The notes under the pieces are model-generated. The model had not been told where the DNA came from. It saw nothing but the letters and a program-made list of their open reading frames with translations, and searched no databases. A program made the position numbers and the translations under genes. Shown piece by piece: positions 1-64,000 of a stretch of DNA of 64,000 nt (position 1 is the first letter of the stretch; every line of letters starts with the position of its first letter). The DNA is from a virus, in IMG/VR virus record IMGVR_UViG_3300025101_000025, positions 1 through 64,000 of that record. One strand, 5' to 3'.

Positions 1-5
1 AAATT

Positions 6-206
6 ATGACCAGAAAAGAATACGAATTAGTTTTCCAAGCATTAAAATCTTACAGATGCTACATGAGCAGAGAAGATGAAGCATTATCTGAAAAAATTCT
101 AGATGATCTATTTTATCCTAGTTTTGATAAACTATCAACTGATGATCTAGTAGCAGATGCAGAGGAAGCACTTAAAAATGAAGTTAAAAGTTTGAATTTT
201 AGATAA
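6..206 (+). CDS. Small early protein, unknown function (66 aa)
   Basis: A 66-residue acidic, probably helical protein with no family I recognise. The start ATG lies in the context AAATTATGA, the same context seen at the next small genes that follow the repeated early promoter, so its own promoter copy probably lies just left of the window. It is followed directly by promoter copy 1. The position suggests an early host-takeover gene, but this is inference from context only. Confidence 0.7.
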   Translation: MTRKEYELVFQALKSYRCYMSREDEALSEKILDDLFYPSFDKLSTDDLVADAEEALKNEVKSLNFR

Positions 207-212
207 TTCAAA

Positions 213-244
213 CTGATACCTCTAAAATGTTCCTATAGTATAAG
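213..244 (+). promoter_or_regulatory. Early promoter cassette, copy 1
   Basis: A 32-nt motif starting CTGATACC and ending TGTTCCTATAGTATAAG (with -10-like TATAGT). The same motif recurs before the other small genes of this region. The downstream ATG at 257 is about 18 nt after the -10-like box, so the leader is very short. Confidence 0.8.
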
Positions 245-256
245 ACAAACAAAATT

Positions 257-700
257 ATGACCACACTTGAAACAACTGATCTAAAAACAAGAGTTGCAGA
301 ATGGACTCAAACCTATGCAAATGCAATCACTCAAAATTATAGAGAGTATCATTTAAATATGCTCACTAGACAAGGCCACCCATATCCAGAGTATGCGAGG
401 GAGCAACTTGACGCTATCGAGAATGGAACAGCGAACCTAATGAAGTTCAAAGTTAAAACTGGTAAGAGATATTACAAAATTGTCCAGATGGAATTTGACA
501 CTTTCCAGAATCGCAATGAATACAGGGAAGGATCAGTTCATGCTTTTGTTGATCGCAATACTGGCGAAGTTTTCAAACCAGCATCATGGGCAGCACCAGC
601 AAAGCATGTAAGATATGATATGAGAATTATCAGAGAGAGAAATTTCTTACATGACCCCACTAATGTAACATGGGCAGGTGGTTATCTCTACATGAGATAA
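257..700 (+). CDS. Conserved marine-phage protein of unknown function (147 aa)
   Basis: A soluble 147-residue protein with no transmembrane segment. The C-terminal half has a run I recognise from many marine phage proteins: VHAFVDRNTGEVFKPASW at about residues 93-110, followed by AAPAKHVRYDMR. A basic stretch with KFKVKTGKRYYKIVQ precedes it, consistent with a small beta-rich domain. It lies behind early promoter copy 1 with a very short leader and no clear ribosome binding site. The function is not known; an early regulatory or host-interaction role is inferred from position only. Confidence 0.85.
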   Translation: MTTLETTDLKTRVAEWTQTYANAITQNYREYHLNMLTRQGHPYPEYAREQLDAIENGTANLMKFKVKTGKRYYKIVQMEFDTFQNRNEYREGSVHAFVDRNTGEVFKPASWAAPAKHVRYDMRIIRERNFLHDPTNVTWAGGYLYMR

Positions 701-707
701 TCACTAA

Positions 708-737
708 TTGATACCACTAAAATGTTCCTATAGTAAG
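708..737 (+). promoter_or_regulatory. Early promoter cassette, copy 2
   Basis: A variant of the repeated cassette starting TTGATACC and ending TGTTCCTATAGTAAG. It lacks two bases after the TATAGT box compared with the other copies. The first box is here closer to a host -35 (TTGATA). It precedes the ATG at 752. Confidence 0.75.
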
Positions 738-751
738 CAATCCAATTAATT

Positions 752-994
752 ATGAAACTCAAAAATATTCTAAACAGAAATTTTGACTCACTCACAAATG
801 ATGAAAAGAAATTCTATGACGATGTTCAAGAAAAATACTTACTAGGAGTATGCGATAAGTATAACATCATAACTGATGAATTAATATATATCGAATATGA
901 TTTTGAAGAGTTATCTGATAAAGGCATCGAAGAATGTGAAAAAAATAATTATACTGCATTATGTGTGGAAGCATTTGAAGAATTGACAAAATAA
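752..994 (+). CDS. Small acidic early protein, unknown (80 aa)
   Basis: An 80-residue, acidic, Asn/Glu/Tyr-rich protein. It opens with a basic segment (MKLKNILNRNF) and continues as probable alpha-helix. No family recognised. The start lies in AATTATGA, 15 nt after promoter copy 2, without a Shine-Dalgarno. Very small acidic proteins behind dedicated early promoters are typical of phage host-takeover genes, but that role is only inferred here. Confidence 0.75.
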   Translation: MKLKNILNRNFDSLTNDEKKFYDDVQEKYLLGVCDKYNIITDELIYIEYDFEELSDKGIEECEKNNYTALCVEAFEELTK

Positions 995-1000
995 CTCAAA

Positions 1001-1032
1001 CTGATACCTCTAAACTGTTTCTATAGTATAAG
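1001..1032 (+). promoter_or_regulatory. Early promoter cassette, copy 3
   Basis: CTGATACC, then TCTAAA and TGTTTCTATAGTATAAG; 32 nt long. It drives the 58-aa gene beginning at 1047. Confidence 0.8.
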
Positions 1033-1046
1033 ATACAATTAAAATT

Positions 1047-1223
1047 ATGATTCAAAAATTCATCGAAGTCCCAAATACAAATATTAAAGAACCAGTTCTA
1101 AGACATGATTTTGCTGATGAACTATGCTATATGATAGCACAGGATTATGGATATGCCGAGATTGTTTGGTATGCTCTCAACGGTAAAAGAGTTGTTGAAG
1201 GTTTTTATTCTGATAAGGATTAA
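1047..1223 (+). CDS. Small early protein, unknown (58 aa)
   Basis: A 58-codon ORF read by hand between two promoter cassettes, starting MIQKFIEVPN and ending EGFYSDKD. The ATG is in the conserved context AAAATTATGA used by its neighbours. The product is acidic with the aromatic run EIVWYALNGKRVVEGFY near the C-terminus, which looks like a beta hairpin. No family recognised. The promoter immediately upstream and the next one 9 nt after its stop make it a real single-gene unit. Confidence 0.75.
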   Translation: MIQKFIEVPNTNIKEPVLRHDFADELCYMIAQDYGYAEIVWYALNGKRVVEGFYSDKD

Positions 1224-1232
1224 TAACTCAAA

Positions 1233-1264
1233 CTGATACCTCTAAACTGTTCCTATAGTATAAG
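1233..1264 (+). promoter_or_regulatory. Early promoter cassette, copy 4
   Basis: CTGATACC followed by TCTAAAC and TGTTCCTATAGTATAAG. It precedes the ATG at 1278 and leaves a leader of roughly a dozen nucleotides. Confidence 0.8.
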
Positions 1265-1277
1265 ATTAAACAAAATT

Positions 1278-1511
1278 ATGAACTCTACAGCAACTTACAT
1301 CGAACCAGTAAACAGAATCAAGCAAAGAATTTTATTTGATGATAACCTTAACAACATGGCATGCCTATGTTCAGATTGGTCTGATTTTCTCATTGAAATT
1401 TCAGAATGGGGAATCTACAAATTAGGAGGAGTTGATTTTGACACATTAACAACTTCTGATATTGAGAGACTCGATCAATTCATAAAAGGAGAGAATGGTT
1501 ACATCAGGTAA
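1278..1511 (+). CDS. Small early protein, unknown (77 aa)
   Basis: A 77-residue protein, acidic overall, with a central Cys-Trp-rich stretch (ACLCSDWSDFLIEISEW, about residues 28-44) and a C-terminal helix-like segment (TTSDIERLDQFIKGE). No family recognised. It starts in CAAAATTATGA right after promoter copy 4 and is followed by copy 5, so it is an independently transcribed early gene. Confidence 0.75.
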   Translation: MNSTATYIEPVNRIKQRILFDDNLNNMACLCSDWSDFLIEISEWGIYKLGGVDFDTLTTSDIERLDQFIKGENGYIR

Positions 1512-1521
1512 TTAACTCAAA

Positions 1522-1553
1522 CTGATACCTCTAAATTGTTCCTATAGTATAAG
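1522..1553 (+). promoter_or_regulatory. Early promoter cassette, copy 5
   Basis: CTGATACC, TCTAAAT and TGTTCCTATAGTATAAG; same length and order as copies 1, 3 and 4. It drives the gene at 1573. Confidence 0.8.
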
Positions 1554-1572
1554 CAATCAATCAATTCACATC

Positions 1573-1902
1573 ATGAGAAAAATCGAAACCCAAATGAATC
1601 AAGCAATTAGAGGACAGAGAAACTGGGCAGGTTCTAACACCACAGTTTTTACTACTGATAATGGTCTTGAGTCTACAATCTATCTACATGGAAATCACAT
1701 TGCGACATATTTCCATGATGATCGCAAACTTCAAATTTTCGATGGCGGTTGGCAATCCAATACAACTAAGTCTAGACTCAATGCACTATTAGATGAATTT
1801 GACTACGGTTCTTTTATATTTCAAAAAAACTGGAACTGGTTTTTAGCAAGAAATTTCAACCATAATCACAAAGTTGATTTTTCTTCTGGAATGTTTATCT
1901 AA
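1573..1902 (+). CDS. Conserved phage protein of unknown function (109 aa)
   Basis: A 109-residue basic/aromatic protein. The order MRKIETQMNQAIR at the start, then STIYLHGNHIA at about 36-46 and GGWQSNTTKSRLNALLD at about 58-74, followed by IFQKNWNWFL, is a pattern I know from small unnamed proteins widespread in phages; no biochemical role is established. It is the last gene of the first promoter array and is followed by a hairpin terminator. The leader is short and lacks a clear ribosome binding site. Confidence 0.85.
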   Translation: MRKIETQMNQAIRGQRNWAGSNTTVFTTDNGLESTIYLHGNHIATYFHDDRKLQIFDGGWQSNTTKSRLNALLDEFDYGSFIFQKNWNWFLARNFNHNHKVDFSSGMFI

Positions 1903-1909
1903 GGTTACT

Positions 1910-1950
1910 GGAAGTATTACGGATTAATTCTATAATACTTCCTTTTTATT
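1910..1950 (+). terminator. Rho-independent terminator after the 109-aa gene
   Basis: A perfect 10-bp stem, GGAAGTATTA (1910-1919) with TAATACTTCC (1933-1942), loop of 13 nt, followed by TTTTTATTTT. It closes the first block of early genes. Confidence 0.8.
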
Positions 1951-1952
1951 TT

Positions 1953-2018
1953 CTCTCGTTAGTTATTAACGGGCCTCCGAGATTCTCTTCCTTACGAGAG
2001 GCGAAAGCGATTTTTTAA
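1953..2018 (+). other. Intergenic element with hairpin potential
   Basis: Between the terminator and promoter copy 6, CTCTCGT (about 1953-1959) can pair with ACGAGAG (about 1994-2000). GCGAAAGCG and a T-run follow. The stretch is GC-richer than its surroundings and has no ORF. It could be a second terminator or a small structured RNA; there is no independent support. Confidence 0.35.
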
Positions 2019-2028
2019 TTAACACTAA

Positions 2029-2060
2029 CTGAAACCCCCAAATTGTTATTATTGTATAGG
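2029..2060 (+). promoter_or_regulatory. Early promoter cassette, copy 6 (divergent)
   Basis: CTGAAACC, CCCAAAT and TGTTATTATTGTATAGG. It keeps the overall length and order of the cassette but diverges in the spacer and -10-like box. It precedes the operon of four small genes starting at 2075. Confidence 0.65.
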
Positions 2061-2074
2061 ACACAATCAAAATT

Positions 2075-2242
2075 ATGAACACACAAAAAAACTTAGACAT
2101 TGTAAGAGATTTTTTTACAGACGAGCAATGGTTGGCAATTGAATATGCTCTCGGAGATTATCAGGATTATGGGGACGAGCAAGCAGAAATTTCATCTCAA
2201 ATTGAAGATAAGATTTACACACTTTTTAATCAGGTAAAATAA
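2075..2242 (+). CDS. Small acidic early protein, unknown (55 aa)
   Basis: A 55-codon ORF read by hand, start MNTQKNLDIVRDFFTDEQW, end TLFNQVK. Acidic and probably all-helical. The ATG lies in CAAAATTATGA after promoter copy 6. The next gene begins one base after its stop (TAACATG), so it heads a four-gene operon. No family recognised; DUF-type early genes of this size are common in cyanophages. Confidence 0.65.
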   Translation: MNTQKNLDIVRDFFTDEQWLAIEYALGDYQDYGDEQAEISSQIEDKIYTLFNQVK

Positions 2243-2243
2243 C

Positions 2244-2390
2244 ATGAATTACAACGAAATTTGCAGGATTTATAACAACGTAGACAACAACGAGTTAGTA
2301 TCACAAACTGCATACGAATTTGAGATTTATGATGATTTTTATTATCAGTTATTTCACAGTTATTATGAAACAAATAAGGAGGTAAATTAA
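2244..2390 (+). CDS. Small early protein, unknown (48 aa)
   Basis: A 48-codon ORF starting MNYNEICRIYNNVDN, rich in Tyr, Asn and acidic residues. It follows the previous stop by one base and overlaps the next start (TAATG). A good ribosome site, AGGAGG, at the end of the gene serves the next start. No family recognised. Confidence 0.6.
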   Translation: MNYNEICRIYNNVDNNELVSQTAYEFEIYDDFYYQLFHSYYETNKEVN

Positions 2391-2560
2391 TGAACAATTT
2401 ATTACTAACTGATGAAGAATTAGACTACCTAGAGTTACTACTTCATAACCACGAATACGAAGAAAAAGATAGAAAATTAATCGACAAATTAGAGTTTAAA
2501 TTCTATCAACTTAAGTCTGACGATTACCAAAACAAAGTTACTACAATGGGGGGTAATTAG
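2390..2560 (+). CDS. Small acidic early protein, unknown (56 aa)
   Basis: A 56-codon ORF starting MNNLLLTDEELDYLELLLHN, then a mixed-charge helix. The TAATG overlap with the preceding gene and a clear AGGAGG about 7 nt upstream support translation. The profile is a two-helix acidic protein; no family recognised. Confidence 0.65.
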   Translation: MNNLLLTDEELDYLELLLHNHEYEEKDRKLIDKLEFKFYQLKSDDYQNKVTTMGGN

Positions 2561-2561
2561 C

Positions 2562-2729
2562 ATGATTATTTCTATCACAAAAAGGATTAAATTACCCTCT
2601 GGAAAGTATAAAAAACGTGTGAAATATTCAACTGTAAAGTATCAAATAGAGAAGGTAAAACCAAGAAGATCGCATTACAAATTAAACAGTTTACATGCTG
2701 CTAAGTATCATTTAGTAAGAGAGAGTTAA
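2562..2729 (+). CDS. Small very basic protein, unknown (55 aa)
   Basis: A 55-codon ORF starting MIISITKRIKLPSGKYKKR and continuing Lys/Arg-rich to LVRES. It is strongly basic, in contrast to the acidic genes before it, so nucleic-acid or membrane-surface contact is possible. It begins one base after the previous stop and is the last gene of the operon. No family recognised. Confidence 0.6.
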   Translation: MIISITKRIKLPSGKYKKRVKYSTVKYQIEKVKPRRSHYKLNSLHAAKYHLVRES

Positions 2730-2791
2730 TCTGTTAGTTTTACACAATATAGAGGTAATTCTGTGGAAAACTTATTTAATTGTGGAAAAGA

Positions 2792-2887
2792 ATGTATTTA
2801 AAAATATATTTAAGCGTTTTATTTCTCGATTTAATGTTAGTTTTTATAGTGATCTTAGCGAGCGTATTATACCACGAACGCCCATAA
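2792..2887 (+). CDS. Possible 31-aa single-pass membrane peptide
   Basis: A short ORF, MYLKIYLSVLFLD followed by a hydrophobic run ending LASVLYHERP, with GGAAAAG just upstream of the ATG. The residues between about 5 and 27 could span a membrane. At 31 codons it may be chance; the hydrophobic composition and the purine-rich site are the only support. Confidence 0.35.
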   Translation: MYLKIYLSVLFLDLMLVFIVILASVLYHERP

Positions 2888-2933
2888 ATTGTAAAGGGCG
2901 GATAATACTTTTGTCAGAACTTACGCATAATTA

Positions 2934-2962
2934 TTGACAAGAATTGAGAGATAATTTATAAT
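2934..2962 (+). promoter_or_regulatory. Consensus sigma-70-type promoter
   Basis: TTGACA (2934-2939), a 17-nt spacer and TATAAT (2957-2962). This is a perfect match to the bacterial housekeeping consensus and differs from the local CTGATACC cassette. It lies 16 nt before the ATG at 2979, so it should be read by unmodified host RNA polymerase. Confidence 0.85.
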
Positions 2963-2978
2963 GGTTATATAACACTTA

Positions 2979-3161
2979 ATGGCTGCACAGTTTATGACAA
3001 TTTCCGCGTCTAATTTACAGCAAAAACAGTATCGAATTACGCTGAATTTGTCAGTTCAAAGTGACTTTAATCCGCACCAAATTAACTATGAAAAGTTATT
3101 CAAATTAGATGAGGATTTGGAAGCCCTAAGTGTAACAATTGAGGACTTAAATTATGAGTAG
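2979..3161 (+). CDS. Small early protein, unknown (60 aa)
   Basis: A 60-residue protein, N-terminus MAAQFMTISASNLQQKQYRI, acidic C-terminus EALSVTIEDLNYE. No family recognised. Its distinction is the perfect -35/17/-10 promoter immediately upstream, which implies very strong immediate-early expression. With so short a leader there is no room for a standard Shine-Dalgarno. Confidence 0.65.
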   Translation: MAAQFMTISASNLQQKQYRITLNLSVQSDFNPHQINYEKLFKLDEDLEALSVTIEDLNYE

Positions 3162-3198
3162 TTAGTGTTAGTTTTCCACAGTTGTTATGTAACATAAT

Positions 3199-3230
3199 AT
3201 GAGACCTGTAAAGTGTTCTTATAGTGTAGG
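3199..3230 (+). promoter_or_regulatory. Early promoter cassette, copy 7, without a following ORF
   Basis: ATGAGACC, TGTAAAG and TGTTCTTATAGTGTAGG. It aligns over the full 32 nt with the other copies and keeps the TATAGT box (3220-3225). No ORF follows for about 280 nt; the downstream stretch is GC-richer and foldable, so this copy appears to drive a noncoding transcript. Confidence 0.7.
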
Positions 3231-3360
3231 GAGCAGAGATAGTGAAGAGGGAGACACCGCGTAACCGGTCAGCTGCAGCTTAGTCCCACTCTTGAAATGC
3301 GGAGCTCCGCCTCTAGTTAATTCCCAACCGACTAGATGTAAGTATCCCTACCACTCTTTT
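3223..3360 (+). ncRNA. Candidate structured small RNA
   Basis: The stretch 3161-3515 has no convincing gene. Within it, complementary segments nest: TAGGGA (3227-3232) with TCCCTA (3345-3350), extendable by AGTG/CACT with one bulge; AAGAGGGAGAC (3245-3255) with GTCCCACTCTT (3283-3293), nine of eleven pairs; a GCGG-AGCT-CCGC tetraloop hairpin (3299-3310); and CTAGT (3312-3316) with ACTAG (3331-3335). A T-run follows at 3357. A start set by the -10-like box (near 3231) would remove part of the outermost helix, so the exact 5' end is uncertain. Base composition is unlike the neighbouring coding DNA. The region to about 3440 stays GC-rich without a visible feature. Confidence 0.45.
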
Positions 3361-3475
3361 AACAGTCCGTTACGTGATATAGCAGTTATATGCGGGCGTT
3401 GTTGTTATCGGGGCGGGCGCGATGCCGTTTTAAAAAACCCTTAAGTCCCTAACCTACAGAGGTGACAAATCGATA

Positions 3476-3483
3476 GCTAAATA
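3476..3483 (+). promoter_or_regulatory. Late promoter-type box GCTAAATA
   Basis: Matches the NNTAAATA late box used throughout the structural region and lies 31 nt before the ATG at 3515. Confidence 0.45.
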
Positions 3484-3514
3484 TTAAACCATATTAAATT
3501 TTTTTTTCTTGGCC

Positions 3515-3625
3515 ATGGGAACACACTACGGATTCACAATAATTGTATGGGTTATAATTGGGTTAATAATATTTTCCAAGTTAGATAGTGGGGGCAAAAA
3601 GAAAAAGAAACGCAAAAACAAATAA
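3515..3625 (+). CDS. Small single-pass membrane protein with basic tail (36 aa)
   Basis: A 36-codon ORF: short N-terminus MGTHYGF, a hydrophobic stretch of about 13-15 residues (TIIVWVIIGLIIF), then GGKKKKKRKNK. The layout is that of a small membrane-anchored peptide with a cytoplasmic polybasic tail. A late-type box lies upstream and a terminator immediately downstream, so it forms its own transcription unit. No family recognised. Confidence 0.5.
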   Translation: MGTHYGFTIIVWVIIGLIIFSKLDSGGKKKKKRKNK

Positions 3626-3634
3626 AAAATTTCC

Positions 3635-3656
3635 GGGGGCTCAAAACCCCCTTTTT
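3635..3656 (+). terminator. Rho-independent terminator
   Basis: GGGGG (3635-3639), a 7-nt loop and CCCCC (3647-3651), followed by TTTTT. It separates the membrane peptide gene from the next unit. Confidence 0.8.
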
Positions 3657-3663
3657 AGTGTTT

Positions 3664-3671
3664 TCTAAATA
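3664..3671 (+). promoter_or_regulatory. Late promoter-type box TCTAAATA
   Basis: NNTAAATA box 21 nt before the ATG at 3693 and just after the terminator. Confidence 0.5.
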
Positions 3672-3692
3672 CTAATAACATGATTTAAACAC

Positions 3693-3929
3693 ATGAAAGA
3701 ATTTGACGATACAGTGTATCACATCTATGCAAAGGATAAATGTCTTTATCATAATTTAAAGGAAGAAGATTTTGAAGAGACATGGCAACTTCTAACCACT
3801 ATGGTTGGATTAATCAAGACAGATTATTCGGAGTCAGATCTATCATATATTAAGTTAGCACCGAAGGTCGGGTATGGTGGGCCAGGTAAGGTAATATACA
3901 CAGAACCAACTGGAGATGAGTCTTATTGA
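3693..3929 (+). CDS. Conserved cyanophage protein, unknown (78 aa)
   Basis: A 78-residue acidic protein. The segment VYHIYAKDKCLYHNLKEEDF at residues 8-27 and TWQLLTTMVGLI after it recall unnamed proteins common in T4-like cyanophages. The C-terminal LAPKVGYGGPGKVIYTE is likely a loop. No function known. It lies between a terminator and a late promoter, so it is probably a single-gene late unit. Confidence 0.75.
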   Translation: MKEFDDTVYHIYAKDKCLYHNLKEEDFEETWQLLTTMVGLIKTDYSESDLSYIKLAPKVGYGGPGKVIYTEPTGDESY

Positions 3930-3934
3930 AGTGG

Positions 3935-3942
3935 TATAAATA
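3935..3942 (+). promoter_or_regulatory. Late promoter TATAAATA
   Basis: Exact match to the T4 late -10 TATAAATA, 19 nt before the ATG at 3961. gp55, the sigma factor reading such boxes in T4, is encoded at 53710. Confidence 0.7.
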
Positions 3943-3960
3943 AGGTGCAGTATAACCTTT

Positions 3961-4101
3961 ATGTATCACAAACATGACCAAATTAAAAAGAAGAGCAATC
4001 CATATAAGAGACCAGAACCAAAGAAATACGTAGCACAAAAATATCATCAGATAAGAATTTATTTTAAGTGTGAACGACAAAATAAAGTTGACAAAGGTTA
4101 A
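3961..4101 (+). CDS. Small basic protein, unknown (46 aa)
   Basis: A 46-codon ORF starting MYHKHDQIKKKSNPYKRPEP and ending NKVDKG, strongly basic. It starts directly downstream of an exact late promoter box and occupies nearly all of the gap to the next gene. No family recognised. A minus-strand ORF covers the same DNA but has no promoter or ribosome site, and I prefer the + strand. Confidence 0.5.
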   Translation: MYHKHDQIKKKSNPYKRPEPKKYVAQKYHQIRIYFKCERQNKVDKG

Positions 4102-4140
4102 CAAAACTGATAAAATTAAGAATGAAGGTGATCATCATTT

Positions 4141-5025
4141 ATGGCAAAAGGATTTAAAGTAAAAACAGTCGCACCGAAAACAAAAGGCCCTGAATGGGAC
4201 ATCGATGCAATTAAAGAAAGAATGAAAGGGAAGAAGATAGTCTTCTGTCTTCCCGGTAGAGGATGCTCTTATATCTTTCTCAAGAACTTTGTTCAACTAT
4301 GTTTTGACATGGTTCAGAATGGAATGAGTATTCAAATATCTCAGGATTATTCATCTATGGTAAACTTTGCTCGATGTAAAGTTCTTGGAGCAAATGTTTT
4401 AAGAGGCCCCAATCAAGTTCCTTGGGATGGAAAACTTGAGTATGACTATCAGTTATGGATTGATAGTGATATTGTTTTTGATACTGGTAAGTTTTGGCAA
4501 CTATGCGATTTAGCATTTCCTGCTGAAGCAGTTACAAAAGAAGATGTAATTGAACAGGTCAAAGATAACAAAGGAGAGTTAGTTACTGATGACGAAGGTA
4601 ATGTTAAAACTCAAATTACAGGACAGAAAGTATCAGTTGATAATTCTAAACTAAATGGAATTGTTGCTGGTTGGTATGCTACCGAAGACGGTGCGACAAC
4701 CTCTGTTGCACATTGGTTAGAGGAAGATGACTTCCGTAAGAATGGTGGAGTGATGAATCATGAAACTGTTGAAACCATGGGCAAACGTAAAAAACCATTC
4801 ACAGTAGATTACACAGGCTTTGGTTGGGTTATGATTCAGAACGGAGTTTTTGAACAACTGAAGTATCCATGGTTTGCTCCTCAGATGCAAATCTTTGAAT
4901 CAGGTGAAGTTCAAGACATGTGTGGTGAAGACGTATCATTCTGTTTAGATGCACAGGAAAAGGGATTTGAGATCTGGTGCGATCCTCGCATTCGTGTCGG
5001 TCATGAGAAGACAAGGATAATCTAG
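4141..5025 (+). CDS. Glycosyltransferase-like protein (GT-A fold)
   Basis: A 294-residue protein. KKIVFCLPGRGCSYIFLKNF at residues 31-50 looks like the first strand and helix of a GT-A nucleotide-sugar transferase. WIDSDIVFD contains an Asp-Ser-Asp at about 108-110, matching the DXD metal and UDP-sugar motif. The C-terminal GEDVSFCLDAQEKGFEIWCDPRIRVGH (written by motif: GEDVSFC, then WCDP, then GH) matches the acceptor/base and closing His region of cyanophage glycosyltransferases. The family annotation is from motifs; donor and target are unknown. It could glycosylate virion proteins or host polysaccharide. A 26-codon hydrophobic ORF overlaps its stop. Confidence 0.8.
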   Translation: MAKGFKVKTVAPKTKGPEWDIDAIKERMKGKKIVFCLPGRGCSYIFLKNFVQLCFDMVQNGMSIQISQDYSSMVNFARCKVLGANVLRGPNQVPWDGKLEYDYQLWIDSDIVFDTGKFWQLCDLAFPAEAVTKEDVIEQVKDNKGELVTDDEGNVKTQITGQKVSVDNSKLNGIVAGWYATEDGATTSVAHWLEEDDFRKNGGVMNHETVETMGKRKKPFTVDYTGFGWVMIQNGVFEQLKYPWFAPQMQIFESGEVQDMCGEDVSFCLDAQEKGFEIWCDPRIRVGHEKTRII

Positions 5026-5105
5026 TGGTTATTTCTTTCTTTGCAATCTTACTAATACTTTTTATAATATTAGTATTAGTAACTTATTATAATCCACATC
5101 GTTAA
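5025..5105 (+). CDS. Possible 26-aa membrane peptide
   Basis: A GTG-initiated ORF overlapping the glycosyltransferase stop (TAGTG). The product is almost entirely Ile/Leu/Val/Phe for 18 residues, then TYYNPHR, a clear transmembrane profile. Its small size keeps confidence low. Confidence 0.3.
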   Translation: MVISFFAILLILFIILVLVTYYNPHR

Positions 5106-5135
5106 CGACCGCGTTTTCTCGAAAAGAATAAACGT

Positions 5136-5143
5136 ATTAAATA
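5136..5143 (+). promoter_or_regulatory. Late promoter-type box ATTAAATA
   Basis: Box matching NNTAAATA, 21 nt before the ATG at 5165. Confidence 0.45.
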
Positions 5144-5164
5144 GTATAACTCCTTAATTTTTAT

Positions 5165-5839
5165 ATGGCTTGCCTCTTTGCGAACCTTCCTGCCTACGAA
5201 GTATGGGTGAGAAAGGAATATTTAACGGATCATAAGAGTGGGCATGGAGAATTTGTCAAGGGCGTTTGGGTATCTGTAAAATCAATACCCGGACGTGCTT
5301 TTTATTTTGAAACATACTTACCTGAGTATGCTGCAATGTATGACAAGTTACCCATATCCGCGTTCGTCTCGTCACCTGAGAAACCTGATCCTGATATGAC
5401 ACTTCATAATTTACAGTTTTGGAACTGTATGGACTATGGTGTTGCGGTAATTCAAAAACAATTTGTCGGATCAATGCATTACGAAGTCTATACAAGAGAC
5501 TACGGAACACAAACCGGCACTTATATATGCACAATTGATAATTATCATCAAGATCCTGATGCAATTGATTATTCAACAAGTGAAAACCCAGCTGAACACA
5601 AGTCTCATAACCTAATTGAACTTGATAATGGTCAGTTTTGCCTCTATCCAAACAATCGAACACGTATTTACGACAACAGTTTGACACCAGAAGAACCTAC
5701 GATGCCTGATTTTAAGGTTTCAACGGTTTACTATCAGGTTGAGAACGGTCATGATCGTGATGGATTGGGAAATGATGAGAATTATTTCTGGAAAACAGCA
5801 AAAGAACGTAAACAAGACGAAGAAATTCCCGAATTCTAA
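5165..5839 (+). CDS. Conserved T4-like cyanophage protein, unknown (224 aa)
   Basis: A 224-residue soluble protein starting MACLFANLPAYEVWVRKEYL. The first half alternates hydrophobic and charged residues like a beta-rich domain (GVWVSVKSIPGRAFYFETYLPEY, split here as GVWVSVKSIPGR and FYFETYL), followed by tracts such as NLQFWNCMDYGVAVIQKQF. Homologues directly upstream of gp25 are, in my recollection, usual in T4-like cyanophages. Position suggests a virion or morphogenesis role, but no domain identifies it. Its stop overlaps the next start (TAATG). Confidence 0.8.
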   Translation: MACLFANLPAYEVWVRKEYLTDHKSGHGEFVKGVWVSVKSIPGRAFYFETYLPEYAAMYDKLPISAFVSSPEKPDPDMTLHNLQFWNCMDYGVAVIQKQFVGSMHYEVYTRDYGTQTGTYICTIDNYHQDPDAIDYSTSENPAEHKSHNLIELDNGQFCLYPNNRTRIYDNSLTPEEPTMPDFKVSTVYYQVENGHDRDGLGNDENYFWKTAKERKQDEEIPEF

Positions 5840-5997
5840 TGGAAACAAACGATTTTTTAGACAATCTTGCGAATCATCAATACCAAAAGATGCTTCGTGA
5901 GATTAATAATGATGATTTAACACCTAAAAAGAGTGATACAGTTGAAGAAAGTGAGATTTTTCCTAACGAAGAAAAACCTAAGCCACTTTATGAGTAA
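5839..5997 (+). CDS. Small acidic protein, unknown (52 aa)
   Basis: A 52-codon ORF starting METNDFLDNLANHQYQKML and ending EEKPKPLYE, translationally coupled to the preceding gene (TAATG). Acidic, with an N-terminal helix and a charged, probably disordered C-terminus. No family recognised. It is the last gene before the baseplate operon. Confidence 0.65.
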   Translation: METNDFLDNLANHQYQKMLREINNDDLTPKKSDTVEESEIFPNEEKPKPLYE

Positions 5998-6004
5998 AAA
6001 CCGT

Positions 6005-6012
6005 GATAAATA
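6005..6012 (+). promoter_or_regulatory. Late promoter GATAAATA before the baseplate wedge operon
   Basis: Match to NATAAATA, 21 nt before gp25. No further late box precedes gp6 or the giant gp7, so this box probably drives all three. Confidence 0.65.
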
Positions 6013-6033
6013 AGATAGGTCTACTACATCTAT

Positions 6034-6435
6034 ATGCCTCTTGAACGGGTAAAACAAGAATTTAAAGACATAAGTATGTCATTTCAGACTAATCCTCTGA
6101 ATGATGACCTTGTAGCATTGAAAAATGCGAATGCAATTGCAAGGTCAATTCGTAATATCGTCTTTACTGAACCCGGTGAGAAGTTTTTTAATCCAGATTT
6201 TGGATCAAGAATCACAAAATCACTATTTGAGAACGTAGATGAGATTGCTGCATCTGCAATTAAAGATGAAATAGAGTTTTCAATTCAAGAATTTGAACCA
6301 AGAGTTGAATTGATCGAAGTTACAGTGGTTCCTAACTTCGACAGTAACGAAATGAATGCAACAATTGTATATGAAATAGTAGGAATTGATGTTCCACCAC
6401 AACAATTAGAATTCGTGTTACTGCCGACAAGATAA
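6034..6435 (+). CDS. 25: Baseplate wedge subunit gp25
   Basis: 133 residues, essentially the length of T4 gp25. The family features are visible: NANAIARSIRNIVFTEPGEKFFNP at about residues 28-51 (seen as ARSIRNIVFT and EPGEKFFNP), then FGSRITKSLFE, the core EPR near 95, and LIEVTVVPNF before the final strand. GPW/gp25 proteins cap the sheath end of the baseplate and resemble lysozyme-like inner baseplate proteins of other contractile injection systems. The next gene, gp6, starts immediately after the stop, as expected for partners of the wedge. Confidence 0.95.
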   Translation: MPLERVKQEFKDISMSFQTNPLNDDLVALKNANAIARSIRNIVFTEPGEKFFNPDFGSRITKSLFENVDEIAASAIKDEIEFSIQEFEPRVELIEVTVVPNFDSNEMNATIVYEIVGIDVPPQQLEFVLLPTR

Positions 6436-8367
6436 ATGACACTTAAAAATTTTACAAATCTCGATTTTGATCAAATAAAACAGTCATTAAAGGATTATTT
6501 ACAAAATAATTCTAAATTTACTGACTATGATTTTGAAGGATCCAACTTATCAACAATATTAGACGTTCTAGCATATAATACTTACATCACATCTTATAAT
6601 GCAAACATGATATCGAATGAAGTTTTCATCGATTCAGCAACTTTGCGTGAAAATGTGGTTGCATTAGCAAGAAATATAGGTTATGTCCCTCGTTCTAAGA
6701 AATCTTCAAGGGCATTACTTACATTTTTTGCAGATATTTCTTCAGTTTCTCCATCTCCATCAAATTTAACACTTCGTAAAGGGCCTGTTGCAGCAGTTGA
6801 TGCACCATTTGGTCAACAATCGTTTGTTTTTAGCATACCTGAAGATAAAACTATCTCTGTTTTTGATGGAATTGCAGAATTTGACGATCTTGAGGTGTTT
6901 GAAGGAACAGTTTTAGATCAAACGTTTACATTTTCATCAAGAAATCGCTTTCAAAAGTTTATATTACCAAATACTGGAATAGATTTAGACACTTTAGTTG
7001 TAAAAGTCAAACCTTCAGCTGATTCTACAGTGTCAATTAAGTATGAAAGGCATGATAATCTGTTTGATGATGACACAGGATCAGTAATTAATGGAAATTC
7101 TAACATTTATTTCTTACAAGAGGTTTCAAGTGAGCAATATGAGTTAATATTTGGTGATAATATCTTTGGAAAGGCACTTCAAGATGGAAATGTCATCGAA
7201 GTTTCATATATTGTAACCTCTGGTGACGCTGCAAACGGTGTAAATTCATTTAATTATGCGGGAAGTTTATATTATACTCGAAATTCTGTTGAAATAAACG
7301 TAACGACAGGAATTTCTTTGATTACAAGTCCACTTTCATCAAGTGGAGGAGAGTCAATTGAATCTGTTGACTCAATTCGTAAGTTTGCACCTCAAATTTA
7401 TGCAACTCAGAACCGTGCTTTGAGTGCAAATGACTTTGAAGTGTTGATTCCCAATAAAATTTACCCTGAAACTGAATCAATTTCTGTTTTTGGTGGTGAA
7501 GATCTTGTTCCTCCTCAGTTTGGAAAGGTTTTTATTAGCATCAAACCAAGAAATGGTGATTTTGTTCCAAATTTAATCAAACAAAACATAAAAAGAGATT
7601 TGAAAAAGTATTCTGTAGCAGGAATTGTTCCAGAAATACTAGATTTGAAGTATTTGTTTGTTGAAACTAACAGTAAAGTGTATTATAACACAAATTTAGC
7701 ACCAAGTGCGTCATTTGTTTCGACAAAAGTTCAACGTGATATTACAAAATACGCAGAATCTTCTGAATTAAACAAATATGGAGCTAGATTTAAGTATAGT
7801 AAGTTTTTAAAAGTGATTGATCAGAGTCATGAATCAGTTACTTCTAATATTACAACTGTTGAAATGAGAAGAGATCTCCGATTAGCAGTTTTAGAGACTG
7901 CTGAGTATGCAATTGACTTTGGAAATCAGTTTCATATCAAATCAATGAATGGTTTTAATATTAGAACGAGTGCATTTCGTGTTTCAAACATAAACACTGA
8001 TGTTTACTTATATGACGTTCCAAATGCAAATGGGGAAACTGGTCAAATCAATCTATTTTCATTGAATGCTGGAACATCAACACCAGTAATACAAAGAAGA
8101 AATATAGGTGTTATAAATTATGTTACAGGTAGGATTACATTAGATCCAATAAATATTATTTCAGGTAAAACAAAAGATAATGTTCAAATTATGGAGATAT
8201 CTGTATCTCCTGAATCGAACGATATTATCGGATTACAGGATCTTTATTTGCGACTAGATAGTAGTGTTGTAGATACAGTCGTTGATGATATTAGTTCTGG
8301 TATTGACCCATCTGGATCAAATTACACAGTCACCACAAGTTATTCTCAAGGAAACATCATAAGATAA
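6436..8367 (+). CDS. 6: Baseplate wedge subunit gp6
   Basis: 643 residues against about 660 in T4. The N-terminus MTLKNFTNLDFDQIKQSL and the run GSNLSTILDVLAYNTYITSY (about residues 36-55) followed by NANMISNEVFIDSATLRENV are typical of gp6 in T4-like phages. The mid-region SIRKFAPQIYATQNRALSANDFE matches the gp6/J-like baseplate core. gp6 dimers join neighbouring wedges and drive the change from hexagon to star on contraction. It starts right after gp25 and one base before the giant gp7, so it shares the late operon. Confidence 0.95.
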   Translation: MTLKNFTNLDFDQIKQSLKDYLQNNSKFTDYDFEGSNLSTILDVLAYNTYITSYNANMISNEVFIDSATLRENVVALARNIGYVPRSKKSSRALLTFFADISSVSPSPSNLTLRKGPVAAVDAPFGQQSFVFSIPEDKTISVFDGIAEFDDLEVFEGTVLDQTFTFSSRNRFQKFILPNTGIDLDTLVVKVKPSADSTVSIKYERHDNLFDDDTGSVINGNSNIYFLQEVSSEQYELIFGDNIFGKALQDGNVIEVSYIVTSGDAANGVNSFNYAGSLYYTRNSVEINVTTGISLITSPLSSSGGESIESVDSIRKFAPQIYATQNRALSANDFEVLIPNKIYPETESISVFGGEDLVPPQFGKVFISIKPRNGDFVPNLIKQNIKRDLKKYSVAGIVPEILDLKYLFVETNSKVYYNTNLAPSASFVSTKVQRDITKYAESSELNKYGARFKYSKFLKVIDQSHESVTSNITTVEMRRDLRLAVLETAEYAIDFGNQFHIKSMNGFNIRTSAFRVSNINTDVYLYDVPNANGETGQINLFSLNAGTSTPVIQRRNIGVINYVTGRITLDPINIISGKTKDNVQIMEISVSPESNDIIGLQDLYLRLDSSVVDTVVDDISSGIDPSGSNYTVTTSYSQGNIIR

Positions 8368-8368
8368 G

Positions 8369-11300
8369 ATGTCAGAAAAAAGAGTTAAGTTAAATCAGAT
8401 TGTAAAAAATCAACTTCCTTCCTATGTGAGGGAGGATTTTCCATTAGTTGGTGATTTTTTATCCCAATACTATCTTGGACAAGAGTATCAAGGTGGGCCA
8501 ATTGATCTTATTCAAAATATTGACTCTTATATTAAATTAAATGAATCTGCAAACAATGTAAAGACAACAACTACATCTAAAACTGTTGGAATATCTTCTG
8601 ATATTATTTTTGTTGCAAATACAAATGGATTTCCTGACCAAAATGGGTTGTTAAAGATAAATGATGAGATAATCACATATGAAAGTAAGACAGATATAAG
8701 TTTTGTTAATTGTTCTAGAGGTTTTAGTGGTATTACTTCATTCACTAATCCATCTGACCCTGAAGATTTAGTTTTTTCTTCATCATTAACCACAAATCAT
8801 GAAAAAGACACTGTAGTTGAAAACTTAAGTGTTTTATTTTTAGATGAATTTTTAAAAAAGACAAAAAATCAATTTTTATACGGTTTTCAAAAAGATTTAT
8901 CAACAAATTTAAACCAAGCTCAATTTTTAAGGCAATCAAAAGACTTTTATTCAACAAGAGGAACTGATGATTCGTTTAAAATACTGTTTGGTGCTCTGTA
9001 TGGCGAACATGCAAGCATTATAAGACCTATTGACAATGTTATATCACCATCAAACGCTAATTACCGAGTAACCAAGGATATTATAGTTGAACCAGTTGAA
9101 GGTGATCCAGAAAATTTGTTAAACAAGACTCTTTTTCAAGATTTGTTTGAAAATGTATCAAAAGCATATGCACCAATATCAAATATTGAAAAAATCTCGG
9201 TTGGAATACTTACAAACACATATTATAAGATTAGTTTAGATGGATCGTTCAATCAAGGTGATGGATCAACTGAATTATTGTATGGAAATTTTTCTGAACA
9301 TGCAAAAACAAAGATTATTGGACAAGTTGGTATAGCACAAACATTTTTAGATGTTGATTCTACATTAGGGTTTCCAAATTCAGGAACTTTAACTTTTGCA
9401 TATGAGAATGGAAGTATTGGTGTTTGCACTTATGCTCAAAAAACAATAAATCAATTTTTAGGAATCAATACAACTGGAATTACTGCAACAATTTCTGATA
9501 ATACGTTTATTGATCAGAATACTTTTGCATATGCTGAAGATAACGGTGTTCAAGATGGAATTAAATTAAAAATACGTTCAGTTCTAAACAATTTAGATTT
9601 ACCAATCGAAACTTATTATCAATTATCTGGTTCAAAGGTAAAAATAAAATCTTTAGGTAAGATAGCAGATGGTTTTAAGGAAAATGGGTGGTTATTCAAC
9701 ACAGCTCAAAGTTATGTTGTAAAAAACTTAAGTATAGTTGATTCTGTTAATAATACATTTAAACTTGTTACTCAAGATGTCAATATTTTAAGAATTGGTG
9801 ATAAAATTACAACTCATGAAACACAGGCATCAGGTGCTCAATGGGGTGATAAAATAACAGATGGATTTGATCCCGTTTCAAATAAAATTTATACTGTTAC
9901 TGATGTTTTCGATGAAAATACTTGTTTGATAACTGGAACAGGTATTTCTGATCCAACAAAAGTTACAAAAGTAACTCGTCGAATATCAAAAATTGATTCT
10001 GACCTACATCCAGATTTAAACCAGTTTACTGCTAATATTCAAAACGTATATCTTAAACCAGATATTGGATTAGTTAGAGGTGTGCCATATTATGGCCCTT
10101 CACATCAGCATAAAGGTAAAAGCATGGTGGGAGCACAACATGTTCCTTTTCCTCATGATTTTATTATACCAGATCCTAATTCAAACAAAGTTTTAGTTGC
10201 ATCTTCATCATTACCCTTTACTGGTGTTACAAAATTAAATCCTAAACTTCAAAAATTTACTTTTAGTGGAACTTACGATTTAAATGACGAAGAAATAAAA
10301 ATTACTGATCAAGTTGATCATAACTACTTCACTGGTGATAAAGTTTACTACACACCTGAAAAGACAAAAATAACAAATACACTACCTGATGGAACAGAGG
10401 TAGTTCAAGAGTTTATTGCAAGTCAACTATTTGATGAAGGATTATATTTCATAAAGAGAGTTAATGGTAATACTGTAAAGTTTGCAAAGAGTCAATCAGA
10501 TATTAATGGTAATAATTTTGTAAAGGTTAAAACTCCAAATGGTGTTGATAACGTTACTATCACTTCTAATGATATTGAAAAGTTTGAATATCAAGGAAAG
10601 AAAATAGAAACTCAAAAACTTTTCAGAGAATTTAAAACACCAATAAATGATGGGGTATCATATCCTACAACATCAGGTTATACAGGTCTTTTAGTCAATG
10701 GTGTAGAGGTATTAAATTACAAATCAAAAAATTCTGTTTTTTATGGACAGTTAAACAGTATTGATGTTGTTAAAGGTGGAGAAAATTATGATGTTATCAA
10801 TCCACCAGTTTTATCCATTACAGATTCTGTAGGAACAGCAGCGACTGGAAAATGTTCCGTTAAAGGAAGTTTTAAAGAAATTAAAATATTAGAATCTGGA
10901 TTTGATTATATCGAAGATCCGGTTATAAAAATAACAGGAGGAAATGGTATCGGGGCAAATGCTGTTCCAAAGTTAAGTATCGTTCCACATGAATCAGTAT
11001 TTAATGCTGATGGTGTAGGATTAGGAACTGTAAACATTGGAGTTGTTACAGCTACCACTGCAGGTGTAAATACATCTTCAATAGGATTTAGCACCTATCA
11101 CAGGTTTAGACAGGGTGAGAGGGTCGTATATGATACTCTGGGGGGTATTCCATTAGTTGGGTTGACTACAGATTCAACTTACTATGTTAATAGTGTTTCG
11201 GAATATACAATCAAACTTCATAAAACATATTCTGATTCTGTAACTGGTATTAATACTATTTCGATTTCTAATTTTGGAAATGGAGTTCAGTCATTTAAAT

Positions 11301-14300
11301 CATTAAATGGAAAGGCTATTGTTAGTTCAATTGCATTATTAGATAATGGTGTGGGTTATGAAAATAAAGAAAGAACTTGTAATTCAATTGGAATTAACAC
11401 AGCATTAGATTCAATTAACATTCCTGATCACGGATTCCAAACAGGTGAGACTCTTCGTTATTCGGTTGATGGAACAACAATAGATGGATTGGTTACAACA
11501 ATAGATTACTTAGTTTCAATTGTTGATGAAGATAATTTTAAACTAGCAGCTGCAGGTGTTGGAACAACCTCTAAAGATTTTTACTTAAAAACAAATCAAT
11601 TCCAAGAATTAAGAAGTGTAGGGTTAGGAACTCATAAATTTAACTACCCACCAATAAGTGTAGAAATAATTGGTAAAGTAGGTTTATCATCAGTAGCAGG
11701 AAAAACATATGATGCTGTGTTACAACCACTTGTTAGAGGAGAAATAACATCAGTTAACTTAACAAATAACGGTGTAGGATATGGTGCTTCAGAAATTATA
11801 AACTTTGACAGGAAACCTGACATCAATTTAAATTCTGGACGTAATGCTGTCTTAACTCCTGTTGTCGCTAATGGTAGAATAGTTGATGTTAGTGTAAGTT
11901 TTGGAGGAACTGATTATAACTCTCCACCAGATCTAGTTGTATTAGGAATTGGATCTGATGCTAAATTAACTCCTGAGTTAAATTCAGCAGGTAATATTGT
12001 TTCAGTTAATATTCAAAGTGGTGGTATAGGATATGGAGTATCATCAACATTCATAAGAATAGATCCTGCAGGAAAAGGATTTAAAGGTGATCCTGTTTTA
12101 CAGTCATGGACAATTAACGAAATAAAGAAAAATGAATTAAACTTGAACGATGATGATGTTTTCATAAGTTCTCCTGTTAATTCAGAGTATGGATTGCAGT
12201 GTTCTTATGCATACGCTCCACGTAATCTTAGACAAATATCTTATGCAAGTGATGCTGATGGAAATATTCTTTATGGTAAGAAAGATTTAAAGATTGTAAA
12301 TGGAGTTGAGTCTGACAGTGATTCACATTCCCCAATACTTGGTTATGCCTATGATGGTAATCCAATATATGGGCCTTTTGGTTTTGTTAATAAAACCGGT
12401 GGTAATGTTGTTCAATTAGAGTCTGGGTATAGTGAAGAAGCAAATAAAAAATCAAATAGACCGCCAACAAGTATTTTCCCACCAGAATTTTTTATTGAAG
12501 ATTTTACATATAATCCATCAGATAACGATGCTGTATTAGATGAAAACAATGGTAGATTTTGTATCACACCAGAATTTCCAAAAGGAACATATGCATACTT
12601 TGCTACTTTTGATACGACTCCTGCATCAGATGGTATATTCAAAAATTTCAAAAAACCAAAGTTCCCTTATTTGATTGGTGATAGTTTTAAATCACAACCA
12701 AATAATTTCAACTTTAATAGATTATCTAATCAAGATAACTATGATCTTGAAAAATCAAATTGTGTAAGAAACACATATCCATATTCATTTAATAAAGATT
12801 TTAGTGGTTATGATTATATCTTACAATCAAATCAGTTTGTAACACAAGACTCTACAATTAATTTTGCAGAAAAAGGCGGTGTCGATAGAGTTGGTATTTT
12901 ATCAGCAGGTAGAAACTATCAAGTCAATGATAAACTTGTTTTTGATGATAGCATTACATCATCATTCAATGCATCAGGTAAAGTAAGTAGAATAAAAGGC
13001 CCTGATATTTCTGAGATAAGTGTTGTTACAACAACTAAGGAAAATATAGAATTTTTCCCAGATTCAAAAAATACATTTGTTGGAATTGCTACAACAAGTA
13101 TTAACTTACAAAATAATACAATCGTCAATGTTGGTTCTCTATCAACAACAACAACTTCTTTACAAGGGTCTTATGCAATAGGAATTACTTCAGACAGACT
13201 TATACTATCTCAAGGTATTGGAACAGCAGCAGCAACTGGTGTTGTTACCTTTTTCCCTGTTGTAGGTGATTTGAGAAGAATAAAGGAAAATGATAGATTC
13301 AAAGTTGGTATTGGAACAGAAGTAATAAAAGTATTGAACGTAGATCGTAGATTGGCAAGGATAAGAGTTTTAAGATCACAAAGTGGAATTGCAACTAATA
13401 TTGGAATATCTCATACAGCATCAACAATTCTTGAAGAAATACCAAGAACATTTAAAATAACAACAGGATTTACAACATCAGTTGATTTAAAAGAGAATAG
13501 AGAATACTATTTTGATCCTGAAGAAGCAGTAGGTTTTGGAACTACATCTGGTGTAGGTGTGGGAACATTTAGATCATTTAGCAATCCCGGAGCTGGAATT
13601 ACTGGCATATTCATACCAAGTCAGTCATTATACATTCCGGGTCATGGATTAAAAACTGGTGATGTTGTTACATATCAAACAACAGGAACAGCTCTTAAAG
13701 TCAAATTTAAAAGCACAGTCCCAACTGTTAACTCAACTTTATTTGTTGACTCACCACTCTTTGTAGCAAATCAAGCAACTAATTTTATAGGTCTATCAAC
13801 TGTTAGAATTGGATTAGGATCTACTGGGTTTGTTGGAATTGGATCAACTTTAGCAGGAGCAGAATTAGTATATTTCCTAGATGCTGGTGCGGGTGATATT
13901 CATAGTCTTAAGACAAAATTTGATAATGTCATCACTGGACAAATTCAGAAGAATCAAGTATCTGTAGTTGGAACAGCAACACATGGTTTAAAAAATAATG
14001 ATACTGTATTCATCGATGTAAATCCCGGTTTAACAACTACTGTTACAGTTAAATACAATGTTTCAAATAGAAAAGTAGTATTCAATCCTTTATCTTACAA
14101 TGACTCTGGTATTACATCAGCAACATCTTTAACTGGTATTCCGAATACAATTAATATAAGTGATCATGGTCTTACAACTGGTCAAAAAGTTATTCATACA
14201 TTTAGTGGTTCAGAAAGTTCTTTAGTTAATGATAAAGAATATTACGTATATGTTGTTGATAGCGATAAAATATCACTTGTTGAAAATAAATATGAAGTTA

Positions 14301-17300
14301 AAAAATTAAAACCAGATTTTGTAAAAGTTGCTATAACAACAGCTGGAACTCTATCACCTGTCAATCCTCCAGTTAAATTCTATAGAGACTCGACTGTTAA
14401 TTTTGATTTATCTGATTCTTCTTTATCATATGTCCAAAGTTCAACGAGTTATCCTGCATTTAAATTTGAGTTATACAAGGATGTAAATTTAAGTCAAAAT
14501 TATGAAACAAGTGGAAAGACTGATACTTTTGAAGTAACAAGAACAGGAACAACTGGTGTTACATCAAATGCAAAACTAACTTTAAAAGTAGACAAAAATA
14601 CACCAAAATTATTATACTACAAATTAGTTGCAGTTAATAGTGATGACAATACAAATGAAAATAAAGAAATAGTTGTAGATAATGAAATTGATTTAAATAA
14701 TCAACTCATTATTAAAAATAGTGAATATAACGGTCAATTTAATATTGTATCAACAGGGAATACAACATTCATATATGATATAAGTTCAATTCCCGAATCT
14801 ACATCATACACATCATCATCATCTAAATTAAAATATTCTACAATATCAACAACAGCGTATGGTGGAATTGATCAACTATTCCTTACTGATCGTGGTGGTG
14901 GATATCTTTCTATTCCCGGAATCACAACTATTACATCGGATGTTGGAGATGGTGCAATAATTGAAACATTTAGTTCAACAATAGGTAAAGTATCAAAAAC
15001 TACTTTAGAAAATATAGGTTTTGACTATCCATCAGATCCTACTTTAAGACCAGACGTATTATTCCCACAAGTATTAAGAATAACTCCTCTAACAGGATTT
15101 AGATCAATTGGAATTACATCGCTTGGTGTTGGGTATATTCAAGATCCGAATCTCGTGGTTATTGATGGTGTAACTAAAAAACAAATTACTGATGTTGATT
15201 TAAGATTCAAACCTGATGAATTATTTGTAGAGATTTTGGAGAATAGTGAGTCGATGAATGCATCAACTCCAACAATTATTCCTACAGGTAATTCTAATGG
15301 AATAAGAGTTTCAAATTTAACATATACTGCTACAGATAATTCTGTTACTGCAACTATTAAAAATTCATTTAGTGGTGTAGTTGGTTTTTCTGGAACATTC
15401 ATAGATCCCTTCCCATTTACTGTTGGTGATAAGGTTTTAGTTGAAAATGCTAGTGTAGGTGTCGGATCAACAGCATCTGGATTTAACTCTGCAAATTATG
15501 ATTTTGCTCGATTTGAAATTATCGAGGTAACACCAAACTATGGTGGAATAGGAACGGTCAAATATAGTATGAATGACTATTTGACAAAGAACGTAGATTT
15601 CCCCGGTGTATTTGACTCTGTAAATTCAGTTACGACATTAATACCTGACAAGTGGTTCCCACAATTTGATATTAAATTACAACCTAATGAGTTTAGGAAA
15701 GGTGATGATGTAGAAAGTGTCGATTCAACTGGAACTAAAATTACAGGAACTGTTTTTGATTGGAATAATTCATCTAAGTATCTAACAGTTGAAAGTTCTA
15801 GAGAATTTGAAAACAATCAACTTATAGAACAAGTAAGATTCCGTGGTGAGAGAGTTGGAAACAAAACATATTCATCACCAACAGGAGCGAAGGGTTTAAT
15901 AAAAGAGATTGTAAAATTTGGTAGTCATTATGATCTTGATTACTTCTCTGAAGTTGAAAATGGATGGGAGTATAAAACTGGTTTCTTAAATGATGAATTA
16001 CAAAGAGTTCATGACAATGATTATTATCAGGCTTTCTCATATTCTATAAAATCAAAAGTTCAAATTAAAGAATGGGAAAATACTGTCAGTTCTTTAAATC
16101 ATACAGCAGGATTTAAAAAGTTTAGTGACCTACAAATCGAGTCTGATCAATTATCATCATCATCGAATAAATTATCTAATATCGATCCTTCAAAAAGTGT
16201 TGTTACAACTTTAGTTGATCTAATTGGTGTAGAAAGTATACACCGTGAATACAATTTTGATCTAGCAACTGAAAATTATTTGGTTGGTTTAACAAAACCA
16301 CTATCAGATGAAATAAACTTTAGTTCAAGATTAATCACTGACTTTGCAGAATCTGTTTCAAATAGAGTTGTTCAAATTGATGACTTCAGTAATATCTTTA
16401 ATAACAACCCCAGAACAACTCGATATGCAGATGTGTATCGTAATAAACTATCTGATGGTAGAACTCAGATGTTCTTTGCGCTTGTTTCAGATAGATTGTT
16501 TACTGGTGAAAGACAAATAACAATCGTAAATACTCTCCATGATACAGGAAGAGGTCAAACCATGCTTAATCAGTATGGTGATATTGATACTGTTCTCGAT
16601 TTAGGATCTTTCGATTATGTTATTGATGGTAATGAATCTGTTTTAAGATACTTCCCAAACAAATTCAAACTTAATAATTATAATGTTGTATTATGGTCTT
16701 ATCAAATTGATGCTCAAAAATTAGGTATATCGACTGATACAGTATCATGTGGTAGCACGACCCTTCCAGCAGCACCTGCTAACCCTACAACAGGTCTTAA
16801 TGGATCTTTAATAAGTATTGCCACAACTGCCGTTACAATCGCTGGAGGGGCAGCAGGGACGGTCTTCACGCTAGGTGGTATTGGAACAAATATATCCGGA
16901 CACAGATCTGCAAAAGTATTAGTTAGTGTTGAAGCTGGTGGTGGAACTTTAAATGGTAGTGTTGAGTATGATCAAGTAAATCTAATACATGATGGAACTA
17001 ATGTTGGATTCCAAGAGTTTGGTCAGTTAACTATTCACTCAGTCGATGCTTACTCATCAACAGGTAATATAGGAACATACTTCCCATTCATGGATGGGGA
17101 TGATCTTGTTCTTTCTTATACTCCAAATGCGGGTATGACAACTGCACATATTAATGCATTGGCAATTGGTATTGCAACTGAAGGTTATATTGGAATCGGA
17201 TCATATGATTTCTCATATGCAGAGATGTCTGCACAATCAACTGGTATTTCATCTAGTGCGACACCAATACCTGTAGGTATTGCAAGTTACAGTAATGAAT

Positions 17301-20300
17301 ATGATGCTGCTTATTGCATTGTTCAAATTGCTGATGTATTAAATGGTAGTTATGAGTTAGCAGAAGTTGTTATGATTGATGACTTTGATGGATCAGATCC
17401 AGAAAACATCATGTTGACTGAATTTGGTAATGTAAAAGTTGGAACAGCATTTGCAGGATTAGGAACAATTAGTGCAAGAAGAACTGGATCTGATAGTGAT
17501 ATAACTGAATTAACGTTCGTTCCAAATGCTGGTATCGGAGTTTCAATTACTACATTCTTAAATGCATTAAGACCAGAGGAAAATAACACATTACTTCCAG
17601 CAGAGGCTACAAGAGAAGTTGGAGGAGAATCGGTTAAGGATTTACAGAATGCATCATTAGAAAGTGGTTTTGCAATTTATGAGGGAACAGATATTGCGAT
17701 CAAGAGACAATTTGCTCTTGAGAATAATGGTAATCCAATATTCAAAAAACCATATGATGGTTCAAGTTCTCAAATAGTTGATTTAACAAACAATACAATT
17801 ACTCTTCCTAATCACTTCTTTACAAGTGGTCAAAAAGTTAATTACTCACCGGGTGCTGGAACATCAATTGGTATCGATACTGCACCATTCAGTATGCCTG
17901 AATCTGTATTCATTATTAAAAAAGGTGAAGATAAAGTTCAACTTGCTTTAACAGCGCAAAATGCATTAAAAGAAATAGCACTACCAGTTGGATTATCAAC
18001 AGTTGGTATTGGAACATCACATACATTTACAGCAATTGATCCTAATCAAAAGGTATTGGTTGCAATTGATAATGCGATTCAATCACCTGTTGCAGGAACT
18101 TCTGTCACTACTACATTAGATAAGTCAACAACCATTGGAGATGATGTTATTCACTTCACTGGAATTACATCATTCTTTGGTGCAGACTATGTAAGGGTGG
18201 GAAGTGGAGTTACTGCAGAGATAATGAAAATTGTTTCTGTTGGGATAGGAACAACTAATGCAATAAAAGTAAGAAGAGGATGGTTAGGAACAACGATAAG
18301 GGCTAGAGAAAGTGGTGCATTAGTTGAGAAAATAAGAGGTAACTATAATATTATTGAGAATGAAATAAACTTTACTGAAGCACCTCCGGGAAAAAATCCA
18401 ATTGGTTCAACTACAAATCCTCCTGACGAGAGAGACTTTGTTGGTATTACTACATCATCTAGTTTCCAAGGTCGAGTCTTTACTCGTTCAGGTGTAAGAA
18501 ATGGAACCGAAGAAACATACGCAGATAATTATCTGTTTGATGATATAAGTCAAGGATTTAACGGACAAACAAAAGTATTTGATTTAACTCATAGTAATGG
18601 AACATCAATCACTGGTGTCTCAACAAACAATGCTTTAGTATTAATAAATGGTATCTTACAAGCTCCCGGTTCAAATGGAGACTTTACTCTATCACAACCT
18701 TCAGGAACACAATTAACTTGGACAGGTTCTGCTAGTTCAGTTGCAAGAGATCCTAACAATGCATCAATACCAGTTGGTGGTTTGATAGTTTCTGTTGGAT
18801 CAACAAGAGGATTCGGATATCAACCATTAGTATCTGCTGGTGGAACAGTTGTTGTGTCATCTGCAGGAACCATATCATCAGTATCAATTGGTAATACTGG
18901 ATCTGGTTATAGAGCAGGTATTCAAACAGTAGTTAACGTTGCAATTCAAACAGAAAGATTTGGTGGTTCTGGTGTTGTATCGATTGGAACTGCAGCAATT
19001 TCAGATGGTCATATCACTAGCGTGGCAATCACAACTGATAGAGTTTTCTATATTCCAAGAGATATAACAAACGTTGGTTACACATCTATCACAGGTCTTA
19101 CAACTGTTACTACATCTTCAGCACATGGATTAATAGTTGGTAATGAAATAGTTCTTTCTGGAATCGCATTGACATGTGACTATGCACCTGCTGTAGGTGT
19201 TCAAAGCGCAATTTATCATAGTGCTTCAGGAATCATGACTGTAACTACAAGTAGTGCACATGGTTTATCAATTACTGGAAAGAGTAGTGATGTTTTATTG
19301 AATGATCTTGGTATGTCATCATCATCGAATGGAAGCACTCCAACTCATACTTTCCCAAGATCAGGAGATGATTCATTCTGTGGTGTCTCTGTTGCAGGTG
19401 TTGCTAGTGTCACTCAATTTAGTATTAACATAGGATCTGGAGTTACTCTCAGTAATTACATTAGCGGTGGAACAGTTCAACCTGTTTTAATATCACCTAG
19501 AGCAAATAATAATTCTGCAAGTAAACAAGATCCGGCATTTGATGGATCAACGGTTCTAAGAATTCTTAACTCAACTCAATTTGAAGTAAACACAGGTATA
19601 TCAACAAGAGCTCATAATTATGCTAGATGTGGTAAAGTTAATCAACTCATGAAAGTTGTTATCGATAAACCACTTTCATACTCAGATATACCTCTCGTTT
19701 ACAGTGGAAATTCACCCGGTGTTGGAGGAACAGAAGCAAGAGCAGATGTTGTTGTAAGTCAGGGATCAACAGTTGTTAATTTCAAAATATCAAATCTAGG
19801 ATATGGATATGGTGTTAATCATATTTTAACTCTTCCAAGATCAAATGATACAAATTTCTCAGCAGTGGGTATTCCTACTACATCTAGTTTCACTCCTGCA
19901 CAAGAGTTAGAAATAACAGTTAATGAGGTTGATAGTGATCAATTTACAGGATGGGCAGTTGGTCAAATACAAGTTCTTGACAATTTCTCAAACTTGTTTG
20001 ATGGATCAAGGAGGACATTCCCAATTACAGTAAGTGGTGAGGCATTATCAATTCAATCAAGACCCGGATCACTTGTTAAAGTTGAAGATACATTATTTGT
20101 GTTTGTCAATGATATTTTACAAATACCCGGAGAATCATATTCATTCCCCGGCGGAGCAACAATCACATTTGATGAACCACCAAAAGCTGAAGATAGTTTA
20201 AAAATATTATTCTATAGAGGAACTGGTGGTGCTGATGTTGTTGATAGAGATGTGATTGCAACTGTAAAGGTTGGTGATACTTTAACACTAGGATATCATG

Positions 20301-21508
20301 AAGATTTAGATCAAAAGGATTGGTTGCAAGAAAATGAAAGAAGTGTTGTTGAAATAACATCATCTAATTCTGTTGACACAAACCCATATGATGGGCCAGG
20401 TGTTTTTGAGGATACAAGAGAAAAGAGACCAATTACTTGGACAAGACAAACTGAAGATCTCTTTATAGAAGGTAAATTAGTTGATAAGAGTCGTGAATTG
20501 TATGATGGAAGAATATTCCCATCAACTCATATGATTCAATCAGTTGGTGTGGGAACAACAGTTGTTTATGTAAGTAACTTAAGACCTTACTTTAATCCAA
20601 AGAATGAAAACTTAGTTTCTACAGATTTCCAAAAAGATATTGTCATCTTTAATAATGCCGAAAGAGTCGCAGCTGCTGCCACTGCAGTTGTCTCATCTGC
20701 TGGAACTATAACCTCTGTGGTTATATCTGATGGTGGTAAAGGATATGTGAGTGCTCCATCTGTAACGATTCAAAATCCGGTTGGATTGGGAACAACCTCT
20801 CGTGCAGAAGCAACCGCTACATTATCTGGTGGTTCTGTATCTGCCATTACTGTGGGAGTTCAATCTGGTATTGGTTACACAAGTGCCAATCCTCCAGTAG
20901 TTTTAATTGCAGCAGAACCAACTGTAATCGAATCTAATACAGTTGTATCATTCGCTGGTGATAGTGGAGTCATAAGTGGAGTTGGAACAACTACTATCGA
21001 TAGTGTTTCAAATCCATGTATCATACTTGATCTAGTAATACCTTATGATTCTGACTTAAGAAATTCTAACATAACGCAAGGAACTACATCAGGAATAGTT
21101 ACCTCTGGATTGCAAGTTAATGATTACTTCGTTATTAAAAATTCAAATGTAGGAACTGCGATGTCATCATTAGATTATAATGATGGAAGTGTTGTTGGTA
21201 TTGGATCAACTCGACTTGATAATGTTTATCGTGTCGCTGCTGTAAATTATGACCATGTTACAGATGCAGTCGGATTTGGACAGACCACAGTGACCCAAGT
21301 AACTGTAAGTGTTGCTAATACTTCAGGATTAGTTGGTTTAGCAAATAGTGAGTATTATGGTGATTACAGTTATGGTAAATTAATTTTATCAGAACGTAAT
21401 GTATCTCGTGCTTATACAGTAAATACATCCGCTGGTATCGCTGGTATCGAAACTGGTGTGATTATAAACAGAAAGACTTCCTTAAAAGTAGGAAGTTATA
21501 CCACATAA
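8369..21508 (+). CDS. 7: Giant baseplate wedge protein with gp7 core at its N-terminus (4379 aa)
   Basis: A single uninterrupted frame of 4379 codons in the gp7 slot of T4 order; T4 gp7 has about 1030. The first 260 residues hold the assignment: LPSYVREDFPLVGDFLSQYY, then SKDFYSTRGTDDSFKILFGALY near 190-211, which parallels the FYSTKG...SYKFLFKVLY segment of T4 gp7. The rest is modular. At least ten GGxGYxxxP repeats occur (for example near 10894, 11761, 12016, 14893, 18891, 20728). A second repeat type is HGLxTGxxVxY (near 11421, 13636, 14158, 17806, 19114). A YHYH-like motif, DGNPIYGPFGF, lies at about 1325-1335. Two tandem HDG/EFG domains lie near 2845-3065. Paired ILQxPG modules lie near 18640 and 20110. 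The gp7 function (initiating wedge assembly) follows from family and synteny. The extension probably forms baseplate appendages, by inference. Confidence 0.9.
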   Translation: MSEKRVKLNQIVKNQLPSYVREDFPLVGDFLSQYYLGQEYQGGPIDLIQNIDSYIKLNESANNVKTTTTSKTVGISSDIIFVANTNGFPDQNGLLKINDEIITYESKTDISFVNCSRGFSGITSFTNPSDPEDLVFSSSLTTNHEKDTVVENLSVLFLDEFLKKTKNQFLYGFQKDLSTNLNQAQFLRQSKDFYSTRGTDDSFKILFGALYGEHASIIRPIDNVISPSNANYRVTKDIIVEPVEGDPENLLNKTLFQDLFENVSKAYAPISNIEKISVGILTNTYYKISLDGSFNQGDGSTELLYGNFSEHAKTKIIGQVGIAQTFLDVDSTLGFPNSGTLTFAYENGSIGVCTYAQKTINQFLGINTTGITATISDNTFIDQNTFAYAEDNGVQDGIKLKIRSVLNNLDLPIETYYQLSGSKVKIKSLGKIADGFKENGWLFNTAQSYVVKNLSIVDSVNNTFKLVTQDVNILRIGDKITTHETQASGAQWGDKITDGFDPVSNKIYTVTDVFDENTCLITGTGISDPTKVTKVTRRISKIDSDLHPDLNQFTANIQNVYLKPDIGLVRGVPYYGPSHQHKGKSMVGAQHVPFPHDFIIPDPNSNKVLVASSSLPFTGVTKLNPKLQKFTFSGTYDLNDEEIKITDQVDHNYFTGDKVYYTPEKTKITNTLPDGTEVVQEFIASQLFDEGLYFIKRVNGNTVKFAKSQSDINGNNFVKVKTPNGVDNVTITSNDIEKFEYQGKKIETQKLFREFKTPINDGVSYPTTSGYTGLLVNGVEVLNYKSKNSVFYGQLNSIDVVKGGENYDVINPPVLSITDSVGTAATGKCSVKGSFKEIKILESGFDYIEDPVIKITGGNGIGANAVPKLSIVPHESVFNADGVGLGTVNIGVVTATTAGVNTSSIGFSTYHRFRQGERVVYDTLGGIPLVGLTTDSTYYVNSVSEYTIKLHKTYSDSVTGINTISISNFGNGVQSFKSLNGKAIVSSIALLDNGVGYENKERTCNSIGINTALDSINIPDHGFQTGETLRYSVDGTTIDGLVTTIDYLVSIVDEDNFKLAAAGVGTTSKDFYLKTNQFQELRSVGLGTHKFNYPPISVEIIGKVGLSSVAGKTYDAVLQPLVRGEITSVNLTNNGVGYGASEIINFDRKPDINLNSGRNAVLTPVVANGRIVDVSVSFGGTDYNSPPDLVVLGIGSDAKLTPELNSAGNIVSVNIQSGGIGYGVSSTFIRIDPAGKGFKGDPVLQSWTINEIKKNELNLNDDDVFISSPVNSEYGLQCSYAYAPRNLRQISYASDADGNILYGKKDLKIVNGVESDSDSHSPILGYAYDGNPIYGPFGFVNKTGGNVVQLESGYSEEANKKSNRPPTSIFPPEFFIEDFTYNPSDNDAVLDENNGRFCITPEFPKGTYAYFATFDTTPASDGIFKNFKKPKFPYLIGDSFKSQPNNFNFNRLSNQDNYDLEKSNCVRNTYPYSFNKDFSGYDYILQSNQFVTQDSTINFAEKGGVDRVGILSAGRNYQVNDKLVFDDSITSSFNASGKVSRIKGPDISEISVVTTTKENIEFFPDSKNTFVGIATTSINLQNNTIVNVGSLSTTTTSLQGSYAIGITSDRLILSQGIGTAAATGVVTFFPVVGDLRRIKENDRFKVGIGTEVIKVLNVDRRLARIRVLRSQSGIATNIGISHTASTILEEIPRTFKITTGFTTSVDLKENREYYFDPEEAVGFGTTSGVGVGTFRSFSNPGAGITGIFIPSQSLYIPGHGLKTGDVVTYQTTGTALKVKFKSTVPTVNSTLFVDSPLFVANQATNFIGLSTVRIGLGSTGFVGIGSTLAGAELVYFLDAGAGDIHSLKTKFDNVITGQIQKNQVSVVGTATHGLKNNDTVFIDVNPGLTTTVTVKYNVSNRKVVFNPLSYNDSGITSATSLTGIPNTINISDHGLTTGQKVIHTFSGSESSLVNDKEYYVYVVDSDKISLVENKYEVKKLKPDFVKVAITTAGTLSPVNPPVKFYRDSTVNFDLSDSSLSYVQSSTSYPAFKFELYKDVNLSQNYETSGKTDTFEVTRTGTTGVTSNAKLTLKVDKNTPKLLYYKLVAVNSDDNTNENKEIVVDNEIDLNNQLIIKNSEYNGQFNIVSTGNTTFIYDISSIPESTSYTSSSSKLKYSTISTTAYGGIDQLFLTDRGGGYLSIPGITTITSDVGDGAIIETFSSTIGKVSKTTLENIGFDYPSDPTLRPDVLFPQVLRITPLTGFRSIGITSLGVGYIQDPNLVVIDGVTKKQITDVDLRFKPDELFVEILENSESMNASTPTIIPTGNSNGIRVSNLTYTATDNSVTATIKNSFSGVVGFSGTFIDPFPFTVGDKVLVENASVGVGSTASGFNSANYDFARFEIIEVTPNYGGIGTVKYSMNDYLTKNVDFPGVFDSVNSVTTLIPDKWFPQFDIKLQPNEFRKGDDVESVDSTGTKITGTVFDWNNSSKYLTVESSREFENNQLIEQVRFRGERVGNKTYSSPTGAKGLIKEIVKFGSHYDLDYFSEVENGWEYKTGFLNDELQRVHDNDYYQAFSYSIKSKVQIKEWENTVSSLNHTAGFKKFSDLQIESDQLSSSSNKLSNIDPSKSVVTTLVDLIGVESIHREYNFDLATENYLVGLTKPLSDEINFSSRLITDFAESVSNRVVQIDDFSNIFNNNPRTTRYADVYRNKLSDGRTQMFFALVSDRLFTGERQITIVNTLHDTGRGQTMLNQYGDIDTVLDLGSFDYVIDGNESVLRYFPNKFKLNNYNVVLWSYQIDAQKLGISTDTVSCGSTTLPAAPANPTTGLNGSLISIATTAVTIAGGAAGTVFTLGGIGTNISGHRSAKVLVSVEAGGGTLNGSVEYDQVNLIHDGTNVGFQEFGQLTIHSVDAYSSTGNIGTYFPFMDGDDLVLSYTPNAGMTTAHINALAIGIATEGYIGIGSYDFSYAEMSAQSTGISSSATPIPVGIASYSNEYDAAYCIVQIADVLNGSYELAEVVMIDDFDGSDPENIMLTEFGNVKVGTAFAGLGTISARRTGSDSDITELTFVPNAGIGVSITTFLNALRPEENNTLLPAEATREVGGESVKDLQNASLESGFAIYEGTDIAIKRQFALENNGNPIFKKPYDGSSSQIVDLTNNTITLPNHFFTSGQKVNYSPGAGTSIGIDTAPFSMPESVFIIKKGEDKVQLALTAQNALKEIALPVGLSTVGIGTSHTFTAIDPNQKVLVAIDNAIQSPVAGTSVTTTLDKSTTIGDDVIHFTGITSFFGADYVRVGSGVTAEIMKIVSVGIGTTNAIKVRRGWLGTTIRARESGALVEKIRGNYNIIENEINFTEAPPGKNPIGSTTNPPDERDFVGITTSSSFQGRVFTRSGVRNGTEETYADNYLFDDISQGFNGQTKVFDLTHSNGTSITGVSTNNALVLINGILQAPGSNGDFTLSQPSGTQLTWTGSASSVARDPNNASIPVGGLIVSVGSTRGFGYQPLVSAGGTVVVSSAGTISSVSIGNTGSGYRAGIQTVVNVAIQTERFGGSGVVSIGTAAISDGHITSVAITTDRVFYIPRDITNVGYTSITGLTTVTTSSAHGLIVGNEIVLSGIALTCDYAPAVGVQSAIYHSASGIMTVTTSSAHGLSITGKSSDVLLNDLGMSSSSNGSTPTHTFPRSGDDSFCGVSVAGVASVTQFSINIGSGVTLSNYISGGTVQPVLISPRANNNSASKQDPAFDGSTVLRILNSTQFEVNTGISTRAHNYARCGKVNQLMKVVIDKPLSYSDIPLVYSGNSPGVGGTEARADVVVSQGSTVVNFKISNLGYGYGVNHILTLPRSNDTNFSAVGIPTTSSFTPAQELEITVNEVDSDQFTGWAVGQIQVLDNFSNLFDGSRRTFPITVSGEALSIQSRPGSLVKVEDTLFVFVNDILQIPGESYSFPGGATITFDEPPKAEDSLKILFYRGTGGADVVDRDVIATVKVGDTLTLGYHEDLDQKDWLQENERSVVEITSSNSVDTNPYDGPGVFEDTREKRPITWTRQTEDLFIEGKLVDKSRELYDGRIFPSTHMIQSVGVGTTVVYVSNLRPYFNPKNENLVSTDFQKDIVIFNNAERVAAAATAVVSSAGTITSVVISDGGKGYVSAPSVTIQNPVGLGTTSRAEATATLSGGSVSAITVGVQSGIGYTSANPPVVLIAAEPTVIESNTVVSFAGDSGVISGVGTTTIDSVSNPCIILDLVIPYDSDLRNSNITQGTTSGIVTSGLQVNDYFVIKNSNVGTAMSSLDYNDGSVVGIGSTRLDNVYRVAAVNYDHVTDAVGFGQTTVTQVTVSVANTSGLVGLANSEYYGDYSYGKLILSERNVSRAYTVNTSAGIAGIETGVIINRKTSLKVGSYTT
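10894..12100 (+). repeat. GGxGYxxxP repeat cluster within the giant gp7
   Basis: Four to five successive units encode a short beta module with consensus L..GG.GY..PP.V.I (for example SGFDYIEDPVIKI, NNGVGYGASEIIN, GGTDYNSPPDLVV, GGIGYGVSS). Units are about 35-45 residues apart. Related units recur further on in this gene and in gp8, the 2530-aa protein and gp14, so this is a protein-level repeat shared across virion genes rather than a DNA repeat. Confidence 0.75.
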
Positions 21509-21511
21509 ATA
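21504..21511 (+). promoter_or_regulatory. Late promoter CATAAATA before gp8
   Basis: Overlaps the end of the giant gene; 21 nt before the gp8 start. It gives gp8 and the 2530-aa protein a promoter independent of the 15-kb operon upstream. Confidence 0.65.
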
Positions 21512-21532
21512 ACTAAAAAAATAAATGGAATA

Positions 21533-23089
21533 ATGTCTGCCATCATAACTGACCAGATAAGAATATTAAATGCGAAGAATTTTGTAGCTGGAGTGTCTTC
21601 ATCATCTAATTCTTATTACACTTTTGTTGGTTTGACTGAGCCGACAAAAATTCAAGCAACATGGAATAATAATCCACCAGCACCAATTGATAATTTTAAT
21701 AATCAAAATGATTATTATGATACTATGATTGGTTTAAAAAAAGTAACAGCAAGCGATGTTAAACAAGTAGTAAGAAAAAGTAGTTGGACATCTGGAACAT
21801 CATACGATTATTACAGACCAGACTATAGTATTAGTAATCCACCAAAACATGGACAAGGAACAGGATTATATAACGCAACATATTTTGTGATAAACAGTGA
21901 TTTTAGAGTTTATATTTGTTTAGAAAATGGAACATCACCTGAAAATCCAGATGGCAAACCATCATTAGATGAACCAACATTTACTGATTTAGAACCTAAA
22001 GCTGCAGGATCTAGTGGCGACGGATATGTTTGGAAATATCTCTACACAGTTAAACCATCTGAATTAGTAAAATTTGATTCAACCGAGTATATGCCTGTGC
22101 CATCAAACTGGTCTACAGGAACTGATGACTCAGCAGTTAGAGATAATGCTGTTGATGGTGGTATAAAAGTTGTTGTGATACAAAATCGTGGCGTAGGATT
22201 AGGAACCGCGAATAGAACTTATACAAGAGTTCCAATTAAAGGAGATGGTAGCGGTGCAGAGTGCACTGTAACTGTTAATGCAGATCAGCAAATAGGATCA
22301 GTCGATATTACTAATCAAGGGTCTGGATATACTTTCGGAACCGTTGATATTGTTGCTGGTGGTCTACCAAGACCTGATTCATACCCTCAACTTGATGTGA
22401 TAATTCCTCCACAAGGTGGTCATGGTAAGGACATCTATAAAGAATTGGGTGCATCTAATGCCTTAGTTTATTCTAGAATTGAAAATGATCCAGAAAATCC
22501 AGATTTCATAACTGGAAACGAAATATCAAGAGTTGGTATTATTGAGAATCCTCAAGCGTTTGGTTCATCTTCATTATTAAGTTTGGATAAAGCGAGTGCA
22601 GCATACGCTCTTCGTTTAACTGGAACAGGTTATAGTTCTGCTACGTTCACTGCAGATTCTATAATTACACAAACTACTGGAACAGGTGTAACTGCCATTG
22701 GAAAAGTTCTTGGATACGATCAAGTCACCGGTGTTTTAAAATATTGGCAAGATCGAACCATGGCAGGATTTACCACTGTTGGTGTAGGGACAACGGCACC
22801 AATACATGGTTTTAATTTGGATAGATTTACTGCTGATATTTCATCAGGAGGAAGTTTAAGTATCGTTCCTAATGATGGGTCAAATACTCTTGCGATTCAA
22901 ACATCATTTAGTGGTTTATCCACCTCAATAAATAATAAGACATACTATCTTGGTCAAACTTTTGTTAATGGTGTATCTAACCCAGAAGTTAAAAAATACT
23001 CTGGAAATATTATTTACGTTGATCATCGACCAGCTATTACTCGTTCTTCTAATCAAAAAGAAGATATCAAAGTTATATTGCAGTTCTAA
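21533..23089 (+). CDS. 8: Baseplate wedge subunit gp8, enlarged
   Basis: 518 residues against 334 in T4. Conserved gp8 landmarks are present: an N-terminal segment with FVGLTEPTKIQATWNNNPP, GDGYVWKYLYTVKPSELVKF at about 163-182 followed by YMPVPSNW, and the C-terminal IYVDHRPAITRSSNQKED running to the end. The extra length is mid-protein and includes GGxGY-type units (ITNQGSGYTFGTVDIVAGG near residue 256). gp8 dimers bind gp6 and gp10 on the wedge periphery. It lies between the giant gp7 and the DUF4815-type protein, which is its T4 position. Confidence 0.92.
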   Translation: MSAIITDQIRILNAKNFVAGVSSSSNSYYTFVGLTEPTKIQATWNNNPPAPIDNFNNQNDYYDTMIGLKKVTASDVKQVVRKSSWTSGTSYDYYRPDYSISNPPKHGQGTGLYNATYFVINSDFRVYICLENGTSPENPDGKPSLDEPTFTDLEPKAAGSSGDGYVWKYLYTVKPSELVKFDSTEYMPVPSNWSTGTDDSAVRDNAVDGGIKVVVIQNRGVGLGTANRTYTRVPIKGDGSGAECTVTVNADQQIGSVDITNQGSGYTFGTVDIVAGGLPRPDSYPQLDVIIPPQGGHGKDIYKELGASNALVYSRIENDPENPDFITGNEISRVGIIENPQAFGSSSLLSLDKASAAYALRLTGTGYSSATFTADSIITQTTGTGVTAIGKVLGYDQVTGVLKYWQDRTMAGFTTVGVGTTAPIHGFNLDRFTADISSGGSLSIVPNDGSNTLAIQTSFSGLSTSINNKTYYLGQTFVNGVSNPEVKKYSGNIIYVDHRPAITRSSNQKEDIKVILQF

Positions 23090-23095
23090 TAACTC

Positions 23096-26000
23096 ATGGC
23101 TCAATCAACAAATCTAAATGTATCGCCATATTTTGACGATTTTAATGCAGATGACAACTATTATAAGGTTCTATTTAAACCGGGACTTCCAGTTCAGGCA
23201 AGAGAACTAACTGGTTTACAGTCAATATTGCAAGATCAAATATCAAAATTTGGTCAACATATTTTTAAAGAAGGTGCTAAAGTAATTCCCGGAAATACAT
23301 CGTATTTTAAGGATTATTTTTGTGTTGAAATTAATAATGAATATCTAGGTGTTACTGTAGAGTCATATATTGATCAATTAATAGGAAGGAAAATAGTTGG
23401 TTTAACCACTGGTGTCACAGCAGTTATAGTTAAAATATTAAAATCAAGCGATTCGGAAAGAAATAATTTAACTCTTTATATAAAGTATCATTCATCAAAC
23501 GTAGAAAATAATTCAGGTGGTTTATTTGATAATGGTGAATTACTGGCAGCAGATGTTGATATAATTTCAGGGCCTGAAAATAGCACATTTATACCCAGTG
23601 GTGAAGCATTTGCATCCACTGTTTCTACAAATTCAACATCAACTGGTGCAGCTTATTCTATATCTGAAGGTGTATATTTTGTTAGAGGAACATTTGTAAA
23701 TGTAAATTCAGAAACAATTTTATTAAGTCAATACTCAAATACTCCAACAGGAAGAATTGGTTTAAGAGTATTAGAGGAAACTGTAAATTCAGATGAGGAT
23801 TCATCACTAACTGATAATTCAAAGGGATTTAATAACTTTGCTGCACCCGGTGCAGATAGATTAAAAATAAGTTGCTCTCTTTTCTTCAAAGGAATTGATG
23901 ATTTAAATGATGATGATTTTGTAGAATTAGCATCAGTAAGAAACGGTGAATTAAGAACTAGACCAACAACCAGTCAATACAATATTCTTGGTGATGAATT
24001 AGCAAGAAGAACATTTGCTGAGTCTGGTGACTATACAGTAAAACCATATTCAATATCTGTAAAAGAATCCTTGAATGATGATATTGGAAATAACGGTGTC
24101 TTCTTTGATGGTCAATCAACTGATGAGGGATCTATTGCATCAGAAGAAACTGGACTATATCAAGTGTCTGCTGGTAGAGCATTTGTAAAAGGTTATGAAA
24201 TAGAAAATATAGCATCAACTTATCTTGATTTTGAAAAACCAAGAACAGAAAAAACACTTGCTAACCAGAGAGTAAATTATAATACTGGTTCAACTATAAG
24301 ATTAAACAATCAACAGGGTGCTCCAGAGGTTGGTATAGGTAACACTTTTGTTGTAAGTTTACGTGATAGTAGAGTAAATACATTAGCCACAGCAGATTCA
24401 TCTATTGAAGGAAATGAGATTGGTGTTGCAAGAGTGTATGATTTTGCACTTGAGTCTGGATCATATAATACATCAAATTCAAAAATTAACGAATATGATA
24501 TATCACTTTTTGATATTCAAACATTTACAACAGTAACTTTAAATCAAGCAATTAGTTTATCTACTCCTGCATTTATAGAAGGAAAATATAGTGGTGCAAC
24601 AGGATTTTTAAGATCTTCAACATCAACTGATGCATTAACAATATATGACAAATCTGGTGAATTAGTTGTAAATGAACCACTAATTATAAATGGTATTGAG
24701 AATTCAAGAATTGCAGTTGCTTTAACATCATTTGGAATGTCAGATGTTAAATCATTATACGCTGGGCCAAAGTTAGGTAATGTTGGAGCAGGAAGAAGTT
24801 TTGTAGGAGATGTAATACAAAAAGATGAGTTTATTTTTGGCAATGCATTAATAAAAAGATCAGACCTTACTACTGGTTTAAGCACAATAACATCTTCAAA
24901 TCCAGAGTTTCCGGGTAAACTGAAAAAAGGTAATTTATTGAAATTTGGACTAGGTAATAATGATCCAAATTTTGCAAAAGTAACTGTTGTTGGGACAAAT
25001 GATATTACAGTATCTGGTGTTACTACTGTAACAGGTATTTGTGATGGTGGTTTACCTGAAGGTTCAGATTCTCTTGATACCACACTTACAGATTTAACTT
25101 TAATAACATCACCTTTTGCCAAATCAAGTGATGATAATTTGTTTACAGAGATGCCTAAAAAGAACATCTCAAATGTTGATTTGACCAGAGCATCGTTAAC
25201 TATAAGAAAAACTTTTAATGTAACAATTAACAAAACAACAGATTCACTTGCCACAGCAGTTGATGCAGATACAAATGAAACCTTTTTACCATTTGATGAA
25301 GAGAGATATTGTTTAATAAGAAGAGTTGATGGAGTTACTGAAGTTCTAACATCTGATAAATTTACATTTACAAATGGTGGTGGAACTCTGCAGATAAACA
25401 ACATTGGATCTGATCTTTCAGCAAACCAAGCTGCAACCTTAATCGCAACACTCGTTAAAACAAATCCCAAATCAAAAGTAAAAAGAAAAGAAAGAATCAA
25501 TACTTTAATAGTCGATAAATCTAGAGTTGCTGGTGCTGGTATAGGTGGCACTACTCTTAATGATGGTTTAACACATGGAAGTTTCCCATTTGGAACTCGT
25601 GTTCAAGATAAAAAAATATCATTAAACACACCTGATGTAATTGAGGTATTAGGAATTTATGAATCAACAGATACATCTAATCCATCAAGTCCAAAAGTAA
25701 TATTATCAGCGATTGATGGACAAACTGGTAGAACAGAAGATCTAATAGTTGGTGAAAAAATGAAAGGCACTCAATCAGGTGCTGTAGCGATATATGCTGA
25801 GAAATTATCTGACGCTCAAATATCATTCGTTTACTTAAATGATAATAGATTCAAAACTGGCGAAACAATCAACTTCCAAGAGTCCAATGTAGGTGCGATT
25901 GCAAACACAATTGATGAACCTAGTAAAAATATATCTGCTAACTTTAGTTTCAATACTGGGCAGAAGAATACAATTTATGACCATGGATTTATTACCAGAA

Positions 26001-29000
26001 AAGAGGATGCTAACCAACCAAGTAAAAAAATAAAAATATATTTTGAAAATGCATATTTTGAAGCAGCAGATGAGGGAGATATAACTACTGCAAATTCTTA
26101 TAATGGATTAGACTATGGTAAAGATGTTCAATCTTTCAACGGTGTTCGTAATACAGATTTAATTGATATTAGACCTAGAGTTTCAAATTACTCAGTTTCT
26201 GAGAGTAGTCGTTCTCCATTAGAATTTTTTGGAAGAACATTTAATACGTCAGGAAACTCTGCTGCTAATGTATTGGCATCAGATGAATCTATTTTAACTG
26301 ATTTTTCTTTCTATCTTGGTAGAATCGATAGAATATTTTTAACAAAATATGGTAAGTTAACTGTTCAAACTGGAACACCTGCCGAAAATCCAGATCAACC
26401 TGTTCCATTAGATGATTCTCTTGAAATAGCATCGGTTACACTACCACCATATCTTTATGATGTATCTCAAGCATCTCTATCTTTCTTAAAGCATAAGAGA
26501 TATAGAATGCAAGATATTAGAAAACTTGAGACAAGGATAAGAAACTTAGAATACTATACTTCATTATCATTATTAGAAACAGCAACTTCTAATCTATTTG
26601 TTTCTGATGCAGATGGTTTAAATAAATTTAAATCAGGATTTTTTGTAGATAATTTTACAACTTTCTTAACTCAAGAAAGTAATATAAAAATAAAAAATAG
26701 TATTGATACTTACAATAAAGAAGCAAGACCATCTCATTATACTAACTCAATTGATTTAGTAGTTGGCCCAGTAGAAGGTGAAAATACAGTATCAAATGGT
26801 GCAGACCCAGAAGGAACAAATATTAAATTAACAGGAACTGCATTAACTCTTGATTACTCTGAAGTTGAATTTATCAATCAACCATTTGGAACAAGAACTG
26901 AAAGTGTTACTCCGTTTTTACTTAATTTCTGGAAGGGTGCGATAGATCTTACTCCAGCATCTGATACTTGGGTTGACACAGTAAGACTTGAAGCAAAAGT
27001 CATAGAGGTTGAAGGAAACTTTGCTAAAACAATAAAAGAGGCAGAGAAAACTCAGGGTCTCGATCCTCAAACAGGATTGACTGAGATGATATGGCAAGGT
27101 TGGCAAACTGTTTGGACAGGAACTGAAAGAAATATAAGAACAAATACCCGAACAGAAGAAGTAGACAGAAATGTTGATGTGAATTCTCAACGTAGAATTG
27201 AAACTTCTACCCTTAATACAATTCAAGATACCTTTACTGATAACTTCAGAGTTGGAACATCTACAAGACAAGGTTCACGAGAGTTAATTACTGAAACATA
27301 TGATCAAGAATCTCTTGGTGATAGAACAATCAGTAAGGAAGTTATACCTATAATGAGATCAAGAAATATCGCATTTGAGGGTAAAGGATTTAAACCACAA
27401 ACAAGAGTTTACGGATTCTTTGATGGAGTCAATGTGACTAAACATTGTGTTCCAAAACTTCTTGAAATAAACATGAAGTCTGGTGTATTCCAAGTAGGTG
27501 AAACAGTAACAGGAACTGTAACTGATGGTGGAATTAATTCAGCTAAAATAACATTTAGAGTTGCAGTATCAAACCATAAAGAAGGCCCTTATAATTCTCC
27601 AACAAGAGTATATGCAACAAGTCCATATACATCTACCACTGGAGCAACACAGTTAGAGACATACTCAGGTGCTGCTGGTTCAGTTCAATTATCAGGATCT
27701 GGAAGTGTAGCGATTATTCCATCTACTTATTCCTCAACATCAACGATATTAAATATTGATATAATTTCCCTCTCAGAGCAAGCACAAGGTGCTTATTTTG
27801 GACAAGTTACCACTGACATGGTATTGAAAGGTAATACTTCAGGAGCTGAAGCGGTTATTACTGATGTAAGATTAATCTCTGATTTCTCTGCTTCCGTCTT
27901 TGGTAGTTTCTTTATACCAGATCCAAATATACCAGTAAATAGTAGATTTGAAACAGGAAAGAGAGAATTTAGATTAACTGATAGTCAGACAAATGACATT
28001 GATTCTTCAACAACAGTTGGTAGTGATGTATTTGAAGCGACAGGAACTCTTGAAACTGTTCAGGAAAATATCCTTTCTGTTAGAAATGCAAAACGTGAAA
28101 CACTTACTTCCACTCAGGATAGACCAGCAAGACAATTTATTGGAACTGATGTCAACACTGAAATTATTGGAACTCAACCATTAAGAAGAGTAGAAGAATT
28201 TGATCAAGACGATCCATTAGCACAATCATTCTTTGTAAGTGAAAATAGTGGTGTTTATATTACAAGTTGTGAGGTTTACTTCTCGGCAGTTGATGATAAT
28301 AACGTTCCTGTTCAATTAGATATAAGAACTTTAAAATTAGGAGTTCCATCTCAAGAAGTTCTTCCATATTCACAAATATTACTTGATCCAGATCAAATTA
28401 CAACATCATCAAACGGATCAGTTGCAACTAAATTTACATTTAAATCACCAGTTTATTTGTCACCTGCAACTGAATATGCAATTTGCATGTTATCTGCATC
28501 AGCTAAATACAGAGTTTTCATATCAAGGATTGGTGAAAATGATTTAATTACAGATGAATTTGTATCAAATCAACCTACATTAGGATCATTATTTAAATCT
28601 CAAAATGCATCAACATGGGAACCAAGTCAATGGGAAGATTTAAAGTTTAAATTAAATAGAGCACAATTTGTTACATCAGGATCTGCTGAAATCTATAGTC
28701 CAATACTTGGTGAAGGTAATGCTCAAATTCCTAAATTATTACCAGATTCTCTTAGAATGAACTCTAAGAAAATAAGAGTTGGTATATCTTCAGCTTTTGC
28801 TGCTGGTATACATCCTACATTAGGAAATACAATTTACCAAACTGTATCTAATGCAACTGGTGATTTTGTAGGAAGTGCTGGTATTGCAACAGGTAATTTG
28901 GGAGTAATAAGAGCAGGATTGGGATACACTCCAGCTTCTGGAAATCGTGGTTTAATAGGTATTGCTTTAACCACTATCACAGGTAGTGGTAGAAACGCAA

Positions 29001-30688
29001 CTGCAAATGTTCACTTTGATGGTGGAGTTGCTGTTGCGGCGACAATTTCAAATGGTGGAATTGGATATCAAGTCGGTGATATTGTAGGTATCTCTACCAA
29101 TCTTGGTATTAATGCAAGATTATCAGTGGCATCTATCGGAAATACAAGTGAACTTATACTTGAAAATATTCAAGGTGAATTTGCAACTGGAGCTGGATCA
29201 ACATTAATGTATGGAAATACACTTGGTAATGCAGGATTTGGTAGTGCAATCACAGGTAATGGTGGAGAGATTGGTGCATTTATTCCTGCGGGAACAATAT
29301 CAACTATAACTGATGGTTTACACATTATAGTTAATCACAAAAACCATGGAATGTATCACGAACAGAATAGAGTGATTATATCTGGAGTTGAAAGTGATAT
29401 ATTACCATCTAAATTATCTGTTGATTACGCAATAGATTCTACAGATGATATTACTGTTGACAGTTCAACTGTGTATAGTAATTTTGAAAATGTTGGTGTT
29501 GCATCTACTAATCCCGGATATGTTAAGATTGGAAATGAAATTATTAGATATGAAGGTGTATCTGGTAATACACTAACTGGTATTACAAGGCAACAAGATT
29601 CAACTCTTGCTGCAAATTACACATCAGGATTATTAGTTGAAAAATATGAATTGAATGGCGTATCTTTACGTAGAATAAATCAAACTCATAATCTAGCAGA
29701 TGTCACTGATTCAAATCCAATAACATTTGACTCGTATAAAATTAAATTAGATATGGGTTCAAATGGAATTGGTAGAACAAGCGTTACAACTTCAGATTTC
29801 CCACCAAGATTATTCTTAAATGGAACAAAATCATCCGGTGGTTCAAATATACGTGCAACACAAAACATGCCATTTGAAGTTATCACACCTATGGTTCAGA
29901 ATGTCACTGTTCCCGGAACTTCTCTCAGTGCTAACTTGAGAACTGTAAGTGGAACAAGTGTGAATACAGGATCTGGTCAAGGATCAGATACACCATTTAT
30001 TGTTCAACCAACAGAAAGTATCGCTTTAAATCAAATCAATTATTTGAATTCACCTAGAATAATTGCATCAAGAGTAAATGAAATTAACAATGCAACTATA
30101 ACAGTATTACCGGGAGATCGGTCATTAAATATGACACTTGATCTATCAACTACTGATAGTCGTATATCTCCTTTTGTTGATACTGAAAGAATGAATACAA
30201 TTCTTACCTCAAATAGAGTTGATAAATTAATTACTAACTTTACTGAAGATAGTCGAGTCGATACTCTTACTGAAGATCCATCATCATTCTTGTATATTTC
30301 AAAAGAAAATACATTAGAAACATCTGCTACATCAATCAAGATTATACTTGATGCACATATTAATGAATATAATGATATAAGAGCGTTCTTCTCAATTAGC
30401 GAGAATCAGGGGTCAGAACCGATATTCATACCGTTCCCCGGTTTTGATAATTTAAATGAAAGAGGACAGGTGGTTGCACTCGATAAGAGTGATGGAAGAC
30501 CAGATTCAAAAGTATCATTATCAGATGCTAGTGGATTTGCATCTGAAGAATTACAATATAAAGAGTATACATTCAGTATTACAGATCTACCCTCATTTAA
30601 ATCATTTAGAATAAAATTATTAGGATCATCAACCAATCAAGCTTATGTTCCTAGATTCAGAAGTTTGAAGGTGATCGCTTTAGCATAA
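23096..30688 (+). CDS. Very large virion protein with DUF4815-type N-terminus (2530 aa)
   Basis: 2530 codons in the place where T4 has gp9 to gp12. The start, SPYFDDFNADDNYYKVLFKPG, then LPVQARELTGLQSILQDQI and GQHIFKEG within the first 65 residues, matches DUF4815-type phage baseplate/tail proteins. A coiled-coil run lies near 1139-1165 (IRKLETRIRNLEYYTSLSL). SRNIAFEGKGFKPQTRVYGFF lies at about 1422-1442 and DDPLAQSFFVSENSGVYITS near 1703. GGxGY repeats lie near 1940-1990, and an HG.....V..I and EIIRYEG module near 2080-2150. Tail or baseplate attachment of fibres is the likely role, by inference from position and family. It starts six bases after gp8. Confidence 0.9.
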   Translation: MAQSTNLNVSPYFDDFNADDNYYKVLFKPGLPVQARELTGLQSILQDQISKFGQHIFKEGAKVIPGNTSYFKDYFCVEINNEYLGVTVESYIDQLIGRKIVGLTTGVTAVIVKILKSSDSERNNLTLYIKYHSSNVENNSGGLFDNGELLAADVDIISGPENSTFIPSGEAFASTVSTNSTSTGAAYSISEGVYFVRGTFVNVNSETILLSQYSNTPTGRIGLRVLEETVNSDEDSSLTDNSKGFNNFAAPGADRLKISCSLFFKGIDDLNDDDFVELASVRNGELRTRPTTSQYNILGDELARRTFAESGDYTVKPYSISVKESLNDDIGNNGVFFDGQSTDEGSIASEETGLYQVSAGRAFVKGYEIENIASTYLDFEKPRTEKTLANQRVNYNTGSTIRLNNQQGAPEVGIGNTFVVSLRDSRVNTLATADSSIEGNEIGVARVYDFALESGSYNTSNSKINEYDISLFDIQTFTTVTLNQAISLSTPAFIEGKYSGATGFLRSSTSTDALTIYDKSGELVVNEPLIINGIENSRIAVALTSFGMSDVKSLYAGPKLGNVGAGRSFVGDVIQKDEFIFGNALIKRSDLTTGLSTITSSNPEFPGKLKKGNLLKFGLGNNDPNFAKVTVVGTNDITVSGVTTVTGICDGGLPEGSDSLDTTLTDLTLITSPFAKSSDDNLFTEMPKKNISNVDLTRASLTIRKTFNVTINKTTDSLATAVDADTNETFLPFDEERYCLIRRVDGVTEVLTSDKFTFTNGGGTLQINNIGSDLSANQAATLIATLVKTNPKSKVKRKERINTLIVDKSRVAGAGIGGTTLNDGLTHGSFPFGTRVQDKKISLNTPDVIEVLGIYESTDTSNPSSPKVILSAIDGQTGRTEDLIVGEKMKGTQSGAVAIYAEKLSDAQISFVYLNDNRFKTGETINFQESNVGAIANTIDEPSKNISANFSFNTGQKNTIYDHGFITRKEDANQPSKKIKIYFENAYFEAADEGDITTANSYNGLDYGKDVQSFNGVRNTDLIDIRPRVSNYSVSESSRSPLEFFGRTFNTSGNSAANVLASDESILTDFSFYLGRIDRIFLTKYGKLTVQTGTPAENPDQPVPLDDSLEIASVTLPPYLYDVSQASLSFLKHKRYRMQDIRKLETRIRNLEYYTSLSLLETATSNLFVSDADGLNKFKSGFFVDNFTTFLTQESNIKIKNSIDTYNKEARPSHYTNSIDLVVGPVEGENTVSNGADPEGTNIKLTGTALTLDYSEVEFINQPFGTRTESVTPFLLNFWKGAIDLTPASDTWVDTVRLEAKVIEVEGNFAKTIKEAEKTQGLDPQTGLTEMIWQGWQTVWTGTERNIRTNTRTEEVDRNVDVNSQRRIETSTLNTIQDTFTDNFRVGTSTRQGSRELITETYDQESLGDRTISKEVIPIMRSRNIAFEGKGFKPQTRVYGFFDGVNVTKHCVPKLLEINMKSGVFQVGETVTGTVTDGGINSAKITFRVAVSNHKEGPYNSPTRVYATSPYTSTTGATQLETYSGAAGSVQLSGSGSVAIIPSTYSSTSTILNIDIISLSEQAQGAYFGQVTTDMVLKGNTSGAEAVITDVRLISDFSASVFGSFFIPDPNIPVNSRFETGKREFRLTDSQTNDIDSSTTVGSDVFEATGTLETVQENILSVRNAKRETLTSTQDRPARQFIGTDVNTEIIGTQPLRRVEEFDQDDPLAQSFFVSENSGVYITSCEVYFSAVDDNNVPVQLDIRTLKLGVPSQEVLPYSQILLDPDQITTSSNGSVATKFTFKSPVYLSPATEYAICMLSASAKYRVFISRIGENDLITDEFVSNQPTLGSLFKSQNASTWEPSQWEDLKFKLNRAQFVTSGSAEIYSPILGEGNAQIPKLLPDSLRMNSKKIRVGISSAFAAGIHPTLGNTIYQTVSNATGDFVGSAGIATGNLGVIRAGLGYTPASGNRGLIGIALTTITGSGRNATANVHFDGGVAVAATISNGGIGYQVGDIVGISTNLGINARLSVASIGNTSELILENIQGEFATGAGSTLMYGNTLGNAGFGSAITGNGGEIGAFIPAGTISTITDGLHIIVNHKNHGMYHEQNRVIISGVESDILPSKLSVDYAIDSTDDITVDSSTVYSNFENVGVASTNPGYVKIGNEIIRYEGVSGNTLTGITRQQDSTLAANYTSGLLVEKYELNGVSLRRINQTHNLADVTDSNPITFDSYKIKLDMGSNGIGRTSVTTSDFPPRLFLNGTKSSGGSNIRATQNMPFEVITPMVQNVTVPGTSLSANLRTVSGTSVNTGSGQGSDTPFIVQPTESIALNQINYLNSPRIIASRVNEINNATITVLPGDRSLNMTLDLSTTDSRISPFVDTERMNTILTSNRVDKLITNFTEDSRVDTLTEDPSSFLYISKENTLETSATSIKIILDAHINEYNDIRAFFSISENQGSEPIFIPFPGFDNLNERGQVVALDKSDGRPDSKVSLSDASGFASEELQYKEYTFSITDLPSFKSFRIKLLGSSTNQAYVPRFRSLKVIALA

Positions 30689-30912
30689 TGAGTTTTATTA
30701 AAGTAAAAGATAATGAGCATTTAGTTAGAGATACTAATTCAAATTGCATCATTAATACAAACAAGTCTGAGTATGAGGAGTATCTATCTCGTCGTAAACT
30801 CAAACAGTCTGAAAAAAATAAAATTGAAAATCTTGAAAAAGATGTATCTACTTTAAAAAATGATATTGGTGAAATAAAAGATCTCTTAAGGAGTTTAGTA
30901 AATGGCAACTAA
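30688..30912 (+). CDS. Small coiled-coil phage protein (74 aa)
   Basis: 74 residues. The N-terminal half (IKVKDNEHLVRDTNSNCIIN) resembles a short conserved segment in T4-like phages. The C-terminal half is a clear heptad coiled coil (NLEKDVSTLKNDIGEIKDLL). It overlaps both neighbours by a few bases, so it belongs to the gp8 operon. Likely a structural or chaperone-like accessory; no function established. Confidence 0.75.
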   Translation: MSFIKVKDNEHLVRDTNSNCIINTNKSEYEEYLSRRKLKQSEKNKIENLEKDVSTLKNDIGEIKDLLRSLVNGN

Positions 30913-31327
30913 AAAGATAACATTTGATCCAGAGGCAGGAGTTGCATATCCATGCGATTTGATATTAAATGTTGGTGCAGATTTTAGTGCATCATTTCAA
31001 GTTGTTGATACTTCAAACACTGGTTTTAATTTTTCCACCACCAATTCAGTTGGTCTTGGGACAACGACTGGATGGACAGGATCATCTCAAATGACAAAGA
31101 GTGTTGCAGTTGGATCAACTGCTTTTCCTGATGCGACATTTAGTGTTGGAATTGATACTACTGCATCAGTTGGTTATGGATTTACAATATCATTAGGTTC
31201 AACTGCGACAAGAAGTATAAAGGCTGGGAGATATGTATATGATGTTTTAGTCGGTTCAGGATCGACTGTGTATAGAATTGTAGACGGTAACATCATCGTA
31301 AGAGGTGGTGTATCTTCCGCACCATAA
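30902..31327 (+). CDS. Virion-type protein, unknown (141 aa)
   Basis: 141 residues, beta-rich and Gly/Ser/Thr-rich: FDPEAGVAYPCDLILNVGADFSASF reads as an N-terminal BppU-like or Ig-like strand pattern (seen here as YPCDLILNVGADFSASFQV). The GLGTTTGW and SVGIDTTASVGYGF runs recall the VGIGTT tracts of the giant protein next door. The final segment YDVLVGSGSTVYRIVDGNII is also beta. Lies at the end of the baseplate operon just before a late promoter. A baseplate or fibre attachment role is likely but unproven. Confidence 0.75.
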   Translation: MATKKITFDPEAGVAYPCDLILNVGADFSASFQVVDTSNTGFNFSTTNSVGLGTTTGWTGSSQMTKSVAVGSTAFPDATFSVGIDTTASVGYGFTISLGSTATRSIKAGRYVYDVLVGSGSTVYRIVDGNIIVRGGVSSAP

Positions 31328-31330
31328 ATA
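31323..31330 (+). promoter_or_regulatory. Late promoter CATAAATA before gp13
   Basis: Overlaps the stop of the preceding gene and lies 19 nt before the gp13 ATG. Confidence 0.65.
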
Positions 31331-31349
31331 TTGATAGAGGTATTGTGTA

Positions 31350-32198
31350 ATGGCTCAACCAACGAGTAGATCAACATTAATCGATTATTGCAAAAGGCAA
31401 CTGGGTGCCCCAGTGCTTGAAATTAATGTTGCGGACGAACAAGTTGAAGACTTGTTAGATGATGCTCTTCAATTTTATCAGGAGAGACATTATGATGGTG
31501 TCATACAGACATACTTAAAGTATCAAATAAGACAAGTAGATGTAGATAGAGCAAGAGGTAGAAATGGAAATAACCCAGTAGGAATAGTTACAACATCAAC
31601 GTCTACATCGATCGTTGGTGTGACAACTACTTTTACCTTTGAGGAGGATAGTAATTATCTTGAGATGCCATCTTCAGTTATTGGAGTAAATAAACTTTTT
31701 CACTTTGATGGATCTAACACAGTTACTAATAATATGTTCAGTGTTAAGTATCAATTGTTTTTAAATGATGTTGCATTTAATTTAGGATATGCTGGCATAT
31801 TGAACTATGCAATGACAAAAAGGTATCTTGAAGATATTAATTTTGCCCTTACAACAGAAAAACAAATAAGATTTAATCAAAGACAAGATCGTTTATACAT
31901 GGATATAGATTTTGCAAGTGTTGATGTTGGTGATTTTATTATCATAGATTGTTTTAGAATAATTGATCCAGATGATTTTACTGGTGTTTACAATGATTAC
32001 TTTTTAAAAAGATATTTGACAGCGTTAATGAAAAGGCAGTGGGGTCAAAACCTTATTAAGTTTCAAGGTGTTAAATTACCCGGTGGTATAGAATTGAATG
32101 GAAGACAAATATATGATGATGGTCAAAGAGAACTTGATGTCATAAGAGAGCAAATGTCAAATACTTACGAACTTCCTCCATTAGATTTTATAGGTTAA
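31350..32198 (+). CDS. 13: Neck protein gp13
   Basis: 282 residues, T4 gp13 being 309. The N-terminus has SRSTLIDYCKRQLGAPVLEINV, then QVEDLLDDALQFYQERHYDGV, the typical adaptor segment of gp13 and its homologues. The central YNDYFLKRYLTALMKRQWGQNL at about 210-231 and KLPGGIELNGRQI are also conserved in the family. gp13 and gp14 complete the head so that the tail can join. It precedes gp14 by four bases. Confidence 0.93.
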   Translation: MAQPTSRSTLIDYCKRQLGAPVLEINVADEQVEDLLDDALQFYQERHYDGVIQTYLKYQIRQVDVDRARGRNGNNPVGIVTTSTSTSIVGVTTTFTFEEDSNYLEMPSSVIGVNKLFHFDGSNTVTNNMFSVKYQLFLNDVAFNLGYAGILNYAMTKRYLEDINFALTTEKQIRFNQRQDRLYMDIDFASVDVGDFIIIDCFRIIDPDDFTGVYNDYFLKRYLTALMKRQWGQNLIKFQGVKLPGGIELNGRQIYDDGQRELDVIREQMSNTYELPPLDFIG

Positions 32199-32202
32199 TG
32201 AT

Positions 32203-33630
32203 ATGGTGCTCAATCCGTTTTTTCAACAAGGATCTAAAGGCGAACAAAATTTAGTTCAATCATTAATTAATGAGCAACTACAAATGTATGGAGTGAATGT
32301 TCACTACATGCCACGAAAGTATGCGAAAACAAATACAATAATTAAAGAAGTAATAGAATCAAAGTTTGATGATGCGTATCCTATTGAGGCTTATGTTGAG
32401 TCTTTTGACGGTTATGGTGACAATCCTACCTTGCTTTCTAAATTTGGAATACAGCAAACTAATGAATTAACATTAACTATTTCAAGAGAGAGATTTGAAA
32501 CGTATATATCCCCTTTAATAAAAAATGAAGAGAATATCAAACTATCAACAAGACCAAAAGAAGGTGATTTAATATATTTTCCTCTAGGTGATCGTTTATT
32601 TGAGATTAAATATGTAGAACATGAGCAACCTTTTTATCAATTACGTGATACTTATGTTTATACTCTTCGTTGCGAACTCTTCCGTTATGAGGATGAAGTC
32701 ATCGATACTGGAGTTGGTGAGATAGATGATACACTTGCTGCAACAGAAGGTGTTGATGGTGAAGATTTTATTATAGGTGGAACACAAGTTTTAACATTAG
32801 TCGGAACAGCATCAAGTGCATCTGCGGTAACTACTGTAGTGAATGGTGGTATTCAATTTATCGATATAACAAATCGTGGTAGAAATTATTTGTTTGCACC
32901 TAGAGTTGCTATTTCTTCAGCACCTACTGGTGGTGTGACAGGTATTGCGACTGCTAATTTAAGAAGTGGTATCGTTGTTTGCACGGGTGCAGCAGAGGCA
33001 TCAAATTTAAAAGCATCAGTCGTTCAAACAATAAATCTAGTAAATCCCGGATCAGGATATACAACTGGGCCTGATATACAAATATTTGGTGGTGATGGTG
33101 TAGGTGCTGCTGCAACTGCTGGAATGGCAAATGGAACTATTGGTATTGTAACCATAACAGGTGGTGGTTCCGGATATACAACAACACCAACAATTACTTT
33201 CACAGGACTATCAACAGTATCTGCTGCTGCAACTGCGATCGTATCAACTGCAGGAACCATAAGTGCAATTCATATAACAAATGCTGGTGCTGGATACTCA
33301 ACACCTCCAACAATTGCAATCGATCCTCCTGCTGCAAGTGATGCATCTGGTAATTTCCAGTTTAATGAGATAATCACAGGTGGAACAAGTGGAGCAACCG
33401 CAAGAGTAAGAAAATGGAATTCTGTGACAAGTGAATTAGATATATCAAATGTAGAAGGGACGTTCCTAAGAAAAGAAACAGTCACTGGTGGAACTTCAGG
33501 TGCAGTTCATACAATTCGACTTATAGATCTTACAAACTTTGATGATGGGTTTGGTGATAATGATGACTTTGAAACTGAAGCAGATGCGATCATCGACTTC
33601 TCTGAGGGCAATCCTTTTGGGCAACCATAA
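32203..33630 (+). CDS. 14: Neck protein gp14 with repeat-bearing C-terminal extension
   Basis: 475 residues; T4 gp14 has 256. The first 165 residues form the gp14 core: NPFFQQGSKGEQNLVQSLINEQ, GVNVHYMPRKY, then GDLIYFPLGDRLFEIKYVE and PFYQLRDTYVYTLRCELF. After about residue 195 come GG.GY modules (ITNRGRNYLFAPRV, NPGSGYTTGPDIQI, GGGSGYTTTPTITF, NAGAGYSTPPTIAI) and a segment with TGGTSGATARV repeated as TGGTSGAVHTI. The tail ends acidic. The core role in head completion is known from T4. The extension resembles the baseplate repeats and may decorate the neck, by inference. Confidence 0.92.
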   Translation: MVLNPFFQQGSKGEQNLVQSLINEQLQMYGVNVHYMPRKYAKTNTIIKEVIESKFDDAYPIEAYVESFDGYGDNPTLLSKFGIQQTNELTLTISRERFETYISPLIKNEENIKLSTRPKEGDLIYFPLGDRLFEIKYVEHEQPFYQLRDTYVYTLRCELFRYEDEVIDTGVGEIDDTLAATEGVDGEDFIIGGTQVLTLVGTASSASAVTTVVNGGIQFIDITNRGRNYLFAPRVAISSAPTGGVTGIATANLRSGIVVCTGAAEASNLKASVVQTINLVNPGSGYTTGPDIQIFGGDGVGAAATAGMANGTIGIVTITGGGSGYTTTPTITFTGLSTVSAAATAIVSTAGTISAIHITNAGAGYSTPPTIAIDPPAASDASGNFQFNEIITGGTSGATARVRKWNSVTSELDISNVEGTFLRKETVTGGTSGAVHTIRLIDLTNFDDGFGDNDDFETEADAIIDFSEGNPFGQP

Positions 33631-33633
33631 ATA
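33626..33633 (+). promoter_or_regulatory. Late promoter CATAAATA before gp15
   Basis: Spans the gp14 stop and lies 20 nt before the gp15 ATG. Confidence 0.65.
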
Positions 33634-33652
33634 ATATCGTATAGGTGCAAAA

Positions 33653-34678
33653 ATGTTTGAGTATTTTTACAACGAAATATTAAGAAAAACAATTATTTCA
33701 TTTGGAACGTTGTTTAATGATCTCTCCATTAAACATACAGATTCTGATGGAAATAAATCAGTAACAAAAGTTCCATTGGCATACGGGCCAATTCAAAAAT
33801 TTCTAGCGAGATTGGAACAAGCACCAGATTTAAATAAGTCAACAGCAATGACATTACCAAGAATGTCATTTGAATTTAATGGACTTACTTATGATTCAAG
33901 TAGAAAAGTTACAACAACACAACAACTTACTGTTAAAGATCCAAATACTGATACAGTAACTAAAAAAGTTTTCATGCCTGTCCCCTACAATATGGCATTT
34001 GAACTTAATGTAATGACAAAATTAAATGATGATGCACTTCAGATTGTTGAGCAAATACTTCCATTCTTTCAACCATCATATAACGTCACAGTCAATCTTC
34101 TTTCTGAAATAAATGAAAAAAGAGATATACCTGTTGTTTTAGAGAGTGTTACATTTCAAGATGAATATGAAGGAGATTATACTTCAAGAAGAGTTTTATA
34201 TTACACACTAAGATTCACAGCAAAAACTTACTTGTTTGGCCCTGTTACAACAGCGACTGCAGATATCATTAAATCTACATCCATCCGTTATCTTGCTGGT
34301 GGAGCACGAAGTCTTGAGAGAGATATTACTTACTCAGTTACACCGAGAGCAATTAAAGATTATACTGGCGATGTAATAACAAATCTTGCAGAAGATATAG
34401 ACGGAGTTCAAACAACATTTAAGGTTGATAATACCACCAATCTAAAGACAGACTTTTATGTTGTTATAGATAATGAAGAGATGTTTGTAAAATCTATCTC
34501 CACCTCATCAAGCAAAATCACTGTTAGAAGAGGTCAAGATAAAACTTTACCCACATCACATGTTAGAGGTAGTGACATTTTAGGCATTGATTATACTCAA
34601 AATGCAGAAGGTGTTGGTGTCGATAGCGCAATTATCCCGATGGGAGATGACTTTGGATTTACTGGAATCAGCACATGA
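33653..34678 (+). CDS. 15: Proximal tail sheath stabilisation protein gp15
   Basis: 341 residues against 272 in T4. The opening MFEYFYNEILRKTIISFGTLF and the VPLAYGPIQKFLARLEQAP run near 41-59 match the gp15 family, as does LPRMSFEFNGLTYDSSRK. The C-terminal 70 residues add a small domain (TFKVDNTTNLKTDFYVVIDNEEMF with RRGQDKTLPTSHVRGS) of the kind also seen as modules in the giant baseplate protein. gp15 caps the tail and contacts the neck. Its stop overlaps gp16 (ATGA). Confidence 0.93.
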   Translation: MFEYFYNEILRKTIISFGTLFNDLSIKHTDSDGNKSVTKVPLAYGPIQKFLARLEQAPDLNKSTAMTLPRMSFEFNGLTYDSSRKVTTTQQLTVKDPNTDTVTKKVFMPVPYNMAFELNVMTKLNDDALQIVEQILPFFQPSYNVTVNLLSEINEKRDIPVVLESVTFQDEYEGDYTSRRVLYYTLRFTAKTYLFGPVTTATADIIKSTSIRYLAGGARSLERDITYSVTPRAIKDYTGDVITNLAEDIDGVQTTFKVDNTTNLKTDFYVVIDNEEMFVKSISTSSSKITVRRGQDKTLPTSHVRGSDILGIDYTQNAEGVGVDSAIIPMGDDFGFTGIST

Positions 34679-35118
34679 AAACCTCGAAATTTGACAACTT
34701 AAATGATGCATTTAACGTAGAGTCAATATCTCCAGACAAGATAATTCAATCGACAGAAGATACGCAGATAATTAAAAAAGATGTATTAGATAGTGTTAAC
34801 GAAGATATAAAAAAAGATTACAAATATACAAGAGGTCAGTTATATTCTATAATCGAAAAGGGACAGGAGGCTATTAATGGAATACTTGAGTTAGCACAAG
34901 AAAGTGAGATGCCAAGAGCGTATGAAGTTGCAGGACAATTAATCAAAAACGTATCTGATGCAACAGATAAATTAATGGATCTTCAGAAAAAACTCAAGGA
35001 TGTGAATAAAGAAGAGGAACAGAAGGGGCCATCGACAGTCAATAACGCTTTGTTTGTTGGATCAACATCAGAGTTATCTAAACTGTTAAAGTCTGAAATC
35101 GATAAGGGTAATAAATAA
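34675..35118 (+). CDS. 16: Terminase small subunit gp16
   Basis: 147 residues, T4 gp16 having 164. The helical core (YTRGQLYSIIEKGQEAINGIL and EVAGQLIKNVSDATDKLMDLQ) matches the coiled-coil oligomerisation region of gp16. The tail NNALFVGSTSELSKLLKSE is the conserved C-terminal segment. The small subunit binds DNA and stimulates the gp17 ATPase in packaging. The gp17 gene lies about 4 kb downstream, separated by six genes, unlike T4 where the two are adjacent. Confidence 0.92.
   Translation: MKTSKFDNLNDAFNVESISPDKIIQSTEDTQIIKKDVLDSVNEDIKKDYKYTRGQLYSIIEKGQEAINGILELAQESEMPRAYEVAGQLIKNVSDATDKLMDLQKKLKDVNKEEEQKGPSTVNNALFVGSTSELSKLLKSEIDKGNK
35110..35117 (+). promoter_or_regulatory. Late promoter AATAAATA before the fibre gene
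   Basis: Overlaps the gp16 stop, 40 nt before the ATG at 35158. Confidence 0.5.
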
Positions 35119-35157
35119 ATCAGGGAGAGGAATCCCGAAGTAATATTTACTCATACA

Positions 35158-37092
35158 ATGTCGGATAAACTACCGTCAATAGAAGATTTCACCATTGTTG
35201 GTGATCTTCCATCAGTTGACGATTTAATAACTGAAGAAAAATTACCCTCATTGGACGAGTTCATTGAGAAAGAGGATGAAGATGAAGTAGAAGATACTGC
35301 ACCTTGTTCTATAGAAGAGAATATAACAGAGAAAGAAAAACAAGATTTAACAGAGATTTTACGTCTTATAAATGACGTAAGAAAAGATATTCCTGAGATT
35401 CCAGAGATAAAATCTTATGATGAAGAATTACAAAAAATATCAGAAAATATAGAAGAAGTCAGATCAGAGATTCCTGAAATTCCTGAAGTTAAATATTATG
35501 ACAATGAGATAGAAACTGTTCACAAATTACTTGATGATTTAAAAGAAGAGATAAATCGAAACGCTGCCGATATACCTGAAATTAAATATTATGATGAGCA
35601 GATTAATGAATTAGATGAAAAAATAAAAAATCTGCCAGAGATAAAACATTATGACAGTGATTTAACTTCTTTAAAAGAAGATATCATTGCAGTTAAAGAA
35701 TCTATACCAGTATTTCCTAAATGGGTAAATGAAGTTAATGAAGTCCCTGATTTTTCATGGATTGGAAAAACATTTAGTGTCATTGATGATGATTTTGTAA
35801 AAGTAAATGATGGAATGGATTCGATAAAAAATCGAATCAATAGAGAAGTTCAAGAAATTGCGGAAACATTTGAAGTTAAGGAATTTGAAAATAAAATAGA
35901 AGTAGAAAAAATTACAAAAAATTTAAAAGAGACTAAAGATAAAATTTTCAAAGAATTAAGAGAAGCGGCTTTAAAGATATGGGATCACCACCATGAATTT
36001 AAAGATGATGATCGTAAATTAAAAAAACAAATTCTTAGTCATTATAATGCTTTAAAACAGAAAGTAGATAGTGAAGTTAAAGAATTTAATCGTAAAAATT
36101 TAGAAACAAAAGATTTATCAAAAGGATACTTTGATACATTAGCAGAAGAAATATCTAATCTTCCTATTCCAAAATATTATGATGATAATATTAAAAATAT
36201 AGAAAAAGATGTTATTAAGTTAAATAATCATCATGATTATAATACAACTAATATAACAGAGTTATATAAGATTGTTGAAGAATTAAAAGAAAAACAAGAG
36301 ATATTAAAAGAGGAAGTAAATACTAGACCTATTCAACCAGATCCAAGTGAAGATAATACAGATCCCCTTACACCAACCAATCAAAATTTTGCAACTCATG
36401 AAGATCTAGCAGAACATTATAAACTGTTCGTAAACAGAATCCAACAACAATTATATACGATTGGTGGTGGTGGTGCAGGATTTATAAAAGATTTAGATGA
36501 TGTTACTTTTGATAGTGGAATAGGCACAAATAAATTATTAATTTATAATGGAAATAAATGGGTTGGTATTGCCAGCACAGCTTTAATAGGAAATATATCT
36601 GAAGTATCAGGTAATTTTAACGTTGCAGGAAACATAACTGCAACAGCAGCCACATTTACTGGAAACGTTACGGTTGGTGGAACTATCACATATGATGATG
36701 TAACATTTTTAGATTCGGTAGGAGTTGCAACTGCTAGAAGTGGTTTAGATGTTGGTGGTGGAAGTATTACTCCGATTATATCAATTCAAGCAGCAACTGA
36801 TACAACTACAACCACATCAGTATCTACAATTGATAGTTTCAGCAAATCAACGTTTAGATCAGCTCAATATCAAATACAAATAACACAGGGATCTAATTAT
36901 CATGTTACAACTTTGAATGTTTTACATGACGGGTCAACAGTGTTTTTAAATGAGTTTGGAACGATAAGGACAGGTGCATCTCTTGCATCTTTTGATGCTG
37001 ATATTAGTTCTGATAATGTAAGAGTTAGAGCAACTCCAACCACGGATTCATCCACTGTTTTTAAATTAACAAAAACCCTAACTAGAGTATGA
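35158..37092 (+). CDS. Segmented coiled-coil fibre protein, fibritin-like candidate (644 aa)
   Basis: 644 residues. Residues 4-36 hold three copies of a short linear motif, LPSIEDF, LPSVDDL and LPSLDEF. Residues about 75-400 are charged coiled coil broken at intervals of roughly 30-40 by IPEIxxYD elements (EIKSYDEEL, EVKYYDNEI, EIKYYDEQI, EIKHYDSDL, later IPKYYDDNI). The C-terminal 220 residues are beta-rich, with the cyanophage fibre run NITATAATFTGNVTVGGTITY and a final HDGSTVFLNEFGTI domain related to two domains in the giant gp7. The layout resembles T4 fibritin, a segmented trimeric coiled coil on the neck, and the neighbourhood is neck genes. Identity as whisker or side fibre is inference. 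Confidence 0.85.
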   Translation: MSDKLPSIEDFTIVGDLPSVDDLITEEKLPSLDEFIEKEDEDEVEDTAPCSIEENITEKEKQDLTEILRLINDVRKDIPEIPEIKSYDEELQKISENIEEVRSEIPEIPEVKYYDNEIETVHKLLDDLKEEINRNAADIPEIKYYDEQINELDEKIKNLPEIKHYDSDLTSLKEDIIAVKESIPVFPKWVNEVNEVPDFSWIGKTFSVIDDDFVKVNDGMDSIKNRINREVQEIAETFEVKEFENKIEVEKITKNLKETKDKIFKELREAALKIWDHHHEFKDDDRKLKKQILSHYNALKQKVDSEVKEFNRKNLETKDLSKGYFDTLAEEISNLPIPKYYDDNIKNIEKDVIKLNNHHDYNTTNITELYKIVEELKEKQEILKEEVNTRPIQPDPSEDNTDPLTPTNQNFATHEDLAEHYKLFVNRIQQQLYTIGGGGAGFIKDLDDVTFDSGIGTNKLLIYNGNKWVGIASTALIGNISEVSGNFNVAGNITATAATFTGNVTVGGTITYDDVTFLDSVGVATARSGLDVGGGSITPIISIQAATDTTTTTSVSTIDSFSKSTFRSAQYQIQITQGSNYHVTTLNVLHDGSTVFLNEFGTIRTGASLASFDADISSDNVRVRATPTTDSSTVFKLTKTLTRV

Positions 37093-37448
37093 AGACTTTT
37101 AAGGAATTCTTACAAGAGCAACCAACAATGTCGGGGGGAAATCCTCAAGCATATAGTCAGGATGCTGATGATAGTGGCCCTGTTGCCGGTCATGATAAAA
37201 GACTATTTCCTCAAGATATAGATCTTTTAGATCAAGGATTCCAAACTGCTGCAGAGACTGGAGAAAATCGTTATAACACATTTTCAAATGTGTATCCAGT
37301 TATGAGAGTATCGCTTTCAAATAATCAAGGTGATGGGCCTTCAATAGATAGTATGGTTGCAGCATCAAAGAAATTTGTTAATATAGAGGCAGCAAAAACT
37401 GCAGAAAGAATTAAAAAAACCTATCAACAATTCATGGGATACAGATGA
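37089..37448 (+). CDS. Putative capsid-targeted internal protein (119 aa)
   Basis: 119 residues. The N-terminus MKTFKEFLQEQ closely parallels the T4 capsid targeting sequence MKTYQEFIAEA of internal protein III, including an L-x-E at residues 8-10 where the prohead protease would cut. The remainder has GHDKRLFPQDIDLLDQGF and a helical C-terminus. It overlaps the fibre gene (ATGA) and the next targeted protein. Packaging into the head is inferred from the tag; the function after that is unknown. Confidence 0.75.
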   Translation: MKTFKEFLQEQPTMSGGNPQAYSQDADDSGPVAGHDKRLFPQDIDLLDQGFQTAAETGENRYNTFSNVYPVMRVSLSNNQGDGPSIDSMVAASKKFVNIEAAKTAERIKKTYQQFMGYR

Positions 37449-38089
37449 AAAGTTTAGATCGTTTTATAGAAGAGGCAGCAAAAAGTGTCTCTCCAAAAAA
37501 ATGTCCACCCGGATCATATTATTGTTTTGATGAGAAAAAATGCAAAAAAATACCCGGAGGATACCACGTTGGTAGAGGTGGGTTTTTAGAACCTGACTCT
37601 AAAAAGAAAAATGGAAATGGAGGTAACGGTAATGGAAACGGAAATGGCAACGGAAATGGCAACGGTAATGGATCTGGAAATGGTAATGGCTCTGGTAATG
37701 GTGGGAACGGCGGCTCTGGTAATGGTGGGGGTGGCGGCGGTGGAATTGGCGAGGAGGTAGTAAACTTACCACTTCATGTTATAATTCCAAAATCTCAAGT
37801 TGAATTTAATCTAGGACTCATGTTTAAAGAGAGTTTAGATCAAGATACGGGAATGTTGTTCATATTTAAAGAGAATGGTGAAAAATATTTTCATATGAAA
37901 AATACAGTCATTCCTTTAGATGTTGCTTTTATTGACGAGCAAGGTTATGTTGCTAATATCAAAGAATTATATCCTTTAAAAACAACTGCAATTCCATCAG
38001 AATGTAATGCCAGATATGCTCTTGAAGTTAATCGTGGTTGGTTTGAAAGAAATAATGTGAAAATAGGGGATAAAGTTTTAGATATATAA
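37445..38089 (+). CDS. DUF192-domain protein with Cys-rich start and Gly/Asn linker (214 aa)
   Basis: Three parts are visible. Residues 1-11, MKSLDRFIEEA, resemble the capsid targeting signal with an I-x-E before a possible cut at residue 10. Residues about 18-35 (KKCPPGSYYCFDEKKCKK) are a small Cys-rich motif common in cyanophage virion proteins. Residues about 54-100 are almost only Gly, Asn and Ser. The C-terminal 110 residues are a DUF192 (COG1430) domain: LGLMFKESLDQDTGMLFIF, MKNTVIPLDVAFID, and LEVNRGWFERNNVKIGDKV. DUF192 has no firm function. Coupled by ATGA to the previous gene. Confidence 0.82.
   Translation: MKSLDRFIEEAAKSVSPKKCPPGSYYCFDEKKCKKIPGGYHVGRGGFLEPDSKKKNGNGGNGNGNGNGNGNGNGNGSGNGNGSGNGGNGGSGNGGGGGGGIGEEVVNLPLHVIIPKSQVEFNLGLMFKESLDQDTGMLFIFKENGEKYFHMKNTVIPLDVAFIDEQGYVANIKELYPLKTTAIPSECNARYALEVNRGWFERNNVKIGDKVLDI
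37612..37752 (+). repeat. Low-complexity Gly-Asn-Gly-Ser linker repeat
   Basis: About 45 codons of repeated GGN AAY units (Gly-Asn, Gly-Ser) inside the DUF192 protein. Synonymous codons vary, so it has diverged from a simple DNA repeat. It would make a long flexible tether between the Cys-rich part and the DUF192 domain. Confidence 0.8.
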
Positions 38090-38109
38090 TATATCGATCA
38101 TGTATTTGA

Positions 38110-38673
38110 ATGGAAAGTAAGAAAGGACTGCTAAAGTGGTTCGCTCTTGGTGTTGGCACTTTATTGGGCGTATCACATTTTAGTATGATTGGTTTACTGG
38201 CAAATCGAAAAACTTTGCCGGAGATTAATTTACCTGTAGGCCCATATACTTCATATGAAGTAAGAGCAGGGCATGAAGGTTATGAAATAAAATATCGGGC
38301 AAATGATCCGAAAGTATTAACAGTAGAGAAAGATATAAACAGAAAAGGTGGTTTTCTTGGTTTAGGAAATAACAAAACAATTGTAAAAGAACAATTTGTT
38401 ATGAGTTCTAGTGGAGGATATAAACAGGAAAAGAAGCTTAGTGCAGCGCAAGTCGAATGTATCAAAGCAGCAGGAGGAGGAGAGCAAACGGGAAGACTTG
38501 TCGGGGGCAGTGTTGGCACTGTTGTTGCTAAGCCTCTTGCCTCTGTCCCCATTGTTGGTTGGGTTCTTGCTGGTGCTGCGACGATGATGGGAATGAATGA
38601 AGGTGCTGAGATAGGTGGAAATATGGCACAAGATTTGTCAGATGCATGCCAAGAAGAAAACCTAACTAAATAA
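38110..38673 (+). CDS. Membrane protein with glycine zipper (187 aa)
   Basis: 187 residues. A hydrophobic N-terminal segment at about 7-30 (LKWFALGVGTLLGV and on) is followed by a soluble region with FLGLGNNKTIVKEQFV. The C-terminal part, GRLVGGSVGTVVAKPLASV and VGWVLAGAATMMGMNEGAE, is a Gly-zipper membrane pair. No family name is known to me. Its place among packaging and neck genes suggests a late role, maybe in the particle or in envelope disturbance; both are guesses. Confidence 0.75.
   Translation: MESKKGLLKWFALGVGTLLGVSHFSMIGLLANRKTLPEINLPVGPYTSYEVRAGHEGYEIKYRANDPKVLTVEKDINRKGGFLGLGNNKTIVKEQFVMSSSGGYKQEKKLSAAQVECIKAAGGGEQTGRLVGGSVGTVVAKPLASVPIVGWVLAGAATMMGMNEGAEIGGNMAQDLSDACQEENLTK
38665..38672 (+). 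promoter_or_regulatory. Late promoter-type box ACTAAATA
   Basis: NNTAAATA box overlapping the previous stop, 21 nt before the ATG at 38694. Confidence 0.45.
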
Positions 38674-38693
38674 TAATACGATAACTCGTAAAC

Positions 38694-39080
38694 ATGACAC
38701 CATCTCAAATTTCAGCATTAGAACATTGTGGTATCAAAGTTGAAGATGCCACTGGAGACATTAAGTTTCGTGAATTCGAGTTCATTGATATAATTAAAAC
38801 AGAACCACTTAAATCACCAAAATCTAATATTCAATACACAGAATATCAAGAAGCAACAAAGCTTCCAGATTATAATAAAGTAGGAAATATAATAGACGTA
38901 TACTTAGCATGGAGAGGATCAAGTTACATGATCAAAATGTTCTTCCCATCAGTCAAAAAACCATCCCGTAGAGAAGTCCAGATACAGATGCAGAAAGTGT
39001 ATCCCGGTGCTAAACTCTATAATTATCAGATATCCAATCATGACCCCGGAGCACCAATCCTCCAGACAACAAGAGGATAA
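38694..39080 (+). CDS. Conserved cyanophage protein, unknown (128 aa)
   Basis: 128 residues. Mostly beta-like with VGNIIDVYLAWRGSSYMIKMF at about 63-83 and RREVQIQMQKVYPGAKLYNY near 91-110. No domain recognised. It sits right before the terminase gene; a link with packaging is possible but not shown. A 43-codon ORF overlaps its end. Confidence 0.75.
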   Translation: MTPSQISALEHCGIKVEDATGDIKFREFEFIDIIKTEPLKSPKSNIQYTEYQEATKLPDYNKVGNIIDVYLAWRGSSYMIKMFFPSVKKPSRREVQIQMQKVYPGAKLYNYQISNHDPGAPILQTTRG

Positions 39081-39171
39081 CAAGAATTTAAAGAAGAAAA
39101 TAGAAAATTTACAAAAAGTTTTAGAGTTACAACAAAAAACAATTGATCACGACAAAAAATTTATGATTTAA
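39040..39171 (+). CDS. Small coiled-coil protein (43 aa)
   Basis: A 43-codon ORF read by hand, starting MTPEHQSSRQQEDNKNLKKK and ending HDKKFMI, with a clean heptad stretch (IENLQKVLELQQKTI). It overlaps the preceding gene by 41 nt in another frame and ends three bases before gp17, filling the gap exactly. The coiled-coil character supports it as real. No family recognised. Confidence 0.5.
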   Translation: MTPEHQSSRQQEDNKNLKKKIENLQKVLELQQKTIDHDKKFMI

Positions 39172-39174
39172 AAA

Positions 39175-40830
39175 ATGCCTACAGTTGAAAATATTTATCT
39201 TGGCAATCCTAATTTAAAGAAAGCCAATACACCAATTGAATTTACACAAGAACAGGTATTAGAGTTTGTGGCATGTCGTCATGATCCTGTCTATTTTGCA
39301 CAAAAATATATAAAGATAGTTACATTGGATCATGGATTGCAACCATTTGCAATGTATGATTTTCAAAAAAAATTAATTGAGAATTTCCATGAAAACCGTT
39401 TTAACATCTGTAAGATGCCTAGGCAGACGGGTAAATCTACAACAGTTGTATCTTATCTCCTACATTATGCAGTATTTAATGATAATGTTAATATTGCAAT
39501 ACTCGCTAACAAAGCCTCCACTGCAAGGGATCTTTTAGGTAGATTGCAATTAGCATATGAAAATTTACCCAAGTGGATGCAGCAAGGTATTCTTGCTTGG
39601 AACAAAGGTTCATTAGAATTAGAAAACGGATCAAAAATATTAGCAGCATCCACATCAGCATCAGCAGTTCGTGGAGGATCTTATAACGTCATATTCTTAG
39701 ACGAATTTGCTTTCATTCCAAATCATATTGCAGATCAGTTCTTTGCATCTGTATATCCTACAATATCATCTGGACAAAGCACAAAAGTTATAATAGTATC
39801 CACGCCACATGGTATGAATCATTTCTACCGTATGTGGCATGATGCTGAACGTTCAAAAAATGAATATGTTCCTACAGATGTTCATTGGTCGGAAGTTCCG
39901 GGTCGAGATGAAAAATGGAGAGAACAAACAATTGCAAACACATCAGAAGCTCAATTTAAAGTTGAGTTTGAATGTGAATTTCTTGGATCAGTTGATACTT
40001 TGATTGCCCCAAGTAAATTAAGAAGTTTGGTATATGAGAATCCAATAAAAAGAAATGCTGGATTGGACGTATATGAAGATCCTGCTGTAAAGCATGATTA
40101 TGTTTGCACAGTTGACGTTGCTCGTGGAGTTGGAAATGATTACTCTGCATTTGTAGTAATTGATATTACAACTTTCCCTCACAAGGTTGTGGCAAAATAT
40201 CGAAACAACGAAATAAAACCAATGCTGTTTCCCTCAATAATATATGAGGTATGCAAAAGTTATAACAATGCCTTTATATTATGTGAGGTGAATGATATTG
40301 GTGATCAAGTTGCATCAATTCTCAATTTCGATATGGAATATGAAAATCTCTTGATGTGTTCAATGAGAGGTCGCGCTGGTCAAATTGTTGGGCAAGGTTT
40401 TTCTGGAAAGAAAACTCAACTTGGTGTAAAAATGTCTAAGACCGTCAAGAAAGTTGGATCGTTAAACCTAAAAACAATTGTTGAAGCAGATAAACTGATA
40501 TTTTGTGATTATGAAATATTAAGTGAACTTACAACATTCATACAAAAAAGTAATTCATTTGAAGCAGAGGAAGGATGTAATGATGACCTCGCCATGTGTC
40601 TCGTCATATATGCATGGTTAGTTCAGTGTGATTATTTTAAAGAACTTACTGATCAAGATGTCAGAAAAAGATTATATGAGGAGCAAAAAAATCAAATAGA
40701 ACAAGACATGGCTCCCTTTGGTTTCATGGACGATGGACTTGGCGAAGATACGTTCATTGATTCTGACGGTGATCGTTGGAATAAAGCTGACGAATATGGA
40801 GACCGATCTTTTATGTGGGAGTATCGATGA
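39175..40830 (+). CDS. 17: Terminase large subunit gp17
   Basis: 551 residues, T4 gp17 having 610. The ATPase half shows Walker A PRQTGKST at 82-89 and Walker B FLDEFAF with Asp176-Glu177, then the coupling motif VSTPHGMNHF. The RNase H-like nuclease half shows TVDVARGVGNDYSAF with Asp314, CEVNDIGD with Glu371, and a C-terminal NDDLAMCLVIYAWL, the three acidic positions of the nuclease site. It cuts concatemers and pumps DNA through the portal. The N-terminal VEFVACRHDPVYFAQKYI-type segment (EFVACRHDPVYFAQKYIKI) is standard for T4-like gp17. No intein or intron interrupts it. Confidence 0.97.
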   Translation: MPTVENIYLGNPNLKKANTPIEFTQEQVLEFVACRHDPVYFAQKYIKIVTLDHGLQPFAMYDFQKKLIENFHENRFNICKMPRQTGKSTTVVSYLLHYAVFNDNVNIAILANKASTARDLLGRLQLAYENLPKWMQQGILAWNKGSLELENGSKILAASTSASAVRGGSYNVIFLDEFAFIPNHIADQFFASVYPTISSGQSTKVIIVSTPHGMNHFYRMWHDAERSKNEYVPTDVHWSEVPGRDEKWREQTIANTSEAQFKVEFECEFLGSVDTLIAPSKLRSLVYENPIKRNAGLDVYEDPAVKHDYVCTVDVARGVGNDYSAFVVIDITTFPHKVVAKYRNNEIKPMLFPSIIYEVCKSYNNAFILCEVNDIGDQVASILNFDMEYENLLMCSMRGRAGQIVGQGFSGKKTQLGVKMSKTVKKVGSLNLKTIVEADKLIFCDYEILSELTTFIQKSNSFEAEEGCNDDLAMCLVIYAWLVQCDYFKELTDQDVRKRLYEEQKNQIEQDMAPFGFMDDGLGEDTFIDSDGDRWNKADEYGDRSFMWEYR

Positions 40831-41099
40831 TTTATTTTTTACTTACAAGCGCAAGTTTTTTTAACTTTTTATTTTACATTTTTGCGATAGGATTTGTCAT
40901 TGCATTGATATTAGAGCAAATTGTAAGAAGAGGTGGTGATGATCTAGATATTTTAATTGTTACAACTAATAGAAAATTTTGTTGGCGACAAGCTTGGCTT
41001 GTAAATATTCTTTGGTTTTTATGCAATATTCTACTGTATCTTTCAACAAGAGCAGCAGCACCAGTTGGTTCAGATATTATCTGGAGAGGTGAATTGTAA
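40827..41099 (+). CDS. Two-pass membrane protein, unknown (about 90 aa)
   Basis: I place the start at the ATG overlapping the gp17 stop (ATGA, 40827), giving MIYFLLTSASFF; a longer in-frame start at 40815 lies inside gp17. One hydrophobic segment spans about residues 2-28 and a second about 57-75 (AWLVNILWFLCNILLYL). The loop between, RRGGDDLDILIVTTNRKFCWR, carries charge. Conserved unknown membrane proteins follow gp17 in related phages, in my recollection. No function assigned. Confidence 0.7.
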   Translation: MIYFLLTSASFFNFLFYIFAIGFVIALILEQIVRRGGDDLDILIVTTNRKFCWRQAWLVNILWFLCNILLYLSTRAAAPVGSDIIWRGEL

Positions 41100-41159
41100 A
41101 GAAAAACATTATAAAGAGAATGTTAAACTTGTAAATAATAAAGAACAAAGGTAGACTGA

Positions 41160-41342
41160 GTGGATTGGGATAAAGAAGTAAAATTATCTGAAATGGAGAG
41201 TATGATTACTGTTTACGAAAAACACATCGAACATTTAGAAAAAGAAAACGTTGAACTTAAGGACGAAGTTCTTTTTTTAAAAAAACAACTTGAATACAAG
41301 ACAATGGGAAAACCAACACATGAGGTGAATAATGAGTGGTGA
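41160..41342 (+). CDS. Small coiled-coil protein, GTG start (60 aa)
   Basis: 60 residues from GTG. A nearly uninterrupted coiled coil: SEMESMITVYEKHIEHLEKE and NVELKDEVLFLKKQLEYK. It ends overlapping the next small ORF. A GTG start and no strong ribosome site suggest modest expression. No family recognised. Confidence 0.65.
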   Translation: MDWDKEVKLSEMESMITVYEKHIEHLEKENVELKDEVLFLKKQLEYKTMGKPTHEVNNEW

Positions 41343-41490
41343 TGTAGGTTTATCAGGAGATGACACGATCGTTTTCTATAGTAAAAAAATGACTGAAGCA
41401 AAAATGATTGTTTTAGCACACAAAGGAATTAAATTAAATTATGACTCTAAATATGATATTAATAATGTAAAGTCATTAAACAATAAATAA
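41332..41490 (+). CDS. Small protein, unknown (52 aa)
   Basis: A 52-codon ORF read by hand, MSGDVGLSGDDTIVFYSKKM to KSLNNK, overlapping the previous gene by 11 nt, with GAGGTGA upstream of its ATG as ribosome site. The stretch DDTIVFYSKKMTEAKMIVLAH reads as strand-helix (given in parts: DDTIVFYSKK, then MIVLAHKGI). Its last codons contain the late box of gp18. No family recognised. Confidence 0.6.
   Translation: MSGDVGLSGDDTIVFYSKKMTEAKMIVLAHKGIKLNYDSKYDINNVKSLNNK
41482..41489 (+). promoter_or_regulatory. Late promoter AATAAATA before gp18
   Basis: 35 nt before the sheath gene ATG; AAACTGAGAACTCGGAGA between them includes a ribosome site (CGGAGA). Confidence 0.6.
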
Positions 41491-41523
41491 TTTCTAGGTA
41501 AAACTGAGAACTCGGAGAAAAAC

Positions 41524-43830
41524 ATGGCGACTCCTCAATTATCTCCCGGCGTATTGGTCAGAGAGGTTGATTTAACAGTAGGAAGAGCAGATAATGTATT
41601 AGACAATATCGGCGCAATAGCGGGCCCATTTCGTCTTGGCCCAATTGATGAACCCATTCAAGTATCAAATGAAGAGGAGTTAATCAAAAATTTTGGTAAA
41701 CCACTTTCAACTGATAGGCAGTATGAATATTGGATGAGTGCAGCATCATTCTTATCATATGGTGGTGTATTAAAGGTAGTAAGAGCAGACGATGATGACT
41801 TAGGTAATGCTAACGCTGGTGTTGGTATTGCATCTACAACTGTCATTGGTGGATCAGGTGGTTTAAAAATAGAAAACTATGATGATTATCAGCAAAATCA
41901 TGTTGCCGATACAAGTTTCTATTATGCTGCTAAAACTCCGGGTTCTTATGCTAACGGATTAAAGGTTTGTCAGATCGATGATCAAGCAGATCAAATAATC
42001 GGAATCAATACAACAAGTTTAGAAGATTACGGTGCAACAATTGGTGTCGGTGTCACAGCAGCATTAACTAATGTTGTCATACCGGGTGCAGGATCAACTG
42101 CAACATTCACTGGACATCTGAAAGGAATCATTACAGGTGTGGCAACAGATGCTACAAATGGTGATTCAAAAATTGATGTTAAGATTACTGCAAGAGTATC
42201 AAGTGCCGGAACAGAATTTAAAATAGATTATGCACAAAATTCACTAACCAACTCATTTAAAACAGTAACTGAAGGTGGTGGAGCAGGAATTGCAGCAACA
42301 ACTGTATTCTTTGTGAATAGTTCAGGTATTAACACTGGTGCACCGAACGCACCAATCACAGCTGCATCTGCAGAAATTGTAACAGCAGTAGATTGGTATG
42401 ATCAACAAACACTTGGTTTAGAGAACTCAACTGTTTTCTGGAAAACACTTGCACCTAGACCAGTATCTAACAAGTATACACTTGATAGAAATGGTAAGAA
42501 CGATGGTATTCACGTTGCAGTCATTGATGATGCTGGAACAATAAGTGGTGTTCAAGGTAATATTCTTGAGAAACATCTCCACTTATCTAAAGCACATGAT
42601 GCTATCTCAAATGTAAATTCTCCAGAAAAAATTTACTATAAGCAATATCTTGCAGATAGATCAGAAAATCTTTATGCTGGATTTAATCCATCACAATCAC
42701 AAGATACTTTCCATAAAACTGCTGCTGGATCATTCCAAGAACCAAGAGCAACAGGATTCTCAACAGGATTTGTTGCAAATACAACTGCTCAAGGTTTGTG
42801 GAGTCAAAATGCTCAGAATAATACATTCGCAGCCATAGGTAATGTAACTTACAACCTTGGTGGGGGAACAGATTACACTAGCGTTTCTGGTGCGGTTCCT
42901 GCTCCCGGAGCAAATGGTGGAATGACTGCTACGCTCTCTGATCTTAAAACAGCGTATGACACACTTTCAAATAAAGATGAACAGGCAGTTGATTTTATAA
43001 TCATGGGGCCTGGTCTTGGATCTAGAGATTTATCTCAAGCAAAAGCAAATCATGTAATCTCAATTGCAAATGCAAGAAAGGATTGTATTGCTACTGTTGG
43101 GCCACATAGAGATGATCTTGTTAACATATCCAACACAACAACACAAACAAATAATTTAATACAATATTTCAGTCCATTAACCTCATCATCATATTGTGTG
43201 TTTGATAGTGGTTACAAATATATGTTTGATAGATTCAATAATGAATTTAGATTCATTCCTGCTAATGGAGACACTGCCGGATTGATGGTTCGCACAGCGG
43301 TCACTTCATTCCCATGGTTCTCACCTGCTGGTGAACAAAGAGGTGTGTTGAATAACGCTATTAAACTAGCATATAACCCAACCAAAGCACAGAGAGATAT
43401 ACTTTATCCTCAAAGGGTTAACTCTTACATAACCAAACCGGGAATCGGAACATTATTATTTGGTGATAAAACTGGATTGTCATTTGCATCTGCATTCGAC
43501 AGAATCAATGTTCGTCGTTTATTCCTTACTGTGGAACAAGCACTTGAAAGTGCTGCTGAAGCACAACTCTTTGAGTTGAATGATGAACTAACAAGAGCAA
43601 ACTTTAGAAATATTGTTGAACCGTTCTTGAGAGATGTTGAAGCAAAACGAGGAATATCAGGATTCCTAGTTATTTGTGATACATCAAACAACACTCCTGA
43701 TGTTATTGATAATAATGAATTCAGGGCTGACATCTTCCTGAAACCAGCAAGATCAATCAACTTCATCACACTAACATTCGTTGCCACTAGAACTGGAGTT
43801 AGTTTTGAAGAAGTCGCAGGTCGAGTTTAA
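41524..43830 (+). CDS. 18: Tail sheath protein gp18
   Basis: 768 residues, T4 gp18 having 659. The N-terminus, LSPGVLVREVDLTVGRADNV, then IGAIAGPFRLGPIDEPIQV and LIKNFGKP, matches the sheath protein. The C-terminal core has LNNAIKLAYNPTKAQRDILY, then GIGTLLFGDKTGL, NVRRLFLTVEQALESAAEAQ and the final strand FITLTFVATRTGVSFEEV that links neighbouring subunits. The middle third, about 140-360, is the variable surface region. It has its own late promoter and ribosome site, in keeping with very high expression. Confidence 0.97.
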   Translation: MATPQLSPGVLVREVDLTVGRADNVLDNIGAIAGPFRLGPIDEPIQVSNEEELIKNFGKPLSTDRQYEYWMSAASFLSYGGVLKVVRADDDDLGNANAGVGIASTTVIGGSGGLKIENYDDYQQNHVADTSFYYAAKTPGSYANGLKVCQIDDQADQIIGINTTSLEDYGATIGVGVTAALTNVVIPGAGSTATFTGHLKGIITGVATDATNGDSKIDVKITARVSSAGTEFKIDYAQNSLTNSFKTVTEGGGAGIAATTVFFVNSSGINTGAPNAPITAASAEIVTAVDWYDQQTLGLENSTVFWKTLAPRPVSNKYTLDRNGKNDGIHVAVIDDAGTISGVQGNILEKHLHLSKAHDAISNVNSPEKIYYKQYLADRSENLYAGFNPSQSQDTFHKTAAGSFQEPRATGFSTGFVANTTAQGLWSQNAQNNTFAAIGNVTYNLGGGTDYTSVSGAVPAPGANGGMTATLSDLKTAYDTLSNKDEQAVDFIIMGPGLGSRDLSQAKANHVISIANARKDCIATVGPHRDDLVNISNTTTQTNNLIQYFSPLTSSSYCVFDSGYKYMFDRFNNEFRFIPANGDTAGLMVRTAVTSFPWFSPAGEQRGVLNNAIKLAYNPTKAQRDILYPQRVNSYITKPGIGTLLFGDKTGLSFASAFDRINVRRLFLTVEQALESAAEAQLFELNDELTRANFRNIVEPFLRDVEAKRGISGFLVICDTSNNTPDVIDNNEFRADIFLKPARSINFITLTFVATRTGVSFEEVAGRV

Positions 43831-43833
43831 TTG

Positions 43834-43841
43834 AATAAATA
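43834..43841 (+). promoter_or_regulatory. Late promoter AATAAATA before gp19
   Basis: 21 nt before gp19; AAAGGAG follows as a strong ribosome site. Confidence 0.6.
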
Positions 43842-43861
43842 ACTAAAGGAGATTAACAACT

Positions 43862-44452
43862 ATGGCAACAACTAGAGAAAACAAAACCATTTCTCAATTT
43901 AAATCTCAATTAATTGGTGGTGGAGCAAGACCGAATCTGTTTGAGGTAGAGATGGCAACTTTACCTCCGGGCATAGCATGGCCTGCAGATAACTTTAGGT
44001 ATATGTGCAAAGCAGCACAGTTACCAGCATCAGTTATTGCAAACATTGATATACCATTTAGAGGTCGTATTTTTAAAGTCGCTGGAGATAGAACCATTGA
44101 ACCATGGAGTATCACAGTTATTAATGATGAAGACTTTAGAATTAGAAAAGCAATGGAAGAATGGGTTGATACAATTGCTAAATTAGAAAATAATTTAGGT
44201 GCAACCGATCCAAGTGCATATATGGTTAATGCAAAAGTATTCCAATTAGGTAGAGGATCTGTTCCAAGTTCACAAAATAACGCTGGTGACAGAAATACAG
44301 TTTTAAGAGAATATGAGTTTATCGACATATTTCCAACAAGTGTATCATCAATTGACCTATCTTACGATTCTTCTGATACAATAGAAGAGTTCGTAGTTGA
44401 TTTCGCAGTTCAGTCATTCCAGTTTATTGACGCAGGGGGCACTGACGGTTAA
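43862..44452 (+). CDS. 19: Tail tube protein gp19
   Basis: 196 residues against 163 in T4. Recognisable by ENKTISQFKSQLIGGGARPNLF at the start, YMCKAAQLPASVIANIDIPFRG at about 49-70, and FKVAGDRTIEPWSITVIND. The end, EFVVDFAVQSFQFIDAGG, forms the closing strands. Hexamer rings of this protein form the inner tube that carries DNA into the host. A strong AAAGGAG lies upstream and the gene is a single-gene late unit. Confidence 0.96.
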   Translation: MATTRENKTISQFKSQLIGGGARPNLFEVEMATLPPGIAWPADNFRYMCKAAQLPASVIANIDIPFRGRIFKVAGDRTIEPWSITVINDEDFRIRKAMEEWVDTIAKLENNLGATDPSAYMVNAKVFQLGRGSVPSSQNNAGDRNTVLREYEFIDIFPTSVSSIDLSYDSSDTIEEFVVDFAVQSFQFIDAGGTDG

Positions 44453-44459
44453 CTAAATA
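44452..44459 (+). promoter_or_regulatory. Late promoter-type box ACTAAATA before gp20
   Basis: Overlaps the gp19 stop, 18 nt before the gp20 ATG. Confidence 0.5.
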
Positions 44460-44477
44460 GATAAAAAGTAATAAATT

Positions 44478-46148
44478 ATGTCTAAATTATTTGGGTTCTC
44501 GATTGAGAACACAGAACCACTATCTCCAAATGTAGTATCTCCAGTCCCTGAAAATAGGGAAGACGAGTCAGACTACTTTATGAGTAGTGGTTTTTTTGGT
44601 TCTTATGTTGACATTGAAGGTGTATTTAAAACTGAATTTGATTTAATAAAAAGATATCGTGAAATGAGTCTGCATCCAGAAGTGGATAGTGCCATTGAAG
44701 ATATTGTAAATGAAGCTATAGTTTCTGATACAAATGATCATCCAGTTGAAATTGATCTAGATCATTTAAATGCAAGTGATGGTATTAAAAAGAAAGTAAG
44801 AGAAGAATTTAAATATATTCTTGATTTATTGGATTTTGATAAAAAAGCACATGAGATATATCGTAATTGGTATATTGATGGTAGAATCTATTACCACAAA
44901 GTAATTGATATTAAAAAACCAGAAGAGGGTATTCAAGAATTAAGATACATAGACGCAATCAAAATGCGTTATATAAGACAAGAACAAAAATCAAAAGAGG
45001 ACAAATATAAAGTAAACAATCTTTTATCAGATAATCCTACTGATTATCCCTTTCCAAAGATAGAGGAGTATTTTGTTTATAATCCAAAAGCTGCATATCC
45101 AACTGGTAACATTCAAGCAAGAGGTGCATCTCAAGGAATTAAAATGTCAAGAGATTCAGTCTCTTATTGCACATCTGGTTTAGTAGATAGAAATAAAGGA
45201 ACTACATTATCATACTTACACAAGGCCATCAAATCACTCAATCAATTACGTATGATTGAGGATAGTTTGGTGATATATAGATTATCCCGCGCTCCAGAGC
45301 GTAGGATTTTCTACATTGATGTAGGAAACTTGCCGAAGATCAAAGCAGAACAATATCTCAGAGATGTGATGATGCGATATCGAAACAAATTAGTTTACGA
45401 CGCTAACACAGGAGAGATCCGCGATGACAAAAAGTATATGGCGATGCTTGAAGATTTCTGGTTGCCTAGAAGAGAAGGAGGGCGTGGAACTGAGATTTCT
45501 ACTTTACCGGGAGGTCAAAATCTCGGAGAGATCACGGACATCGAATACTTCAAGAAAAAACTCTATAGATCGCTCAATGTCCCGCCGTCGAGAATGGATG
45601 GCGAAGGAGGATTTAACTTGGGACGATCTTCAGAGATACTGAGAGATGAGTTAAAATTTACTAAATTTGTTGGACGTTTGAGAAAAAGATTCTCAAATAT
45701 GTTCCATGATATGTTACGCACTCAACTAATATTAAAGAACATTATTACCCCAGAAGACTGGGAAACAATGAGTGAGCACATACAATATGACTTTTTATAT
45801 GATAATCACTTCTCTGAACTCAAAGAATCTGAGTTATTAAATGAGAGATTAGGTAACGTTGCAACAGCAGAACCATATATTGGAAAGTATTTCTCACAGG
45901 ATTATGTAAGACGTAAGATACTTAGACAAACTGATGAGGATATCATAGAACAAGATAAATTAATTAAACAAGAAATTGCGAGTGGTGCAATTCCAGATCC
46001 AAGTATTCCTGTTGATCCACAAACAGGTTTACCAATGGATCAAGATGGATCTACAGGAGATCTTGGTGCACCAGTTCAAGAACCAGATCTAGAATCTGAA
46101 GGTGGTGCAACAGAAGCACCCACTATCCCTAGTGGTGGGGAAATATAA
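44478..46148 (+). CDS. 20: Portal protein gp20
   Basis: 556 residues, T4 gp20 having 524. Conserved segments include SLHPEVDSAIEDIVNEAIV at about 65-83, YRNWYIDGRIYYHKVID, SLNQLRMIEDSLVIYRLSRAPERRIFYID (in parts: LRMIEDSLVIYRLSRAPERR), and the NVPPSRMDGEGGFNLGRSSE region. The dodecameric portal nucleates head assembly and holds the packaging motor and later the neck. The C-terminal 60 residues are Pro/Gly/acidic and likely disordered. g20 is the standard diversity marker for cyanomyoviruses. Confidence 0.97.
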   Translation: MSKLFGFSIENTEPLSPNVVSPVPENREDESDYFMSSGFFGSYVDIEGVFKTEFDLIKRYREMSLHPEVDSAIEDIVNEAIVSDTNDHPVEIDLDHLNASDGIKKKVREEFKYILDLLDFDKKAHEIYRNWYIDGRIYYHKVIDIKKPEEGIQELRYIDAIKMRYIRQEQKSKEDKYKVNNLLSDNPTDYPFPKIEEYFVYNPKAAYPTGNIQARGASQGIKMSRDSVSYCTSGLVDRNKGTTLSYLHKAIKSLNQLRMIEDSLVIYRLSRAPERRIFYIDVGNLPKIKAEQYLRDVMMRYRNKLVYDANTGEIRDDKKYMAMLEDFWLPRREGGRGTEISTLPGGQNLGEITDIEYFKKKLYRSLNVPPSRMDGEGGFNLGRSSEILRDELKFTKFVGRLRKRFSNMFHDMLRTQLILKNIITPEDWETMSEHIQYDFLYDNHFSELKESELLNERLGNVATAEPYIGKYFSQDYVRRKILRQTDEDIIEQDKLIKQEIASGAIPDPSIPVDPQTGLPMDQDGSTGDLGAPVQEPDLESEGGATEAPTIPSGGEI

Positions 46149-46151
46149 ATA
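46144..46151 (+). promoter_or_regulatory. Late promoter TATAAATA before the gp67-like gene
   Basis: Exact T4 late box overlapping the gp20 stop, 29 nt before the ATG at 46181. Confidence 0.65.
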
Positions 46152-46180
46152 TAAAAGGTTAAAGTATTATTTTCTAAAAT

Positions 46181-46417
46181 ATGGACGATTTAATGGATAT
46201 GATCATCGCTGATGAATCGCCGTCACAAATTAGTGATACGATTAAAGATGCTTTGTTTTCAAAATCAGCTGAGCGTGTTGATGCCTTTCGACCTCAAGTG
46301 TCATCATCAATTTTTGATAATGGTGAAGTAGAGGATGAAATAGAGGATGAAGTAGAAGCAGAGACTGAAACAGACGTAGAAGCTGAAGCAGATACTGAAA
46401 TAGGTGACGAAGAGTAA
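46181..46417 (+). CDS. 67: Prohead core protein, gp67-like
   Basis: 78 residues, the length of T4 gp67 (80). The N-terminal half is helical (MDDLMDMIIADESPSQISD, then IKDALFSKSAERVDAF). The C-terminal half is almost all Glu/Asp/Ala in EDEIEDEVEAETETDVEAEA, the acidic tail typical of gp67. The gene lies directly after gp20, its T4 position. gp67 is part of the prohead scaffold and is cleaved by gp21. Assignment rests on synteny, length and composition. Confidence 0.8.
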   Translation: MDDLMDMIIADESPSQISDTIKDALFSKSAERVDAFRPQVSSSIFDNGEVEDEIEDEVEAETETDVEAEADTEIGDEE

Positions 46418-46419
46418 CC

Positions 46420-46427
46420 TATAAATA
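46420..46427 (+). promoter_or_regulatory. Late promoter TATAAATA before the 200-aa gene and gp21
   Basis: Exact late box right after the gp67-like stop, 26 nt before the ATG at 46454. Confidence 0.65.
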
Positions 46428-46453
46428 AATAAAAAATGATCTAGAGTATATCA

Positions 46454-47056
46454 ATGGCTTTAAGAACTGTCGGGACAGGGGCATCACTACCAATAAAAGT
46501 GGGTGTAGCGCAGACATCTTCGTTTTTCACAGTGCAATCAGGTTACATGCGTGTAGTCGCAAAAGGATCTGGTGCACATGTCACTATTGGAACCGATGCT
46601 AGTGCAGCAATAACTGATTTGTATATTCATGCAGGCCCCGAAGGTGAAACTTTATCAATGACTAAGGCATCGCAAAGAGTTGTTGGTATAAGCACTGGAA
46701 CAACAACTGTTCTCACTGCACCTGAAGGAACACATATGCCATTTGTTCCCGGTGACATCGTAACAGTTGAATTTGGTAGTAATGCATCTGTTGATACTAA
46801 TTACAGTGCAAAACTAACTGGTGGAGTATCAGTTCTTTCAGTTGATAATAACATTCCAAATGTTATATCAGATAACTTTGCTCGCAGTAACATTACTGTT
46901 GCAGCAGATACATCGGGTATTATCACAGCATTTAATTCAGCAGCAGATTCCACTGTAAGAAAAGTTTTAAAACTATCTTGCATTGCTGCAACGGGTGAAG
47001 GTGCTGCTAATAGTGTATTCCATTTTCAACAAGTTCAAACTACAGGTAGTGCGTAA
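46454..47056 (+). CDS. Head-region structural protein, unknown (200 aa)
   Basis: 200 residues, beta-rich and Gly/Ser/Thr-rich without long helices: TSSFFTVQSGYMRVVAKGSG at about 21-40 and FVPGDIVTVEFGSNASVDTNY near 97-117. It occupies the slot of T4 gp68, but it is not obviously helical like a core protein and I do not equate the two. A capsid decoration or other particle surface role is plausible. The stop overlaps the gp21 start (TAATG), so the two are coupled. Confidence 0.75.
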   Translation: MALRTVGTGASLPIKVGVAQTSSFFTVQSGYMRVVAKGSGAHVTIGTDASAAITDLYIHAGPEGETLSMTKASQRVVGISTGTTTVLTAPEGTHMPFVPGDIVTVEFGSNASVDTNYSAKLTGGVSVLSVDNNIPNVISDNFARSNITVAADTSGIITAFNSAADSTVRKVLKLSCIAATGEGAANSVFHFQQVQTTGSA

Positions 47057-47706
47057 TGAAACTGATTAGAGAAGAAATCGAAACCGTTGAATTTCTTGTC
47101 GAACAAAAGAACGGCAAAAAATCAATGTATATCGAAGGTGTATTCTTACAAGGAAACATTAAAAACCGTAATGGTAGAATGTATCCTATGGAAACTCTTC
47201 GTAAAGAGGTTTCTCGTTATAATGAGAATCACATACAATCTGGAAGAGCACTTGGTGAATTAGGTCATCCCGAAGGCCCAACTGTTAATCTAGATCGTGT
47301 TTCCCATAAAATTGTATCACTCAGAGAGAACGGATCCAATTTTATTGGTAAGGCAAAATTATTATCCACACCAATGGGTAAAATTGCGTCTTCTCTCGTC
47401 GAAGAAGGAGTCAAACTCGGAGTCTCATCTCGTGGAGTTGGATCTCTTAAAATGACAAGAGAAGGTATAAATGTAGTAGGAAGCGACTTTATGTTGGCGA
47501 CTGCTGCAGATATAGTTGCCGACCCTTCCGCACCAGATGCTTTCGTTGAAGGAATCATGGAAGGAAAGGAGTGGGTATGGGATGGAGGAATACTTCGAGA
47601 GAAGTATGCTGAAAAAACATACAAACAAATTAATACATTAACAGATCAGAAAAAATTAGATGAGCAGAAATTGAACCTGTTCAACGACTTTTTGTCTAAT
47701 TTATAA
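47056..47706 (+). CDS. 21: Prohead core protease gp21
   Basis: 216 residues, T4 gp21 having 212. Family features: YIEGVFLQGNIKNRNGRMYP at about 25-44, GELGHPEGP with His71, and GVSSRGVGS with Ser124/Ser125, giving the His and nucleophilic Ser of the herpesvirus-like prohead serine protease fold. VGSDFMLATAADIVADPSAP follows. It matures the capsid, scaffold and internal proteins by cutting after (L/I)-x-E. Candidate sites of this type occur in gp23 and in the three targeted proteins of this window. Confidence 0.95.
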   Translation: MKLIREEIETVEFLVEQKNGKKSMYIEGVFLQGNIKNRNGRMYPMETLRKEVSRYNENHIQSGRALGELGHPEGPTVNLDRVSHKIVSLRENGSNFIGKAKLLSTPMGKIASSLVEEGVKLGVSSRGVGSLKMTREGINVVGSDFMLATAADIVADPSAPDAFVEGIMEGKEWVWDGGILREKYAEKTYKQINTLTDQKKLDEQKLNLFNDFLSNL

Positions 47707-47710
47707 CTTT

Positions 47711-47718
47711 TCTAAATA
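47711..47718 (+). promoter_or_regulatory. Late promoter-type box TCTAAATA before gp22
   Basis: 39 nt before gp22. No better box lies between gp22 and gp23, so it may drive both. Confidence 0.5.
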
Positions 47719-47756
47719 AAAATAGTTTCAAATCAAGACTCATCGGAGTAGTTAAA

Positions 47757-48884
47757 ATGTCTCGTGGCACAAAATTACAAGAAATGGAAGTAAAGACACA
47801 GCAATCTAAATCCGCTGTCAATGCTAACGCCAAGCCAGGCGATCCAATGCCAAAACTTACAACAGGTGGAACACCACCAACATATGAAGATCTCGGAGGG
47901 CCAACTCCTGAGAATTATAGACCAGATGATGATTCGGCAAAAATCAAAGAGCCAGGCGGTTCCCTTAAACAAGTTAAGGATGTCGTTAACAAAGGTGCTA
48001 AAGGAGCAGACCCCATGAAGTCCGGTGGGAAAGGTTACAAGGAGGAAGAAGAGGTGGAACTCGAAGACCAGCAAGAAATTGTTTCTGAAGATGACGCTGC
48101 TACCGAAGAGGAAGTAGTTGCAGAAGAAGATCAAGTAACCGAAGAGCAAGTTGAAACTTATGACATCGATGATGATGTCAAAGCTTTACTTGGAGGAGAA
48201 GAACTCTCTGAAGAGTTTAAAAACAAAGCAAAAACAATCTTTGAGACTGCGCTCAAGTCTAAAGTTGCCGAAGTAAGGTCACTTTTAGAGCAGCAATACG
48301 AGGAAAAACTCGGACAAGAGATTGTTGAAGCAAAAGAGGAACTCTCAAGTAGAGTTGACTCATATCTTGAGTATGTCGCTGACGAATGGTTTACTGAAAA
48401 CCAGTTAGCAGTAGAGACAGGACTCAAAGAAGAACTTACAGAATCATTCCTTGGTGGAATGAAAAGTCTTTTTGAAGAACATTATGTATCAATCCCTGAA
48501 GACAAATACGATGTGCTTGAGAGCATGGTAGAAAAACTTGATGACATGGAAACAAAACTCAATGAGCAAATTGAGAAGAATATTGGATTAAACAAACGTC
48601 TCGCAGAGTCGGTTGCCGATGGTATTCTTGATGAAGTTTCTGAAGGGCTCGCGTCCACACAGAAAGAGAAGCTCGCTTCACTTGCCGAAAGTGTAGAGTT
48701 TGAAAGTGAATCCGAATATCGTGAGAAGCTAGAGGTTTTAAGAGAATCATATTTCTCTTCAAAATCAACACCTTCATCAGCTAAAACTGAAACTTTATCT
48801 GAGGGAGTAGATAGTTCACCTGAATCAGTTCAGGGTTCTATGAGTGCATACCTGAAAACACTTTCAGCATTTAGCAAAAACTGA
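47757..48884 (+). CDS. 22: Prohead scaffold protein gp22
   Basis: 375 residues against 269 in T4. The N-terminal 130 are Pro/Gly-rich then highly acidic (YKEEEEVELEDQQEIVSEDD). From about 150 to 340 the protein is charged helix and coiled coil (AEVRSLLEQQYEEKLGQEI, VLESMVEKLDDMETKLNEQI). The C-terminal SMSAYLKTLSAFSKN-type segment (GSMSAYLKTLSAFSKN) is the conserved end that contacts gp23. It forms the inner core of the prohead and is digested by gp21. Confidence 0.93.
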   Translation: MSRGTKLQEMEVKTQQSKSAVNANAKPGDPMPKLTTGGTPPTYEDLGGPTPENYRPDDDSAKIKEPGGSLKQVKDVVNKGAKGADPMKSGGKGYKEEEEVELEDQQEIVSEDDAATEEEVVAEEDQVTEEQVETYDIDDDVKALLGGEELSEEFKNKAKTIFETALKSKVAEVRSLLEQQYEEKLGQEIVEAKEELSSRVDSYLEYVADEWFTENQLAVETGLKEELTESFLGGMKSLFEEHYVSIPEDKYDVLESMVEKLDDMETKLNEQIEKNIGLNKRLAESVADGILDEVSEGLASTQKEKLASLAESVEFESESEYREKLEVLRESYFSSKSTPSSAKTETLSEGVDSSPESVQGSMSAYLKTLSAFSKN

Positions 48885-48929
48885 TTTTAAAATTAAATCA
48901 AACGTAAACTTTAAAAGGTAAATCCGCAA

Positions 48930-50372
48930 ATGTTTCAATCAGAATCATTGCAGGAAAAGTGGAAGCCACTTCTTAACTATGAGGGCCTTGACGAAATCAA
49001 AGATCCCCATCGTAAAGCAGTTACCGCTGTCCTGTTAGAAAATCAAGAAAAATTCCTCAGAGAGGAGCAAGCATTTACATCAGGAATCAACCTGATGGAA
49101 CAACCAACTGTTAATACAAACACTGGTGCTAATGCTGGTTTCAGTGCTGGTGCAACTGCATCTGGCCCTGTCGCTGGTTTTGACCCTGTATTAATCAGTC
49201 TTATCCGTCGTTCTATGCCTAACTTGGTCGCATATGACCTAGCAGGTGTTCAACCAATGAGCGGCCCAACTGGACTTATCTTCGCGATGAGATCCAAGTA
49301 TAACACCATGTCCGGTGGAAGTTCTACAGAAACATTCTACAACGAAGTAGATTCTGCATTCTCCGGTCGTGACAGAGGAACTAACGCCGAAACAGGTTTT
49401 GTTGACGGTGCAGCTGGTATGGGAACAACATCTGTTTCTGCTACTAACCCTGCAGTTCTTAACCCTGTATCATCTGCTGATTCCACATCCTACAGAGTAG
49501 GTCAAGGAATGAGAACAGACGAGGCAGAAGCGTTGAATACTGGTCAAGATCAGTTCAACCAGATGGCATTCTCAATCGAGAAGATCACTGTTACTGCTAA
49601 GTCCAGAGCACTAAAGGCAGAGTATAGTTTAGAACTTGCTCAAGACCTTAAGGCAATCCACGGATTAAACGCAGAGGCAGAACTTGCTAACATCTTATCA
49701 ACTGAGATACTTGCTGAGATAAACAGAGAAGTTATCAGAACAATCTATAAGACTGCAGAGCAAGGTGCTGTTCAAAACGTTGCAACCGCTGGTATATTTG
49801 ACTTAGACGTTGACTCCAACGGTAGATGGTCAGTTGAGAAGTTCAAAGGACTACTCTTCCAGATCGAAAGAGATGCGAACGCAATTGCACAAAGAACTCG
49901 TAGAGGAAAGGGTAACATCATCCTTTGTTCTGCTGACGTTGCTTCTGCTCTAACAATGGCTGGCGTTCTTGACTACACTCCTGCACTTAATGCTAACCTT
50001 AACGTTGATGACACCGGTAATACATTTGCTGGAACATTACAAGGTAAGTTCAGAGTATACATCGACCCATATGCTGCTAACCTAACAGGTTCTGCATCTG
50101 GTGGTGCTGCTCCTACAGGTGGTAATCAATACTATGTTGTTGGTTACAAAGGAACATCTCCATACGATGCTGGATTGTTCTACTGCCCTTACGTTCCACT
50201 TCAGATGGTTCGTGCAGTGGGAGAAAATAGTTTCCAACCAAAAATCGGGTTTAAGACTCGTTATGGTATGGTTGCTAACCCATTCGCAGAAGGCACACAA
50301 GCAGGTCTTGGTTTCCTTAGTGTTAACTCAAACCGCTACTACAGACGTGTTGCTGTTAAAAACCTTATGTAA
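48930..50372 (+). CDS. 23: Major capsid protein gp23
   Basis: 480 residues, T4 gp23 having 521. Starts MFQSESLQEKWKPLLNYEGL, a conserved gp23 leader. The leader contains INLMEQPT, a possible gp21 cut after Glu57. The HK97-type body follows: SLIRRSMPNLVAYDLAGVQP and SGPTGLIFAMRSKY at about 90-124, AELANILSTEILAEINREVI, then GNIILCSADVASALTMAGVL. Codon use is visibly more GC-rich and selected (many C-ending codons) than in neighbouring genes, in keeping with very high late expression. It is followed by a strong terminator. Confidence 0.98.
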   Translation: MFQSESLQEKWKPLLNYEGLDEIKDPHRKAVTAVLLENQEKFLREEQAFTSGINLMEQPTVNTNTGANAGFSAGATASGPVAGFDPVLISLIRRSMPNLVAYDLAGVQPMSGPTGLIFAMRSKYNTMSGGSSTETFYNEVDSAFSGRDRGTNAETGFVDGAAGMGTTSVSATNPAVLNPVSSADSTSYRVGQGMRTDEAEALNTGQDQFNQMAFSIEKITVTAKSRALKAEYSLELAQDLKAIHGLNAEAELANILSTEILAEINREVIRTIYKTAEQGAVQNVATAGIFDLDVDSNGRWSVEKFKGLLFQIERDANAIAQRTRRGKGNIILCSADVASALTMAGVLDYTPALNANLNVDDTGNTFAGTLQGKFRVYIDPYAANLTGSASGGAAPTGGNQYYVVGYKGTSPYDAGLFYCPYVPLQMVRAVGENSFQPKIGFKTRYGMVANPFAEGTQAGLGFLSVNSNRYYRRVAVKNLM

Positions 50373-50394
50373 GCGAGATGCTTATATATCTTTC

Positions 50395-50423
50395 AAAGAG
50401 ACCCTTGACGGGTCTCTTTTTTT
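50395..50423 (+). terminator. Strong rho-independent terminator after gp23
   Basis: AAAGAGACCC pairs with GGGTCTCTTT around a TTGAC loop and runs into seven T. It ends the head gene block. A second terminator with the same GAGACCC stem lies at 50669. Confidence 0.92.
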
Positions 50424-50458
50424 ATGCTATTCTATAAAAGCATACACACATTTACACT

Positions 50459-50662
50459 ATGAAACCCGTAGCACGAGTAACCGACAAGTTTGATGTCGTC
50501 ACTTTTTTAGCAGATCAATATCTATTAGAGTCTATTAATAGTATCGATAAAAGATTAGGGCAAGGATATGCCAAAAAGAATCCTCAATTAGTTTCTACAA
50601 TGGTTAAAGTTATGCAAGATTGTTCTTTTGTTAATGAAGGACAAATTGCAGTATTAAATTAG
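50459..50662 (+). CDS. Small conserved cyanophage protein between two terminators (67 aa)
   Basis: 67 residues, with FDVVTFLADQYLLESINSID at about 11-30 and a basic C-terminal part (RLGQGYAKKNPQLVSTMVKV). It reads as a small helical protein of unknown role. Terminators with the same stem lie before and after it, so it should be transcribed alone. No late box is clear; CTATTCTATAAAAG upstream (50427-50440) could contain a promoter. Confidence 0.75.
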   Translation: MKPVARVTDKFDVVTFLADQYLLESINSIDKRLGQGYAKKNPQLVSTMVKVMQDCSFVNEGQIAVLN

Positions 50663-50668
50663 CAAGAG

Positions 50669-50692
50669 GAGACCCGAAAGGGTCTCTTTTTT
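50669..50692 (+). terminator. Rho-independent terminator after the 67-aa gene
   Basis: GAGACCC, GAAA tetraloop and GGGTCTC followed by TTTTTT. The stem is identical to that of the terminator after gp23. Confidence 0.92.
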
Positions 50693-50693
50693 A

Positions 50694-50701
50694 TCTAAAT
50701 A
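50694..50701 (+). promoter_or_regulatory. Late promoter-type box TCTAAATA
   Basis: Directly after the terminator, 17 nt before the gp3-like gene. Confidence 0.5.
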
Positions 50702-50718
50702 AAGAAAAGAGTAATAAT

Positions 50719-51273
50719 ATGTCTCGACCATCACAAATTGAAAATAGAAATTTTCTCTCTCCAGTTGGGTTTAAATTTAACCTTAAACGAAGTCCGGGGG
50801 TTGCTTTCTTTTGCAATACTGCAAATATTCCAGACCTCAACTTAGGAGTTGCCAACCAACCCAATTACTTAAGAGATATACCAGTTCCCGGTGATAAAAT
50901 TGATTTCGGTGATTTAAACATCCGATTTCTTGTTGATGAAGACTTAAAAAATTTCATGGAAATACAAAAATGGTTAAGAGGTTTAGGTTTTCCAGAAGAA
51001 GTTCAAGAGTTTCGTGATTGGGAAGCAAGTGGACTTCAACCAAAAAGAAACTATGGTAAAGCACCTCAAGATATTTTTTCTGATGGAACTTTACAAATTT
51101 TAAGTAGTAACTTTATTCCTAAATTTAATGTTACATTTAAAGATTTATGGCCTTATAGTTTGACTACTTTATCATTCGATGCTACAGATACAGATATTGA
51201 ATACTTTACAGCTGATGCAAGTTTTAAATATACCATGTATAATATAACTGACTTATCCAATAATCCTTTATGA
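50719..51273 (+). CDS. 3: Tail completion protein gp3-like
   Basis: 184 residues, T4 gp3 having 176. In T4-like cyanophages the gene between gp23 and UvsW is annotated as gp3, the tail completion and sheath stabiliser, and length agrees. The sequence itself looks like a tube-fold protein: SPVGFKFNLKRSPGVAFFCN at about 14-33, IPVPGDKIDFGDLNIRFLVDE and FMEIQKWLRGLGFPEEV, similar in outline to gp19. It could therefore also be a gp54-type tube initiator. Stop overlaps uvsY (ATGA). Confidence 0.75.
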   Translation: MSRPSQIENRNFLSPVGFKFNLKRSPGVAFFCNTANIPDLNLGVANQPNYLRDIPVPGDKIDFGDLNIRFLVDEDLKNFMEIQKWLRGLGFPEEVQEFRDWEASGLQPKRNYGKAPQDIFSDGTLQILSSNFIPKFNVTFKDLWPYSLTTLSFDATDTDIEYFTADASFKYTMYNITDLSNNPL

Positions 51274-51704
51274 TTGATCTTGAAAAACTTCAAGAGATGT
51301 GGGAAAAAGATGCAAAAATAGATCGTGATAATCTACATGATGAGTCACTGAATATCCCCTCTCTACATGCAAAGTATTTTGAATTATATAATACAATCTT
51401 TCTATTAAGAAAAAAAGCAGAACAACAAAGAAAAAATATTCGTCATGAACGGTATGAGTATTTTAGTGGAAAAGCAGATCCAGATGTTTATATTGAGAAT
51501 CCATTTCCAAAAAAGATAAGAGATAAAGATACCATGACTAAGTATCTTGATGCAGATGATAAATTATCAAATGCCACTTTGAAAATAGATTACTATGATA
51601 CGATGTTAGTATATCTCGAAAGTATTCTTAAAGTAATACAAAATAGAACATTTCAAATTAAAAATGCCATTGAGTTTATGAGATTTAATTCTGGACTGGG
51701 TTGA
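51270..51704 (+). CDS. uvsY: Recombination mediator UvsY
   Basis: 144 residues, T4 UvsY having 137. The family pattern is clear: LEKLQEMWEKDAKIDRDNL at the start, SLHAKYFELYNTIFLLRKK near 31-49, RYEYFSGKADPDVY at about 61-74 (YYSGRGDGD in T4), and IQNRTFQIKNAIEFMRFNSG at the end. UvsY helps UvsX displace gp32 from single-stranded DNA. Here it is coupled by ATGA to the gp3-like gene and followed by UvsW, the order T4 has as uvsW-uvsY in its recombination block. Confidence 0.92.
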   Translation: MIDLEKLQEMWEKDAKIDRDNLHDESLNIPSLHAKYFELYNTIFLLRKKAEQQRKNIRHERYEYFSGKADPDVYIENPFPKKIRDKDTMTKYLDADDKLSNATLKIDYYDTMLVYLESILKVIQNRTFQIKNAIEFMRFNSGLG

Positions 51705-51710
51705 TAAATA
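51703..51710 (+). promoter_or_regulatory. Late promoter GATAAATA before uvsW
   Basis: Overlaps the end of uvsY, 21 nt before the GTG start. UvsW is also a late gene in T4. Confidence 0.65.
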
Positions 51711-51731
51711 CATATAGATTTATGGATCTAT

Positions 51732-53204
51732 GTGACAGCAAACGTTGTTATATCTAAAGCAAATGAAGTATTCTTGACAGTAAATGCTGAACCACACATT
51801 CAGTATGAACTTCGAGATCATTTCACATTTCAGGTTGAGGGTGCAAAGTTTATGCCCCAATATCGTAATCGTAACTGGAATGGTGAAATACATTTATTTG
51901 ATCTACGGTCAAAAAGAATTTACATTGGACTGTTAGATCGTATCATAGCATTTTGTAAGAAGCACGATTATAGTTATAGATTTGAAGATAATGAATATTA
52001 CGGATCTCCTTTTGAGTTAAATGAAAGGATTTCATATGAAGGTGTAAAAGATTATATACGTTCTATTTCAAGAATTTCCCCTCGTAATTATCAGATAGAT
52101 GGAGTATATGATGCCTTACGGCACAATAGAAAATTATTGATATCACCGACTGCTTCAGGTAAATCTTTGATGATTTACGCTCTTGTAAGATATTATGTAG
52201 ATAAATCTCAAAAAATCCTGCTAGTTGTTCCAACGACATCCCTTGTAGAACAGATGTATAAGGACTTTCAAGATTATGGTTGGGATTCTGATTCATACTG
52301 CCATCGAATATATTCTGGAAAAGAAAAGACCAATGAATATCCAGTTACGATTACAACATGGCAATCTGTATATAAACTTGAAAGATCTTTCTTTGAAGAT
52401 TATAGTGTAATCATTGGAGATGAAGCTCACCTGTTTAAGAGTAAGTCATTAATATCTATAATGACAAAACTACATCATGCAAAATATCGTTTTGGATTTA
52501 CTGGAACTTTGGATGGAACACAAACACATAAGTGGGTATTAGAGGGATTATTTGGCCCATCATATAAAGTAACTAAAACAGATGAATTGATGAAGCAGGG
52601 TCATCTATCTCAATTGGATATACAATGTTTAGTTCTCAAACACTCTCCACAAAAATTTGAAACATATGAAGATGAACTGCAATATTTAATCACACATTCA
52701 CAAAGAAATCGTTTCATTACTAACTTAGCACTTGATCTAAAAGGTAATACTCTTATCTTATACAGTCGAGTAGAAACTCATGGTGCAGTTTTATATGAAC
52801 TAATAAATACTAACAAGAGTGGTAATCGAAAAGTTTTCTTTGTTCATGGTGGTGTGGATGCTGAAGAAAGAGAACAGATTCGTGAAATCACTGAGAGAGA
52901 AGTGAATGCTATTATTGTTGCATCCTATGGAACATTTTCAACAGGTATCAATATTAAAAACTTGCATAATATTGTTTTTGCCTCTCCGTCAAAGTCTCGA
53001 ATTAGAAACCTCCAAAGCATTGGCAGAATACTCAGAAAAGGAACTAACAAAACCAAAGCTATTCTATACGATATCTCTGATGACTGCTCTAATAAATCTA
53101 GAAAAAACTACACATTAAATCATCTAATAGAAAGAATAAAAATTTATAACGAAGAAAACTTTAACTATGAAATAATTACAATTCAATTAAAAGGAGACAA
53201 ATGA
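51732..53204 (+). CDS. uvsW: ATP-dependent helicase UvsW
   Basis: 490 residues, T4 UvsW having about 500. The N-terminal domain has FTFQVEGAKFMPQYRNRNWNG, typical of UvsW substrate binding. Superfamily 2 motifs follow: SPTASGKS at 138-145 (I), VPTTSLVEQM (Ia), GDEAHLF with Asp230-Glu-Ala-His (II), FGFTGTLDG (III), YGTFSTGINIK (V), and QSIGRILRKG (VI). UvsW remodels R-loops and branched DNA and shifts replication from origin to recombination mode. It starts with GTG; no in-frame ATG lies nearby upstream. Its stop overlaps the next gene. Confidence 0.96.
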   Translation: MTANVVISKANEVFLTVNAEPHIQYELRDHFTFQVEGAKFMPQYRNRNWNGEIHLFDLRSKRIYIGLLDRIIAFCKKHDYSYRFEDNEYYGSPFELNERISYEGVKDYIRSISRISPRNYQIDGVYDALRHNRKLLISPTASGKSLMIYALVRYYVDKSQKILLVVPTTSLVEQMYKDFQDYGWDSDSYCHRIYSGKEKTNEYPVTITTWQSVYKLERSFFEDYSVIIGDEAHLFKSKSLISIMTKLHHAKYRFGFTGTLDGTQTHKWVLEGLFGPSYKVTKTDELMKQGHLSQLDIQCLVLKHSPQKFETYEDELQYLITHSQRNRFITNLALDLKGNTLILYSRVETHGAVLYELINTNKSGNRKVFFVHGGVDAEEREQIREITEREVNAIIVASYGTFSTGINIKNLHNIVFASPSKSRIRNLQSIGRILRKGTNKTKAILYDISDDCSNKSRKNYTLNHLIERIKIYNEENFNYEIITIQLKGDK

Positions 53205-53596
53205 TAGAAGACGATTTTTATGCTACAATAAAATTTAAGAATGGTGAAGAAATATTTGCCAAGGTAGCAGCCTCTGAAGAAGAGGATAGAACTTTACTTA
53301 TTGTATCTAATCCTATCGTTATTAATGAAGTTAAAGCAAAGAATGGAATTTCTGGATATCGAATTGAACCATGGTTAAAAACAACTAAAGAAGATATATT
53401 CATGATTAATTTAACAGATATCCTAACCTTATCAGAATCATATGATGTTGAAGTAATTTCAATGTATCAAAAATGGGTAAAGGATACGACAAGAGTAAAA
53501 AACAAAGAACCAAAACTAAGTCGTGAAATGGGATATATTGCTAGTGTAAGTGATGCAAAAGATATATTAGAAAAACTATTCAAACTTAAAGGCTAA
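53201..53596 (+). CDS. Conserved cyanophage protein, unknown (131 aa)
   Basis: 131 residues, coupled to uvsW by ATGA. The N-terminal 65 residues (ATIKFKNGEEIFAKVAASEE, then LLIVSNPIVINEV) alternate like a small SH3- or Sm-like barrel. The C-terminal half is helical (VEVISMYQKWVKDTTRV). A ribosome site, AAAAGGAGA, lies just upstream. Unknown function; the Sm-like reading is only a fold guess. Confidence 0.75.
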   Translation: MIEDDFYATIKFKNGEEIFAKVAASEEEDRTLLIVSNPIVINEVKAKNGISGYRIEPWLKTTKEDIFMINLTDILTLSESYDVEVISMYQKWVKDTTRVKNKEPKLSREMGYIASVSDAKDILEKLFKLKG

Positions 53597-53655
53597 TTAC
53601 CCTTGAACCTCTACAAAGGTTATTCTACACATATTTTAATACCTTGTCAAGTAGC

Positions 53656-53684
53656 TTGCTATTTTGATACAAAAATGTTATAAT
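53656..53684 (+). promoter_or_regulatory. Host-type promoter before gp55
   Basis: TTGCTA (53656-53661), 17-nt spacer, TATAAT (53679-53684), 25 nt before the gp55 ATG. It should be read by host sigma-70 polymerase, fitting the need to make the late sigma factor before late transcription. Confidence 0.75.
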
Positions 53685-53709
53685 TTCTACATAATAATGA
53701 TTAATAGTT

Positions 53710-54204
53710 ATGGCAATAATTAAACCTATGCCGAAAAGAAAACGATCTGAACATTATGTGAATAACAAAGAGTTTCTTGCTGCTTTGATTCGATACCGTG
53801 AAGATGTAGAGATAGCAGAAATTAGAGGTAATCCAAAACCAGTTATTCCAAGATATATTGGTGATTGTTTTTTAAAGATTGCTAATCATCTATCATTTAA
53901 ACCAAACTTTGTAAATTATATGTTCAAGGAGGACATGATCTCTGATGGAATCGAAAATTGCGTTCAATACATACATAATTTTAATCCTGAGAAATCCAAA
54001 AATCCTTTTGCTTACTTTACGCAGATTATTCATTTTGCGTTTCTCAGGAGAATACAAAGAGAAAAAAGACAATTAGATATTAAAAATAAAATACTAGAAA
54101 GATCCGGTTATGATGAAGTCTTTCATGGTGATAAGGTTGACGGAATGGCTACTTCCGACTATAATCAAATTAAGGATGCAGTGCACTCTAAACTACGTTA
54201 TTAA
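53710..54204 (+). CDS. 55: Late transcription sigma factor gp55
   Basis: 164 residues, T4 gp55 having 185. VNNKEFLAALIRYREDVEIA, then IPRYIGDCFLKIANHLSFKPNF and the region-2-like DGIENCVQYIHNFNPEKSKN FAYFTQIIHFAFLRRIQREKR (split as CVQYIHNFNPEKSKN and FAYFTQIIHFAFLRRI) are the conserved gp55 core that binds the polymerase beta-prime coiled coil and the late box. It should recognise the TATAAATA-type boxes listed here. TAATG couples it to gp47. Confidence 0.95.
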   Translation: MAIIKPMPKRKRSEHYVNNKEFLAALIRYREDVEIAEIRGNPKPVIPRYIGDCFLKIANHLSFKPNFVNYMFKEDMISDGIENCVQYIHNFNPEKSKNPFAYFTQIIHFAFLRRIQREKRQLDIKNKILERSGYDEVFHGDKVDGMATSDYNQIKDAVHSKLRY

Positions 54205-55244
54205 TGAAAATTGCGATTATAACAGATCAACACTTCGGGTGTCGTAAGAACTCGCAAATTTTTCATGATTATTTTTTGAAATTTTATAATGATATATTTT
54301 TTCCTAAACTAGAAGAAGAAGGTATCACTACCATAATTGATATGGGAGATACTTTCGATAGTCGAAAGGGGATTGATTTTTCTGCTTTAACTTGGGCAAA
54401 GAAAAATTACTTTGATAGACTTAAGCAGATGGGTATAACAGTTCATACTATTGTTGGAAATCATACTGCATATTATAAAAATACAAATGAAGTAAATGCT
54501 ATTGATTTATTATTGAAAGAATATGACAATGTAAGAGTATATTCTGAAACAACTAATATATGCATAGATGGATTAAATATTCTTCTTGTTCCTTGGATCA
54601 ATTCAGAAAATAAAGAGAAAAGTTTAGCATTAATTAAAGACTCACAATCTCCTGTTTGTATGGGACATCTGGAGTTAAAGGGTTATAAAGTAAATGAATA
54701 TGTTGTAATGGATCATGGGTTAGATGATAAACCTTTTGAAAAATTTGAAAGAGTTTTCTCTGGACATTTTCATACAAGATCAAATAATGGTAAAGTTTAT
54801 TACTTTGGTAATCCTTATGAAATGTATTGGAATGATTATGATGATACAAGAGGATTTCATTTCTTTGATACAAACACCTTAGAGCATACTGCAGTTAATA
54901 ATCCATATCGTTTCTTCTATAAAATTTATTATGAGGATACACCTCATCAAACTTTTGATACAAGAGAATACGAAAATAAAATTGTAAAATTAATTGTTCG
55001 TAAAAAATCTGATCCTAAAAAGTTTGAAAAGTTTATTGATAAATTATATGCTTCAAATATTCATGAACTTAAAGTTATTGAAAATTTTCAATTGCATGAG
55101 AATGAAGAGTTTGAGGCTTTTGAATCAGAAGACACTCTCTCTATTTTAAATAGGTATGTTGAAGAATCTGATGTTGATCTCAAAAAATCTACAATACAAG
55201 ATTTGATTAAAGAAGTTTATCAAGAGGCATGTGAATTAGTTTAA
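54204..55244 (+). CDS. 47: Recombination nuclease subunit gp47 (Mre11-type)
   Basis: 346 residues, T4 gp47 having 339. Calcineurin-like phosphoesterase motifs are complete: IITDQHFG with Asp8 and His10, DMGDTFDSRKG, GNHTAYYKN, GHLELKGY, and FSGHFHTRS. These bind the two metals of the nuclease site. The C-terminal part from about 240 (KIVKLIVRKKSDPKKFEKFI) is the partner-binding region. With gp46 it resects DNA ends for recombination-dependent replication. TAATG overlaps on both sides. Confidence 0.96.
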   Translation: MKIAIITDQHFGCRKNSQIFHDYFLKFYNDIFFPKLEEEGITTIIDMGDTFDSRKGIDFSALTWAKKNYFDRLKQMGITVHTIVGNHTAYYKNTNEVNAIDLLLKEYDNVRVYSETTNICIDGLNILLVPWINSENKEKSLALIKDSQSPVCMGHLELKGYKVNEYVVMDHGLDDKPFEKFERVFSGHFHTRSNNGKVYYFGNPYEMYWNDYDDTRGFHFFDTNTLEHTAVNNPYRFFYKIYYEDTPHQTFDTREYENKIVKLIVRKKSDPKKFEKFIDKLYASNIHELKVIENFQLHENEEFEAFESEDTLSILNRYVEESDVDLKKSTIQDLIKEVYQEACELV

Positions 55245-55516
55245 TGTTTGTTCTAACAATCGTAGGAAGAGAAGATGAAGGAGCATACTCTGTTCAAAAT
55301 GAAGAAGGTGATAGTATCTTGTATCTTTTTGAAGAACAAGACGATGCTGTTAGATATGCTATGATGTTAGAGGATATGGATTATCCTGAAATGCATGTGA
55401 TGGAAGTCGATCCAGCTGCTATGTTAAACTTATGTCAAAATTATGATTATGAATACACGGTTATTACTCCAAATGATATTGTTATCCCACCTGATATAGA
55501 GCATGATTTTATTTGA
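55244..55516 (+). CDS. DUF3110-like protein between gp47 and gp46 (90 aa)
   Basis: 90 residues. The pattern VLTIVGREDEGAYSVQ, then ILYLFEEQDDAVRYAMMLE with MDYPEMHVMEVD and VIPPDI near the end, follows the DUF3110 family of cyanobacteria and plastids as I remember it (EGIHTL, VLLFEDEDDAERFA..LE, DFP.P.V..ID). DUF3110 has no established function. TAATG couples it to gp47, and gp46 starts inside its last codons, so it is translated together with the two nuclease subunits. Confidence 0.8.
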   Translation: MFVLTIVGREDEGAYSVQNEEGDSILYLFEEQDDAVRYAMMLEDMDYPEMHVMEVDPAAMLNLCQNYDYEYTVITPNDIVIPPDIEHDFI

Positions 55517-57215
55517 AAAAGTTCGTTGGAAAAATTTCCTTTCAACGGGTGATCAATATTCTGAGATAGATTTTCAAGGTTCATCTACAACTTTGATAGT
55601 GGGATCTAATGGAAGTGGAAAGAGCACAGTTTTGGATGCTTTAACTTTTGGTTTGTTTTCAAAACCATTTCGTAAGATAAACAAAAGTCAATTAATTAAT
55701 ACTGTTAATGAGAAAGATTTAAGAGTTGAAGTTGAATTTGTAATAGGAACAATAACATGGAAAGTAATTCGTGGTATCAAACCAAATATATTTGAGATAT
55801 GGAGAAATGATAAACTACTTGATCAGTTTGCATCTGTAAATGATCAGCAAAAATGGTTAGAACAAAATGTAGTAAAGATGAATTATAAATCGTTTACACA
55901 GATTGTAATTCTAGGATCAAGTAACTTTGTCCCATTCATGCAATTAAGTGCAACGAATCGTAGAGAAGTAATTGAAGATTTACTTGACATAAAAATATTC
56001 ACATCGATGAATAATATTATCAAGGATAAGATTAGGCAAGTTAAAGAGAAAACAAAAACTTTAGATCTTAAAAAAGAATCTTTAATTGATAAAGTTTCTA
56101 TGCAAGAAAGATTTATGAATGAAATAGAGACTCGTGGTAAAGAGGATATTGAAAAGAAGAAAAAAAAGATGGATAGTTTAGGTGATGATATTTGTGTTTG
56201 TATTATGCAGAATGAGGAGGCAGAGGATAGTATCTATGGATTGCAGCAAAAACAAGAAAAATTAACAGCAGCATCAGACACTTTAGCTAAACTTAATAAT
56301 TTAAAAGGTCAGATATCTAATAAAGTATCAATGATATCTAAAGAGGATAAATTTTTTAAAGACAATACGGTTTGTCCTACATGCACTCAGGAAATCGATG
56401 AAGATTTCAGAATAAATAAAATCAATGACGCTCAAAATAAAGCAAAGAAGTTGCAATCAGGTTATAAAGAACTTGAAGATACAATTAAAAAAGAACAAGA
56501 AAGAGAGCGTCAATTTACAAAAATATCAAAGGAGATTACTAAACTCACGCATGGCATTTCTCAAAACAACTCTCTCATCTCTAACTGTCAAAAACAACAA
56601 CGAGATCTTAAAGATGAAGTTCAAACACTTACCAATCAAATTGAAAACAGAAATACTGAGCATGAAAAGTTAGAAACATTTAAACAAAATCTCCAAGATA
56701 CATATGAAGAATTAGGGTCTCAGAAAGAGAAAATAAAATATTTTAATTATACCTATGAGTTATTGAAAGATGGTGGAGTTAAAGCAAAAATTATAAAGAA
56801 GTATTTACCATTAATAAATCAACAGATAAATCGTTATCTACAGATGATGGACTTCTATATTAATTTTACTCTTGATGAAGAGTTTAATGAAACTGTTCAA
56901 TCACCAATTCATGAAGATTTTTCATATGCTTCGTTTAGTGAGGGAGAAAAACAAAGAATAGATTTAGCTTTGTTATTTACTTGGAGAGAAGTTGCTAAGT
57001 TTAAAAATTCAATATCTACTAATTTAATGGTATTGGATGAGGTGTTTGATAGTTCACTTGATGGTCAAGGAACAGAGGAATTTTTAAAGATAATTAAATA
57101 TGTTATTGAAGATGCTAACATATTTGTTATTTCTCACAAAACAGGTCTAGATGATAGATTTGAAAATGTGGTAAGATTTGAAAAAATTAAAGGATTCAGT
57201 AGGATGGTATCATGA
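55503..57215 (+). CDS. 46: Recombination nuclease subunit gp46 (Rad50-type ATPase)
   Basis: 570 residues, T4 gp46 having 560. Walker A GSNGSGKST at 34-42, long central coiled coils, a zinc-hook CPTC at about 291-294, ABC signature FSEGEKQR at 478-485 and Walker B LMVLDEVFD with Asp512-Glu513, then ISHK for the H-loop. It works with gp47 as an SbcCD/Rad50-Mre11-type end-processing complex. Overlaps the DUF3110-like gene by 14 nt and the following dehydrogenase by ATGA. Confidence 0.96.
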   Translation: MILFEKVRWKNFLSTGDQYSEIDFQGSSTTLIVGSNGSGKSTVLDALTFGLFSKPFRKINKSQLINTVNEKDLRVEVEFVIGTITWKVIRGIKPNIFEIWRNDKLLDQFASVNDQQKWLEQNVVKMNYKSFTQIVILGSSNFVPFMQLSATNRREVIEDLLDIKIFTSMNNIIKDKIRQVKEKTKTLDLKKESLIDKVSMQERFMNEIETRGKEDIEKKKKKMDSLGDDICVCIMQNEEAEDSIYGLQQKQEKLTAASDTLAKLNNLKGQISNKVSMISKEDKFFKDNTVCPTCTQEIDEDFRINKINDAQNKAKKLQSGYKELEDTIKKEQERERQFTKISKEITKLTHGISQNNSLISNCQKQQRDLKDEVQTLTNQIENRNTEHEKLETFKQNLQDTYEELGSQKEKIKYFNYTYELLKDGGVKAKIIKKYLPLINQQINRYLQMMDFYINFTLDEEFNETVQSPIHEDFSYASFSEGEKQRIDLALLFTWREVAKFKNSISTNLMVLDEVFDSSLDGQGTEEFLKIIKYVIEDANIFVISHKTGLDDRFENVVRFEKIKGFSRMVS

Positions 57216-58000
57216 TTGGAATTGTTGGTAATGGTTTTGTTGGCAACGCTGTCTATCAAAATTTTAGAGACAAAACACAATGCAAGGTCTATGACACAGA
57301 CAAAAATAGATCTTTAAATACTTTAGGAGAGGTAATAAATGAGAATTTTATTTTCGTTTGTTTACCAACCCCAATGAGATATGGGGGTGAGTGTGATTTA
57401 TCAATCTTAAATAAATTTTTTGAGGATTTGCCAGATCATATTACTGGAACATTTGTTATCAAATCAACTGTTCCAATAGGAACAACTAAAAAGTTTTTTG
57501 AGAGACATAATGTAATTCATAATCCAGAATTTTTAACTGCTAGAAATGCAATAAAAGACTTTGCAAATTCTGAGAGAAATATTGTTGGTGGTGATATGGA
57601 ATTATGTGTTGATTTTGTTCGTATGTTTGAAGAATATTTTCCTCACATTCCAAGTATCATTACAACTTCTGATGAGAGTGAAGCAATTAAGTATTTTTCA
57701 AATACATTTCTTGCATACAAAGTAGCATACTTCAATAAAATATATGATTTATGTCAAAAGGTTGGTATGGATTATGATGTAGTGGTTGAAGGTGTGACTG
57801 CAGATAGTCGCATTGGTAAATCACATACTAAAGTTCCCGGAATTGATAATGATCGTGGATTTGGTGGAACTTGTTTTCCTAAAGATTTGAACTCATTGAT
57901 TGTTCAGATGGAATCTCATGGTGTAAATGCTGATATGTTCAAAGAAATATGGAAGTATAATCAAGAGATTAGAAATGTAATTGATTGGCCAGTAACATGA
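57212..58000 (+). CDS. Nucleotide-sugar dehydrogenase, C-terminally short (UDP-glucose/GDP-mannose type)
   Basis: 262 residues; family members usually exceed 400. NAD-binding GIVGNGFVGNAV at 3-14, VCLPTPMRYGGECDLS, VIKSTVPIGTTKKF, HNPEFLTARNAIKDF and the catalytic loop GFGGTCFPKDLNSL with Cys221 are all present. The C-terminal nucleotide-sugar binding domain is missing; the gene stops at WPVT and the next gene starts at the stop codon. The two-step oxidation of UDP-sugars to uronates is the family reaction; whether the short form is active, perhaps as a domain-swapped dimer, is open. The enzyme probably acts with the next two genes. Confidence 0.9.
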   Translation: MIGIVGNGFVGNAVYQNFRDKTQCKVYDTDKNRSLNTLGEVINENFIFVCLPTPMRYGGECDLSILNKFFEDLPDHITGTFVIKSTVPIGTTKKFFERHNVIHNPEFLTARNAIKDFANSERNIVGGDMELCVDFVRMFEEYFPHIPSIITTSDESEAIKYFSNTFLAYKVAYFNKIYDLCQKVGMDYDVVVEGVTADSRIGKSHTKVPGIDNDRGFGGTCFPKDLNSLIVQMESHGVNADMFKEIWKYNQEIRNVIDWPVT

Positions 58001-58722
58001 AAGTATTAGTAACAGGACATCGTGGATTTATCGGTAGATATGTATTTGCTGATTGGAGAAAGGAATTGGGTTATGAGGTGCATGGTATTGATTTTCCTGA
58101 TGATATAAAAAATTTTAAAGGTGGTGATTATGGATTAGTCATACATCTTGCTGCGTATGCTGATTTACGAGAAAGTGTAGAACAACCAGAAAAGTATTAT
58201 GAAAATAATGTTGTAAAATCAAAACCACTGTTTGATTGGTGTCGAGAAACAAATACAAGATTATTATATGCATCAACTGGTGCTGCAAATGAAAACTATT
58301 GGGATAATCCTTATGCTTTGAGTAAGTGGGTAAATGAGCAAATGGCTCCACCTAATTCTGTTGGTATGAGATTTTCGACAGTGTATGGGCCTGATGTCAG
58401 ACCAAATATGATGTATGGTTTGCTACGAGATAAAAAGGCAACCTATGTGACTAATCACAAAAGAGATTGGATTCATGTTAAGGATGTGTGTAGTGCAATA
58501 AGATATCTTGCTCCTAGTTCAATAACAGGCCCAGTTCAAATAGGGTATGGAGAATCTGTTCCAGTTAAAAAACTTGCAGAAAAATTTGGACAAGGTGATT
58601 TACCTGTTAAAGATTACACTCCCGGTGAAGTGGATGATAATGTTGCTGATATATCTGTGATGGCAAGTATTGGATGGATGCCAACAATTAGTGTATTGGA
58701 GTCAGTAGATGCCGACCTATAA
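57997..58722 (+). CDS. NAD-dependent sugar epimerase/dehydratase (extended SDR)
   Basis: About 241 residues from the ATG overlapping the previous stop (ATGA); a TTG start 12 nt earlier is less likely. Rossmann motif VTGHRGFIG with Gly7, Gly10 and Gly13, VIHLAAYADLRES, and the catalytic pair in NPYALSKW (Tyr106, Lys110), then MRFSTVYGPDVRPN. It is somewhat shorter than the usual 300 or more residues. Likely epimerises or dehydrates an NDP-sugar. Its coupling with the dehydrogenase and a sulfotransferase suggests synthesis of an acidic modified sugar. Confidence 0.88.
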   Translation: MKVLVTGHRGFIGRYVFADWRKELGYEVHGIDFPDDIKNFKGGDYGLVIHLAAYADLRESVEQPEKYYENNVVKSKPLFDWCRETNTRLLYASTGAANENYWDNPYALSKWVNEQMAPPNSVGMRFSTVYGPDVRPNMMYGLLRDKKATYVTNHKRDWIHVKDVCSAIRYLAPSSITGPVQIGYGESVPVKKLAEKFGQGDLPVKDYTPGEVDDNVADISVMASIGWMPTISVLESVDADL

Positions 58723-59341
58723 ACAACTAAGACCTGAATTTCCTAGTCCTGCAAAAAGATTATTTCATATCCACATACCTAGAACCGCAGGTAGATTTTT
58801 GATGAATAATATTTTATCAAATGGATTTGATCTTGAAGGAACAATTTTACCAACAGAAAATGGAATGGAACCACAACATTTTCATGCAGAATTATATGAG
58901 AGATATTATGATATTGCAAATATTCCACATATTGCAATTGTTCGTAATCCTATAGATCGATTTATATCATGTTCAATATTTTTAAAAAAAATGTATGGTG
59001 ACATACAAGATGCAATGGAAGATCCAATGATGTTTTCGTCTTTAATTGAAAACTATCCATTTGAAGGTATTAATTGGTTTAGACCACAGATGGATTTTAT
59101 TACTGATGAAACTAATCTTTGGAAATTTGAAGATGGATTTGGTAGTGACTTTGATGAGTGGATGACAGATTTGATTGGTGCACCATATGTTACTAAAGAT
59201 GTGCCATACCAAAAACTGGTAATAAATGAGGATGACAAATTAATAAAGACTGATAGAATTATAGATAATATCAAGTCGTTATATAGAAAGGACATTGAGC
59301 AACTCTATCCCGAATTGGCAACACCACAAGAAACCACTTAA
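58709..59341 (+). CDS. Sulfotransferase-family protein
   Basis: 210 residues. HIHIPRTAGRFLMNN at 20-34 matches the 5'-phosphosulfate loop (HIPKTAGT-type) of the Sulfotransfer_2 family, and IAIVRNPIDRFISCSIF at about 75-91 matches the 3'-phosphate motif. PEFPSPAKRLF precedes. It would move sulfate from PAPS to a carbohydrate hydroxyl. The gene overlaps the epimerase by 14 nt, and a hairpin terminator follows. Sulfation of an O-antigen- or capsule-like sugar or of a virion glycan is inferred from neighbours. Confidence 0.82.
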   Translation: MPTYKQLRPEFPSPAKRLFHIHIPRTAGRFLMNNILSNGFDLEGTILPTENGMEPQHFHAELYERYYDIANIPHIAIVRNPIDRFISCSIFLKKMYGDIQDAMEDPMMFSSLIENYPFEGINWFRPQMDFITDETNLWKFEDGFGSDFDEWMTDLIGAPYVTKDVPYQKLVINEDDKLIKTDRIIDNIKSLYRKDIEQLYPELATPQETT

Positions 59342-59358
59342 CAAAGTGTCTACTTAAG

Positions 59359-59384
59359 ACCTCTGGCAAGCGTCAGGGGTTTTA
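59359..59384 (+). terminator. Hairpin terminator after the sugar cassette
   Basis: ACCTCTG (59359-59365) pairs with CAGGGGT (59374-59380), one G-T pair, followed by TTTTA. It ends just before the VWA gene and helps to place that gene's start downstream. Confidence 0.65.
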
Positions 59385-59388
59385 TAAT
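59383..59388 (+). promoter_or_regulatory. Possible -10 TATAAT before the VWA gene
   Basis: TATAAT directly after the hairpin, 25 nt before the ATG at 59414. No good -35 is visible at 16-18 nt. Confidence 0.4.
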
Positions 59389-59413
59389 GGCCATATACAC
59401 ACACAGGAAACAG

Positions 59414-61612
59414 ATGGCAGTTCAATACGAAATCAAATCACAACTTGCAAAACTACTTGCAACAGAAGATCTTATTGTTGAGCATAAGCATGTAGAGACA
59501 GCGCAGTTCAATGTCCAGACCCGCGTATTGATTCTGCCTCTTTGGGAGAAAGCAAGTAATTCTGTATATGATATGTTGGTAGCGCATGAAGTTGGGCATG
59601 CGTTATTTACACCTAATGAAGATTATAGAGACAAAGTAAAAATACCTTTTGATTTCATAAATGTTTGCGAAGATGCTCGTATAGAGAAGTTGATGAAGCG
59701 TAAGTATCAGGGTCTTCCAAAAACATTTTATTATGGATATAGTGATCTTCATGATGATGATTTCTTTAATGTAGTAGATGTTGATTTTGAAAAATTTAAT
59801 CTTGCTGATAAAGCAAATCTTCATTTCAAGATTGGTAATTTTATTGATATAACATTTACCTCAAAAGAGAAGGAGATTATTGACGAGATTGCTAACACAG
59901 AAACTTTTGATGAAGTTCTTGTAGTATCAGAGAAGTTATATAATTACTGCAAGGAGAATATGGAGGATCAGAAGAAGCAAGTTCAAGATCTTGATCTTCA
60001 TATGACTCCACAAACAGGACAACCAGAATCTCCAGAGTCATCTGATAGTAATGATGATGGTGAGTTAGAAGAAGTTGATCAGCAAGTCACTCAATCAGGA
60101 ACTGAACCACAAAATGATTTTGGTTCAGATGAAGGTGGTGATATGGTTACACCAGAGGATGAGCAATCTGATTCTCCTTATGATCCTGATTCTTCAGAAC
60201 CACAAGTTGCAACTGCAGAAGAGTTGGAGAAGAGTTTAAAAGATTTAATTGCAAGTCATGATGGTAGAGAGAATATCTATGTTGAGTTACCTGATGTTAA
60301 ACTTGACAAAATTATTGAATCTAATAGTGAGGTTCATGATGTTATCGAAAAACATTTTGCATGGGAGTGGAGTAGAATTAAAGCAGATAGAGAGAAGAAT
60401 GGATATTCATGTGTTGCAAATCCATTTGAAGAAATTGATTCTGAATTTAATAATTTTAAAAAGAATGCAAGAAAGGAAGTTAATTATCTTGTTAAAGAGT
60501 TTGAGTGTAAGAAAGCTGCATCTGCATATGCTCGTGCTGCAGTAGCTCGCACTGGTGTATTGAATACATCAAAACTTCATACTTATAAGTTCAATGAAGA
60601 TCTTTTCAAAAAAGTTACCATATTACCTGATGGTAAAAATCATGGATTAGTATTCATTCTTGATTGGTCAGGATCAATGCAATATATCTTACAGGATACT
60701 TTAAAGCAACTTTATAATTTAATTTGGTTCTGCAGAAAAGTAAATATTCCCTTTGATGTATATGCTTTTTCAAATGAATTCAAACGTGATGAGGGTTGGG
60801 GTTATTCTCATAATTATGATACTGTTGCCTATGAGAAGAGAGAGAACGTAATGGCAATTGATAGTTGTTTTTCTCTCATGCATTTTTTCTCAAGTGATGT
60901 TAAAGGAAAAGATCTTGAACATCAAATGCTTAACATATGGAGAGTTGCATCTTTATTCAGAGTATGGGGTCATGTAACTTACCCACGTAGACTTGCATTA
61001 TCAGGAACACCATTGAACGAATCATTAATCACTCTACGTCAAATTCTTCCAGAGTTCCAAAAGAAACATAACCTTGAAAAAGTTCAGTGTATTGTTCTTA
61101 CTGATGGTGAAGCTGGACATCTCTCATATCATGTGGAGGTTAAACGTTCTTGGGAAGATGAACCATACATGGGAACACGCGGTATCGTTCCTGAAGCGAC
61201 ATTTATACGTGACCGTAAACTTGGTTGTAATTATAAAATTGGTTATAGATATACAGATTTTACAGATACTATTCTTCAAAATCTTCAAGATCTATTTCCA
61301 ACAGTAAACTTTATCGGCATTCGAGTTATCGTTCCTAGAGCTGCATTATCTTTTGCAAGACATTTTACAACTGATGAAACAAAGTTAAATGTGATTGAGA
61401 AAGATTGGAAAAAAACAAAAAGTTTCAATATTGTTGACTCTGCTTATGATGCATATTTTGTAATGTCATCAGTAAATCTTAATGACAATTCAGATTTTCA
61501 AGTAAAGGAAGATGCTACCAAGTCGCAGATTAAATCAGCATTTGTTAGATCACTCAAGACAAAAAAACTAAATAAAAAAGTATTGGGCGAATTTATTTCT
61601 TTAGTGGTATGA
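59414..61612 (+). CDS. HEXXH metallopeptidase-VWA fusion protein (CobT-like)
   Basis: I start it at the second Met (59414) since AGGAAACAG lies just before it; the ATG at 59387 overlaps a TATAAT box. From there 732 residues. MLVAHEVGHALFTP has a gluzincin HEVGH at 58-62, and NVCEDARIEKLM places a probable third ligand, Glu86. Residues about 185-290 are acidic and low-complexity. A VWA domain follows: DWSGSM with Asp417, Ser419 and Ser421 (MIDAS), SGTPLNES, and LTDGEAG with Asp564. Such VWA proteins act as substrate adaptors of MoxR/CobS-type AAA+ ATPases; one is encoded 0.8 kb downstream. Cobalt chelation is unlikely, as no cobalamin genes are present. Confidence 0.87.
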   Translation: MAVQYEIKSQLAKLLATEDLIVEHKHVETAQFNVQTRVLILPLWEKASNSVYDMLVAHEVGHALFTPNEDYRDKVKIPFDFINVCEDARIEKLMKRKYQGLPKTFYYGYSDLHDDDFFNVVDVDFEKFNLADKANLHFKIGNFIDITFTSKEKEIIDEIANTETFDEVLVVSEKLYNYCKENMEDQKKQVQDLDLHMTPQTGQPESPESSDSNDDGELEEVDQQVTQSGTEPQNDFGSDEGGDMVTPEDEQSDSPYDPDSSEPQVATAEELEKSLKDLIASHDGRENIYVELPDVKLDKIIESNSEVHDVIEKHFAWEWSRIKADREKNGYSCVANPFEEIDSEFNNFKKNARKEVNYLVKEFECKKAASAYARAAVARTGVLNTSKLHTYKFNEDLFKKVTILPDGKNHGLVFILDWSGSMQYILQDTLKQLYNLIWFCRKVNIPFDVYAFSNEFKRDEGWGYSHNYDTVAYEKRENVMAIDSCFSLMHFFSSDVKGKDLEHQMLNIWRVASLFRVWGHVTYPRRLALSGTPLNESLITLRQILPEFQKKHNLEKVQCIVLTDGEAGHLSYHVEVKRSWEDEPYMGTRGIVPEATFIRDRKLGCNYKIGYRYTDFTDTILQNLQDLFPTVNFIGIRVIVPRAALSFARHFTTDETKLNVIEKDWKKTKSFNIVDSAYDAYFVMSSVNLNDNSDFQVKEDATKSQIKSAFVRSLKTKKLNKKVLGEFISLVV

Positions 61613-62094
61613 TCACATTCAAAGAATTCATGCAAGAGAGCAGTCTCTCTCGTATAAAAAGTAAATCAGATAAGAGTGGCATAGCAACTCTTTCGGGTGA
61701 TCGTGGTGACAAATCAAGGAAAGAAAATCAAGCAAGATCAAAACAATTGCAAAAAGATATTCGTGGTAAGTTTGGTAGAGGGCCAACTAAATTAAAGGGA
61801 TCATATTTAGAAAATCCCGGTTCAAAAGATGAGAGAAAAGTAAAAGAGAAAAGTTATGCAATAGATCGTGGTAAGATGGGTAAAAGAAAATTCAAGAAAG
61901 AAGTTAAGAAGTTAGGTAAGAAGTATGGGCAGGATTCCGTATTAACACAAACTAAAAAAACTGCTACACTACATAGAACAAGAAAAGGTGGATTAGATAA
62001 AAAAGGAGAAAATGTCGGTAGGTTTAAACCACAAGGTAAAAACCCATACGGTCAATCACAAATTAAAGGTAAAACTTTCGCATATGGAGATTAA
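61609..62094 (+). CDS. Basic protein with capsid-targeting-like N-terminus (161 aa)
   Basis: 161 residues, strongly Lys/Arg-rich. MITFKEFMQESSL at the start parallels MKTYQEFIAE of T4 internal proteins, with a possible gp21 cut after Glu10. The rest holds GRGPTKLKGSYLENPG, KRKFKKEVKKLGKKYGQDSV at about 101-120, and GKNPYGQSQIKGKTFAYG. It could be packaged in the head with the DNA and injected. Alternatively it may be a substrate of the metallopeptidase it overlaps (ATGA). No family named. Confidence 0.75.
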   Translation: MITFKEFMQESSLSRIKSKSDKSGIATLSGDRGDKSRKENQARSKQLQKDIRGKFGRGPTKLKGSYLENPGSKDERKVKEKSYAIDRGKMGKRKFKKEVKKLGKKYGQDSVLTQTKKTATLHRTRKGGLDKKGENVGRFKPQGKNPYGQSQIKGKTFAYGD

Positions 62095-62331
62095 ATGACA
62101 AAACCTTATGATGACTCCAATTGGAGAGAAGAATACAAACAGTATACAAGTGATAAATATTATCTTGAATTACTGGAAAATGGGCCTAAAAGTTTATCTC
62201 AGTCGTGGATACTAGGTGCATTATATAATAAATGGAAAAAGATAAAGGGGTATCATAAGTATGATCCTAAAGAGAATACAGGGCAGTGTCAATCCTCTTT
62301 TGCAGAGTGGGAATCAAAGATAAATAACTGA
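62095..62331 (+). CDS. Small protein, unknown (78 aa)
   Basis: 78 residues, starting at once after the previous stop. Tyr/Trp-rich: DDSNWREEYKQYTSDKYYLE, then SQSWILGALYNKWKKIKGY. Similar small proteins occur in cyanophages, in my recollection, but none has a function. Last gene of the metallopeptidase operon. Confidence 0.7.
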   Translation: MTKPYDDSNWREEYKQYTSDKYYLELLENGPKSLSQSWILGALYNKWKKIKGYHKYDPKENTGQCQSSFAEWESKINN

Positions 62332-62384
62332 CACTAAAGACAATAAACAAACTGTCCCTTTTAGTGGTATATGCGATCATAGTT

Positions 62385-62396
62385 TGATATAGTAAA
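62385..62396 (+). promoter_or_regulatory. Possible promoter -10 before the AAA+ gene
   Basis: TTGATATAGTAAAG contains TATAGT (62388-62393), the same -10-like box as in the early cassettes, 26 nt before the ATG. No matching upstream box. Confidence 0.4.
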
Positions 62397-62419
62397 GGTA
62401 TACAAACACAAATCGCATC

Positions 62420-63550
62420 ATGACAAAAAAATTATTCAAACCCTTTGAAGTCAAAATGACTCGTGAAGAAATTATTGAGGGTCTTAGATCCAACTATGGC
62501 ACTGAATTTACTGCTGCTGATGTAAAAGGTTTTTGTGCGATGAATGATATTGCATATTCGACCATTACCAAAAAGATTGATGAGTTTAAAGTTGGTCGTG
62601 GAAAGTGGAATTTTGAAGTTACTAAAAAATCAGTAGAAAAGATAGAGCGTTCATTTAGTGCTCCAAGCGTTACACCTTTTGTGGAAGAAAATCTAGTTCC
62701 TACAATAAATGACACATTCGTAAAGTTTGGTAGTTTTACTGATCTTAGAAGTATTATTAAGTCAAAATTATTCTATCCTACATTTATCACAGGTTTATCT
62801 GGTAACGGAAAAACTTTTAGTGTTGAGCAAGCATGTGCACAACTCAACAGAGAACTTGTTCGTGTAAACATTACAATCGAAACAGATGAAGATGATCTTA
62901 TTGGCGGTTTCCGTCTTGTTAATGGTGAAACCGTATGGCACAATGGCCCAGTCATCGAAGCACTTGAGCGAGGTGCAATATTGTTACTTGACGAAATCGA
63001 CCTTGCATCCAACAAGATCCTCTGCCTTCAGAGCATCCTTGAAGGAACTGGAGTCTTTCTTAAAAAAATTGGGAGATTTGTCAGACCATCCGCAGGATTC
63101 AACGTCATTGCCACCGCAAATACTAAAGGTAAGGGTTCAGACGACGGAAGATTTATTGGAACTAACGTGCTCAATGAGGCCTTCCTTGAAAGATTCCCAG
63201 TAACGTTCGAGCAAGAATATCCTGCACCAAAGACAGAGCAAAAGATTCTTGCTAATGCATCTGCAGAAATTGGTATCAAAGATGCTGATTTTTGTAAGAG
63301 ACTTGTTGATTGGGCAGACATCATTCGTAAGACATTCTACGATGGTGGTGTAGAGGAGATCATTTCTACTCGTCGTTTAGTTCATATCATTCGTGCATAT
63401 GGAATCTTCAAGAACAAAGCAAAAGCAATCGAAGTATGTGTCAATCGTTTTGATGATGAGACTAAGCAATCATTCATGGAGTTATATGACAAAGTGGATG
63501 CAGATGTAGATTTTAATCAAGAGAACAATGGATCTGTGGAACAAGTATAA
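62420..63550 (+). CDS. cobS: MoxR/CobS-like AAA+ ATPase
   Basis: 376 residues. Walker A GLSGNGKTFS at 125-134, DEDDLIGGFRLVNGETVWHNGPV at about 154-176, Walker B LLLDEIDLA with Asp191-Glu192, ATANTKGKGSDDGRF for the sensor region, and a Arg-rich STRRLVHIIRAYG near 306. The N-terminal 100 residues form a small separate domain (ITKKIDEFKVGRGKWNFEV). T4-like cyanophages carry this gene as cobS, after the cobalt chelatase subunit. With the VWA-peptidase close by, a MoxR-VWA remodelling machine is the better reading. I keep the symbol only as the usual label. Confidence 0.92.
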   Translation: MTKKLFKPFEVKMTREEIIEGLRSNYGTEFTAADVKGFCAMNDIAYSTITKKIDEFKVGRGKWNFEVTKKSVEKIERSFSAPSVTPFVEENLVPTINDTFVKFGSFTDLRSIIKSKLFYPTFITGLSGNGKTFSVEQACAQLNRELVRVNITIETDEDDLIGGFRLVNGETVWHNGPVIEALERGAILLLDEIDLASNKILCLQSILEGTGVFLKKIGRFVRPSAGFNVIATANTKGKGSDDGRFIGTNVLNEAFLERFPVTFEQEYPAPKTEQKILANASAEIGIKDADFCKRLVDWADIIRKTFYDGGVEEIISTRRLVHIIRAYGIFKNKAKAIEVCVNRFDDETKQSFMELYDKVDADVDFNQENNGSVEQV

Positions 63551-64000
63551 GTCTGTTCTCCATGAAACAATCTCATTAGATTATGATGAGACATGGGGAG
63601 CATGGGAATCAAAAGGTATGAGTCTTTTTGCGAAGACTTATACCAATCCTTTTTTAATTAAATCAAGAGAGGTAGATATTTGGAGTGATAAATGTTCCAT
63701 TTATAACAACATCCTTTACCCAAAAACAGGTAGTAATCTTCCATGTTTTGGTATGGATTTGATGGGATTCAATGAAAAGAAAGTTATCATAGTATTTGAC
63801 TTTCAACATCCAGTTGAAAACTATCGTTACTCTGTTGATGGATTACCAAAAGGAAAAAATGATTATAGATTTTTTGAAGTTGGAAATCATTTTTCAGATA
63901 ACATTTATGTTGCTAAATGTGAAATGAATCAAGTAAATGAACATCTTGAAATGTTTGAAAATTACTTGACTAAATTTAAAAACATGTTAGAATTAGAAAA
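63528..64000 (+). CDS. pebS: Phycoerythrobilin synthase PebS (partial, cut by window edge)
   Basis: 157 codons to the edge, overlapping the AAA+ gene by 23 nt. NNILYPKTGSNLPCFGMDLM is the bilin reductase core, with the catalytic Asp in FGMD at about residue 75. KKVIIVFDFQHPVENYRYSV, then DYRFFEVGNHFSDNIYVAKC follow closely the PebS of Prochlorococcus phage P-SSM2 as I remember it. PebS reduces biliverdin IX-alpha with four ferredoxin electrons to phycoerythrobilin. The second catalytic Asp lies beyond the edge. PcyX or PebA are the alternatives, but the LYPKTGxxLPCFGMDLM run is PebS-like. Confidence 0.88.
   Translation, partial: MDLWNKYKSVLHETISLDYDETWGAWESKGMSLFAKTYTNPFLIKSREVDIWSDKCSIYNNILYPKTGSNLPCFGMDLMGFNEKKVIIVFDFQHPVENYRYSVDGLPKGKNDYRFFEVGNHFSDNIYVAKCEMNQVNEHLEMFENYLTKFKNMLELE

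Follow-up and report, generated by a model that had tools for sequence, protein, structure and literature searches.

A CobS/CobT-related gene pair of T4-type cyanophages as a candidate AAA+/VWA remodeling machine of phage DNA metabolism

Two nearby genes in a 64,000-nucleotide stretch of viral DNA (the whole of the sequence analyzed here, called the window; IMG/VR record IMGVR_UViG_3300025101_000025) encode a CobT-like VWA protein and a CobS-like AAA+ ATPase, which may together form one AAA+/VWA remodeler that carries a probably active zincin domain and acts on protein complexes in the DNA metabolism of the phage. The identity of the pair as a remodeling machine is well supported, and the target is suggested by gene context; for this reading we estimate a probability of roughly 0.5. 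A preliminary description of the locus presented the machine as undescribed, which is wrong because cobST pairs have been reported in tailed viruses, the core genome of cyanophages included (Liu et al. 2021, PMC8651126), and the architecture has been reported from group 2.2 jumbo phages, in the form of MoxR-vWA-metallopeptidase pairs (Iyer et al. 2021, PMC7824862). The viral cobST genes are the same genes as the window pair. They were read as a cobaltochelatase, and the usual annotation of cobT as a peptidase was called a misannotation (PMC8651126), whereas the window pair has an invariant, complete peptidase-type site and misses the cobaltochelatase cut-offs. The jumbo-phage pair (ASV44728/ASV44729), going by its architecture as described in the available part of PMC7824862, has the same three parts, namely, an AAA+ partner, a VWA domain, and an N-terminal metallopeptidase; that part makes no link to cyanophage cobS.

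On every contig of sufficient length, the VWA and AAA+ genes are found together. Both were present in 135 of 160 IMG/VR loci, with a spacing of up to 4.0 kb, and in the remaining 25 the contig runs out no more than 2.7 kb away on the side where the partner would lie, in agreement with the coupled AAA+/VWA/metallopeptidase-type machine with obligate pairing that had been proposed. No independent occurrence of the two genes, the finding that the preliminary description had said would count against it, was seen within the Kyanoviridae type. At one locus (L209), an apparent exception, a CobT match that lacks the N-terminal part has no CobS within 9 kb. The pair is carried by nearly all T4-type phages of cyanobacteria, and the INPHARED counts are equal for the two genes (365 each for Synechococcus, 61 for Cyanophage, and 24 for Prochlorococcus). 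The genes lying between the two had been suggested to encode a substrate or regulator. However, the VWA gene occurs in 463 INPHARED records and the SAM-lyase-like intervening gene in only 13, and S-PM2 has no gene between the pair; the intervening genes are therefore optional and were ruled out as fixed partners. One of them had been described as encoding a basic protein with a packaging-type N terminus, and that N terminus is indeed present (MITFKEFMQE), but the body of the protein is assigned by Pfam to the S-AdoMet lyases. A VWA partner in Staphylococcus Kayvirus was also considered and rejected: 236 records were left out because the gene following the weak AAA+ match is DUF7192.

The gene for the VWA protein with its N-terminal HExxH domain (PHROG_459, "peptidase") lies on the plus strand, as do all features given here, at positions 59414..61612 and encodes 732 aa. 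The longest open reading frame uses an alternative upstream start (59387-61612, 741 aa); the start at 59414 is preferred because AGGAAAC lies just 5' of its start codon and its methionine is kept by all 38 of the 38 relatives compared. In the numbering of the 741-aa frame, the putative zincin active-site helix HEVGH occupies aa 67-71 (59585..59599), within a predicted helix at 58-74, and EDARIE (59669..59686; E95 and E100) is a candidate third-metal-ligand helix on the basis of conservation, its hhalign alignment to a CobT-like set, and a predicted helix at 88-106. An acidic linker modeled at low confidence (aa 203-268, 59993..60190; pLDDT below 50) leads from the zincin-like part to the VWA part, whose VWA (MIDAS) domain covers aa 417-740 (60635..61606) and includes the MIDAS residues DWSGS (D426-W-S-G-S430, aa 426-430; 60662..60676), T541 (61007-61009), and D573 (61103-61105). 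All of these MIDAS residues, together with H67, E68, H71, E95, and E100, are identical in 128 of 128 sequences whose median identity to the window protein is 56%, an invariance far beyond chance. The HEVGH motif, downstream glutamate, and MIDAS noted earlier in the 732-aa protein were thus confirmed, and the HExxH motif, whose lack of conservation had been named as grounds for dismissal, is conserved within the Kyanoviridae type (128/128).

Judged by its sequence, the N-terminal domain of the phage VWA protein is a CobT homolog with a complete zincin site, a finding that is new here. Its hhalign match to the CobT-like set, which includes a cellular CobT, has a probability of 98.7% (E value, 2.5e-16), concerns the N-terminal domain only, and aligns EDARIE with its counterpart EQARVE in the homologous domain of cellular CobT. 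HExxH is degraded or absent in the cellular CobT examined, whereas the phage protein has the HExxH motif and downstream acidic ligand of zincin metallopeptidases, conserved in all 128 sequences. With CobT homology and a complete zincin site combined, the labels "CobT-like" and "peptidase-like" are therefore both correct, which reconciles two conflicting annotations of this protein. Modeled alone, the domain reached a pLDDT of 84.4, and the top rows of a fold search were mostly zincins, with ArdC best (Z score, 7.7), ZMPSTE24 at 6.5, minigluzincins at about 6.3, and Wss1 and PprI at 5.4 each; these scores are modest, as is the Foldseek E value (0.088), and the match to zincins is one of motif together with a modest likeness of fold. 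Wss1/SPRTN, PprI/IrrE, and ArdC are zincin proteases acting around DNA that, unlike the phage protein, have no VWA domain, and at such scores their likeness is one of fold, with homology not implied. No solved CobT chain was among the fold-search matches, although CobT entries exist by sequence, and we draw no conclusion from this absence. The zincin domain of the phage VWA protein is probably active, as its intact motif suggests. HExxH has been lost in the Stenotrophomonas, nickie, Acinetobacter, and L246/L247 relatives, which keep the pair, and proteolysis is therefore not essential everywhere.

The CobS-like AAA+ ATPase gene (PHROG_249; 62420..63550, 376 aa) encodes a Walker A motif, GLSGNGKT (aa 125-132; 62792..62815), and the motif NEAFLERF, both present in 41 of 41 relatives, and a Walker B motif, LLLDEID (aa 188-194; 62981..63001), exact in 37 of 41. 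The protein passes the cut-offs of AAA_5 (PF07728; 4.4e-18, 66.1 bits versus 22) and CbbQ_C (24 bits versus 20.6) but stays below that of the classical MoxR model AAA_3 (PF07726; 21.5 versus 27 bits). The Walker motifs reported earlier stand; the label "MoxR-type" is loose. The closest solved fold to the VWA domain is the midasin MIDAS (Z score, 16.1; rmsd, 3.8; 224 residues aligned), and the next matches in the PDB are Rea1 (15.3) and NorD (15.1). A VWA domain with a complete MIDAS encoded near an AAA+ gene, by which MoxR-superfamily AAA+/VWA partnerships are recognized, is found here. Cellular CobS-CobT resembles the phage pair in combining an AAA_5/CbbQ_C ATPase with a VWA protein, and NorQ-NorD and midasin/Rea1 resemble it in that a VWA domain with a MIDAS works with a motor of the AAA_5 type; NO reductase is the target of the former and pre-60S ribosomes are that of the latter. 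The MIDAS of midasin docks substrates through metal coordination. We know of no report of an N-terminal zincin domain in either NorQ-NorD or midasin/Rea1.

Related pairs sit in DNA replication and recombination modules of several unrelated elements, which is also new here. Upstream of the window pair, and not part of it, are gp47 (54204-55244; Pfam Metallophos_2) and gp46 (55503-57215; Pfam SMC_N/AAA_23) of the Mre11/Rad50-type recombination nuclease, ordered as in S-PM2, where the series continues as gp46-VWA-CobS-gp45. Ochrobactrum phage OC and pelagiphage Mosig have the order gp46...CobT-CobS...gp45; at locus L165 the downstream names gp45, gp44, and gp62 come from gene order and reading rather than from a family search. 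Among 80 SSU5-type loci, 78 have CobT-CobS and 75 have DnaE downstream; ICP2 has primase, helicase, and polymerase genes downstream; and on IncC plasmids the CobS-like and VWA genes flank ssb-bet-exo. Otherwise unrelated elements thus show gp46-pair-gp45, ligase-pair-DnaE, and an arrangement around ssb-bet-exo, while the neighbors of the Gordonia relatives are uninformative. With relatives in clusters for DNA copying and recombination, the role of the pair therefore probably concerns phage DNA rather than vitamin making, with the caveat that operon context may mirror timing instead of function. The uses in host takeover, maturation, or lysis suggested in the preliminary description were unsupported, the gene context pointing instead to DNA replication and recombination. 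In IMG/VR, queries with the Ochrobactrum and ICP2 proteins gave nothing usable, and a plasmid search with the window protein returned no match. A genome_contigs search for close cellular relatives gave 12 matches, which look like phage contigs within marine assemblies. An origin in anti-phage defense was considered and dropped, PADLOC giving no result for the window pair.

We hypothesize that the two genes encode a single AAA+/VWA remodeling machine, a distant relative of CobS-CobT. In it, the CobS-like protein would form a ring that pulls on or unfolds a target at the expense of ATP, and the VWA protein may be the adaptor, with the metal site of its MIDAS serving to hold the target, as in midasin and NorD. 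The zincin-like N-terminal domain would probably bind zinc and could clip the engaged protein. Going by the location of the relatives, the target would most likely be a complex, of protein or nucleoprotein, that takes part in replicating or recombining phage DNA.

It has been proposed that viral CobST takes over the CobN of the host and thereby increases cobalamin production (Liu et al. 2021, PMC8651126), and recent papers still count cyanophage cobS among the auxiliary metabolic genes for B12 (PMC11705849, PMC11288001). The homology of the pair to CobS and CobT is consistent with such an accessory role, as are the CobN-family genes in Prochlorococcus and Synechococcus assemblies, with the qualification that PF02514 also covers ChlH. 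However, the window AAA+ protein scores 77 bits against the CobS equivalog TIGR01650 (cut-off, 558.55), and the VWA protein has no match at an E value of 1 or below to the CobT equivalog TIGR01651 (cut-off, 759.05); related phage and plasmid proteins score 68 to 173 bits (CobS) and 80 to 108 bits (CobT), whereas a true CobS and a true CobT reach 641 and 995 bits, respectively, on the same models. By these sequence models the window proteins and their scored relatives fall short of the curated cut-offs by hundreds of bits (new here), and the earlier skepticism about the cobalamin label was justified. The AAA+ tree separates phage proteins from cellular CobS (branch support, 100/99), a split used with caution and the only one used, as the Gordonia, ICP2, and IncC branches are very long. 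CobN is absent in E. coli, yet its phages and plasmids carry relatives of the pair; moreover, the complete zincin site is missing from the cellular CobT examined, and there are no cobalamin genes among the annotated neighbors. To our knowledge, SAR11 does not synthesize B12; phage Mosig infects Pelagibacter HTCC1062. We regard the cobaltochelatase role as improbable, and in the best explanation the machine would not be a cobaltochelatase.

A virion-assembly chaperone with a processing protease, maturing structural proteins, is possible but on the whole not likely. That role was proposed for the jumbo-phage pairs of the same architecture, with the tail system of ATV as the analogy (Iyer et al. 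2021, PMC7824862), and the Mosig pair lies near structural genes, with capsid genes about 12 kb away; against this, the adjoining genes in several lineages are those of replication and recombination, conjugative IncC plasmids carry related genes and produce no virions, and the available part of PMC3037559 does not list the product of either gene among virion proteins. It is quite unlikely that the zincin-like domain of the remodeler has, like that of cellular CobT, a metal site of purely structural function and no proteolytic activity. The degraded HExxH of cellular CobT and of several paired phage relatives indicates that the domain can function without catalysis, but every catalytic zincin residue of the phage protein, the general-base Glu68 included, is invariant (128/128), and the HExxH glutamate would be superfluous at a structural site. 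An unlikely further reading would make the pair a phage counterpart of p97 with SPRTN/Wss1, the eukaryotic partnership of an AAA+ unfoldase and a zincin protease, in which the motor and VWA adaptor would extract proteins stuck on or bound to phage DNA and the zincin would cleave them, and this clearing would let replication and gp46/47 recombination go on.

If the pair is a DNA-associated remodeling machine, the widely repeated ecological inference about B12 from cyanophage cobS would be wrong. In addition, two core genes in one of the commonest phage groups of the ocean would gain a testable function. Should it also act in the manner of p97 and SPRTN, such a system would be common to T4-type cyanophages, SSU5-type phage-plasmids, IncC plasmids, and archaeal viruses.

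We place the machine encoded by the VWA gene (59414 to 61612, plus strand) and the CobS-like AAA+ ATPase gene (62420 to 63550, plus strand) probably in DNA metabolism, mainly because DNA genes recur as neighbors of the pair in diverse phages and a conjugative plasmid. In the window, the first 64,000 bases of a 72,674-base virus record, the pair lies in a T4-type cluster ordered gp55, gp47, gp46, three sugar/sulfo genes, VWA, a SAM-lyase-family gene, a 78-aa gene, and CobS-like. The late sigma gp55 was identified by PHROG family search (PHROG_234) and gp47 and gp46 by Pfam domains; genes farther along the record, beyond the window, are read as gp45, speD, gp44, and gp62 from gene order and sequence. 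The order in S-PM2 is gp55, gp47, gp46, VWA, CobS, gp45, gp44, with VWA and CobS directly adjacent, whereas the window carries between gp46 and VWA an insert missing there in S-PM2 (57212 to 59341; UDP-glucose dehydrogenase, nucleotide-sugar epimerase, and sulfotransferase by Pfam). Ochrobactrum phage OC and pelagiphage Mosig, where sequence searches also reached the pair, retain the same gene region as S-PM2. Among SSU5-type loci, CobS adjoins CobT in 78 of 80 and DnaE lies downstream in 75 of 80, often with ligase and primase upstream of the pair; in ICP2, primase, helicase, and polymerase follow it. On IncC plasmid pK71-77-1-NDM (2735 to 10728 of the fetched locus), the CobS-like AAA+ and HExxH-VWA genes flank ssb, bet, and exo. 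For Hardycor1, an AAA/VWA pair has been described as part of a replication/accessory module that also holds a Holliday junction resolvase (PMC7911831). Pair neighbors in Gordonia phages were uninformative. A DUF3150 gene adjoins the VWA gene in pK71-77-1-NDM, and the VWA match recurs across hundreds of conjugative plasmids. The window also contains very long open reading frames (8369 to 21508, 4,379 aa; 23096 to 30688, 2,530 aa), of a size uncommon in T4-type cyanophage regions.

The preliminary description had expected the two genes to co-occur across cyanophages and the HExxH motif to be conserved, and both expectations are upheld within the Kyanoviridae type. Of 160 IMG/VR loci retrieved through either gene, 135 contain both; having been picked by similarity, the loci are not independent samples. 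Each of the remaining 25 ends within 2.7 kb on the expected partner side, and intergenic gaps of up to 4.0 kb occur. In INPHARED, 463 records have the VWA gene and 460 cover 80% or more of the CobS-like gene; the two genes tally equally for Synechococcus, Cyanophage, and Prochlorococcus. Across 128 aligned VWA relatives (48 to 59% identity to the window protein), H67, E68, H71, E95, E100, D426, S428, S430, T541, and D573 are invariant (741-aa frame, from the upstream start at 59387). The start at 59414, giving 732 aa, is favored, as it follows AGGAAAC and encodes a Met that never varies.

The basic protein encoded 3′ of the VWA gene was correctly credited with a packaging-type N terminus, MITFKEFMQE, which resembles the T4 capsid targeting sequence (CTS); its body belongs to the Pfam S-AdoMet lyase family (61609 to 62094, 161 aa, 1.9e-18). 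The CTS-like pattern occurs in 39 of 52 relatives, and most others start similarly. Possibly, the protein is packaged with the DNA, enters the host with it, and acts against restriction. The sole other such open reading frame found in the record encodes a 119-aa protein (37089 to 37448; MKTFKEFLQE).

Sequence searches found CobS-like matches with VWA neighbors in Ochrobactrum phage OC, Stenotrophomonas BUCTxx99, Klebsiella phi12.3, Pseudomonas nickie, Rhizobium RHph_Y2_11, Salmonella SSU5, Acinetobacter p5846, Vibrio ICP2, and IncC plasmids. VWA proteins from Klebsiella, Stenotrophomonas, and ICP2 pass the Pfam CobT VWA-domain cutoff, and the IncC protein narrowly passes the CobT N-terminal one (26.6 versus 26.1). 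Kyanoviridae proteins are too diverged for these models; since their profile aligns with a CobT-like set over the N-terminal domain (98.7% probability, E 2.5e-16), the sequence evidence indicates that the window VWA protein is a distant CobT homolog. GTDB genomes of Bacteriovorax, Chloroflexi, Latescibacterota, Woesearchaeota, and others also contain VWA genes of the cyanophage type, most likely on phage contigs binned under the wrong host.

HExxH is absent from the one cellular CobT examined (Methylobacterium; 995 bits in the CobT equivalog), which retains the second glutamate motif in the form EQARVE; when aligned, the solved CobT 9uka shows the same. Most of the CobT-like phage and plasmid proteins retain HExxH, as do 72 of 80 SSU5-type loci; among the remaining eight, six have partial or split protein matches, and two (L246 and L247) read HEVAR. 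It is also lost in Stenotrophomonas, nickie, and Acinetobacter relatives. These relatives, together with L246 and L247, retain the CobT-CobS pair and are natural tests of metal-site importance. Folded alone, the N-terminal domain (pLDDT 84.4) is predicted to carry HExxH and E95/E100 on two consecutive helices. Zincins make up most of its top PDB matches, which include ArdC (Z 7.7, rmsd 4.1, 117 aligned), ZMPSTE24 (6.5), abylysin and selecase (about 6.3), and Wss1 and PprI (both 5.4). These scores are modest (Foldseek E 0.088), and the zincin assignment therefore rests mostly on motif conservation. The VWA protein matches PHROG_459, "peptidase" (1.3e-257), a label that Liu et al. (PMC8651126) considered a mistake; we regard "peptidase" and "CobT" as each partly right.

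The CobS-like protein matches PHROG_249, "porphyrin biosynthesis" (5e-137). That the pair serves as a cobaltochelatase accessory is an unlikely reading. The cutoffs are far out of reach: the window AAA+ scores 77 bits against 558.55 for CobS, and related phage and plasmid proteins score 68 to 173 (CobS) and 80 to 108 (CobT; cutoff 759.05), while a true cellular pair gives 641 and 995. Related pairs also occur on phage-plasmids of E. coli and on IncC plasmids, yet E. coli, which was among 14 control genomes, has no CobN-family gene. A single branch (100/99) in a 50-sequence AAA+ tree, which has long branches, splits cellular CobS from phage and plasmid proteins. Because cyanobacterial assemblies do carry CobN-family genes, the chelatase reading is only weakened, and the doubt that the preliminary description cast on cyanophage cobS as a cobalamin gene holds to that extent.

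The machine can no longer be called undescribed: the cyanophage cobST pair (PMC8651126) and the AAA+/VWA/metallopeptidase architecture of jumbo phages (PMC7824862) are published. Within the portions of the open-access PMC literature covered, we found neither a link between these two descriptions nor a comparison of the metal site with that of cellular CobT, the cutoff tests, or the shared DNA-module context, which to that extent are new here.

The VWA domain's closest solved folds are human midasin MIDAS (Z 16.1, rmsd 3.8, 224 aligned), Rea1 (15.3), and NorD (15.1), in a whole-protein model with pLDDT 73.6; the AAA+ protein matches Pfam AAA_5 and CbbQ_C, and its relatives of known structure are CobS, NorQ, CbbQ, and midasin. 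If the machine works as NorQ-NorD and midasin do, the VWA domain would present a target via its MIDAS metal, the AAA+ ring would remodel it, and the zincin-like domain may cut it. Remodeling alone can suffice, as some paired relatives have lost HExxH. The N-terminal domain's fold neighbors include Wss1, SPRTN-type proteins, PprI, and ArdC, all of which act around DNA. Together with gene context, they suggest that the pair may remove proteins from phage DNA, a hypothesis to which we give roughly one chance in six.
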